The position numbers and the translations under genes are program-made. The notes below the pieces were generated by a model. The model was not told the DNA's origin, searched no databases, and was given only the letters and a program-made list of their open reading frames with translations. This document shows, one piece after another, positions 1 to 36,510 of a stretch of DNA of 36,510 nucleotides. Every line of letters starts with the position of its first letter. Position 1 is the stretch's first letter. Source of the DNA: an uncultured Opitutia bacterium (GTDB lineage Bacteria; Verrucomicrobiota; Verrucomicrobiia; Opitutales; Opitutaceae); NCBI GenBank assembly GCA_903896015.1, contig CAITWF010000084.1:1-36510 (forward strand), written 5' to 3'.

Positions 1-54
1 CAGATCTTGTTTCGTTACGTTGATCACTGCATCGTTTCGCTTCGGGCGGTTCAT
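1..54 (-). CDS. Start of a gene running off the left edge; possible LacI-type regulator (partial)
   Basis: Reading leftwards from an ATG at 54, 18 codons stay open to the window edge and give MNRPKRNDAVINVTKQDL. A good Shine-Dalgarno (AAAGGA) lies about 5 bases before this ATG, which is the main reason to call a real start. A short basic N-terminus followed by a V-T-x-x-D-[LI] motif resembles the beginning of LacI-family DNA-binding domains (helix-turn-helix entering with 'T..DIA..'), but only 18 residues are visible, so the family is a guess. It lies on the same strand as and downstream of the GH28-GH106 gene, a usual place for a sugar-responsive regulator. It could equally be another cytoplasmic protein. 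Confidence 0.5.
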   Translation of the reverse strand, partial: MNRPKRNDAVINVTKQDL

Positions 55-69
55 GGTTTTCCTTTGTTG

Positions 70-97
70 GTGGTTTTTGGCTTTAGCACCAAACCAC
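70..97. promoter_or_regulatory. Inverted repeat in the leader of the left-edge gene
   Basis: GTGGTTT (70-76) and AAACCAC (91-97) form a perfect 7-base inverted repeat around a 14-base centre, 16 bases upstream of the ATG at 54. No T-run follows on either strand, so it does not look like an intrinsic terminator. Its position between the GH28-GH106 stop (268) and the presumed regulator start would suit an autoregulatory operator or a leader hairpin. The role is inferred only. Confidence 0.3.
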
Positions 98-267
98 TTA
101 CCATGTTCCGCCTTTTTGCTGAACTCTCCGGACACTACCGACGAATCCGAAAATGCGGCCGGTCAGACCATCAAATCCCATGGCCAGAAATTGCGTCACG
201 GCCGATCTGAGCGGCGAGCGCGACCCAACTTGCCACCTCGGGAACAACGCGATGCGCGCAACATTTG

Positions 268-3200
268 CTACTGCGCCAGCAGTCGCACCGGACCGAGCAG
301 TCCGGACACGGCTGCGACTGCGGCGGCCGGTCCACCGCGGCCCGCGTTGCCCGCAGGGCCGCCCGGATAGGCACCGGCCCGACCGGGAGCCCCCATTCCG
401 GCACTCGTGGCGACGCCATCCGCGGCGCCGGCCGGAGCGCCTGGGGCCGCGCTGGCCGACTGACCCGGTGCCCCAGTTCCACCCGGGCGACCGCCCGGGC
501 CACCGGCACCGAACCCGCCGCGCTGCTGGCCGGGCGCCGCCTTCCGCACCTGGACTTCTAGGGAATTGCCGCCGCTCTTAATCGCCTGCGTCACCTCCCA
601 AAGATAAGGCGGCCAAGGCCGCACCGCGAGTTCGGCACCGTTTAGGCGAACGCGGACAATCTCGTGCGCATTGCCCAAATCGAGATAGACGCGCTTGTCC
701 GGCGGCACGGCGGCGGTGAATTCCCGCTGATAAATTCCCGTTCCGGCAAACGACGCGGCGCCGATTTCCTCCCAGGTTTTGAGCGATGTAGTCATCTGTT
801 TCTCGCCCAGCGTCACCGACCAGTCGCCGGCCAGATCGGCGATGGCCTGACCCTTGGAGACCGTTGGCACCGGGTCGCCGGCACCGGCGGGCAACGCACC
901 GATCACAATGACGCGCGCTTCCTGCGCGGCGAGCGTCAGTGGCACGTCCACGGTGCCTGCTGCCTTCGCGACGCCAGCGAGCGGATGAATGGTCCCATCC
1001 GTCGCGTCCCAGATCTGGACCTGGCCGGTGCCGACCAGCGTCGCGGTGCGAGCCTGCGTTTGGGCGGATTCGTTGAAGAAGAAGTAAACCTCACCGTCCT
1101 TCAACGAGCGGCGAAGGTATTTGATCGAGGGGCACGCGGCGTCGAGTTTGACGTCCCGCAACGGCAATGCGGCGATCACCTTTGCGGTGATTTCCGCCGT
1201 CGGCTCGAGCGTGGCGAAGCTCAGGTCGGGCACTCCGGCCTCGGGGTTAAGGAATGTCCGGCCGACGATCATCGTGGGCGTGCGACCGACGAAGATGACT
1301 TTCCCTCCGGCCGCGGCGAAGGCCCGCAGCCGCTCCAGCACGCTCTGCTGGATGACAGTGGAGGTGGGGACGATCACCGCGCGATAAACTTGTCCGCTGA
1401 GGTTTTTCAGGCCGCCGCCCTCGAGCGTGCAGACCGTGGTGAGCGAATCGGCGTCCATGTGATCGAAGTCGATCTGATGCTCCAGCAATTCGGTCACCAG
1501 CTTGAGGGTGACGGTGTCCGATTCCCGGTCGCCGAACCACATGCTGTCGGTGGGATGAAACAGTGCGACCTGCGTCGCCGGCCGCCCGATCGACATCAGG
1601 TATTGGGCGCGGCTGACGTAGTGGCCGATGGCGGATCCCGGATCTTGCAGCGTGCCGCTGTCGGCGGGCGGCGCGGCGTTGAGGCCGCGGATGTTCATGT
1701 AATTGATGCCGCGGACGAGTTGGTAGTCGGCGACGAACTTGCCCGCCTGATTCGGGCCGCCGCCCTCTTCGTCCCAAGCCAGTGCCCGGCCGAAAACGTG
1801 AGCGGCTGAGGCAGCGAGCTTCGGAAAATCGGCGATGATACCCGGCCCGATCTGACCGAGATTGTCGACGCCGGGCACGCCGACATAGCGCATGTCGCGC
1901 CAGAAGGAGCCTTCGCTGTTGACGAGCGCCATCATCGTTTCCTCGTGGTTCAGGTGCATCATGTATTCCATGTTGCGTGCGTTGCACCACTCCTCCTGCG
2001 GCTTGTAGAAGTTGTCGCGGAACATGCCGCTCCACACGTCCCAATAATCGGCCTTGGCGCGTTGCGCCTCGGGGGTCATCGGCCCACCGAAAATCAGGGG
2101 AATGTAGGGTTTCAGATCGTAGCCTTTTTGTTTTTGAAAGGTCTCGAGCAGCTTGGGCGTCCATGGCGTGACCCCCGAGTAGTCGGTCTCGTCGCCGCGA
2201 AAGCCGAGAACGGTTTTGCCAAACTCATCGCCGACCGCCTTTTCGTAGGTGTCGTAAATAAGCTTCATGAAGGTGTGGGTGGCCACGGGATCGAGAAAGT
2301 CGATGAGCGTGTAGAGAGTGTCCTTGGTCGCGCCGCCGTCTTCGCCGTTGTCATTGCGCGTGGGTGAGGTGCGGTAGGCGTGACGGATAAAACCGATTTC
2401 CCACGACCCCGTGCCGGGGGGTGCCGTCCAAGTGAGATGCCCATCCGCGGGGATCGGCACCACGATGCCCTCCGGCGCGCCGGCGCCGCCGCGTCCACCA
2501 CGCCCGCGTCCGCCGTTCCCGCCGCCCATGGTGAGGAAGATGTCCTTCGTGCCCGGAGGCACCGGGATGCTGAACGGCTCGCCGACCGCCACGCTGTAAC
2601 GCACGTCGGCATTGGGCAGTTGAACCGTGAGTTCACCCGCCCCGCCACGTGGCGCCGTGTATTTGAAATTTCCGTCCGCCGGCAACGGGAACTGCTTGAC
2701 CGTCGGCGCAGCCGCGTCCGCATCTGGTGCCACCGGCTCGGGGCGAGGATAAGCTAGAATACCCAGCGTATCGACGGGCAATGGAAGATCGAGCGTCTGG
2801 CCGGCGCCGACGGTGCAGCGCGCGTCGGTGAGGATGCCCTGCATGCCCAACTGCGGATAGTCCCGGCTGATCAGTCCGCCGGCGAATCCGTCGGGATAAC
2901 CGCAGTCGGTTTCGATCCAGACCTTCATGCCGCGTTGCTTGCATTCCTGGACGACAGTCTTCACCAAATCCATATACTCGGGCGAAAGATATTTCGGCTG
3001 CACCCGCTGCGAGTTGTTGATCATGTAAACGCCGCCGCCATTGGCGTGGATGCGTTCGATGTCCGCGATGATGCGCGCTTTGGTCTGCGGGCCGCCCCAA
3101 ATCGCCCAATGGATCGCGCCGTATTCCGTGGGCGGCTCGGGAAACGCGGCGGCCGCCTCGGCGACGGTCGGCACGGTGACTTGCCGCCATGGTTGCACGG

Positions 3201-4671
3201 CACTTGGCACCGATGCCCCTGCGTCGCGACGCACGATTGGCTCGCCCTGCGCGACCTTGAGTTCCAAGCCGGAGAGGTCCGGGTCTTGCGTGTTCGAGAG
3301 GACGAGGCCGCGTTGCGCGGTCAGCTTACTGTTCTCAATCTTGAGGTCCAGAATGGGACTGCCCGTCAGGCCCTGAATGACGCCGGCGGCCTGCGCGGTG
3401 CCGGAAAAATTGATCAGCCGGATGTTGCGAACGACCGTCAGCGTCTTGGCCGGCGGGGCCAGCGGTGGCACCATTCTCCACTCCAATTCGAAACTGAACG
3501 CCCGCTTCACATCGGTGACCCGGATATCGCGATAGACGATGTCCTCGATCACGCCGCCGCGGCTCGGTTGCGACTTGATCCGTGCGGCCGAGTCGGTGCC
3601 GGTAAACGTGCACCGCTCGACCAGAACGTGGCGGATCGAACCACTGACTTCCGAGCCCATGGCCACGCCGCCACCTGAGCCGAAGGTGCAGTCGCTGATG
3701 GTGATGTTCTCCGACGGCCGGTTCACTCGCAGTCCGTCCTCATCCTTGCCGGCCTTGATCGTGATGTTGTCGTCGGTGCAGGCGATGTCGCAGCCGGAGA
3801 TGCGCACGTCCTGGCAGGAACACACGTCGATGCCGTCAGAGCTGGGAATGTAGGCGTCGATGTGGACGTTGAGGTTTTCCGCGACGACCTTGCGGCAATA
3901 GATGAAGACGAAGCCCCAGCGCGCCTGGTTCTTGAGGTGCACACCGGAGACGCGGACGTTCGTGCAATCCTGAAACACGATGGCGCGCGGCGGCGACAAG
4001 CGGCCGGCACCGCCCGGAAGGGGAGTTCCCGCCGCGTTGATCGGAGGCAGGTGGGCCGGGTCGCGGGCGAAATTGATCGCTGCCGTCGTCGGCAACGGCA
4101 ACGCGTAGACGTCCGCCACCAGTGGCAGCGACTCCGGTGCAGGTGCGGGGGGCGGCGGCGGGCGGACTGCAGGCGCTCCTGCGCCGGCTCCCCCTCTGGC
4201 GCCCGGGCCCCGCCGGGCACCTGGTCCCGGCCAGTCGAGGCCGGACCCGTCGATGGTGCCCTCGCCGCTCACCACCACGTCCGTCATTCCGATAAAATTC
4301 AAAAAGGCCGAGGTCCAATAGCGCTCGATGCCCTCCCAACTGGTATAGAGGGGCGGGAAGTCTGACATCACGGTGGTGCTTTTAAGCACCGCTTCCTTTT
4401 CCAGTTCGAGATTCACCCCGGGCTTGAAAAAGAGCGCGCCGCTCAGGAACGTCCCCTTCGGGACGACGATCACACCGCCACCGATCGCCGCGCAGGCGTC
4501 GATCGTGCTTTGAATGGCCTTGGTGTTGACCGCGGCACCGTCACCGACCGCGCCGTGTTCCGTGATCACGTAGCGCGCGGCAGCGCGACTGCTCGCGACG
4601 CAGCACAAAAAGGAAAAAGCCGCCAGGAGGAGCAGAGCGACGAGGGGAACGCGTTGGGGCGGGGTGTGCAT
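268..4671 (-). CDS. Secreted GH28 polygalacturonase/rhamnogalacturonase-like domain fused to a GH106-type alpha-L-rhamnosidase
   Basis: 1467 aa from the ATG at 4671, chosen because it starts a signal peptide (basic start, hydrophobic residues 8-26, A-rich cleavage near 30); the frame is open further upstream but that part is Arg-rich and unlikely. Residues ~33-485 are a GH28 beta-helix: SDG (D279), DD (300-301) and RIK (364-366) are present, but the usual GHG is GSGGG (331-335), with no His. Residues ~495-1467 match GH106: TEYGAIHWAIWGG entry, a GDETDYSG motif, LNHEE, WDEEGGG, and a C-terminal sugar-binding sandwich ending SGLLGPVRL. Gly/Pro/Arg-rich stretches interrupt it at ~148-180 and ~1377-1455. 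Expected role: trimming galacturonate and terminal rhamnose from rhamnogalacturonan. GH28 and GH106 are normally separate proteins; a relic of a separate GH106 gene lies at 18297-18511. Family calls are firm, exact specificity is not. Confidence 0.85.
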   Translation of the reverse strand: MHTPPQRVPLVALLLLAAFSFLCCVASSRAAARYVITEHGAVGDGAAVNTKAIQSTIDACAAIGGGVIVVPKGTFLSGALFFKPGVNLELEKEAVLKSTTVMSDFPPLYTSWEGIERYWTSAFLNFIGMTDVVVSGEGTIDGSGLDWPGPGARRGPGARGGAGAGAPAVRPPPPPAPAPESLPLVADVYALPLPTTAAINFARDPAHLPPINAAGTPLPGGAGRLSPPRAIVFQDCTNVRVSGVHLKNQARWGFVFIYCRKVVAENLNVHIDAYIPSSDGIDVCSCQDVRISGCDIACTDDNITIKAGKDEDGLRVNRPSENITISDCTFGSGGGVAMGSEVSGSIRHVLVERCTFTGTDSAARIKSQPSRGGVIEDIVYRDIRVTDVKRAFSFELEWRMVPPLAPPAKTLTVVRNIRLINFSGTAQAAGVIQGLTGSPILDLKIENSKLTAQRGLVLSNTQDPDLSGLELKVAQGEPIVRRDAGASVPSAVQPWRQVTVPTVAEAAAAFPEPPTEYGAIHWAIWGGPQTKARIIADIERIHANGGGVYMINNSQRVQPKYLSPEYMDLVKTVVQECKQRGMKVWIETDCGYPDGFAGGLISRDYPQLGMQGILTDARCTVGAGQTLDLPLPVDTLGILAYPRPEPVAPDADAAAPTVKQFPLPADGNFKYTAPRGGAGELTVQLPNADVRYSVAVGEPFSIPVPPGTKDIFLTMGGGNGGRGRGGRGGAGAPEGIVVPIPADGHLTWTAPPGTGSWEIGFIRHAYRTSPTRNDNGEDGGATKDTLYTLIDFLDPVATHTFMKLIYDTYEKAVGDEFGKTVLGFRGDETDYSGVTPWTPKLLETFQKQKGYDLKPYIPLIFGGPMTPEAQRAKADYWDVWSGMFRDNFYKPQEEWCNARNMEYMMHLNHEETMMALVNSEGSFWRDMRYVGVPGVDNLGQIGPGIIADFPKLAASAAHVFGRALAWDEEGGGPNQAGKFVADYQLVRGINYMNIRGLNAAPPADSGTLQDPGSAIGHYVSRAQYLMSIGRPATQVALFHPTDSMWFGDRESDTVTLKLVTELLEHQIDFDHMDADSLTTVCTLEGGGLKNLSGQVYRAVIVPTSTVIQQSVLERLRAFAAAGGKVIFVGRTPTMIVGRTFLNPEAGVPDLSFATLEPTAEITAKVIAALPLRDVKLDAACPSIKYLRRSLKDGEVYFFFNESAQTQARTATLVGTGQVQIWDATDGTIHPLAGVAKAAGTVDVPLTLAAQEARVIVIGALPAGAGDPVPTVSKGQAIADLAGDWSVTLGEKQMTTSLKTWEEIGAASFAGTGIYQREFTAAVPPDKRVYLDLGNAHEIVRVRLNGAELAVRPWPPYLWEVTQAIKSGGNSLEVQVRKAAPGQQRGGFGAGGPGGRPGGTGAPGQSASAAPGAPAGAADGVATSAGMGAPGRAGAYPGGPAGNAGRGGPAAAVAAVSGLLGPVRLLAQ

Positions 4672-5018
4672 AGTGAATTTATGTGACGGGGAATGGCCGG
4701 CCGCCCCGTCGGACTGGTTGGGAAATCCCGCAACAGTCCGGCTTGGCGCCGTTTTGGCCTGACGCTCAAGTCCGGAAAGCGTTGTTCGCAATTGCGGTCG
4801 TCCCATAAAAATTACGACTCGGCTCTCGTCCGCATTTTGAAGGGGCCGTCACGAGTGAAATTGAGTTGGCTCAGGTAGTTCTCTTCACCACGGCGCCAAT
4901 CCGCCCTTGGGCTGCCGGCGCCTGATTGAAAACCGGATTTTATTCAAGAGGGGGACGCATCGTTCGGCTCCTCGTGATCTCAGACGAGACAGCGTGCCCG
5001 GCGCTCAGCGCGGAGCGG
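4672..5018. other. Intergenic region upstream of the GH28-GH106 gene
   Basis: 347 bases without a gene. It should hold the GH28-GH106 promoter and any terminator of the kinase-regulator-cupin operon. Visible elements: GGCGCC repeated in inverted orientation at 4892-4897 and 4917-4922 (possible stem, no T-run), and TTGAA (4926-4930) / TTCAA (4943-4947) spaced by 12 bases. I could not assign a convincing -35/-10 pair. Confidence 0.4.
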
Positions 5019-5330
5019 TCAGGCCGGCGGGCGGGCGATGATCACCATGTAGCGATTGGGCGTCGTGCCGTTGTTGACGAGGCCGTGCAAGCGCTGCGGT
5101 TCGAAGGTCGCACTCTCGCCGACACGGAGCACGATTTTCTCGTCCTCGATTTCGAGGGTGGCCTCGCCCGCCATCACGTAGATTGCCTCCGTCCCGTCGT
5201 GCTGGTGCGCGGGGTGAGAACGCTGGCCGGGACCGACTTCGGAGATGTGAAAGTAAAGCGGCTCGCCGTGCAGCGAGTCGTCGATGAGACAGCGGTTAAG
5301 ACCTTTTCTAACGTGAGAGGTGAAACTCAT
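5019..5330 (-). CDS. Small single-domain cupin protein
   Basis: 103 aa, no signal peptide, so cytoplasmic. A single cupin_2 barrel fills the protein: H42, H44 and E48 in HQHDGTE and H82 in the second motif are the expected metal ligands. Such small cupins bind sugars, uronates or other small ligands, or catalyse isomerisation or degradation steps; the substrate cannot be told from sequence. It is the last gene of a same-strand group after the kinase (6065-8779) and response regulator (5413-6036), 82 bases behind the latter, so it may be co-transcribed with the sensing system. Confidence 0.8.
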   Translation of the reverse strand: MSFTSHVRKGLNRCLIDDSLHGEPLYFHISEVGPGQRSHPAHQHDGTEAIYVMAGEATLEIEDEKIVLRVGESATFEPQRLHGLVNNGTTPNRYMVIIARPPA

Positions 5331-5412
5331 AATTTTCCAAGTTGCTGGGCAGATTTGCTGATTTCCGGCCGACGCGCAACCTGAGCCTCCCCAGCCGGGT
5401 GCGCCCTCGATC

Positions 5413-6036
5413 TCATTTCATGTATTTGATGACGGCTTCCGTCCGCGAACGGACGTGGAGTTTTTCGTAGATGTGTTTCAGGTGGCTGTTCACGGTCTCG
5501 ACACCGACGGTGAGTCGGTCCGCGATTTCCTTAGAAAGATGACCCTTGGCCAGCAATTCGAGCACCTCCACTTCGCGCGGAGTAAGCTGCTCGACGTCCG
5601 AAGACTGGGTCGGTGTCCGCCGGAACGAATGGATCACCTTGCGCGCGACCACGCCAGTCATGGGTGCGCCCCCCCGCATGATTTCGCGAATCGCCTGAAG
5701 CATCGCCTCAGGTGGGGTCCGCTTGAGCAGGTAGCCGCTGGCCCCCGCCTCCAGTGCCCGAAAGATCTGTTCGCTGTCCTCGTAGATCGTGAACATCATG
5801 ATTTGCGTCCGCGGCAGCAAGTGCTTGAGGCGCGCAGTGCATTCGATGCCGGAACCATCGGGCAGCTGGATGTCCATAATGATGACATCCGGCGCGAGGG
5901 CGGGAATTTTTCGCAACGCGGTCTGCACGTTGCGGCAGACCCCCACGCACGAGCAGCCCGGATCCTCCCGGATGATTTCCTCGAGTTCGTCGCAGATACC
6001 CGCGTTGTCCTCGACGATTGCGACGGTGATAGCCAT
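5413..6036 (-). CDS. NarL/FixJ-family response regulator
   Basis: 207 aa from the ATG at 6036, which begins directly with a receiver domain (MAITVAIVEDN); an upstream extension of the frame overlaps the kinase and is Arg/Pro-rich, so it is rejected. Receiver residues: acidic pocket E9-D10, phospho-acceptor D55 in IIMDIQLPDGSG, switch T83, K105. Residues ~150-207 are a LuxR-type helix-turn-helix (LTPREVEVLELLAKG...KEIADRL...TVNSHLKHIYEKL). It starts 28 bases after the kinase stop and is its obvious partner: phosphorylated by the kinase, it would bind DNA and activate nearby polysaccharide genes. Family assignment is secure; the target promoters are unknown. Confidence 0.95.
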   Translation of the reverse strand: MAITVAIVEDNAGICDELEEIIREDPGCSCVGVCRNVQTALRKIPALAPDVIIMDIQLPDGSGIECTARLKHLLPRTQIMMFTIYEDSEQIFRALEAGASGYLLKRTPPEAMLQAIREIMRGGAPMTGVVARKVIHSFRRTPTQSSDVEQLTPREVEVLELLAKGHLSKEIADRLTVGVETVNSHLKHIYEKLHVRSRTEAVIKYMK

Positions 6037-6064
6037 GGGAGTGAAACGAGGGCAGCGTGCCGGG

Positions 6065-8779
6065 CTAGGCAAGAGCGGCCGGCGCGGACGCGCATTCGGG
6101 AACACTGAGGGTGAGCTCCGCGCCCCGGCCGGGGACGCTGTCGATGACGAGCGTGCCGCCAATTTCTGCGGCGCGGGTCCGCATATTGGCGAGGCCGTTG
6201 CGTTCGGTTTGTTCGGGCGACGAGGGGTCGAAGCCCGCGCCATTGTCCCGGATTCGCACTGTGTAAACGCCGGCGGCGAAGGCGAGCGTGAGTTCCACGC
6301 TCGTGGCACCGGAATGCTTCAGCACGTTGTTGAGCGCCTCCTTCGCCACCGCCAGCACGTGATGCTGCACCTCGGGCGCGAGCGGCCGTGGCGGAATGTC
6401 CTCCACGCCCTCGACCGAGCATACGATGGGGGTGTCGCGGAAAAACCGCTGGGCAAATTGCGCCACGAACGTCGCGAGCCGGTTCCAGCTGTTGTTCTTC
6501 GGGCTCACCGTCCAGACAATGCTTTCCAGTTCGCCCGCCAGACCGCGCGTGCGCCCAGCCAGTTGGCGCAGCGCGTCCTTGAACTGGGATGGGGCGGCGT
6601 GGCGGTTCAACCGGTCGGCCAGCATGCCGATTTGCGTGACGCGGCCGCCGAGTTCGTCGTGGAGGTCACGCGCGATGCGGGAGCGCTCCTGCTCAAGTGC
6701 ATGCTCCCGTTCCAGCTGATGCAGGTGTGCCTTGAGTCGTCGATGCGACCAGTAGCGCGCGAGCCATACCACCAAGCCCGTGAACGCAAGCACGGCCCCG
6801 CCGCGAAACCACCACGTTTGCCACCAGGCCGCCGCGACGACGAGCGCAAGCGTCGCGCCTTTTTCGTTCCAACGCCCGTCCTGATTGGCGGCGATCACTT
6901 GCAGCGAATAATTTCCCGGGGGCAACTGCACATAACTCGCCGAGCGTTCGGCGCCGGTCTCGATCCAGTCCTGATCGAACCCGATCAATCGGTGCCGGAG
7001 GCGCACCTTTTCCGGCGCCGAGTAATTTAGCGCCACGACGCGAAATTCCACCCGGTGACCACCCGGCGGCACGTGCAACGGCGCCATGGCGGAGACCGGG
7101 CGATCGTCCACGAGCGCCTCGTCGACATAAACCGAAGGCGCCGGCCGCTCGGGCCGCGACGCTTCGGGGTCGAAGCCCACCACGGCGCGGTGGGTGACAA
7201 ACCAAAGCCGCCCGTCCTGGGCTTTCCACGCGGTGGGCTGCCCCCCGGTCGCGGCAGAAAATCCCTGCAGGCCTTCATCCTTGCCGAACGTCGAGGCGAC
7301 CACGCGCTGAATCCGGCCCTCGGCCAGCGCCTTCAACTCATCGATCGCCACGCTGAAAAAACCGCGCCGGCTGCACAGCCAGAGCCGCCCGCGATTGTCC
7401 TCCAACAGGTGCGTGATGAGGTCGTCCGGCAGTCCATCATCGCGCGTGAAACGTCGGAGCAGGCTGTCCTTTTTTAAAATAAGCCCGTGCTCGGTGGCGA
7501 TCCACAACGCGCCGCTCGCGTCAAAATGCAGCGCGTGGATGTGCCCCGCTTGGGTCGTTTCGCGGGCCACGCGCTGCACCAGCCGGCCGTCGCGATACTC
7601 CAGCACCTCGCCGTCGTAAGCTCCAATCCACACCGCCCCATCCGCCGCTTCGGTGATGGCGATGACTTGTTTCGCCATGAAGCCATCGGCCGCCGAAAGC
7701 GGGTGGTATACGCCCAGATGGAAATAGCCCAGATGGAAGCCCCCCACGGATTCGCCGCCCCAGCCCACCCACATGTCGCCGCCGCGGGTGCAATAGAGGG
7801 AACGCACCGGTTGAATCGAAGCATCCAGCAGTCGGATCGGCGCGGCGCGGTCGGCCGGGAGTTGATAGAGTCCCGTAAGCGAGCCGATCCAGATATTGTC
7901 GTCACGGTCCGGGCAGATATTGCTCGCGTTAATTGGGGTCGGTGTTTCCGACGAAGCAAAAACGCGGATTTGGCCCGCGAGCACGCTCACGAGACCATTC
8001 CGGCGATCAGCGCACCAGATTGCTCCCGCGGCATCCTCGCAGACGGAGGTGCTGTTGTCATCCGGGAGGCCGCTGGCGGAATTGAGCAGAGTGAAATTTT
8101 TCGGCCGCAGCCGCTCGATGCCGCCGCCATCCATCGACAGCCAGAGGTTGGACTCCACATCCTCAGTGAGGGCTCTCACCTGATAGTGGTCGGTGGGCAC
8201 GGGAACAGGCTTCCCGTCCACCAGACGGAACAGCCCATGCCGACTGGTGCCGACCCACACGACCCCCGCGCGGTCTTCCAGCACGTTCTGGACGGTGGCG
8301 GTGCCTGGCAACCACGCCGACTGGTCGCACACGACCGTCAGCCGGTCGTCCTCCCATTTCAACAGCCGCTCACTCGTTGCGACCCAGATCCCACCCGAGC
8401 GCGCCGCGGCAATGATGATGGACGACTGGGTGTCCACCGGCACCGGAATCAATCTCCCCGCGCGATACCAGCCGAGAAAATCCCCGCAAGCGATCCAGGT
8501 GCGTCCGTCGCCATCGATGGCAAAACCCGGCCGGCCATCGGTGTGCCGCACGATGTAATGCTCCGCAGCGCCGAGCGTGATCAGCCGCCCTTCCTGCCAG
8601 CGCATCAGTGTCGCTCTGGGTCCGCAGAGCCAGAGGGTGCCGTTGGGTTCGACGAACAGATTGCGCAGCGTCTTGCCCGCGAGTGCGGCGGTCGCCGGAT
8701 GATAGCTGAAGACATTGTCCCGCAGGCGGACCACTCCGCCGCTGGCCGGCAGCATCAATAGCGTCGCGGGGTTCTCCAT
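6065..8779 (-). CDS. Beta-propeller (reg_prop/Y_Y_Y) sensor histidine kinase, 5' end missing
   Basis: About 904 aa from the first ATG (8779) on the homologous side of the junction. Order: several reg_prop beta-propeller repeats (WIGT/WVGT-like strands) to ~residue 560, a Y_Y_Y domain, one membrane helix (FRGGAVLAFTGLVVWL), then HisKA_3 with phospho-His ~707 in ARDLHDELGG and an HATPase_c domain (N-box EALNNVLKH, G-box DNGAGF, GLANMRTRA). The propeller would sit in the periplasm and sense oligosaccharides, as in Bacteroidota hybrid systems, but the receiver here is a separate protein. There is no signal peptide: the sequence starts mid-propeller. Upstream of ~8780 the antisense strand encodes a TonB receptor fragment, so roughly the first 80-120 residues are lost. 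Probably non-functional unless another start supplies export. Confidence 0.85.
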   Translation of the reverse strand: MENPATLLMLPASGGVVRLRDNVFSYHPATAALAGKTLRNLFVEPNGTLWLCGPRATLMRWQEGRLITLGAAEHYIVRHTDGRPGFAIDGDGRTWIACGDFLGWYRAGRLIPVPVDTQSSIIIAAARSGGIWVATSERLLKWEDDRLTVVCDQSAWLPGTATVQNVLEDRAGVVWVGTSRHGLFRLVDGKPVPVPTDHYQVRALTEDVESNLWLSMDGGGIERLRPKNFTLLNSASGLPDDNSTSVCEDAAGAIWCADRRNGLVSVLAGQIRVFASSETPTPINASNICPDRDDNIWIGSLTGLYQLPADRAAPIRLLDASIQPVRSLYCTRGGDMWVGWGGESVGGFHLGYFHLGVYHPLSAADGFMAKQVIAITEAADGAVWIGAYDGEVLEYRDGRLVQRVARETTQAGHIHALHFDASGALWIATEHGLILKKDSLLRRFTRDDGLPDDLITHLLEDNRGRLWLCSRRGFFSVAIDELKALAEGRIQRVVASTFGKDEGLQGFSAATGGQPTAWKAQDGRLWFVTHRAVVGFDPEASRPERPAPSVYVDEALVDDRPVSAMAPLHVPPGGHRVEFRVVALNYSAPEKVRLRHRLIGFDQDWIETGAERSASYVQLPPGNYSLQVIAANQDGRWNEKGATLALVVAAAWWQTWWFRGGAVLAFTGLVVWLARYWSHRRLKAHLHQLEREHALEQERSRIARDLHDELGGRVTQIGMLADRLNRHAAPSQFKDALRQLAGRTRGLAGELESIVWTVSPKNNSWNRLATFVAQFAQRFFRDTPIVCSVEGVEDIPPRPLAPEVQHHVLAVAKEALNNVLKHSGATSVELTLAFAAGVYTVRIRDNGAGFDPSSPEQTERNGLANMRTRAAEIGGTLVIDSVPGRGAELTLSVPECASAPAALA

Positions 8780-8791
8780 CGTGAGGTCGCG

Positions 8792-10030
8792 GATAACCTC
8801 AGCAGCTGGGTCAACAACGAGGGCCGGACCAAAACGGAGGGCATCGTGGTGAAGCCGTTCCGCTGGCTGGATCTCCACTACAACCAGTCGGACAGTTTCC
8901 AGCCGGCCAATACTGCGTATAATATCTACCTGCAATTGCTCCCGAATCCGCAGAGCAAGGGCAAGGACTATGGATTTTCCCTCAATCTCTTCGACGGCAA
9001 GCTGGTGGCCAAAGTGAACCGCTATCAGACCGTCCAAGATAATTCACGCAGCGGACCGACCGGCGGCAGCTTCGCCCAGCGCACCTTCCGCTTTTTCTTC
9101 GACGTCAGCACGCCGCTGGCCAACTACAATCCGGCCACCAACTCGTTTGGTAACGGCAACGATCCATGGGACCTCGAGCAAGAGGGCACGCAATGGATCC
9201 TGGCGAAGAATCCCGGCATGGACGTCGAGGCCGCACGACAGGCCGCCATCAAGCAATACCTCAATCCCGTCGGGTTCGACTCCGCCTACATTGATCGAGT
9301 GCGCCAGCTCGGCGGTAACGGGTTTGCCGAGATCAACACGGTCACCTCGACGGGCTATGAATTCGAACTCGTCTACAATCCCACGAGCTACTGGACGATG
9401 AAGGTGACGGCGGCGGAGCAGAAGGCGATCGATTCGCAGCTCTCGCAATACATGAATCAATTCTTCGCCAAGAATCTCCCCTATCTGCAAGGCATCACGG
9501 ACCCCACCACCGGAGGAAACTGGTGGACGACGACTATCGGGACGAGCACCACGGGCGCGCCCTACACGTGGTATATCGCCAACATTGCCACTACCCTGAG
9601 CCAGGCGTCGGTGAACGCCGGCAAACCGCGGCAGCAGACGCGGGAATGGAGCTTTGCGGGCACCACGAACTTCCGTCTCTCCGGCATAACCGAGAACAAA
9701 TGGCTCAAGCAGGTTGCGGTCGGCGGCACCATCAGATGGGCGGACAAGGCTGCGGTTGGTTATTACGGCATAACCGACTCCGATGGGGTCATCCGCTCTC
9801 TAGATAGCAACCGCCCCATCTATGACAAGGCGCGCTATACTGTCGACCTCCTCGCGAGTTATAATCTGCGCCTTTTCAACAAAGTGCGCGCCCGCCTTCA
9901 GCTCAACGTCACGAATGTCCTGGAGGATGGCCGGCTCCAACCCATCGCCTACAATCCCGATGGCCAGGCATGGAATTACCGCATCGTCGATCCGCGCCAG
10001 TTCATCCTGAGCGCAACCTTCGACCTCTGA
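8792..10030 (+). CDS. 3' fragment of a TonB-dependent receptor (5' truncated)
   Basis: About 412 residues of the C-terminal beta-barrel. Recognisable receptor-like sequence begins near 8792 (DNLSSWVNNEGRTKTEG) and runs in one frame to the stop at 10030; the only in-frame start-like codon is GTG 8846. It has typical outer-membrane barrel features: alternating strands, KVNRYQT, LNLFDGKL, a late LNVTNVLED strand pair and the terminal ILSATFDL ending in an aromatic/leucine. The plug, TonB box and signal peptide are absent because the upstream sequence is the antisense sensor kinase. Full-length receptors of this type are about 1000 aa. The parent gene would have imported oligosaccharides and headed the enzyme cluster that follows. 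As it stands it is a pseudogene or a product of rearrangement or misassembly. Confidence 0.8.
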   Translation, partial: DNLSSWVNNEGRTKTEGIVVKPFRWLDLHYNQSDSFQPANTAYNIYLQLLPNPQSKGKDYGFSLNLFDGKLVAKVNRYQTVQDNSRSGPTGGSFAQRTFRFFFDVSTPLANYNPATNSFGNGNDPWDLEQEGTQWILAKNPGMDVEAARQAAIKQYLNPVGFDSAYIDRVRQLGGNGFAEINTVTSTGYEFELVYNPTSYWTMKVTAAEQKAIDSQLSQYMNQFFAKNLPYLQGITDPTTGGNWWTTTIGTSTTGAPYTWYIANIATTLSQASVNAGKPRQQTREWSFAGTTNFRLSGITENKWLKQVAVGGTIRWADKAAVGYYGITDSDGVIRSLDSNRPIYDKARYTVDLLASYNLRLFNKVRARLQLNVTNVLEDGRLQPIAYNPDGQAWNYRIVDPRQFILSATFDL

Positions 10031-10039
10031 GCGGAGCCC

Positions 10040-10064
10040 AACCTCACGGTGGCGAGGTTTTTCG
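10040..10064 (+). terminator. Short stem-loop with T-run after the receptor fragment
   Basis: AACCTC (10040-10045) pairs with GAGGTT (10054-10059) and is followed directly by Ts, 9 bases after the receptor stop. It has the form of a weak intrinsic terminator on the plus strand. Confidence 0.5.
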
Positions 10065-10085
10065 CTTCAACATCTGAGACAGGCG

Positions 10086-10117
10086 ACAACTCCCCAGCCT
10101 CGCGGTCGGGGAGTTGT
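10086..10117 (+). terminator. Strong 10-bp stem-loop after the receptor fragment
   Basis: ACAACTCCCC (10086-10095) and GGGGAGTTGT (10108-10117) form a perfect 10-bp stem with a 12-base loop; a pyrimidine-rich tail follows. It lies between the receptor fragment and the first GH2 gene, and probably ends or attenuates transcription there, so the GH2 gene likely has its own promoter in 10118-10237. Confidence 0.7.
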
Positions 10118-10237
10118 TCTGGCCTTCTCCCTCGTCGGAAACGAAAGATTCCCGTCCAATCCGACGCCGATTCACTTCCGCTCGCTCCACCCGTCCAGCT
10201 TGCACCACCTCATTCCTTTCTCTGACTGCCCGCTTTT

Positions 10238-12934
10238 ATGATCATCCAATCCTATCGCTCCTGCGTCGTCGCCGCCCTGTTGGCGAGCGCGACCGTGCTG
10301 ACCGCGCTTGCCGCCGAGCCGCGTTTCACACCGCCCGCCACGCCGCGGGCCACGTATAATTTCAATCCCGGCTGGAAATTTGTCTTCGCAGATGTCGCCG
10401 GCGCCGACCAGCCGGGCTTCGACGATTCGAAGTGGGCGAGCGTCAGTCTGCCGCACACGTGGAACGAAACCGATTCCTATCGCGCCTACATCAGCCACAG
10501 TGGCGGCGACCAGACGGAGAAATTTGGCGTCGGCTGGTATCGCAAGCATTTCAAACTCCCCGCCAGCGTCGAAGCCGGCCAGAAGGTGTTCATCCAGTTC
10601 GACGGCCTGCGGCAGGCGGGCTGGTTCTTCATCAACGGCCAGCCCGTCGGCAAATACGAAAACGGCGTCACGGCGGTCGGCATCGACATCTCAAAGTTCG
10701 CGAAATTCGGCGGTCAGGAAAATGTCCTCGCCGTGAAAGTGGACAACAACCCCGGCTACAAGGAGGAGGCCACCGGCACGCCGTTCCTCTGGAACTCGAA
10801 AGATTTCAACCCGAACTTCGGCGGCCTCAATCGCGACTCTACCCTGATCGTCGCGGGCCAGATTTACCAGACGTTGCCGCTCTTCGAGGGCCTCAAAACC
10901 ACCGGCATTTACGTTTATTCGGAGGCGATCGATCTGAAGAAAAAATCCACCGACGTGAAGGTGGAGGCGCAGGTCGTCAACGAGACCGGCGACTACGCTT
11001 CGATCACGCTTTCGGCCGTCGTCGTGGATGCAAATGGCGTCGTGCGCGCGAAATTGGACGGCAACACCTCCGATCTCGTCGCGGGTCAATCGGAAGTTTT
11101 CAATGCGACGGGAACGCTGGCCGGCGCGCGCTTCTGGGACGTGAAGGATCCGTATCTTTACCGCGTTTATTCGATGCTGTCGGTGAACGGCAAGGTGGTC
11201 GACGTCGTTGAGACGACCACGGGTTTCCGCCAGACGGAATTCAAGGGCGGCGCGGGCACCGGTGGCGTGTGGCTGAACGGCCGCTTCGTCTGGCTCACCG
11301 GCTACGCGATCCGCTCGGCCAACGACTGGGCCGGCCTCGGTGGCGCCTATCCCGACTGGATGCATGATTTCACCCTCAACATGGTGCGCGAGAGCAACGG
11401 CAATTACATGCGCTGGATGCACGTCGCGCCGCAACGGGCCGATGTCGCGGCCTGCGACCGGCTGGGCATCGTCGAAATTTGCCCCGCGGGCGACAAGGAG
11501 CGGATGGTCACCGGCCGGCAATGGGATCAGCGCGCCGAGGTGATGCGAGATACAATTATTTTCTACCGCAACAACCCCAGCATCTTCTTCTGGGAAGCGG
11601 GCAACACGATCGTGACGCCCGAGCAGATGACCCAGATGGTCGCGATGCGCAAAGAACTCGACCCGCACGGCGGTCGCGTCATGGGCACGCGCGACAACGA
11701 TCTCGCCGACGCCAACAAGGCGCTGACGCCGATGTCGGAATTTTACGGCGTGATGATCGGGCAGGCGCCGCAAACCGACAAGGTCGCGGGCGACGACATC
11801 TTCCGCGGCTATGCGATCACCCGCCGCGACAAGGCGCCGCTGATCGAGACCGAGGATTTCCGTGATGAGGCGGGCCGCAACGTGTGGGATGAATTTTCGC
11901 CACCGCATTTCGGTTTCAAGCCGAAGACCGGCACCGGACGCGATGGCCGTCCCGTCGACAGCTGGCATTGGAACTCCGAGACCTTCTGCCTCGCCGCCAC
12001 CACGCGCTATGCGAGCTATGTCCGCAATCGCATCGACAACCCCGATCCCGCGCACTCGAAGTGGTCGGCCTATTGCTCGATCTACTTCGCCGACTCCGAT
12101 GCCGACGGCCGCCAGACAGGCAGCTATGTGCTGCGGGTGAGCGGCAAGGTGGACGGCGTGCGCATTCCGAAGTCGCTCTACTACGTCTCACGCGTGATGC
12201 AGAACGAGCAGCCCGACATCCACATCATCGGCCACTGGAATTATCCCGCCGATACGAAAAAGACGATGTATGTCGCCGCCTCGAACTGCGATCAGGTGGA
12301 GCTCTTCGTTAACGGCAAGTCGCTCGGCGTGCAGACCAAGGTCTATAAGTTCGTCGATACGTTCGGCGGCCGTGGCCCGGGCTCGGAAGAACGGAATGCG
12401 GGCCTCGACACGGGCTACGTTTACGCTTTCCCGGATGTCGTGTTCGCGCCCGGTGCGATCAAGGCCGTGGCAAGCAAGGGCGGCAAAGTCGTCGCCCAGC
12501 AGGAAATCCAGACGGCCGGCGATCCCGCCGCGATCAAGCTCACGCTCCACACCGGCCCACAAGGCCTGCAGGCCGACGGCAGCGATGTGGCGCTGATCGA
12601 CTTCGAGGTCGTCGATGCGCAAGGCCGCCGCTGCCCGACCGACGAGGCGCGCGTGGACTTCGCGGTCGATGGCCCGGTGATCTGGCGCGGCGGGTTCAAC
12701 GCCGCGAAGCTCGAAACGACGAACAATCTCTGGCTCGACACCGAGTGCGGCATCAACCGCGTGGCGATCCGCTCGACGATGACCGCGGGCAAGATCACGG
12801 TGACCGCGAAGCGCGACGGGCTGAAATCCGCCACGGTCACGGTCGACTCGAAGCCGATGGAAATCGTCAACGGCCTCGGTCGCGCGCTCCCGCAGACGCT
12901 GTCCGGCGCGGCGCTCGCGACCGCTGCGAAGTAA
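10238..12934 (+). CDS. Secreted glycoside hydrolase family 2 protein (paralogue A)
   Basis: 898 aa with a signal peptide (hydrophobic 10-25, cleavage around ALA|AEP). Domains: N-terminal jelly-roll sugar-binding domain (~35-220, NPGWKF...SLPHTWN...GVGWYRKHF), immunoglobulin-like sandwich (~225-340), TIM barrel (~345-640), then C-terminal Ig-like domains (ETYVNGKSLGV-type strand ~690; ~760-870). The general GH2 plan suggests beta-galactosidase or a related exo-enzyme acting on pectin side chains. Odd point: beta-strand 4 reads NPSIFFWEAGNT (E453, N456, T457), so the Glu that normally follows Asn as acid/base is Thr; candidate acids are E453 and E537/E539 in IETED. It precedes a close tandem paralogue. 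GH2 fold is secure, substrate is not. Confidence 0.85.
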   Translation: MIIQSYRSCVVAALLASATVLTALAAEPRFTPPATPRATYNFNPGWKFVFADVAGADQPGFDDSKWASVSLPHTWNETDSYRAYISHSGGDQTEKFGVGWYRKHFKLPASVEAGQKVFIQFDGLRQAGWFFINGQPVGKYENGVTAVGIDISKFAKFGGQENVLAVKVDNNPGYKEEATGTPFLWNSKDFNPNFGGLNRDSTLIVAGQIYQTLPLFEGLKTTGIYVYSEAIDLKKKSTDVKVEAQVVNETGDYASITLSAVVVDANGVVRAKLDGNTSDLVAGQSEVFNATGTLAGARFWDVKDPYLYRVYSMLSVNGKVVDVVETTTGFRQTEFKGGAGTGGVWLNGRFVWLTGYAIRSANDWAGLGGAYPDWMHDFTLNMVRESNGNYMRWMHVAPQRADVAACDRLGIVEICPAGDKERMVTGRQWDQRAEVMRDTIIFYRNNPSIFFWEAGNTIVTPEQMTQMVAMRKELDPHGGRVMGTRDNDLADANKALTPMSEFYGVMIGQAPQTDKVAGDDIFRGYAITRRDKAPLIETEDFRDEAGRNVWDEFSPPHFGFKPKTGTGRDGRPVDSWHWNSETFCLAATTRYASYVRNRIDNPDPAHSKWSAYCSIYFADSDADGRQTGSYVLRVSGKVDGVRIPKSLYYVSRVMQNEQPDIHIIGHWNYPADTKKTMYVAASNCDQVELFVNGKSLGVQTKVYKFVDTFGGRGPGSEERNAGLDTGYVYAFPDVVFAPGAIKAVASKGGKVVAQQEIQTAGDPAAIKLTLHTGPQGLQADGSDVALIDFEVVDAQGRRCPTDEARVDFAVDGPVIWRGGFNAAKLETTNNLWLDTECGINRVAIRSTMTAGKITVTAKRDGLKSATVTVDSKPMEIVNGLGRALPQTLSGAALATAAK

Positions 12935-12957
12935 CGGCAAGAGCGCGTCGTTTAAAT

Positions 12958-12997
12958 CAGCCGGCTCGGTTCGTGCGAACGTGGACCGAGCCGGCTG
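12958..12997. terminator. 13-bp perfect stem-loop between the two GH2 genes
   Basis: CAGCCGGCTCGGT (12958-12970) and ACCGAGCCGGCTG (12985-12997) are perfect inverted repeats with a 14-base loop, 23 bases after the stop of paralogue A and 35 before the start of paralogue B. There is no T-run, so it may act as a Rho-assisted terminator, an mRNA-stabilising hairpin or an attenuator between the two genes. Confidence 0.65.
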
Positions 12998-13032
12998 CTC
13001 CCTCCGAAGAAACCTCGAGCCGATTTAATCCC

Positions 13033-15579
13033 ATGCGCCTGCCAACCCCGTTTCGCCCCTCCCGCCTGACGGCGGGAATGGTCCTGTTCGTCCTGCTTGG
13101 TTTTTCGGCGCTGGCCGCGGAGCCGCGCTATCAGCCGCCAGCCTCGCCGCGCGCGACCTACAACTTCAATCCCGGCTGGAAATTCCTGCGCGAGGATGTT
13201 CCCGGCGCGGAAGCGGTGAATTTCGACGACCGCGCGTGGGCGAGTGTCGGCCTGCCGCATACGTGGAACGACGTGGACAGCTACCGTGCGCACATCAGCC
13301 ACCCCGGCGGCGATCAAACGATCTTTCTCGGCATCGGCTGGTATCGGAAGCATTTCACGCTGCCGGCCGGCACCGAAGGGCAGAAGATTTTTCTCGAGTT
13401 TGAAGGCCTCCGCCAGGCGGCGCGTTTTTATCTCAACGGCCAGCCGCTTGGCCTCTTCGAGAACGGCATTACGGCGTGCGGACTCGATCTCACGGCGCTC
13501 GTGAAGTTCGGCGCGCAGGATAACGTGCTCGCGGTGCAGGTGGACAACCGGCCGACTTACAAGGAGGAGGCCACCGGCACCGAGTTCGAATGGAAGAACA
13601 GCAACAGCAACCCGAACTTCGGCGGACTCACCCGCAACGTCTGGCTGCATGCGATGGGCACCGTCTATCAAACCCTCCCGCTCTACGAAAACCTGAAGAC
13701 GACCGGCGTGTATGTCTTCGGAAAAAACTACGACATCAAGGGCCGCAGTGCCGAGATCAACGTCGAATCGCAGGTGCGCAACGAGTCGACGGGCAACGCG
13801 GCACTCACGCTCGCCGCAGTGGTCGTGGGCGCGGACGGCGTCGTCCGTGCGCAGATCCAAGGAGGAACCGCGAACCTCGCCGCCGGCCAGACCGCGACGC
13901 TGACGGCCGCCGGTCCGCTCGTCGGGGCGCGTTTCTGGGATGTCAGCGACCCCTATCTTTACGACGTGTATTCCGTCCTATCGGTAAATGGCAAGGTGGC
14001 CGACGTGTGCAAGATTCACACCGGCTTCCGCAAGGCCGAATTCAAGGGCGGCGCCGGCACCGGCGGTGTGTGGCTCAACGACAAATTCGTCTGGCTCACC
14101 GGCTATGCGCAGCGCGCGGCCAACGACTGGCCCGGCCTGGGCTCCGCATATCCCGACTGGATGCACGACTACACGGCAGCGCTGCTGCGCGAGAGCAACG
14201 GCAACTACGTTCGCTGGATGCACATCTCGCCCACGCGCGCGGACGTCACGTCCTGCGACAAGTTTGGCATCGCGAATGCCTGTCCGGCGGGCGACGGCGA
14301 ACACGAGACCTTCGACCGCCAGTGGGATCAGCGTGTGGAGGTGATGCGCGACTCCATCATCTATTTCCGCAACAATCCCAGCATTCTCTTCTGGGAAGCG
14401 GGCAATGCCGCGATCAACGCGGCGCATATGCAGCAGATGGTGGCACTGCGGAAGGAACTGGATCCGAGCGGCGGACGGGTCATGGGCTGCCGTTCGCTTC
14501 GCGATCCGGGCGCGATCGCGTCCGCGGAATATTTCGGCATGATGCTCGGCCGGCCCGACGGAAACGAAATGCGCGACAAGGCCCCGTTGATCGAGACCGA
14601 GGATTTTCGTGACGAGGGCGCGCGCGCCATCTGGGACGATTTTTCCCCGCCGCATTTCGGCTTCAAAAAAGGCCCGATGGACAGCTACAACTGGAATTCC
14701 GAGAACTTCGCGCTCGCGGGCGTCCGCCGGTATTTCAACTTCCTGTCCAACCGCATCGACAATCCCGATTCGGCCCATTCGAAGTATGCGGCCTACGCTT
14801 CGATTTACTGGTCGGACTCCGATGCGGACGGCCGGCAGCAGAGCAGCCAGGTCCTGCGCGTGAGCGGCAAGGTGGACGGCGTGCGCCTGCCGAAGGAAAT
14901 TTTCTACGCCTCGCGCGTGATGCAAAGCTCCGTGCCGGACCTGCACATCGTCGGCCACTGGAATTACCCGGCCGACACGAAGAAGACCATCAGCGTCGTC
15001 GCCTCCCTGTGCGACTCGGTCGAACTCTTCGTCAACGGCCGCTCGCTCGGCGTGAACACCACGCCGCAAAACGGCTTTGTCTATGCCTTCCCGGAGGTCG
15101 TGTTTGAGCCCGGCGCGATCAAGGCCATCGCCACCAAGGGCGGCAAAGTCGTCGCGCAACAGGAAATCCAGACCGCGGGCGAGGCGAAGGCGATCAAGCT
15201 CACACTGCACACCGGACCGCAAGGCCTGCAGGCCGATGGCAGCGACGTGGCATTGATCGACTTCGAGGTCGTCGATGCGCAAGGCCGCCGCTGCCCGACC
15301 GACGAGGCGCGCGTGGATTTCGAGGTCGGCGGCCCGGTGATCTGGCGCGGCGGATTCAACGCCGCCAAGCTCAACACCACGAACAATCTCTACCTCGACA
15401 CCGAGTGCGGCATCAACCGTATCGCCGTGCGCTCCACGATGACCGCCGGGAAAATCACCGTGACCGCCAAACGCGAAGGCCTCACTCCTGCCACCATGAC
15501 GATCCAATCCATGCCCGTGGAGATTGCCGGCGGGCTCGAACGACCGAGCCCGCAGACTCTGTCAGCGCCGGCGCCGTGA
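13033..15579 (+). CDS. Secreted glycoside hydrolase family 2 protein (paralogue B)
   Basis: 848 aa from the ATG at 13033, which begins a signal peptide (MRLPTPFRPSRL, hydrophobic 15-28, ALAAEPRY); the open frame upstream overlaps paralogue A and is not used. Same layout as paralogue A: jelly-roll, Ig-like, TIM barrel, Ig-like C-terminal domains. About 50 residues shorter, mainly through loss of the KVYKFVDTFGGRG-type loop and of the insertion before the IETED motif. Strand 4 reads NPSILFWEAGNA (E455, N458, A459), again without the Asn-Glu pair; IETED is E521/E523. A 64-base stretch at 15254-15317 is identical to 12594-12657 in paralogue A. The pair probably acts on related linkages of the same polysaccharide. 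Confidence 0.85.
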   Translation: MRLPTPFRPSRLTAGMVLFVLLGFSALAAEPRYQPPASPRATYNFNPGWKFLREDVPGAEAVNFDDRAWASVGLPHTWNDVDSYRAHISHPGGDQTIFLGIGWYRKHFTLPAGTEGQKIFLEFEGLRQAARFYLNGQPLGLFENGITACGLDLTALVKFGAQDNVLAVQVDNRPTYKEEATGTEFEWKNSNSNPNFGGLTRNVWLHAMGTVYQTLPLYENLKTTGVYVFGKNYDIKGRSAEINVESQVRNESTGNAALTLAAVVVGADGVVRAQIQGGTANLAAGQTATLTAAGPLVGARFWDVSDPYLYDVYSVLSVNGKVADVCKIHTGFRKAEFKGGAGTGGVWLNDKFVWLTGYAQRAANDWPGLGSAYPDWMHDYTAALLRESNGNYVRWMHISPTRADVTSCDKFGIANACPAGDGEHETFDRQWDQRVEVMRDSIIYFRNNPSILFWEAGNAAINAAHMQQMVALRKELDPSGGRVMGCRSLRDPGAIASAEYFGMMLGRPDGNEMRDKAPLIETEDFRDEGARAIWDDFSPPHFGFKKGPMDSYNWNSENFALAGVRRYFNFLSNRIDNPDSAHSKYAAYASIYWSDSDADGRQQSSQVLRVSGKVDGVRLPKEIFYASRVMQSSVPDLHIVGHWNYPADTKKTISVVASLCDSVELFVNGRSLGVNTTPQNGFVYAFPEVVFEPGAIKAIATKGGKVVAQQEIQTAGEAKAIKLTLHTGPQGLQADGSDVALIDFEVVDAQGRRCPTDEARVDFEVGGPVIWRGGFNAAKLNTTNNLYLDTECGINRIAVRSTMTAGKITVTAKREGLTPATMTIQSMPVEIAGGLERPSPQTLSAPAP

Positions 15580-15629
15580 CGCGTTGGGCTTACAACAGCC
15601 GTTTGCATCGATTGATGCTTCCCTGTCGC

Positions 15630-15658
15630 GCCTTGCACAAAAGCAAGTGTTGCAAGGC
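15630..15658. terminator. 8-bp stem-loop downstream of GH2 paralogue B
   Basis: GCCTTGCA (15630-15637) and TGCAAGGC (15651-15658) are perfect inverted repeats around 13 bases, 50 bases after the GH2 stop. No T-run follows. It could end the GH2 transcript or be an operator for the next gene. Confidence 0.4.
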
Positions 15659-15849
15659 ACGATTCGGCAACACGCGACCCGCAAATTGTGATCCAGGGGT
15701 TACGGCAGAGTCGTTTTCACCGAGCTGGATGCATGCGGAGCAGTTTGAAAAGTCATGCGCTGACTGCGACCCTGCCCGGTCGTTCGCAACCTTTCGCGGT
15801 CTTGAGCGACTACCTTTGGGCTGGTTCCGTTTCCCCTCAGCAACCACTG

Positions 15850-15867
15850 CAATCGGAATAACGATTG
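15850..15867. promoter_or_regulatory. Small dyad just upstream of the beta-propeller start
   Basis: CAATCG (15850-15855) and CGATTG (15862-15867) flank GAATAA, ending 19 bases before the ATG at 15887. It is compact enough to be a repressor site overlapping the promoter or start region. Functional role is speculative. Confidence 0.25.
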
Positions 15868-15886
15868 GTGTCCGCCGCGAAGCCAA

Positions 15887-17662
15887 ATGAACAAAATCCT
15901 GATCCCACTGATGCCAGTGTTGTTTCTGCTGCCGGTTTCGCGCGCCGCCGCGCCGGTGCGAGCGGGCAACGTGGTGCTCAATGCCACTTCGTTTTTGGGC
16001 GAACTGCCCGATGGCGACACCGCGCAAAACGGTCCGCCGCGCAACGGCGGTGGCGGTCGCCGCGGTGGCGCTCCCGCCGCAACGCCCGCACGGCCAACAC
16101 CGACGTTCACGTTTGAAAACTTCGCGATCAACCTGAGCGCGCCCACGTCGATTGGCGCGAAGGCCGACATCCCGCAGGCGGGCACGTGGCATCTCTACGT
16201 TCGCTCGCGCAGCGTGACGGATGGGAGTTCATTCAAAGTCTCCGTCGGCGACAAAACCAGCGCCGACACGTTCGGCGATGCACCCGGCGGCGCGTTTCAA
16301 TCCGGCGGCAGCTTCGAGCTCCAACGCGGTCCGCTCAAAGTCACGCTCACCGACATTCATCACGGCTGCGCCTTCGATGTGCTGCTGCTCTCGCAGAAAG
16401 CCGATCTCAAGGAATCCGATCTCGCTCCGCTGCAATACCCCGAGGACATCGTGCTCCTCAAAGAATACCCGCTGCCCGTCGCGATCGAGGGCGTGAAATT
16501 CGGCGATCTCAACGGCGATGGCAAAACCGACCTCGTCGTCCTCACGCCCAACTACTCGACCTACGCCTACGACAATAGCGGCAAGGAACTCTGGCATGTC
16601 GACGCGCCGTCCGGCGGGAGCGAGCTTCGTTCGCAGTTCGAGGCGCCGGGTGTCGTCTGGGATTTCGATCACGACGGCAAGGCCGAGGTCGTCGCGTGGG
16701 CCATGCTCGATGGCAAGGAAACGCTCGCGATGTATGACGGCGGGACCGGCGCGATCAAACACCAGGTTCCCTGGCCCACGCCGCCGATGCCGCACGTGTA
16801 TAATAATTTCCGGCTCGCGATCGCGAATCTTCATCCCGGCTATCCCGACAGCCTGATCGTTTACACCGACTCCGGCGGCACGGTGTCGATCAACGCCTAT
16901 GGTCCTTCGCTCGATCTGCTCTGGTCCTACAGTCATCCGCGGCTGAAAGATTATCACGGCCACTACATTTATCCGGTCGATATCAACGGCGACGGCATCG
17001 ACGAAGTTTACGTTTCCCACGTAATGCTCGACGCCAAAGGCCACGAGGTCTGGAACAACTACGCGGAATTTCCCGACAACCACGACCACGTCGATTCCGC
17101 GCGTTTCATCGATCTAAACGGCGACGGCAAACTCGAGATCATCGCCGGCCAATCCGACGTCGGCACCGTGCTCTACGATGCCACGACCGGCAAACCCCTC
17201 TGGCAGCGCTTTGCGAATCACAACCAGAAGGTCGAAGGCGGACCCTATCGTGCCGACATTCCCGGCCAGGTGATTGTCGCGAGTTCGCGTTTCTACGTCG
17301 GCGGTCTCGGCGCGCTGCTCCGCTGGTATGATCCGCAGGGGCACCGCATCGACATCTGGCCGAAGAATCCCATCCCGGGAAATCCGAATTTTTCGAAGGG
17401 CGACTTCAAAGGCGACGGCCGGAACCAGCTCTTCTGGCAGCGCTTCCGCATCGAGGCCGATGGAACCGGCACGATCGCGTTTCCCGACGAGGTCTTCCAT
17501 ATGTTCGACTTCATGGGCACGGGCAACGACCAGCCCGTGACCGTCAATCGCAACGGCATGGTCCGCATCTACGGCTACAAAAACGCGAAGCCGAACCCGA
17601 CCGCCGAGAAGAGTGATCCGCTCTATCGCGCGCACGCGATCGCGAACCACACGCACTACTGA
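15887..17662 (+). CDS. Secreted FG-GAP/VCBS beta-propeller protein, distantly like PL11 rhamnogalacturonan lyases
   Basis: 591 aa with a signal peptide (1-20, VSRAAA). A Gly/Arg/Pro-rich linker (~50-72) leads into a beta-sandwich (~73-190), followed by a propeller with five calcium-type loops: DLNGDGKTD (D207), DFDHDGKAE (D259), DINGDGIDE (D365), DLNGDGKLE (D409) and DFKGDGRNQ (D506). The layout DxDGDGxxE followed by a summarised 'YDGGTG' strand and a late GGPYRADIPG/NPNFSKGDFKGDGRNQ segment recalls PL11 rhamnogalacturonan lyases such as YesW, but similarity is weak and the PL11 catalytic set cannot be confirmed by eye. Context (next to an acetylesterase domain and PL26) supports a role in rhamnogalacturonan binding or cleavage. 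It may instead be a non-catalytic surface binding protein. Confidence 0.65.
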   Translation: MNKILIPLMPVLFLLPVSRAAAPVRAGNVVLNATSFLGELPDGDTAQNGPPRNGGGGRRGGAPAATPARPTPTFTFENFAINLSAPTSIGAKADIPQAGTWHLYVRSRSVTDGSSFKVSVGDKTSADTFGDAPGGAFQSGGSFELQRGPLKVTLTDIHHGCAFDVLLLSQKADLKESDLAPLQYPEDIVLLKEYPLPVAIEGVKFGDLNGDGKTDLVVLTPNYSTYAYDNSGKELWHVDAPSGGSELRSQFEAPGVVWDFDHDGKAEVVAWAMLDGKETLAMYDGGTGAIKHQVPWPTPPMPHVYNNFRLAIANLHPGYPDSLIVYTDSGGTVSINAYGPSLDLLWSYSHPRLKDYHGHYIYPVDINGDGIDEVYVSHVMLDAKGHEVWNNYAEFPDNHDHVDSARFIDLNGDGKLEIIAGQSDVGTVLYDATTGKPLWQRFANHNQKVEGGPYRADIPGQVIVASSRFYVGGLGALLRWYDPQGHRIDIWPKNPIPGNPNFSKGDFKGDGRNQLFWQRFRIEADGTGTIAFPDEVFHMFDFMGTGNDQPVTVNRNGMVRIYGYKNAKPNPTAEKSDPLYRAHAIANHTHY

Positions 17663-17675
17663 GGAGACGCACCCC

Positions 17676-18218
17676 ATGACGAAAAATCTTTTCCCCTTCG
17701 CCAAGTCCGCCGCGTGCGCGCTCGCGGTTTCCGCCGCGGCCTTCGCCGGCCCGTTCTATCCCGAGGGCACGACGACACTGCATTTCGCCTTCGAAGGCAG
17801 TCCGAACGGCGACCGCCCCATCGTGCGGCCGCCGGCGACCTACTACGTCGAGGATGGTTTTGGTTTCGTCGATTCACCCAACTTGATCGGCACGGCGCTC
17901 GGCGTGACCGCGCCGAAATATTTCCGCTTCGACGTCAATCTCCCCGCCGGCACCTACGACATCAGCGTCACGCTCGGCGGCACGCGCGATGAATCAGTCA
18001 CGAGCACCAAGGCCGAGAACCATCAGCCAATGGTGTCCGACGTCCACGTCGCTCGCGGAGAGAGGGCCGTGAAAACCTTCACCGTCACCGTCAAACGCGG
18101 CGCCGCCGGCGATCAGTCGCTCGAAGGCGACGGACGCCTCACGCTCGAATTTGAAGGCACCAATCCGTCGCTGATGAAACTCGACATCAAACCAAGCGCG
18201 AAGCCAGCGACTGAGTAG
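17676..18218 (+). CDS. N-terminal beta-sandwich of a rhamnogalacturonan acetylesterase-like protein, catalytic domain missing
   Basis: 180 aa from the ATG at 17676, 13 bases after the propeller gene, with a signal peptide (KSAACALAVSAAAFA). The body (FEGSPNGDRPIVRPPATYYVEDGFGFVDSPN in part; GTYDISVTLGG; FEGTNPSLMKLDI) matches the beta-sandwich that in these bacteria precedes a GDSL/SGNH esterase domain of the CE12 type, where the next residues would lead into a GDST catalytic block. Here the frame stops just after KPSAKPATE and no GDSx, GxND or DxxH motif follows. Beyond the stop lies unrelated sequence and then the antisense GH106 relic, so the gene appears cut at its 3' side. Inference: a broken acetylesterase, or a stand-alone binding domain. 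Confidence 0.6.
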   Translation: MTKNLFPFAKSAACALAVSAAAFAGPFYPEGTTTLHFAFEGSPNGDRPIVRPPATYYVEDGFGFVDSPNLIGTALGVTAPKYFRFDVNLPAGTYDISVTLGGTRDESVTSTKAENHQPMVSDVHVARGERAVKTFTVTVKRGAAGDQSLEGDGRLTLEFEGTNPSLMKLDIKPSAKPATE

Positions 18219-18296
18219 AGTAAGAAGGTGAGTGGTGTCGGCCGGCGGGCGGGCCAAAGGACCTTGGTTGCCGTAATCTCTCTCTGCGCGCGGCAT

Positions 18297-18511
18297 TTGG
18301 CGTGGATGCGTTCGATGTCCGCGATGATACGCGCTTTGGTCTGCGGGCCGCCTCAAATGGCCCAATGGATCGCGCCGTATTCCGTGGGCTGCCGGGGAAA
18401 CGCGGCGGCCGCCTCGGCGACAGTCGGCACGGTGGCCTGCCGCCATGGTGGGGCGGCGTGGAGCGTCAACGTCAGGCAAACAAGAATGACAGAGTTTGAG
18501 AGCGTTTCCAT
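18297..18511 (-). pseudogene. Relic of a stand-alone secreted GH106 gene
   Basis: From an ATG at 18511 the minus strand encodes a signal peptide (METLSNSVILVCLTLTLHA) followed by PPWRQATVPTVAEAAAAF and TEYGAIHWAI, then a TGA (18353-18355) exactly where the GH28-GH106 protein has Trp (WAIWGG). After the stop the frame resumes as GGPQTKARIIADIERIHA and homology ends at ~18297, the rest of the gene being absent. Bases 18297-18448 match 3041-3192 with about nine differences in 152 positions (~94% by eye). It therefore carries both a nonsense change and a 3' truncation. It shows that a GH106 enzyme with its own signal peptide existed in this lineage. Confidence 0.8.
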
Positions 18512-18810
18512 CGAGGGGTAGTCAGGATGGATCCGACTGAATGATGGTTCGATGGCGACAACGTTGTCCTGCAAAGTGAAATCGCCGCTAGACGACACGG
18601 GACAAGCAACTGCCTCGTTTGCTGCTGACGGAGGAAACGACTTGGGCGGTCCTGGGAGCGAGTCCGCCGGCAAAGGCCAGCGGGCCGATTCTACTCTGAG
18701 GCGCGGCTTTCTCGCGTCAGTAGAGAGCAGGCGTTGTTGCGATATTCTGTCAGTCACTCCGGCGCCACCACCGATGATGTCGCCGTGAGATCATCGCAAA
18801 AGCCGCTCGA
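18512..18810. other. Intergenic region between the GH106 relic and the PL26-like gene
   Basis: 299 bases. It presumably held the promoter of the former GH106 gene and the 3' end region of the PL26-like operon. A word GCGATATT followed by a TGTC (18735-18750) resembles one at 25390-25402 in the region ahead of the GH29 gene. No gene, RNA or clear terminator seen. Confidence 0.35.
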
Positions 18811-21585
18811 TCAAGGCGCGTCCGGCTTCGGCGCCGCTGGCTGGGCCACCGGTGGGTTCGCTCCCCTTCCCCGGCGTCCCCCGGGATTCGCACCAGGAGC
18901 GAGCGGCGGAAATTCCGCGGGCAACTGATCTCCGACCATGCCGAGCATCGTGATCGTCTCGAGTCCGTTTTGCGCGGCGCCGTTCGTGTTGCCCGGGCCT
19001 TCGTCGATGGGATTCAGCGTGGCCGCGCCCTCGACGTGACGCACGTCGCGTCCGCGTCCGCCGCGACCGGTGCCGAGCAGCGCATCGATCCCGGCCTGTT
19101 TGAACGCGGGATTCTTCGTCTCGTGATAAACGTAGGCGGCGAGCCGGCCGTCGCGCACGAACGCGGCGTCCCCTCCCTCGGTGCCGGTCTTCATGTCGCG
19201 CACGATCGTGTCCCGCGGCGCGCTATAGAGGCGGCAGTATTGCAGCCAGAGTTTGTGCCACGTGGGATCGTCGAGCATCTGGTTCAGTTCGAAGACCACT
19301 TCCGCGCCGCCCATGATCGTCGCGAGATTGTAGGTGCCGGGCTCCTCGCTGAGTTGGTAGAGCTTGCCGGTCGCCGGATCGTAGCCGAAGAGGAGATTTT
19401 TTCCGGTGCGCAGGCCGAGCGGCATCGCGTCGAGGCTTTGGACGCCGGCGAGAATCTTGTCGCGCCACTTCGTGTCGCCGGTGCGCTCCCACTCGGTCAT
19501 CCAGTTGCCAAGAAACGCCAGCCAATCGGGCCCGAGGCGCACGCGCGTCGGCGCGATTTTCTTTTCGGCCGCGGTGATGGGCTGCGCGAGGCGCATCGGG
19601 TCAAACTCGATCGTCTTGTAGTCGGCGTTGAGCATTTCGCGCATCACGTCGCCCACGCGCTCGTCGGTCGTGAGGTAATAATAGAAGCGGCGGTAGCCCG
19701 CCTGGCTGATGCGCGCTTCCTTCGCGCCGTCGCCCCAGTGGCGGACGTTGTGACGCGAACCGAGGCCGGCGAAGCGTCCGAGGTGATAGCAATCCACTTC
19801 GCCCGTGTGGCGGGTCATCGCCTCGGCCATCCGAAACACGTCGGCGCGGCCCGAGCGCAGAAAACTATACCAGAGCCACATGTCGGTCCCGAGTTCGGAA
19901 TTGTCCCACGCCATGCCGCCGAGGTCGTAGCGCCACTCGTGGCGGTCCTCGTCGTAGGAATGGCGCACGTCGCCGAAATCCCAGAAGCCATACCAGTGGT
20001 GCTGCTCGGGCTGCGTGAGATAAAAATTCAACGTGGTCGCGAGTCGCTGCTCGATCGCAGCCTTCACGGGCGTCGATTTGTCCTCGAGGCCCCATAGGCC
20101 AAACGCCTGCGCCGACTGCAAATACTGCGGCGTGCAAACCAGCACCGGCGGCGTGGCGCCGACCTGCGCGAACTTCACGGTCTCGTCCTTCGTCGGCACA
20201 CTCGCGGTCGGAAACAGCGTCAACTCGCTCGTGCGCGCGACGCCGGTCGCGGTGCTGAAGCCGGGCTGCACATCCTCGTAAACCGACTCGAGGCCGTGCG
20301 CGTGCGTGTCGTAGTGCCGCAAGTCCATGCCGGGCGCATCGGGCGACCAGAGCCACACCGTCAGCTCCGCCTCGCCGGCGCCGGCGTGTCGCACTTCGAG
20401 CGACGCGGGATACGACTGCCAGAAATTTTTCAAACTGACGCCGAGCCCGCCGCTCACATCGCCAACGAAGACGTGACCCGAGGCGCGTTTGCCGGCGTTG
20501 GCGAAGAGCCACGTGCTGTCGGCATTCGTGCGCTTCAAGATGGTGAAACCATCGGCGTTGGGCTGGACGAGTTTGAAATCCTCCCACACGGCCCAGTCGG
20601 CGAGCAGGCCCTGGCCGCGGGCGTTGAATTGCTCGCGATTCGGCACGCGCTTGCCGCCGAGCTGCGTCGGATAAATGTCCGCGCCGCCATTCGGGTCGGC
20701 GACGAAACGGCCGCCACGCCCGATCATCGGCTGAATTGGCTCGGCCCAGAGGCCGCCGTTTTCGCCGGAGAAACGCACGTGGCGGTTCTGCACCTGTTCG
20801 CGCATCGGCACGCTGAAGACGACACCGAGCCCGCGGATGAAATCGCGGCTTTCGTCGCCGTCGAAGACAAACGTGTGGACCATCCGCGCCGATTCCTGAC
20901 CCGCGTAGAAATACAGCCGCACCGTGAACGGCAGCCACACGCGGTTACCCTTGGTGCCGACGTGCATGCCCTCGATTTTCGCGACCGCGCGCACGGGGCC
21001 GGACTGCTCGAGCGTGACCTTGTCGACGCGCGTGCGGAAAAGTTCGCGCGACGGCGTGTCCGTCGCGTTGCCATCCGGACCGTCCTGCAACACGCACACG
21101 AGCCGGCCGTCGCGCGCGATTTCGCGGCCGTCGACGGTGATGGCGTCGATGAGATTCGAGCCGTGCATGGGGATAACGAAGTTCGCGCGGCCCGTGTCGA
21201 TCGTGTAGGTCGTGTCGCTGCGGCGGATCGAGATTTTCGCACCGTCAGTGGCCGCGGCGCTCGGCGTGGCGGTGAGTTTGAATTCTCCCGTGGTCGACGG
21301 GCCCGCGACGGTCGCGACGCCGCTCCATTTGAGCGATCCGTCCGGCCAAAACGCGAGCGGCCACGTCTGCACCGGCAGCGCCTTGCCGTCGGCGGTCGTG
21401 AGCGCGAAGGCCTGCGATTTTTGCACGGCGCCGCGCGGCCACGGCACGCCGAAACTGACGCCAACCGCGACGGGCGCCGGCGTGCCGCCAAGCCACGTGA
21501 CGGGCACCGGCGACGAGGGTGCGGCGAAACCGACTGCGGCCGACGCGATCACAACGGAGCTGAGTAATTTGAGTTTCAGTTTCAT
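18811..21585 (-). CDS. Secreted PL26/YetA-like exo-rhamnogalacturonan lyase (PcRGLX family)
   Basis: 924 aa from the ATG at 21585, which starts a clear signal peptide (MKLKLKLLSSVVIASAAVGFA); the open frame upstream is Arg-rich and overlaps the next gene. The N-terminal RIFT-barrel signature of the PcRGLX/YetA group is evident: VPVTWLGG, FGVPWPRGAV, LPVQTWPLAFWPDGSLKWSG. A second barrel and an alpha/alpha toroid follow (HWYGFWDFGDVRHSYD, GGMAWDNSELGTDMWLWYSFLRSG, GDTKWRDKILAG), ending in a Gly/Arg/Pro-rich tail (~885-924). PL26 members release unsaturated disaccharides from rhamnogalacturonan ends by beta-elimination; that is the expected reaction. It is last in a tight same-strand group with the 659-aa protein (38-base gap) and GH29. 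Length fits the family. Confidence 0.8.
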   Translation of the reverse strand: MKLKLKLLSSVVIASAAVGFAAPSSPVPVTWLGGTPAPVAVGVSFGVPWPRGAVQKSQAFALTTADGKALPVQTWPLAFWPDGSLKWSGVATVAGPSTTGEFKLTATPSAAATDGAKISIRRSDTTYTIDTGRANFVIPMHGSNLIDAITVDGREIARDGRLVCVLQDGPDGNATDTPSRELFRTRVDKVTLEQSGPVRAVAKIEGMHVGTKGNRVWLPFTVRLYFYAGQESARMVHTFVFDGDESRDFIRGLGVVFSVPMREQVQNRHVRFSGENGGLWAEPIQPMIGRGGRFVADPNGGADIYPTQLGGKRVPNREQFNARGQGLLADWAVWEDFKLVQPNADGFTILKRTNADSTWLFANAGKRASGHVFVGDVSGGLGVSLKNFWQSYPASLEVRHAGAGEAELTVWLWSPDAPGMDLRHYDTHAHGLESVYEDVQPGFSTATGVARTSELTLFPTASVPTKDETVKFAQVGATPPVLVCTPQYLQSAQAFGLWGLEDKSTPVKAAIEQRLATTLNFYLTQPEQHHWYGFWDFGDVRHSYDEDRHEWRYDLGGMAWDNSELGTDMWLWYSFLRSGRADVFRMAEAMTRHTGEVDCYHLGRFAGLGSRHNVRHWGDGAKEARISQAGYRRFYYYLTTDERVGDVMREMLNADYKTIEFDPMRLAQPITAAEKKIAPTRVRLGPDWLAFLGNWMTEWERTGDTKWRDKILAGVQSLDAMPLGLRTGKNLLFGYDPATGKLYQLSEEPGTYNLATIMGGAEVVFELNQMLDDPTWHKLWLQYCRLYSAPRDTIVRDMKTGTEGGDAAFVRDGRLAAYVYHETKNPAFKQAGIDALLGTGRGGRGRDVRHVEGAATLNPIDEGPGNTNGAAQNGLETITMLGMVGDQLPAEFPPLAPGANPGGRRGRGANPPVAQPAAPKPDAP

Positions 21586-21623
21586 GATGGGGCGTGAATT
21601 GGGTTTTGCGTTTCGGCGCGGGC

Positions 21624-23603
21624 TCACGGATTCGGTTTGGTGAAGAGCCGGTCGTAGTCCATCCAGTGCGCGTTCATGAGATCGATCTTGCGCTTGAGCT
21701 GACCGGCGAGGCCGGGACCGAGCCGCATGATCGTCTCCTCGCCGGCGACGGAAGCGAGATCGAGCAGCGGTTCTTTCGTGCTTTGCAGCAGGCGCTGGAG
21801 CCGGGCGGTGTTGTCGATTTCCTTGCGCGCGGTTTCCAGCAAGTCGGTGCGATCCCAACTGCTCTGCACGCCGAGCACGGCGTTGGGCTCGGGTTTGATG
21901 CCGAGCGATTTCACGCGGTCGAGCTGCGCCTGATAGGCGACCATGTGATCGGCGGAGTGCAGCAGGCAGAGTGCGACCTCGAGACGTTTGCCATAGATTT
22001 CCCAGCGCGCTTTCGCCGCCACGTCGGACGCGGCGTCGCGGATGCGGTGGACGTGACCGAGCGCGCTTTCCACGTCGGGGACGACGGTCTCGATCACGCG
22101 TTGGAACAGCAGTCGCGCGCCGTAGCCGTCAAACATGCGCATACCCTGGATATCGATCAGGTTCTCGGCTTGCTCCTCGTCCTTGGCTTGAAAGAGAAAC
22201 GGCCGGTAATAACTTTTGTCCGCGTCGGTGAGCTCGTCGGGAAACGGCATCATCGGGCGATTGATCCAGCGATTCAGCACATGGCCAAATTGGAGCACGC
22301 TGCCAAAATCAAGCGCGTCGAGCCGGCGATCGGCGTCGTCGAGCAGCAACCAGACGGAGAGCAGCGCATCGGCCTGGGCCTCGCCCGCCTCGGTGGCGGC
22401 AAACGCCCGCAGCCCAGCCAGGCGCTCCACCACGCCGCCGCGCGCACTGGCTTGGGTCGCCTCGACGAGCCGGCCGTTGAATTCCAATTCCGCCTCATCC
22501 GGCCGCAGGCTGATCATGCGGCGGGCGACCGCCGGGCTCGCTGTGGTCTCGGGAGTCCGCTCGGCTTGTTCGTTGGCGAGGCGGCGGGCCGATGCCGGGT
22601 CGGCTCCTGTCCGCGTGGCGGCACGTCCCGCGCGCAGCCAGCGGAGATCAGGAACCGCGAGGCCGACGACCGGATAAAACGCCCCGCGCGCATACGCGTC
22701 GCTCGCGCGCAGGCCTTGGAACGCGCGACCGTCCGGACCCTCGCGACCCGACACGGCGACGCCGCGCGGGAGTTTGTGGACGATGGCTTCGAGCGTCTCC
22801 GGCGAGAACGACGGGATCATCCATTGGCGCGGCGCGACGGGGTTGAGGTTGATCTCAACGTCGTGGCCAGTCGCCTTCGCGGCGTCCTTCAACGCGACGA
22901 GGAATCCGAAAATGCGATCCGCCATCGGGCGATCCTTGCAGTCGCTGTGGCCATTGAGTCCGGGGTAGAGCGCGGGCACCCAGCAAAAGCCGGAGCCGGA
23001 ATCCTGCGTGAGAAAACTGAACGTCTCGATCTCTGGGCAGCGCGTGAGCAGATTTTTCATCGCGACCGCGTAGAGGCGCAGCGTCTCCGGCTGGTCGACG
23101 CACATCGAAAAGCGCGCCGTGCGCGAGCGGTTCGGATGATCGACGCGCGGTCCGCGCAACTGCGGGTAAGCGGTGAAGAACGCCTCGGGCATCACTTGCG
23201 GGATGTTCGCGGCCCAGTGCGCCTTCAGGCCGAGCCGACGGAGAATCTTGCAACGCTCCTCGATCAGCGCGGCGACGCGCCGGCCGTAGTTCATGTCGAC
23301 GAACGGTTCGACCTCCGGGGCGGGGAACAGTTTGAAAAAATCCGGCCGCTGGATGAACCACGCCGGATAGGGATCGCCCGGCGGTTGAAACTGCCACTGT
23401 GAAGTCGGCAGTCCGTCGGTGATCGGCACGTGCGTTGCACCGAGCCGTTTCGCGAGCGTGGCCTTCCGCTCGAACGTCGCGAGTTCGGCCGCGTCATTCG
23501 CCGCATCGGCGGAGGAATCGGCGGCGCGTGCGGGCGCGGCGACGGCGAGCCAGGCGAGAATGAGGACGAAACTGGAGACGAAGGGATGGCGGAGATTCTT
23601 CAT
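21624..23603 (-). CDS. Secreted protein of unrecognised family, probably a TIM-barrel hydrolase
   Basis: 659 aa with a signal peptide (hydrophobic 9-27, APARA). I do not recognise a named family. Visible: FVDMNYGRRVAALIEERCKILRRLGLKAHW, FSMCVDQPETLRLYAVAMKNLL, then FSFLTQDSGSGFCW and LYPGLNGHSDC, a layout like the barrel strands of GH67/DUF4838-type glycoside hydrolases, where acidic residues after strands are catalytic. The C-terminal third (~430-650) is helical and charged. It sits between GH29 (43-base gap) and the PL26-like lyase (38-base gap), so it is almost certainly co-transcribed with enzymes for pectin breakdown. Candidate role: a glycosidase or glucuronidase for the same glycan. 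Evidence for this is context plus weak fold resemblance only. Confidence 0.65.
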   Translation of the reverse strand: MKNLRHPFVSSFVLILAWLAVAAPARAADSSADAANDAAELATFERKATLAKRLGATHVPITDGLPTSQWQFQPPGDPYPAWFIQRPDFFKLFPAPEVEPFVDMNYGRRVAALIEERCKILRRLGLKAHWAANIPQVMPEAFFTAYPQLRGPRVDHPNRSRTARFSMCVDQPETLRLYAVAMKNLLTRCPEIETFSFLTQDSGSGFCWVPALYPGLNGHSDCKDRPMADRIFGFLVALKDAAKATGHDVEINLNPVAPRQWMIPSFSPETLEAIVHKLPRGVAVSGREGPDGRAFQGLRASDAYARGAFYPVVGLAVPDLRWLRAGRAATRTGADPASARRLANEQAERTPETTASPAVARRMISLRPDEAELEFNGRLVEATQASARGGVVERLAGLRAFAATEAGEAQADALLSVWLLLDDADRRLDALDFGSVLQFGHVLNRWINRPMMPFPDELTDADKSYYRPFLFQAKDEEQAENLIDIQGMRMFDGYGARLLFQRVIETVVPDVESALGHVHRIRDAASDVAAKARWEIYGKRLEVALCLLHSADHMVAYQAQLDRVKSLGIKPEPNAVLGVQSSWDRTDLLETARKEIDNTARLQRLLQSTKEPLLDLASVAGEETIMRLGPGLAGQLKRKIDLMNAHWMDYDRLFTKPNP

Positions 23604-23646
23604 GGCGAGGGTTTCAAAAGGAAAGTGCGCGAACGTTCCCGCGGAC

Positions 23647-25242
23647 TCACGCGGTCGCGAGCCCGGCGATCTTCAGGGTGAACGCATGCTCGCACGGCGG
23701 CGCCGGCGGGAGCTGCACGACAAGACCGCGCGCGTCGTGTTTCCACGCGAGCTTTCCGCCGTAGCCGATGAGGGAGACGTTTTCGATTTTGCCGACGACG
23801 TCCGCGTTCGTTGTCGCGAGCGGGGCGATGATAAATTCCTTTTCCGGCCAGCCCATGACGAACGCGTAGAGCGTCGCGCCCTTCGTCGTGAAGCGGACTT
23901 CCTCGGCGGTAAAATCCTTGCGGCTGTTTTCGTTGAACCGCACGCCGGGCGCGGGCGGCGGGATGTGCGAGCCAGGGCCGTCGCCGAACGTCTTCCACGG
24001 GCGTGTCGCGTAGATCGCCTCGCTGTTCACCGCCATCCACGCGGTGATGGCCTCAAGGATTTTGAGTTCCTGTGCGTCGGGTGCGCCGCTGTTGGGGAGT
24101 GGGAAATTCAGGAGGAGGTTGCCGTTGCGGCTGACGATGTCGACGAGCAGGTCGATCACGCGCTTGGGCGTCTTGTAGCGCGCGCGGGTGTCGTAGTGCC
24201 AGTTGCCGATGCAGGTGTCGGTCTGCCACGGCCGCGGCCAGATGCCTTCGATCACGCCGCGCTCCATGTCGAGCACGCACAGGCCGGCGGCGGAGTCGGG
24301 GCGGCTCTTGCTGTTGTAGACGGCCTCGACCTTGCCGCCGTGTTTGCGGGCGCTGAGGTTGTAATGCAGTGCGACGAGCGCGAGGCCTTCGTCGCCGAAC
24401 GGAATTCCGCCGTCGGTGTAGAGCAGATCGGGCTCGTAGTTCGTGACGAGGTCGGTGATTCGGTCGAAATAATTTTTGCGCCACGAGTCCGGTCCGCCGC
24501 GGCTCATCGCCATCTGCGCAGTCGCGGCCTTTTCGGCGAAGTCGGCGGGCTGTCCGCGATAGTCGTGGTAGAGATCGGCCCATTGCGGATCGGCACCGTC
24601 GTAAAGCACGCCGGCGAGCGGGCCATTCTTGTCGGCGAGGTGCGAGGTGCCGAACCACGTGTAACTGTTCGAGAGGTGCTCGCTCACGCCGAAACGCAGG
24701 CCGTGCTTCGCGGCGGCGGCGCGCCAGAGACCGACGATGTCCTTCTTCGGGCCGCTCGCGACGGCGTTCCAACGCGGCTGGTATTTCGAGTTCCACAGGT
24801 CGAAGCCGTCATGGTGGACGCCCATCGTGACGTAGTATTTCGCGCCGGCTTTCTTGTAGAGCCCCATCAGGTGGTCGGGGCCGAACTCGGCGGCCTTCCA
24901 CGAGGCAATGACGTCCTTGAAGCCGGCCTTCGATGGGTGGCCATATTTCGCGACGTGGTATTTGTATTGCGGCTCGGTCTCCACATACATGCGGCGCGCA
25001 TACCAGTCGCCATACTCGGCGGCAGATTGCGGGCCCCAGTGATTCCAGATGCCGAACTTCGCGTCGCGAAACCAAGCGGGCACCTGATAGGTGTTGAGCG
25101 ATTCGCGGGTGGACAGAAACGGCCCGGTCGGCGGGGCGGTGTTAGCGGCGCTTTCGCGCTGGCCGAGCGAGGAACAGGCCGCGCTGCCGAGCAGCGGACT
25201 GGCGGCGAGGAGCTTGAGGGCGGTGCGACGGGTGATTTTCAT
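23647..25242 (-). CDS. GH29 alpha-L-fucosidase-like enzyme, exported by a Tat-type signal
   Basis: 531 aa. The N-terminus TRRTALKLLAASPLLGSAAC has twin arginines, a hydrophobic stretch and a Cys, so it is a Tat substrate and possibly a lipoprotein (the lipobox SAAC is not perfect). The GH29 TIM barrel covers ~55-390: WFRDAKFGIWNHWGP, AKYYVTMGVHHDGFDLWNS, LLYTDGGIPFG with the likely nucleophile D277, and NGNLLLNFPL. A C-terminal beta-sandwich follows (~410-531). GH29 enzymes release alpha-linked L-fucose with retention; pectin side chains carry such residues. The acid/base residue is not conserved across GH29 and cannot be named. First gene of the operon with the 659-aa protein and the PL26-like lyase. 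Confidence 0.85.
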   Translation of the reverse strand: MKITRRTALKLLAASPLLGSAACSSLGQRESAANTAPPTGPFLSTRESLNTYQVPAWFRDAKFGIWNHWGPQSAAEYGDWYARRMYVETEPQYKYHVAKYGHPSKAGFKDVIASWKAAEFGPDHLMGLYKKAGAKYYVTMGVHHDGFDLWNSKYQPRWNAVASGPKKDIVGLWRAAAAKHGLRFGVSEHLSNSYTWFGTSHLADKNGPLAGVLYDGADPQWADLYHDYRGQPADFAEKAATAQMAMSRGGPDSWRKNYFDRITDLVTNYEPDLLYTDGGIPFGDEGLALVALHYNLSARKHGGKVEAVYNSKSRPDSAAGLCVLDMERGVIEGIWPRPWQTDTCIGNWHYDTRARYKTPKRVIDLLVDIVSRNGNLLLNFPLPNSGAPDAQELKILEAITAWMAVNSEAIYATRPWKTFGDGPGSHIPPPAPGVRFNENSRKDFTAEEVRFTTKGATLYAFVMGWPEKEFIIAPLATTNADVVGKIENVSLIGYGGKLAWKHDARGLVVQLPPAPPCEHAFTLKIAGLATA

Positions 25243-25572
25243 GGGGTGATGGGATGGCCACTGAAGAAAAAAGGGGAAATCGGCGCGGCGGGCGCACAGG
25301 ACGCATCAACGCGACGAAGCCGGCGGGCGCGATCTACCTGACGTCGAAGGCCTCCGTCGTAAGGCCGAAAGAGGCGGCAACGCAATGGTCGCGATATTGT
25401 CGGCTGGGCGCGGCACGAGAGCGACTCGCCATCTTGCCGGCCGAAGGAGTCGCCGCTTTGACTTACGCGGGTCCGGCAGAGTCTGAATCTCCCGACATCC
25501 TCGGCGCGAGATGCACGACAACTTTCGGGTCGTAAGCGCGTCATTGCAGCGTTCTCTCGTCTCCACCCCACG
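25243..25572. promoter_or_regulatory. Divergent promoter region between GH29 and the CE1-like esterase
   Basis: 330 bases separate two outward-facing start codons, so promoters for both the GH29 operon and the esterase must lie here. The word GCGATATTGTC (25390-25400) resembles 18736-18748 upstream of the GH106 relic. No confident -35/-10 boxes, RNA gene or small frame seen. Confidence 0.45.
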
Positions 25573-26589
25573 ATGAAATCCCTTTCTTGCCACCTGTTTC
25601 TCATTCTCGCGGCCGTAACGACGGGTTGGGCCGCTGAGCCTGCACCCGCGCCGACTCCTCCGAGCGTCGCACCCGCGCCCGCCGCGCCGCCTGCGGGACG
25701 ACCGGCGCGTCCGCAGGCTCCGGCAGGTGCCGACGACTATGTGCTCGGGCCCGACTCGCGGGTGCAGCCCGGCGTGCCGCAGGGCACGTGGGAAAAATAC
25801 CGCTGGGACAAGAGCGAGATTTTTCCGAACACGGTGCGCGAGGTCTGGCTTTACGTTCCCGCGCAATACGACCCGAAGGTGCCCGCCTGCCTCATGGTCC
25901 TTCAGGACGGCCCGCGCCAATACGCCGCCCGCGAGCGGACCGACGCGGGCAACCGCGCGCGCCAGACGCTCGAATACGCCACACCCAACGTCCTCGACAA
26001 CCTCATCGCGCGGAAAGAGCTGCCGGTAATCATCACTGTCTTCATCAACCCGGGCAGCACGGCGATCGATGCGAACGGCCGGCCGGACTTCGCCAACCGC
26101 AGCGTCGAATACGATTCGGTGGCGGACAACTACTCGCAGTTTATCGCCAAGGAAATTCTCCCGTCCATCGAGGCGAAATACAATCTCCGCAAAGATCCGG
26201 CCGGCCGCGCGATTGGCGGCATCAGTTCGGGCGCGATCTGTGCGTTCACGGTGGCGTGGAATCATCCTGACTGGTTCGGCAAGGTCATCAGCGATGTCGG
26301 CAGCTTCACCAACCTCCGGGGCGGCCACGTCTATCCGCAGCTCATCCGCGAAGCGCCGAAGAAGCCGCTGCGCATTCATCTTCAGGACGGCATCTACGAC
26401 AACCGCTCCCCGCAGGATCCGGAGCGCGATTGGTTTCTCCAAAACCGCCTGATGAGCGAGGCGCTGACGGAGAAACTCTACGATGTGCAATACGTGCTCG
26501 GCCACGGCATCCACAGCAGCAAGCACGGCGGCGCCATCTTTCCGCAGACGCTGCGCTGGATCTGGCGTGACGAGGTGCCGAAGCAGTAG
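25573..26589 (+). CDS. Secreted CE1-like esterase (esterase D / enterochelin-esterase fold)
   Basis: 338 aa with a signal peptide (1-20, GWAAEP) and a Pro/Ala-rich linker (~22-55). The alpha/beta-hydrolase domain (~60-335) has REVWLYVPAQYD, a nucleophile elbow GISSG with S218, PSIEAKYNL ahead of it, and a late YVLGHGIHSSKHGG with H311, H314 or H318 as the catalytic His. This is the PF00756 esterase fold that includes CE1 feruloyl and acetyl esterases. Expected role: removing ester groups from plant polysaccharides so that the neighbouring glycosidases and lyases can act. It is transcribed alone, divergent from GH29 and convergent with the DUF1552 gene. Substrate cannot be read from sequence. 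Confidence 0.8.
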   Translation: MKSLSCHLFLILAAVTTGWAAEPAPAPTPPSVAPAPAAPPAGRPARPQAPAGADDYVLGPDSRVQPGVPQGTWEKYRWDKSEIFPNTVREVWLYVPAQYDPKVPACLMVLQDGPRQYAARERTDAGNRARQTLEYATPNVLDNLIARKELPVIITVFINPGSTAIDANGRPDFANRSVEYDSVADNYSQFIAKEILPSIEAKYNLRKDPAGRAIGGISSGAICAFTVAWNHPDWFGKVISDVGSFTNLRGGHVYPQLIREAPKKPLRIHLQDGIYDNRSPQDPERDWFLQNRLMSEALTEKLYDVQYVLGHGIHSSKHGGAIFPQTLRWIWRDEVPKQ

Positions 26590-26617
26590 AGCCCGGTCGT
26601 CCACGCTTGGTCGGGCT
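26590..26617. terminator. Shared terminator hairpin between convergent genes
   Basis: AGCCCG (26590-26595) and CGGGCT (26612-26617) form a stem with a 16-base loop in the 27-base gap between the stops of the esterase (+) and the DUF1552 gene (-); its right arm reaches the latter's stop codon. Likely works in both directions. Confidence 0.55.
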
Positions 26618-27972
26618 TACGCGATCACGTCGAGTTTGCCGGTGCTGTCGGCGAAGCGCGGGACCGGCGCGCCCATGCGGTCGAGGAGTGAGGTGTAGAG
26701 ATTCGTCATCGGCGTCTCGTGGTCCATCTTGATGTGGCGGCCGGGCGTGAGTGTGCCGCCGCCGCGACCAGCGAGGATCGTGGGGAGGTTGTCGTGCAGG
26801 TGCTCGTTTGGGTCGCTGATGCCGGCGCCGTAGACGATCATGCAGTTGTCGAGCAGCGTGCCGTTGCCCTCCTTCACGGACTTCAGCTTGTCGAGGAAGT
26901 AGCCGAATTGCGTGAGATGCCAGCGGTCGATCTTCGCGAGCTTGTCGAGCGCGTCGGGATTGTTGCGGTGGTGCGAGGTCGAGTGGTGGCCGGCGTTGAC
27001 GCCCGCAAAGGGATAGGGGCGGTTGCCGCCGTCGTGCGAGACGAGGAAGCTCGCGATGCGCGTGCTGTCGGTCTGGAACGAGAGCGTCATGATGTCGAAC
27101 ATCAGGCGCATGTGGCGCTCGAATGTATAATCGGCGTCAAAGTCACCGACGGCGCCCGCGGGCACGGGCGGCGGCATACGGCCGTTTTGCTCGATGCGTT
27201 TTTCCACGTCACGGATCGCGGTGAGATATTCGTCGAGTTTCTGGCGGTCGTTCTTGCCGAGATTTTTCTGAAGTCGATTCGTCTGGTCGAGCACGAGATC
27301 AAGGATGCTCTTGCTCTGGCGCTCGCGGCGAAGGCGCGCCTCGCGCGATTCGTCGGAGGAGCCGGCGCCGAACAGGCGGTCAAACGCAGCCTTCGGCTCG
27401 ATCTCGGGATTCATCGGCTGCGTCTCGGAGCGCCACGAGATGTTGAACTGGTAGGCGCAACTGTAGCCGGAGTCGCAGGAGCCGGCTTCCTGGCCGCGGT
27501 CGCAGCTCAACTCGAGCGACGGGAAGCGCGTCTGGTCGCCGATCGCCTTGGCGGCGACCTGGTCGACGGAGATGCCAATGTGCACGTCCGACGCGGATTT
27601 TTTCGCCTGGCAACCGGTCAAGTAAGTCGCCGATGAGCGCGCGTGATCGCCGCCGCCGTCACCGTTGCCGAAGGCCTTCCGGTGCGCGAGGCCGCTGAGG
27701 ACGCTGAAGTCGGCCTGGTGCGCGGCGAGCGGCGCGAGTGTTTCGGAGAGCGCGTAGTCCGTGCCGACGCCGGTGGGCGCCCACTTGGCCATGTTCATGC
27801 CGTTTGGCACATACACGAAGGCCATGCGCTTTGGCGCCGCGCTCGTGGCGGCGTCGGCGGTCGTGGCGCCCAGCGCGCGCAGCGGCAGCATCGAATCGAG
27901 GATGGGCAGGGCGATTGCGGTGCCAACACCGCGGAGAAACGTGCGACGGGGGATTTGCCAGCTTTTGCTCAT
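26617..27972 (-). CDS. DUF1552 (HXXSHH-motif) secreted protein
   Basis: 451 aa from the ATG at 27972, chosen for its Tat-type signal (QIPRRTFLRGVGTAIALPIL). The body matches DUF1552: KRMAFVYVPNGMNM, LSGLAHRKAFGNGDGGGDHARSSATYLTG, FPSLELSCD, and the signature HHSTSHH before RNNP. The family is common in Planctomycetota and Verrucomicrobiota and is usually encoded next to a DUF1592-type cytochrome protein, as here. The fold resembles alkaline-phosphatase-superfamily DUF1501/sulfatase-like proteins and the His cluster may bind metal, but no reaction is established. Third gene of the operon after the alpha/beta hydrolase (68-base gap) and the DUF1592 protein. Confidence 0.9.
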   Translation of the reverse strand: MSKSWQIPRRTFLRGVGTAIALPILDSMLPLRALGATTADAATSAAPKRMAFVYVPNGMNMAKWAPTGVGTDYALSETLAPLAAHQADFSVLSGLAHRKAFGNGDGGGDHARSSATYLTGCQAKKSASDVHIGISVDQVAAKAIGDQTRFPSLELSCDRGQEAGSCDSGYSCAYQFNISWRSETQPMNPEIEPKAAFDRLFGAGSSDESREARLRRERQSKSILDLVLDQTNRLQKNLGKNDRQKLDEYLTAIRDVEKRIEQNGRMPPPVPAGAVGDFDADYTFERHMRLMFDIMTLSFQTDSTRIASFLVSHDGGNRPYPFAGVNAGHHSTSHHRNNPDALDKLAKIDRWHLTQFGYFLDKLKSVKEGNGTLLDNCMIVYGAGISDPNEHLHDNLPTILAGRGGGTLTPGRHIKMDHETPMTNLYTSLLDRMGAPVPRFADSTGKLDVIA

Positions 27973-28040
27973 GGGAATGATGGGGGAATGAAAACGCGAC
28001 GCGGGGAAAATCGGGGAACGGCGAATGGCGGCGAGTGTGG

Positions 28041-30062
28041 TTACATTTTTGCCGCAGGCAAACGCCACGCTTCGTCGAACACGCCCTCGGCGGCGGTCTC
28101 GGCGGCGATCGAGCCATCGGCCTGCTTGGAAACTTTCAGGATCGCGTAGTCGCCATAGGCGGTCGCGCCGCGGGCGGCGACGAGGCCGCTGTTGATGACG
28201 ACGTAGCGCTGCGGATTAAGCGGATTTGGATAGATCAGGACCGGCATGTGCTCGGCAGCGCTGTAGGTTTTGTCGCCGACGACAATGCTGTCCTTGGTCC
28301 ACTTGATCGGAAGCCGGGCGGCGATTTTTGCGATGAGCGTATTGCTGCCGGGGTCGCCGAAGAGCACGAGATTGTTGGCGGCGATGTCGGCGTCAGTGAT
28401 CGCGGTATCGTCCTTCGCACGGGCTTCGCCGAGAAATTCGCGGGTGAACATCTTCGCGAAACGATCCTGCTCCTGCTTCGCGCGTTCGCCGGCGATGGCG
28501 TGGTTGGGCGTGCCGGTGGGGTTGACGCAGAGGAAGGACTCAAAGAACGCGTCGCTGAGCGGACCCTGGAGATTGTGCTGTTTGCGCAAGCCGGTGTTCG
28601 CGGCCGGGTTCGCGGTCTGCCAGTGACCGCCGTTGCGGACGAGGAGGAGTGTGGTGGCGGGTTTGACGTTCAGCGTGTCGCCGTCGATCGCGATCGTGCG
28701 AGCGGCGGTCGTGTCGGAGACGATCAGGCGCGAGACGTTGGCGGTCTTGATCGTGTAGGCGGATTTCGCGGCGTCGCGCTCGGCGTCCACGGTGCCACGC
28801 TCGAAGTGCTGTTGCAGGCCGTCGACCGTGATCCAGTGACTGTGATTGTAGCGGGTCGTGTAGGTGACGAACTTGATGTGGTCAGGCACGACGCGGCCGC
28901 GCGTGAAGTTGGCGGCGGCGAACTCGTCGATCTGTTTTTCGGTGTCGCCGGTCGCATGGGAGTGGCCCTGACCGGGATTCGCGAGAAAGAGGGCGTTGAT
29001 GTCCTTCCCGGTGTAGCGAAACGGGCCGGTCTTCTCAATGGTGTAGCCCTCGCGGACGAGTTGTTCGCGGATGCTCGTGGAGGAGGCGAGCTGGGCGTCG
29101 TTTTCGCCGGCGTAGCCGACAAGCGGGATGTTAAAAACGTTCAGCGCGTGGTCGACGAGGATGCCGTAGCCGGCGTTAACGGCTTTTTGAGCCGGGGAAA
29201 GGTCGTTGAGGTTCAGGCGATTGCCGATGACCCCAGCGTCGATTTCGAGCCCGCAGAAAAGGTCGGAGTTGTGCAGACCTATCTGCCACGAACCGGCGCC
29301 GCCCATGGAAAAGCCGGCGAGGAGGATGCGGTTGGGGTCGATGTTGTAACGTTTGCTGACCGACGCGATGACCTCGAAGACGTCGGTCTCGCCGGCCCAG
29401 CGGAAAGAGTTGTTGCCGCGGCCGAAGGCATTCACCCGAATGCAATCCACTGCGCGGCTAGCGCCGCCTCGGGGCGCATTTTCGCGGTCGGCGCCGCCGA
29501 CCTGACCCCACGCGAGATCGGGATTGGCCGGATTGCTGCCGGGCGTGCTGCGGCCGTGCAGATAGAGATAGAGCGGCATCGGCTTCGCCGGGTCGTAGGA
29601 CGCGGGAATCGAAACCGTGTAGGGCTGCGCGGTGCCGTCGACCTGCGAGCGATAGGCGCGCTTGATGGAGCCCTTGAGCTTCGGCCACGCGGCGGTGCCG
29701 GCCTTGATCTGGCTGGCGCGGCGGAGCGCGTCGTCGCCGGCGGCGATAAGTCCGGGGAGCGTGCCGTCAGTCACGAAGCCATCGGGCACGCGGAGCGTGT
29801 TGTGGATGACCCATGCAGTCGCCTCGACATCGACGATCAGATCGTCGTCGAATTTTGCGTCCTTGAGCGACTGGATCGTGGCGTTGAGTTCGTCGAATTT
29901 TGCGCGGAGCTTGGCAACGTCCTCGGGCTTCGGTGTGACGGGCGAGCGCGGCGGAGCGGCTTTTTTCGCGCCCGCGGCGGCCGGAATTCCCTCGTCGGAC
30001 GGAGCGGGCATCTGGGCAAACGCGACGCCAACGAGGGCGAGGACGAGGAGAAGGCTCTTCAT
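28041..30062 (-). CDS. Large secreted alpha/beta hydrolase (prolyl-oligopeptidase/esterase type)
   Basis: 673 aa with a signal peptide (1-16, GVAFAQ). After a helical N-terminal part (~45-150) comes an alpha/beta-hydrolase core: YTVSIPASYDPAKPMPLYLYLHGR, RVNAFGRGNNSFRW, nucleophile elbow GFSMGG with S252, and VGYAGENDAQ supplying a likely Asp. A catalytic His is probably in the GQGHSHATGD segment. A second half (~400-673) is beta-rich and may be an additional binding domain. The enzyme is probably a peptidase or carbohydrate esterase acting in the periplasm. It starts 10 bases after the DUF1592 gene and precedes DUF1552, so all three are co-transcribed; a hydrolase between these two is notable. 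Specificity unknown. Confidence 0.75.
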   Translation of the reverse strand: MKSLLLVLALVGVAFAQMPAPSDEGIPAAAGAKKAAPPRSPVTPKPEDVAKLRAKFDELNATIQSLKDAKFDDDLIVDVEATAWVIHNTLRVPDGFVTDGTLPGLIAAGDDALRRASQIKAGTAAWPKLKGSIKRAYRSQVDGTAQPYTVSIPASYDPAKPMPLYLYLHGRSTPGSNPANPDLAWGQVGGADRENAPRGGASRAVDCIRVNAFGRGNNSFRWAGETDVFEVIASVSKRYNIDPNRILLAGFSMGGAGSWQIGLHNSDLFCGLEIDAGVIGNRLNLNDLSPAQKAVNAGYGILVDHALNVFNIPLVGYAGENDAQLASSTSIREQLVREGYTIEKTGPFRYTGKDINALFLANPGQGHSHATGDTEKQIDEFAAANFTRGRVVPDHIKFVTYTTRYNHSHWITVDGLQQHFERGTVDAERDAAKSAYTIKTANVSRLIVSDTTAARTIAIDGDTLNVKPATTLLLVRNGGHWQTANPAANTGLRKQHNLQGPLSDAFFESFLCVNPTGTPNHAIAGERAKQEQDRFAKMFTREFLGEARAKDDTAITDADIAANNLVLFGDPGSNTLIAKIAARLPIKWTKDSIVVGDKTYSAAEHMPVLIYPNPLNPQRYVVINSGLVAARGATAYGDYAILKVSKQADGSIAAETAAEGVFDEAWRLPAAKM

Positions 30063-30072
30063 CGGGCGGGGA

Positions 30073-32994
30073 TTAACGCGAAGCCACGGATTCGCCGGCC
30101 TCGGTGCGCTGCTGGTCGAACGGCACGCTCTTCGCGACGGCGAGCACGAGCGCGGAAAAACGAAACTGGCCGGCGGTCATTTCCTGCACGATGCGGTCGA
30201 TCGCGGGCCGGTCGGAGCGCTCTACGCCGCGGCCAAGTGAGTAGATTAGTATTTTTTCGGCGAGATTGCGCAGGAAATTGTCGCGGCGCTTATCGGAGAG
30301 AATCGCGGAAAGCTCGGCGGCAGTGGCGAACGATTCGCCGGTGCTGAGCTTGCCGGCGGCGTCGACGGGAAACTCGCCGTCCTTCGTGCGGAACGCGCCG
30401 ATCGCATCGAAATTTTCCAGCCCGAAACCGATCGGGTCCATGCGGGCGTGACACGAGGCGCAGGTCGGATTCGCACGATGCTGCTCCATCTGATGACGCA
30501 GGGTGCCGGTGACGGACTTGCCGTCGTTCGGGAGGTCGGGGACGTTCGGCGGCGGCGGCGGGGGTGGCGTGCCGAGCAAATCCTCGAGCACCCACTTGCC
30601 GCGTTTCACGGGCGAGGTGCGGGTGGGGTTCGAGGTGATCGTGAGCACGCTGGCCTGCGTGAGCACGCCGCGGCGCGGGGTGTTGGCGAGCGAAACCTCG
30701 CGGAGTTCGTCGCCGGTCACGCCGGGCAGGCCGTAGTGTTTCGCGAGGCGCTCGTTCACAAACGTGTAATCGGCCGTCAGAAATTCCAGCACGCTGCGGT
30801 CCTGCTGCATGATGTGCGCGAAGAACGCCTCGGTCTCGTCGCGCATCGCCGTGCGCAAGCCATCGTCGAAATCCGGGAAAAGTTTTTTGTCGGGCTCGAC
30901 GTATTTCAGGTTGCGGATCTCAAGCCACTGGCCGGCGAAATTCGTGACGAGCGCGCGCGCCTTCGGCGACGCGAGCATCCGGCGCACCTGTGCTTCGAGG
31001 TTTTTCCGCAGCGCGCCGCGGCCCGCGAGATCGAAGAGCTCCTCGTCGGGCATGCTGCTCCACAGGAAATACGAGAGCCGCGACGCGAGCGCGAACTCGC
31101 CCACGGGCCGCGCGCGCGCCGTCGTCGACGCGATCGCGCCGGTCGGAATCTCGCCCCGGAAAAGGAAATGCGGAGAAACGAGCACGGCTTGCAGCGCGAC
31201 CTTCACGCCACCGTCGAACGATTCCCCGTCGGCGCGCGTGGCGGTGTAGAGCTTCAGGAGTTCGTCGACCTCACCGGGTTCGACCGGGCGCCGCCATGCG
31301 CGGCGCGCGAATTCCCCCACGATCAGGCGCGCTTGTGTTTCCTGGATCGGCGCGGGCGCGGGGCGTCCGGTCATGCGCGCGAAAAATCCGCCGAGGCCCG
31401 TCTGCGGCGGCGGAGTGGCGGCCGCGGCGAAGAGCCGGTCCATTGCCTCGATCCGCTGCGGCACCGGTGCCGGCTCGTTGAGGCTGGCGACTTCGAGGTG
31501 CTGGATGAAAAGATTCCGGTCGCGCAGATTTGGATTCTTGTTTTCCGGGTCGGCGAAATCGTTCACGTAGGCGGCGGCGAAGCGGTATTCGCCGGCGGCA
31601 ATTTTAGTCCGAAACTCGTAGACCTGCGGCACCGGCTCGAGGAGCAGCGGCGAAAATACGCGCTGGCCCGACGTCGCGATGACGCGGCCTGGCGCGCGCA
31701 CGTCGAACGTCGTGAGGGCCTTGCCCGCGAGGCGGAATTCCATGCGCGCGGGCTCGTTGCCGGCCTGCGTGGAGTAGGCTTTCGCGCGCAGCATGTATTC
31801 GCCGTCGGCGGGGACCACGAGCTTCAGCGCGACTTCGCCTTCGCGGTCCAGGAGCCGCGTGCCGTCGGGCAGGAACCGACCGTCGCCGGTCACCTCAAGT
31901 TGCTTCGCGGCGTAGCGGCGCGTGGCGGTGGGCAGCGGGCCTTCGAGTTCGACGGTCTTGACCCAAACGGTGCCACCCTGCACGGGGCCGACGCGACCAT
32001 TCTTAATATCGAGTTCATTGACGCCCCCACGCACGCGGCGATTGGCAATGCCGAGCCGGTGCCGGCCGGCGGGAATGCTGATGCGCATCTCGAAGCCCTC
32101 CGGTTTCGCCTCGGGCGCGGCGACTTTCCATTCGCCGATCACCGTGTCGTCGACCATCACGGAGGCCATGATGGGCACTTCGGAGAGCGGCTTGTTGGAC
32201 GAGCCGTATTTCCCCTTGGGCGAGGCCCAGGCCTGCATGCGCAGGATGTAGTCGCCGGCGGCAAAATTCGTCGTGGTGGAAACGGCGTCCTCCTCCAGCG
32301 CACCGAGCGGCATCCAGCCGTCGCCGCGGTCCCCCTCGGCGTTGAAGCCGACGGCCATCAGGTTGGCGCGAAATTTCTGGAGGCGCGTGTGCGGAATCTC
32401 CGTCGGTATCGCCTCGCCGGTGATGCGGCGCGCAGCGGTGAGGTATTTTTCGAGCAACACCGGCGGCAGTGAGAGCACGTCACTGATGTTGTCGAAGCCG
32501 TAGCCGGAATTATCGGCCGGGAAATCGTCGGCGGCCTGAAAATCCACGCCGAGGAGATCGCGGATGGTGTTATTGTATTCGTTGCGGTTCAGCCGGTGAA
32601 TTGTGACGCGGCCCGGGTCGGGATTCGCCGGATCGATGCGAAACAACTCGCGCTCGATCCAACCGCTGATCGCGTCGCGCTCGGCGGCGGAGGGCTGCGC
32701 GTCGGCATCGTCGGGCGGCATCTCCTGTGAGCGCACGCGATCCATCACGGTCTCCCATTTTTTCGCGGCTTGGTGAACCTCGGCGAGCGTCTGCTCGCGA
32801 TCGAGCATTACATCTCCCTTGTGTTTCCCGTCGCCGTGACACTCGTAGCAATACTTCTGGAGGAGCGGCGTGACGGTTTTCTCAAACTTGGCGTCAGCGG
32901 CCGGCGTCGGCGCTGCGAGCGCGGCAGCGGCAGCAGCGAGCGAGCCGACCACAAGGAGGCACGGAGCAATCCGGGCGGGTTGAAATTTGGGCAT
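30073..32994 (-). CDS. DUF1592-family planctomycete-type c-type cytochrome protein
   Basis: 973 aa from the ATG at 32994, which begins a signal peptide (LLVVGSLAAAAAALAAP). Order of domains: PSCyt1-like heme segment with C49-YE-C52-H53; DUF1587 (LNRNEYNNTIRDLLGVD, GYGFDN, LEKYLTAA); a carbohydrate-binding-like beta-sandwich (~200-480); DUF1595 (FARRAWRRPVEPGEVDELL); DUF1592 (ALQAVLVSPHFLFRGEI, LSYFLWSSMPDEEL); DUF1588 (RRGVLTQASVLTITSNPTRT, C845-AS-C848-H849, MDPIGFGLENFDAIG); DUF1585 (NFLRNLAEKILIYSLGRG). Two CXXCH sites mean it can carry covalent heme. Such proteins are widespread in Planctomycetota/Verrucomicrobiota; redox function outside the cytoplasm is expected but undefined. First gene of the operon with the hydrolase and DUF1552. 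Confidence 0.9.
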   Translation of the reverse strand: MPKFQPARIAPCLLVVGSLAAAAAALAAPTPAADAKFEKTVTPLLQKYCYECHGDGKHKGDVMLDREQTLAEVHQAAKKWETVMDRVRSQEMPPDDADAQPSAAERDAISGWIERELFRIDPANPDPGRVTIHRLNRNEYNNTIRDLLGVDFQAADDFPADNSGYGFDNISDVLSLPPVLLEKYLTAARRITGEAIPTEIPHTRLQKFRANLMAVGFNAEGDRGDGWMPLGALEEDAVSTTTNFAAGDYILRMQAWASPKGKYGSSNKPLSEVPIMASVMVDDTVIGEWKVAAPEAKPEGFEMRISIPAGRHRLGIANRRVRGGVNELDIKNGRVGPVQGGTVWVKTVELEGPLPTATRRYAAKQLEVTGDGRFLPDGTRLLDREGEVALKLVVPADGEYMLRAKAYSTQAGNEPARMEFRLAGKALTTFDVRAPGRVIATSGQRVFSPLLLEPVPQVYEFRTKIAAGEYRFAAAYVNDFADPENKNPNLRDRNLFIQHLEVASLNEPAPVPQRIEAMDRLFAAAATPPPQTGLGGFFARMTGRPAPAPIQETQARLIVGEFARRAWRRPVEPGEVDELLKLYTATRADGESFDGGVKVALQAVLVSPHFLFRGEIPTGAIASTTARARPVGEFALASRLSYFLWSSMPDEELFDLAGRGALRKNLEAQVRRMLASPKARALVTNFAGQWLEIRNLKYVEPDKKLFPDFDDGLRTAMRDETEAFFAHIMQQDRSVLEFLTADYTFVNERLAKHYGLPGVTGDELREVSLANTPRRGVLTQASVLTITSNPTRTSPVKRGKWVLEDLLGTPPPPPPPNVPDLPNDGKSVTGTLRHQMEQHRANPTCASCHARMDPIGFGLENFDAIGAFRTKDGEFPVDAAGKLSTGESFATAAELSAILSDKRRDNFLRNLAEKILIYSLGRGVERSDRPAIDRIVQEMTAGQFRFSALVLAVAKSVPFDQQRTEAGESVASR

Positions 32995-33152
32995 GAGGCA
33001 GCGGGGAACTTCCATCATCGAGGGCGGGGAACTACGCAGAGTAGAATAACGAACGACGGACACCAAGGTTCTAACCTATTTGCGGCCTAAAATTCTGACA
33101 GTGGGAAGGCGGGTGGGCTTGCCAAAAGGTTCCGAGCTCGGAATCTCGCCGC

Positions 33153-34625
33153 GTGGATTTTTTGATAACCTCCCGCCGCTGGTTCCGTCGGTTCTGCCGC
33201 GTCGCGGCTGGCGCGTCGCTCGGCCTCGCGCTCGTGGGCGCTGGTGGGTCGGCTAGAGCGCAGACGGTCGCGGCGGATCGGGCGGCGGCGGACGAAGCGA
33301 TGGCGAAAGGCGATTTTGCCGTGGCGCTCGTCTGGACGGCGGAGGCATTGAAACGAGATTCGAAGGATTCGCTGCTGCGGTGGCGGGCGGGCAACTTGAT
33401 CCGGCAGATTCCACTGCGGCAAGCGGCGGCGAAAACCGCCGGCGAAGACGAGGCGCCGCCCAACCGGGCGCTGCTTCGGACGATGACGCACGACAACTCC
33501 GTCGAGGACGCGGTATTCAGTCCCAACGGCCGCGCGATCGCGACCGCGAGTTGGGATCGCACGGCGCGCGTGTGGAGCACGCAGACAGGTGCGCCGCTCA
33601 CACCATCGCTGTCGTATCCCGAGCAAGTGCAATCCGTCGTGTTTAGCCCCGACGGTCGCTCGGTCATCGCGACGAGCTACGGCAGCCCAGCTCACGTCTG
33701 GGAGGCCGCGACCGGGAAATTGCTCCCGCCCGAACTCGCGCAGGATCATGTGCGCTCAGCGGCATTCAGCCCGGACGGGAAAATCATCGCGACCGCGAGC
33801 AACGACGGCACGGCACGCCTCTGGGATGCGGCGAGCGGAAAATCGCTCGCGCCACCCCTGAGGCACGCAGGCGCGGTGGTCAGCGTGACGTTCAGCCCCG
33901 ACGGGCGGCGCGTGCTGACGGCGAGCTCCGATAACACCGCGCGGGTCTGGGATGTCACGACGGGCCAGCCGGCGACCCCGCCGCTCCACCATGATTTTTG
34001 GGTGAACAGCGCCGCCTTCAGTCCCGACGGAAAGTCGGTCGTCACTGCGAGTCAGGACAAGTCCGCCCGCGTCTGGTCGGCCGCGACCGGCCAGACGCTC
34101 ACGCCGCTGCTCGCGCACGACGATGCCGTGAACTTCGCGGCGTTCAGTCCCGATGGCCGGGTCGTCGTCACCGGGGGCAACGATGCGACCGCGCGACTCT
34201 GGGATACCGCCACGGGACGCGCCCTCACGCCGCCGCTGACGCACGACGATGCAGTGGTCCACGCGGCGTTCAGCCCGGACGGAAAAATCGTGGCGACAGC
34301 GAGCGACGACTACTCCGCCCGATTGTGGGACGTCGCGACCGGTCGGCTGCTCGCGCCGCCGCTACGCCACGCGCTGAATGTGCGGCACGTTGCGTTCAGT
34401 CCCGACAGCCGATTGCTGCTGACCGCGTGTTGGGACAAAGCCGCCCGGGTGTGGGATATTTCGCCGATCGATTGGCCGGTGGAGGACATCGCGACGTTTG
34501 GAGCGATCGCCTCGGCAGCGCGCGTGGCGCAGGGTTCTGCGCTGGAGCCGCTGAGCCGCGCCGAAGTCGACGGCTTGACGAAACCGTTCCGACTGCGGCA
34601 CCCGGAGTTGTTCGTGGCACCGTAA
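33153..34625 (+). CDS. Secreted eight-repeat WD40 beta-propeller protein
   Basis: 490 aa from a GTG at 33153; the start begins a signal peptide or anchor (RRWFRRFCRVAAGASLGLALVGAGGSARA). A short helical part (~40-85, resembling a TPR-like pair) precedes eight WD40 blades of about 42 residues (~112-447), each with AFSPDGR/K..., TAS.D.[TS]AR[VL]WD and a conserved ATG...L.PPL turn. Blades are so alike that the DNA shows a ~126-base period. Eight blades would make a closed propeller used for protein binding. It is divergent from the DUF1592 operon and followed by a second DUF1592-type gene, so it may scaffold that system. No catalytic residues seen. Confidence 0.85.
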   Translation: MDFLITSRRWFRRFCRVAAGASLGLALVGAGGSARAQTVAADRAAADEAMAKGDFAVALVWTAEALKRDSKDSLLRWRAGNLIRQIPLRQAAAKTAGEDEAPPNRALLRTMTHDNSVEDAVFSPNGRAIATASWDRTARVWSTQTGAPLTPSLSYPEQVQSVVFSPDGRSVIATSYGSPAHVWEAATGKLLPPELAQDHVRSAAFSPDGKIIATASNDGTARLWDAASGKSLAPPLRHAGAVVSVTFSPDGRRVLTASSDNTARVWDVTTGQPATPPLHHDFWVNSAAFSPDGKSVVTASQDKSARVWSAATGQTLTPLLAHDDAVNFAAFSPDGRVVVTGGNDATARLWDTATGRALTPPLTHDDAVVHAAFSPDGKIVATASDDYSARLWDVATGRLLAPPLRHALNVRHVAFSPDSRLLLTACWDKAARVWDISPIDWPVEDIATFGAIASAARVAQGSALEPLSRAEVDGLTKPFRLRHPELFVAP

Positions 34626-34650
34626 CCCAAAACGGACTGTCAGCTAAGAT

Positions 34651-34676
34651 CCGGCCGCTCGTGGCCGGGGGTTTTC
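34651..34676 (+). terminator. Intrinsic terminator after the WD40 gene
   Basis: CCGGCC (34651-34656) pairs with GGCCGG (34663-34668) across a 6-base loop; G-rich bases then TTTTCTT follow. It lies 26 bases after the WD40 stop and fits a Rho-independent terminator. Confidence 0.6.
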
Positions 34677-34785
34677 TTGTTCCGCGACCGCGCCGCTGCA
34701 ACGATTGACCCGGCGGCTCGTCATCCCCTTCGAGTCTAGGATTCGTTCCAACCCTTCCCCACTGCTCCTGATGAGATTTACCGTC

Positions 34786-36048
34786 ATGAACGCGCGCGCC
34801 CTGCGTTGGCCGGGACGTCCGTTTTTACTGCTCGGCGTTTGCCTGATTCTCGCCGCGTGCTTCAACCCCGCAACCGCGCCGCAGGCCGCGCAAAAAAGTG
34901 CAGCGCCAAAAACTCCGGCGAAAGTGGCGCTGACGGTTGCGGCGAAGCCCGCGAACCCGTGGGAGGACTTTCATCGAAACGTGCAGCCGTTCCTGGCGAA
35001 GCATTGCTACGAGTGCCATGGCGACGAAAACGCGGAAAACGGTTTTCGACTCGACGTAATTAGCGACGCGGCCTCGCTGGACGAAGGGGGCAAATCGCTG
35101 GAGATGGCGCTCAAGAATCTTTCGATCCACAAGATGCCGCCGAAGACCGAGCCCCAGCCGGAAGAGGCCGAGCGGGCGAAGATCGTCGGCTGGTTGAAAA
35201 CGTATCTCGCCGGCGACCCGACCGGCCCGATCAATCCTGGCCGTGTGACCCTGCGCCGCCTCAACCGCGCGGAATACAACAACACGATCCGCGACCTGCT
35301 CGCGATCGACATCCGGCCGGCCGACGTCTTTCCGGTCGACGACGCCGGCTACGGCTTCGACAACAACGGCGATGTGCTCTCGCTCGCGCCGGTGTTGATG
35401 GAAAAATACCTCACCGCGGCCGGACTCGCCGTCGACAAGGCGATCCACTGCGACCCGATCGTGCCGCCGCCGCTGAAACGCTGGGACGCATCGATCGTCG
35501 ACGGTTCGATCCCGAAGGGCGATCCGATGGCGGTCGCGCCCCTGACGCCCCCCAGCGCGCCCGAGCCGCCGCCTGGTGTCGCGCCCCGCCGCACCATGCT
35601 GCTCGGCCGGCTCTTCAAATTTAACGGCGAGATTTATGCCGACTACGAGCTGCCCGCCGACGGCGACTATGTGCTGCGCGTCCGCGCTTACGGCACGCAG
35701 GGCTCGGAGAACAGGCAGCGTCCGTCGGTGGAATTTGCGGTCGACGGCGTGCCCGCCGGAAAGCCGCTCACGATCAAGGAAGATCAGCGCAACACGTCGG
35801 TCTATGCGCTCGAAAAAACTAAACTGACGGCCGGCAAACACCGCATCGCCCTCGCGCTGGTCAACGGCTCCACACCGGAGGAAGCCGCTGAGTATGCGCG
35901 CAAGACACCGCCGCCAAAAATTAAGACCGAGGCCGAGATCGCCGCCGAGGAAGCCGCTGCGGTTGCGGCGGAAAACGCCGCCGAAGCCGCCGCGGCCGCA
36001 GCGCTTGCGGCCGCGGCAAAGCCGCCGGCTGCTGACGGCGCCGCTCCC
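34786..36048 (+). CDS. Second DUF1592-type cytochrome lipoprotein, 3' part missing
   Basis: About 420 residues of genuine sequence from the ATG at 34786 (ATG 34771 is an alternative). A lipoprotein signal is clear: hydrophobic segment then LILAAC with C25. Heme site C74-YE-C77-H78, DUF1587 (LNRAEYNNTIRDLLAID, GYGFDNNGDVLSL, LMEKYLTAAG), then a carbohydrate-binding-like sandwich (YADYELPADGDYVLRVRAYG, KLTAGKHRIALALVNG) and an Ala/Glu-rich stretch (~385-410). After ~36050 the frame stays open to 36501 but encodes only the antisense of pcaG, so the DUF1595/1592/1588/1585 parts are missing. It resembles 30073-32994 in layout but is a diverged paralogue. Truncation is by rearrangement or misassembly. 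Confidence 0.8.
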
Positions 36049-36444
36049 GCCGTCGGCGCCGGTCGCGGACCGGCCGACGCCGACGAAGCCGGGGTCCAGC
36101 GGCAGGTCCCCGCGCGGATCGTCAGGGCTGGCGTAGCGGCCGCTCGCATTGGCCTGCCAGATCTCGATCATGGCGTCGGGGATGGCCGCGCCGTCGCCGT
36201 CCAGCACGCGGCCGATGATCTCGATCACCTCGCCGGCCACCGCGCCGCGCGGGCCGCTGACGTTGAGCAAATCGTGTTCGGGCGGGAACAGGTCCGGGCG
36301 GGCGCCCATGTCCGCGTGGCCCACCAGGTCGGCGCCGCCTTTCCAGGGCAGGGCGTAATGGAAGAACGGCCCCACTGTCTGCCAGGGGGTCTGGCCGAAG
36401 ATCTCCGGGCTCTGATTGTCGAGGCTTCGGCTGTCGGCGATCAC
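36049..36444 (-). CDS. pcaG: Protocatechuate 3,4-dioxygenase alpha subunit, 3' truncated
   Basis: About 132 recognisable residues from a GTG at 36444. Motifs: GQTPWQTVGPFFHYALPW near the start, EVIEIIGRVLDGDGAAIPDAMIEIWQANASGRY in part, and DPGFVGVGRSATGADG where family members continue with an F-R-F strand; here the sequence turns into unrelated Gly/Ser residues at ~36049. Full PcaG is about 200 aa, so the last third is lost. PcaG and PcaH form the intradiol dioxygenase that opens protocatechuate to carboxymuconate; the iron ligands sit in PcaH. The GTG overlaps the pcaH stop by four bases (GTGA), a normal pcaHG arrangement. Proteobacterial in style and unrelated to the neighbours. Confidence 0.85.
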
Positions 36445-36510
36445 GGGCGAGTCTCCATGGGCGTGGCGTCGCGGCCGCGCAGGACCAGGTCGAACAGATA
36501 GCCCAGCGCC
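36441..36510 (-). CDS. pcaH: Protocatechuate 3,4-dioxygenase beta subunit, C-terminal end only
   Basis: The last 22 residues are visible (ALGYLFDLVLRGRDATPMET and two more), ending at a TGA (36441-36443) that overlaps the pcaG start. F-D-[LI]-V-L-R-G-R-x-A-T-P is the characteristic PcaH C-terminus. The rest lies beyond the window edge. Confidence 0.75.
   Translation of the reverse strand, partial: ALGYLFDLVLRGRDATPMETRP

Follow-up and report, generated by a model that had tools for sequence, protein, structure and literature searches.

A di-heme DUF1592, esterase and DUF1552 gene block beside pectin genes of an uncultured Opitutia bacterium: a possible exported module for redox chemistry and de-esterification

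What could be the task of a gene block in which a di-heme protein, a serine hydrolase and a member of the DUF1552 family lie next to pectin genes? The question is raised by a stretch of 36,510 nucleotides (the window, i.e., the whole of the DNA analysed) of contig CAITWF010000084.1 from an uncultured Opitutia bacterium, for which the initial annotation had suggested an extracytoplasmic redox system attacking polysaccharide or its esters. The reading developed here, to which we give a probability of roughly 0.45, is that the block represents an exported redox-plus-de-esterification module for pectin-derived glycans, its chemistry being what we infer.

The block consists of three co-directional genes, namely DUF1592a (30073–32994, minus strand), whose product looks exported, a 673-aa CE1-like, esterase-like α/β-hydrolase (28041–30062, minus strand) and DUF1552a (26617–27972, minus strand); judging from the coordinates, 10 bp separate the first two, and 68 bp the hydrolase from DUF1552a if the latter starts at 27972. 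Divergent from the block are the gene of the propeller, a Pfam WD40 protein with, by eye, a TPR-like N-terminal part (33153–34625, plus strand), and DUF1592b (34705–36065, plus strand), of which only the 5′ part is present. The start of DUF1592a, the ATG of MPKFQ, was picked by eye, the mechanical open reading frame extending to 33066; that of DUF1552a extends to 28068 and that of DUF1592b spans 34705–36501 (plus strand), and lipoprotein and secretion assignments are those of N-termini judged by eye. Convergent with DUF1552a is the gene of a 338-aa PF00756 esterase (25573–26589, plus strand), and the adjoining pectin gene cluster includes a PcRGLX-type rhamnogalacturonan lyase (18811–21858, minus strand; PF21346, E 4.4e-156) and a two-domain GH28-GH106 enzyme (268–4806, minus strand); G022:C15 likewise has a GH28 match, in a frame of 1476 aa. 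All the gene families listed in the initial annotation are present, the second DUF1592 gene being incomplete in the window.

Within 30073–33066 (minus strand) the Pfam matches of DUF1592a follow the order PSCyt1-PSD3-PSD5-PSD4-PSCyt3-PSD2, and the two CXXCH sites attributed to the protein are found at residues 49 and 845. Across the 47 DUF1592 proteins that were aligned, both motifs are retained without exception, and in every one MPP or MPQ, a candidate Met ligand, follows the first CxxCH. Cytochrome c assembly genes are present; no oxidoreductase active site was identified, and PDB sequence searches with the DUF1592 heme core, as well as with DUF1552, returned only cytochrome-like or chance matches. 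The carbohydrate-binding-like sandwiches assigned to this protein are borne out by structure comparison, which places two of them, CBM35/36-like, between PSD3 and PSD5. In the AlphaFold model (pLDDT 84.9) residues 330–480 match CBM36 (VIA Z 16.1, 2.1 Å over 119 residues) and residues 175–327 a GH26-CBM35 entry (VIA Z 13.1, 2.4 Å over 118 residues), further matches being obtained with CBM6 and with a CBM35 entry whose structure was determined with delta-4,5-anhydrogalacturonic acid (Z 14.8); since Cry toxin sandwich folds likewise reach Z 12.5 to 13.4, such matches are no proof of sugar binding. DUF1592a belongs to a branch of its family with a longer CBM35/36-like insert, the median insert length being 381 residues in this branch and 195 in the others.

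The large serine hydrolase has its Ser in GFSMG and, although devoid of Pfam matches, resembles in PDB searches LC-Est1C (E 4.2e-14), the esterase 3doh (4.2e-6) and 8daj (4.4e-6); its relation to characterised esterases, together with the GxSxG site, suggests a CE1-type or feruloyl esterase. Its counterpart holds the same position beside DUF1592 at loci L026, L029 and L030. A same-strand esterase-type gene lies within 2.5 kb of 16 of the 17 best-scoring DUF1592 genes (at least 1000 bits against that of the window), as opposed to 6 of 140 others, and the count becomes 16/19 when L042 and L144, which the tree assigns to the branch, are added; the branch members are related, so that these counts are not independent, and since the queries for esterases were taken from this stretch and from loci related to it, esterases of unlike type may be missed elsewhere. 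At two loci, L029 (match of 532 bits) and L004 (match of 279 bits), DUF1552 has a homologue of the 338-aa esterase beside it; one more, at 224 bits, occurs in L184, which is a control region.

Does the association extend to CAZyme loci? Such a co-occurrence, on which the first interpretation had been made to depend, exists for the window's branch (esterase, PL22-like) and fails for DUF1592 in general with respect to GH28. Proximity was counted for 139 of 253 DUF1592 places in 24 genomes, 137 of them among the matches listed plus two own loci, after leaving out one of 58 PL22 and two of 133 GH28 rows as second pieces of one frame. Only 2 of the 131 GH28 matches listed lie within 10 kb of DUF1592 (3.7 expected) and 4 of the best 150 BD-FAE matches listed are near it (4.1 expected), as opposed to 13 of the 57 PL22-like matches listed (at most 2.0 expected). 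This expectation is rough, because the SDR control itself gave 10 against 3.9 within 10 kb, i.e., 2.6 times (best 150 listed); compared with this control, the PL22-like excess has p 0.002. A general CAZyme link of DUF1592 was thus rejected for GH28 and BD-FAE, PL22-like alone of the three being associated.

Within the branch, oligogalacturonate-lyase-like and acylhydrolase genes are frequent among the neighbours, a Pfam tally of 139 proteins giving 15 BD-FAE (linked esterases included), 11 PL22-like and 8 GDSL. For the 142 proteins that adjoin the remaining DUF1592 genes, the matches listed (top 25) include three PF00756 esterases but no PL22-like or GDSL proteins, of which the unlisted matches could contain a few at most. 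The branch loci carry GH88 and PL22-like (L193), RGL11 and a SASA esterase (L192), GH78 with a weak pectate-lyase match (L195, a copy of L045), glucuronyl esterase and GH127 (L198), a GH10 xylanase (L144) or, in L042, which has no DUF1552, GH29 alone among the families sought; no glycan gene is near L199 and L026 is too short to be judged. The esterase link is kept by the branch relatives, and so, for the most part, is the pectin link. G024, the only genome of the same genus, has one DUF1592 match and no esterase match, although the FG-GAP gene region of the window is present in it at 89%. With the four duplicated loci of the first neighbour clustering removed, none of the single enrichments near DUF1592 is more than modest (p 0.014 for BD-FAE-like, 0.007 for PL22-like, 0.13 for the CE1-type cluster and 0.10 for CE12-like), and sulfatases show no enrichment, with 22 genes within 1.31 Mb around DUF1592 as against 25 within the 0.60 Mb of the control regions.

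The second DUF1592 gene had been taken for that of a heme lipoprotein; its N-terminus is, by eye, lipoprotein-like, whereas the gene is cut at 36065, and for this reason a single CxxCH is visible and its own DUF1552 (L001, 11414–12811) lies beyond the window. Pfam gives PSD3 and, slightly below cut-off (21.9 against 22 bits), PSCyt1. By blastn, window positions 27392–36065 are 94.7% identical to contig L026, where the alignment ends; the remainder of DUF1592b, all but 58 bp, aligns inverted (89.4%) to contig C94, which carries the other half of the gene and a second DUF1552, and a genome search with 36040–36510 gave only the self-match. From these alignments, the segment 36066–36510 reads as a chimeric contig tail outside the locus proper, containing on the minus strand a dioxygenase gene fragment (PF00775 within 36055–36510, E 3.1e-9; by eye of the protocatechuate type). 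L026 shows the unbroken gene order, with an intact 937-aa DUF1592b homologue at 7308–10121, and WD40 homologues adjoin DUF1592 genes there and in L031, L151 and L194. L026 was rejected as an independent second genus, given its 94.7% identity and its G+C of 0.643, equal to that of the window; it is binned with G022, two other stretches of which have 0.666 and 0.676, and comparable C11/C94 loci are 73–80% identical. Mis-binning or a recent transfer is the probable cause, and L026 was used solely as an intact near-copy.

DUF1552a (Pfam HXXSHH/DUF1552, E 8.8e-108) contains the expected motif as HSTSHH and has, by eye, a Tat-like N-terminus (RRTFLRG). Its model (pLDDT 85.2) points to the sulfatase/alkaline-phosphatase fold (Foldseek E 9.4e-5, TM about 0.4; VIA Z 17.6, 4.0 Å over 275 residues), a predicted fold common to that whole superfamily. 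The S1 sulfatase signature is [CS]-x-P-x-R-x4-[TS]-G; it occurs in 0 of 50 DUF1552 sequences, which have instead a His-rich motif and five invariant His, unusual for sulfatases. DUF1552 is found within 2.5 kb on the same strand for 74 of 78 DUF1592 genes in genomes of the same family and for 55 of 78 at named loci of several phyla, some of the other 23 being at contig ends; by place, the pairing holds at 7 of 7 loci of the own genome, and in the window a single gene, the esterase, separates the partners. DUF1552 is reportedly also the family adjoining the PSCyt3-type planctomycete-specific cytochrome proteins.

How could such a module work? The two CBM35/36-like modules would anchor DUF1592a on a uronic-acid-bearing glycan, the adjoining esterase would strip acyl or methyl groups, and DUF1552, with its Tat-like signal and its sulfatase/alkaline-phosphatase fold, would bind metal and work on the same sugar, possibly in a physical complex located in the envelope. 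The released sugar or oligosaccharide would be oxidised, its electrons passing to the PSCyt3 heme, from there to the His/Met-type PSCyt1 heme and on to the respiratory chain; because AA10 is lacking in 9 of 9 genomes, electron uptake is favoured over feeding of an LPMO. A bolder and rather doubtful version would make DUF1552 itself an oxidoreductase on an alkaline-phosphatase fold, whose HHxxSHH and C-terminal His/Asp would bind a redox-active metal, and which would oxidise a galacturonic or rhamnogalacturonic fragment once its esters are removed, passing the electrons to the CBM-anchored di-heme DUF1592.

The premise that such a role is not described for these families proved wrong. In the accessible parts of their paper, He et al. 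(2017) suggest a carbohydrate role for such cytochromes, describe PSCyt3-type proteins with the domain set of DUF1592a, some with CBMs, adjoining a gene of unknown family, and find the coding densities of PSCyt and GH to be inversely related, at r = -0.62 (PMC5615132). The present block differs from those proteins in its longer CBM35/36-like insert, same-strand esterase and pectin-locus siting, and the sulfatase neighbours described there are not enriched here. CBM-cytochrome proteins are also treated as polysaccharide redox proteins in the available portions of PMC8981238, PMC10916295 and PMC12542752. In Teredinibacter TERTU_2913 and TERTU_3803 a Cip1-like X122 is fused with X183 and X132 (PMC10916295), whereas here a separate gene for a Cip1-like protein (PF21340, E 2.9e-8) adjoins the second of the DUF1592-DUF1552 pairs of L026, and C94 has a homologue at the matching place.

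Could DUF1592 then donate electrons to an LPMO-like copper monooxygenase cleaving polysaccharide, as proposed for Cbp2D of Cellvibrio japonicus? Cbp2D is made up of CBM2, X158, X183, DUF1587 and X132, its X183 cytochrome domain feeds electrons slowly to AA10 LPMOs in vitro and loss of cbp2D slows growth on cellulose (PMC8981238, PMC12542752, as far as accessible), a partnership with AA10 being unproven in vivo (PMC12542752). DUF1592a shares DUF1587, two CxxCH domains and, by predicted fold only, a CBM with this protein tied to polysaccharide use, and the domain order would equate X183 with PSCyt1 and X132 with PSD4-PSCyt3-PSD2; the 5 and 35 PDB matches include no chain recognizable as X183. 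On the other hand, the CBM type is different, no YceI-like domain is among the Pfam matches, the partners are DUF1552 and an esterase, AA10, the LPMO family sought, is found in 0 of 9 genomes, the own one included, and the Teredinibacter X183 domains failed to feed their LPMO (accessible part of PMC10916295), making the donor role improbable. A glycan-binding sensor or scaffold, with hemes sensing oxygen or redox state and WD40 and CBM parts forming a surface assembly, would account for the WD40 genes that go with lipoprotein-type DUF1592, but is very improbable, no signalling domain being found by Pfam in the block proteins and the candidate Met ligand fitting electron transfer.

The hydrolase fold predicted for DUF1552 and the esterase genes adjoining DUF1552a would also suit a plain hydrolase of phosphatase, sulfatase or esterase type, the cytochrome being a mere carrier or respiratory protein and no redox chemistry taking place on the glycan; this is unlikely in view of the missing sulfatase signature, the invariant His and the two heme motifs of all 47 DUF1592 partners, which call for an explanation. 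If, instead, DUF1592 served PVC bacteria generally as an exported protein of electron transfer or stress and had come to lie beside pectin genes by chance, one would understand the 23 genes at named loci devoid of a DUF1552 neighbour, the lack of a genome-wide link with GH28 among the matches listed and the remark "regulatory mechanism" tabulated for a DUF1552 gene in a Rhodopirellula transcriptome (accessible part of PMC2754498); the neighbour content and longer insert of the window's branch speak against this, and we consider it quite unlikely.

Genomes of this bacterial family carry as many as 21 copies of DUF1592, and the literature found names no function for it. The tie by gene order of one branch to esterases and pectin genes provides a candidate substrate class, and the cytochromes of PVC bacteria become linked to the CBM-cytochrome proteins by which cellulose degraders are marked, a Cip1-like partner being among the features seen in both. 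Esterase, DUF1592 and DUF1552 make up a minimal gene set, leaving few proteins to examine; if the oxidoreductase version were true, DUF1552 and DUF1592 would constitute a glycan dehydrogenase of a new class, and the esterase of the same block would expose the substrate for it.

The genome to which the window belongs (4.96 Mb in 123 contigs, 97.9% complete) has in the window one entire contig, C84, whose left part is a pectin/rhamnogalacturonan cluster: a single 1512-residue frame with both GH28 and GH106 domains (268–4806; genome G022 has a GH28 match in a 1476-residue frame), a GH2 pair, an FG-GAP/RGL11-like protein, a PcRGLX lyase, a GH29, a two-component system and, between PcRGLX and GH29, an exported-looking 659-residue protein (21624–23603) with no Pfam match. 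A plus-strand frame at 8846–10030, likewise with no Pfam match, has a C-terminus that resembles by eye the end of a TonB-dependent receptor; it overlaps the start of the opposite-strand histidine kinase frame and is possibly a further break or remnant. In the right part, the minus strand carries DUF1592a (30073–32994), a 673-residue hydrolase (28041–30062) and DUF1552a (26617–27972), and the plus strand a WD40 gene (33153–34625) followed by the start of DUF1592b (34705–36065).

The intact order is found in L026, a contig binned with G022 (as C19) that is 94.7% identical to window 27392–36065 and, at 8718–12627 and in inverted orientation, 89.4% identical to contig C94 of the window's own genome, 58 bases separating the two aligned parts. 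Its minus strand has DUF1552a, hydrolase and DUF1592a, its plus strand WD40, DUF1592b (937 residues, two CxxCH) and DUF1552b, and next, on the opposite strand, follows a 281-residue Cip1-like protein. The final 445 bases of the window (36066–36510) are an antisense dioxygenase part (PF00775), of which a genome search found no second copy in the same genome, and the final 114 bases of C94 (L001 14209–14322) have no match to L026; both tails are taken to be assembly chimeras at contig ends that fall in a GC-rich stretch. Given these ends and the intact order of L026, the locus therefore consists of two back-to-back units, each with a DUF1592 and a DUF1552. L026 was rejected as an independent genus, its G+C being that of the window, unlike two other G022 stretches, and its 94.7% identity making it a near-copy, probably mis-binned or recently transferred.

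All seven PSD4 matches (a domain of DUF1592-type proteins) of the window's genome are paired by place with its seven HXXSHH (DUF1552) matches, and 43 of 100 genomes sampled from the family have PSD4. A same-strand DUF1552 lies within 2.5 kb of 74 of 78 DUF1592 genes at fetched loci of the same family (some genes being fragments and one counted twice, as fetches L147 and L194 overlap) and of 55 of 78 at 76 named loci, which remained once four duplicates had been removed from the best 80 of 532 matches; there the unpaired remainder includes contig ends as well as genes without a DUF1552 neighbour. In the genus of G043, G068 and G087 (L118–L139) the usual order is reversed for 14 DUF1592 genes, with DUF1552 upstream.

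When 157 DUF1592 genes, one from a control region, were scored against DUF1592a, a same-strand α/β-hydrolase was found within 2.5 kb of 16 of the 17 scoring ≥1000 bits, 15 of these hydrolases lying ≤28 bp from the DUF1592 gene, versus 6 of the remaining 140. At the four nearest loci (window, near-copy and two of one other genus) the hydrolase has 673 residues and is placed after DUF1592; elsewhere it is shorter and mostly placed before. A quick tree of 88 proteins unites the 17 with L042 and L144 in one branch of 19 (SH-aLRT 89), so that the esterase count for the branch becomes 16/19. The PSD3–PSD5 insert has a median of 381 residues in the branch (16 measurable) versus 195 in the others (58 measurable), as would be expected from a doubled sandwich such as the one modelled in the window's protein.

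A pectin-type gene (CE12-like counted) was initially found within 10 kb of 11 of 13 genes at ≥1050 bits, of 5 of 126 below, and in none of the 30 control regions that spanned ≥15 kb. Since most queries of this count had been taken from the window and from branch loci, neighbours up to 8 kb away were tallied by Pfam family. Among 139 proteins from 18 branch loci were BD-FAE (15, linked esterases included), PL22-like (11), GDSL (8), GH3 (3), GH88 (2) and at least one each of RGL11, GH10 and GH29. Among 142 proteins from 17 other loci, random among those ≥15 kb (16 yielded proteins), BD-FAE, PL22-like and GDSL were absent from the 25 families listed per tally, a list that families with one or two members may escape (L110 of this set does carry a PL22-like gene); GFO/IDH, ankyrin, DUF1501, PF00756 esterase (3) and sulfatase (2) were listed. 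Ankyrin-repeat proteins lie near DUF1592 at 11 loci (L125 12636–14126 and others) versus 0 of 33 control regions. Twenty extra loci, hand-picked and some known beforehand to be close to PL22 or GH28 matches, gave seven genes at ≥1000 bits, three being copies of earlier loci; L193 and L192 are at pectin loci, L198 has a glucuronyl esterase and GH127 nearby and L199 no comparable glycan gene. Because branch members are kin, p-values exaggerate the significance.

Over 24 genomes (139 of 253 DUF1592 places), 13 of 57 PL22-like genes have a DUF1592 gene within 10 kb (at most 2.0 expected), as do just 2 of 131 GH28 genes and just 4 of the best 150 BD-FAE genes listed. In the sole same-genus genome, G024, the FG-GAP gene region is present at 89% and the esterase was not found; in G016 and G055 a GH28 gene and the counterpart of the window's convergent 338-residue esterase are found near the block, the remaining parts of the window's pectin cluster matching elsewhere in the genome. 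The link between the DUF1592 block and CAZymes put forward in the initial annotation thus holds for the branch, with its esterase (16/17) and pectin neighbours, and not for the families at large, in view of the GH28 and BD-FAE counts.

The WD40 gene adjoins a lipoprotein-type DUF1592 in the window, the near-copy and genomes with two other genus labels (L151, L194, L031), suggesting a second conserved unit. The Cip1-like protein flanks the second DUF1592–DUF1552 pair in both L026 (11594–12439, PF21340) and L001 (10467–11309), echoing the X122–X183–X132 proteins of Teredinibacter, in which, as far as the excerpt of the 2024 paper goes (PMC10916295), Cip1-like X122, X183 and X132 occur in a single protein and no activity was found.

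The DUF1592a model (pLDDT 84.9) has two sandwiches; by structure comparison the second matches a xylanase XynJ domain (Z 16.4, 1.8 Å, 115 residues), CBM36 (Z 16.1) and CBM35 and CBM6 (Z 14.8), and the first a GH26-CBM35 entry (Z 13.1). Because Cry-toxin sandwiches likewise attain Z 13, the fold by itself does not establish sugar binding. The DUF1552a model (pLDDT 85.2) resembles sulfatases and nucleotide phosphodiesterases (Z up to 17.6, 4.0 Å, 275 residues; Foldseek E 9.4e-5 to this type of fold); the sulfatase signature is found in none of 50 DUF1552 sequences, HHxxxHH in all 50 and HxxSHH in 43. The 673-residue hydrolase is akin in sequence to CE1/feruloyl-type esterases.

The open-licence literature yielded no paper on DUF1592 together with DUF1552 and few on related subjects. 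In the portions available, He et al. 2017 (PMC5615132) describe such domain sets, some with CBMs, in Verrucomicrobia, note that they are inversely related to GH density, and propose a carbohydrate role; a Cellvibrio CBM2–DUF1592 protein is tabulated for a straw-degrading community (excerpt of PMC6004670). In the corresponding excerpt of Branch et al. 2021 (PMC8981238), Cbp2D contains DUF1587 and its X183 cytochrome passes electrons to LPMOs. That the present block similarly feeds an LPMO is less likely, since AA10 was absent from all nine genomes searched. From gene order, motifs and predicted folds we infer instead, as the favoured mechanism, a module exported from the cell: the CBMs of DUF1592a would hold a uronic-acid glycan, the esterase would remove its ester groups, DUF1552 would act on the sugar so exposed and the electrons would exit via both hemes of DUF1592a.
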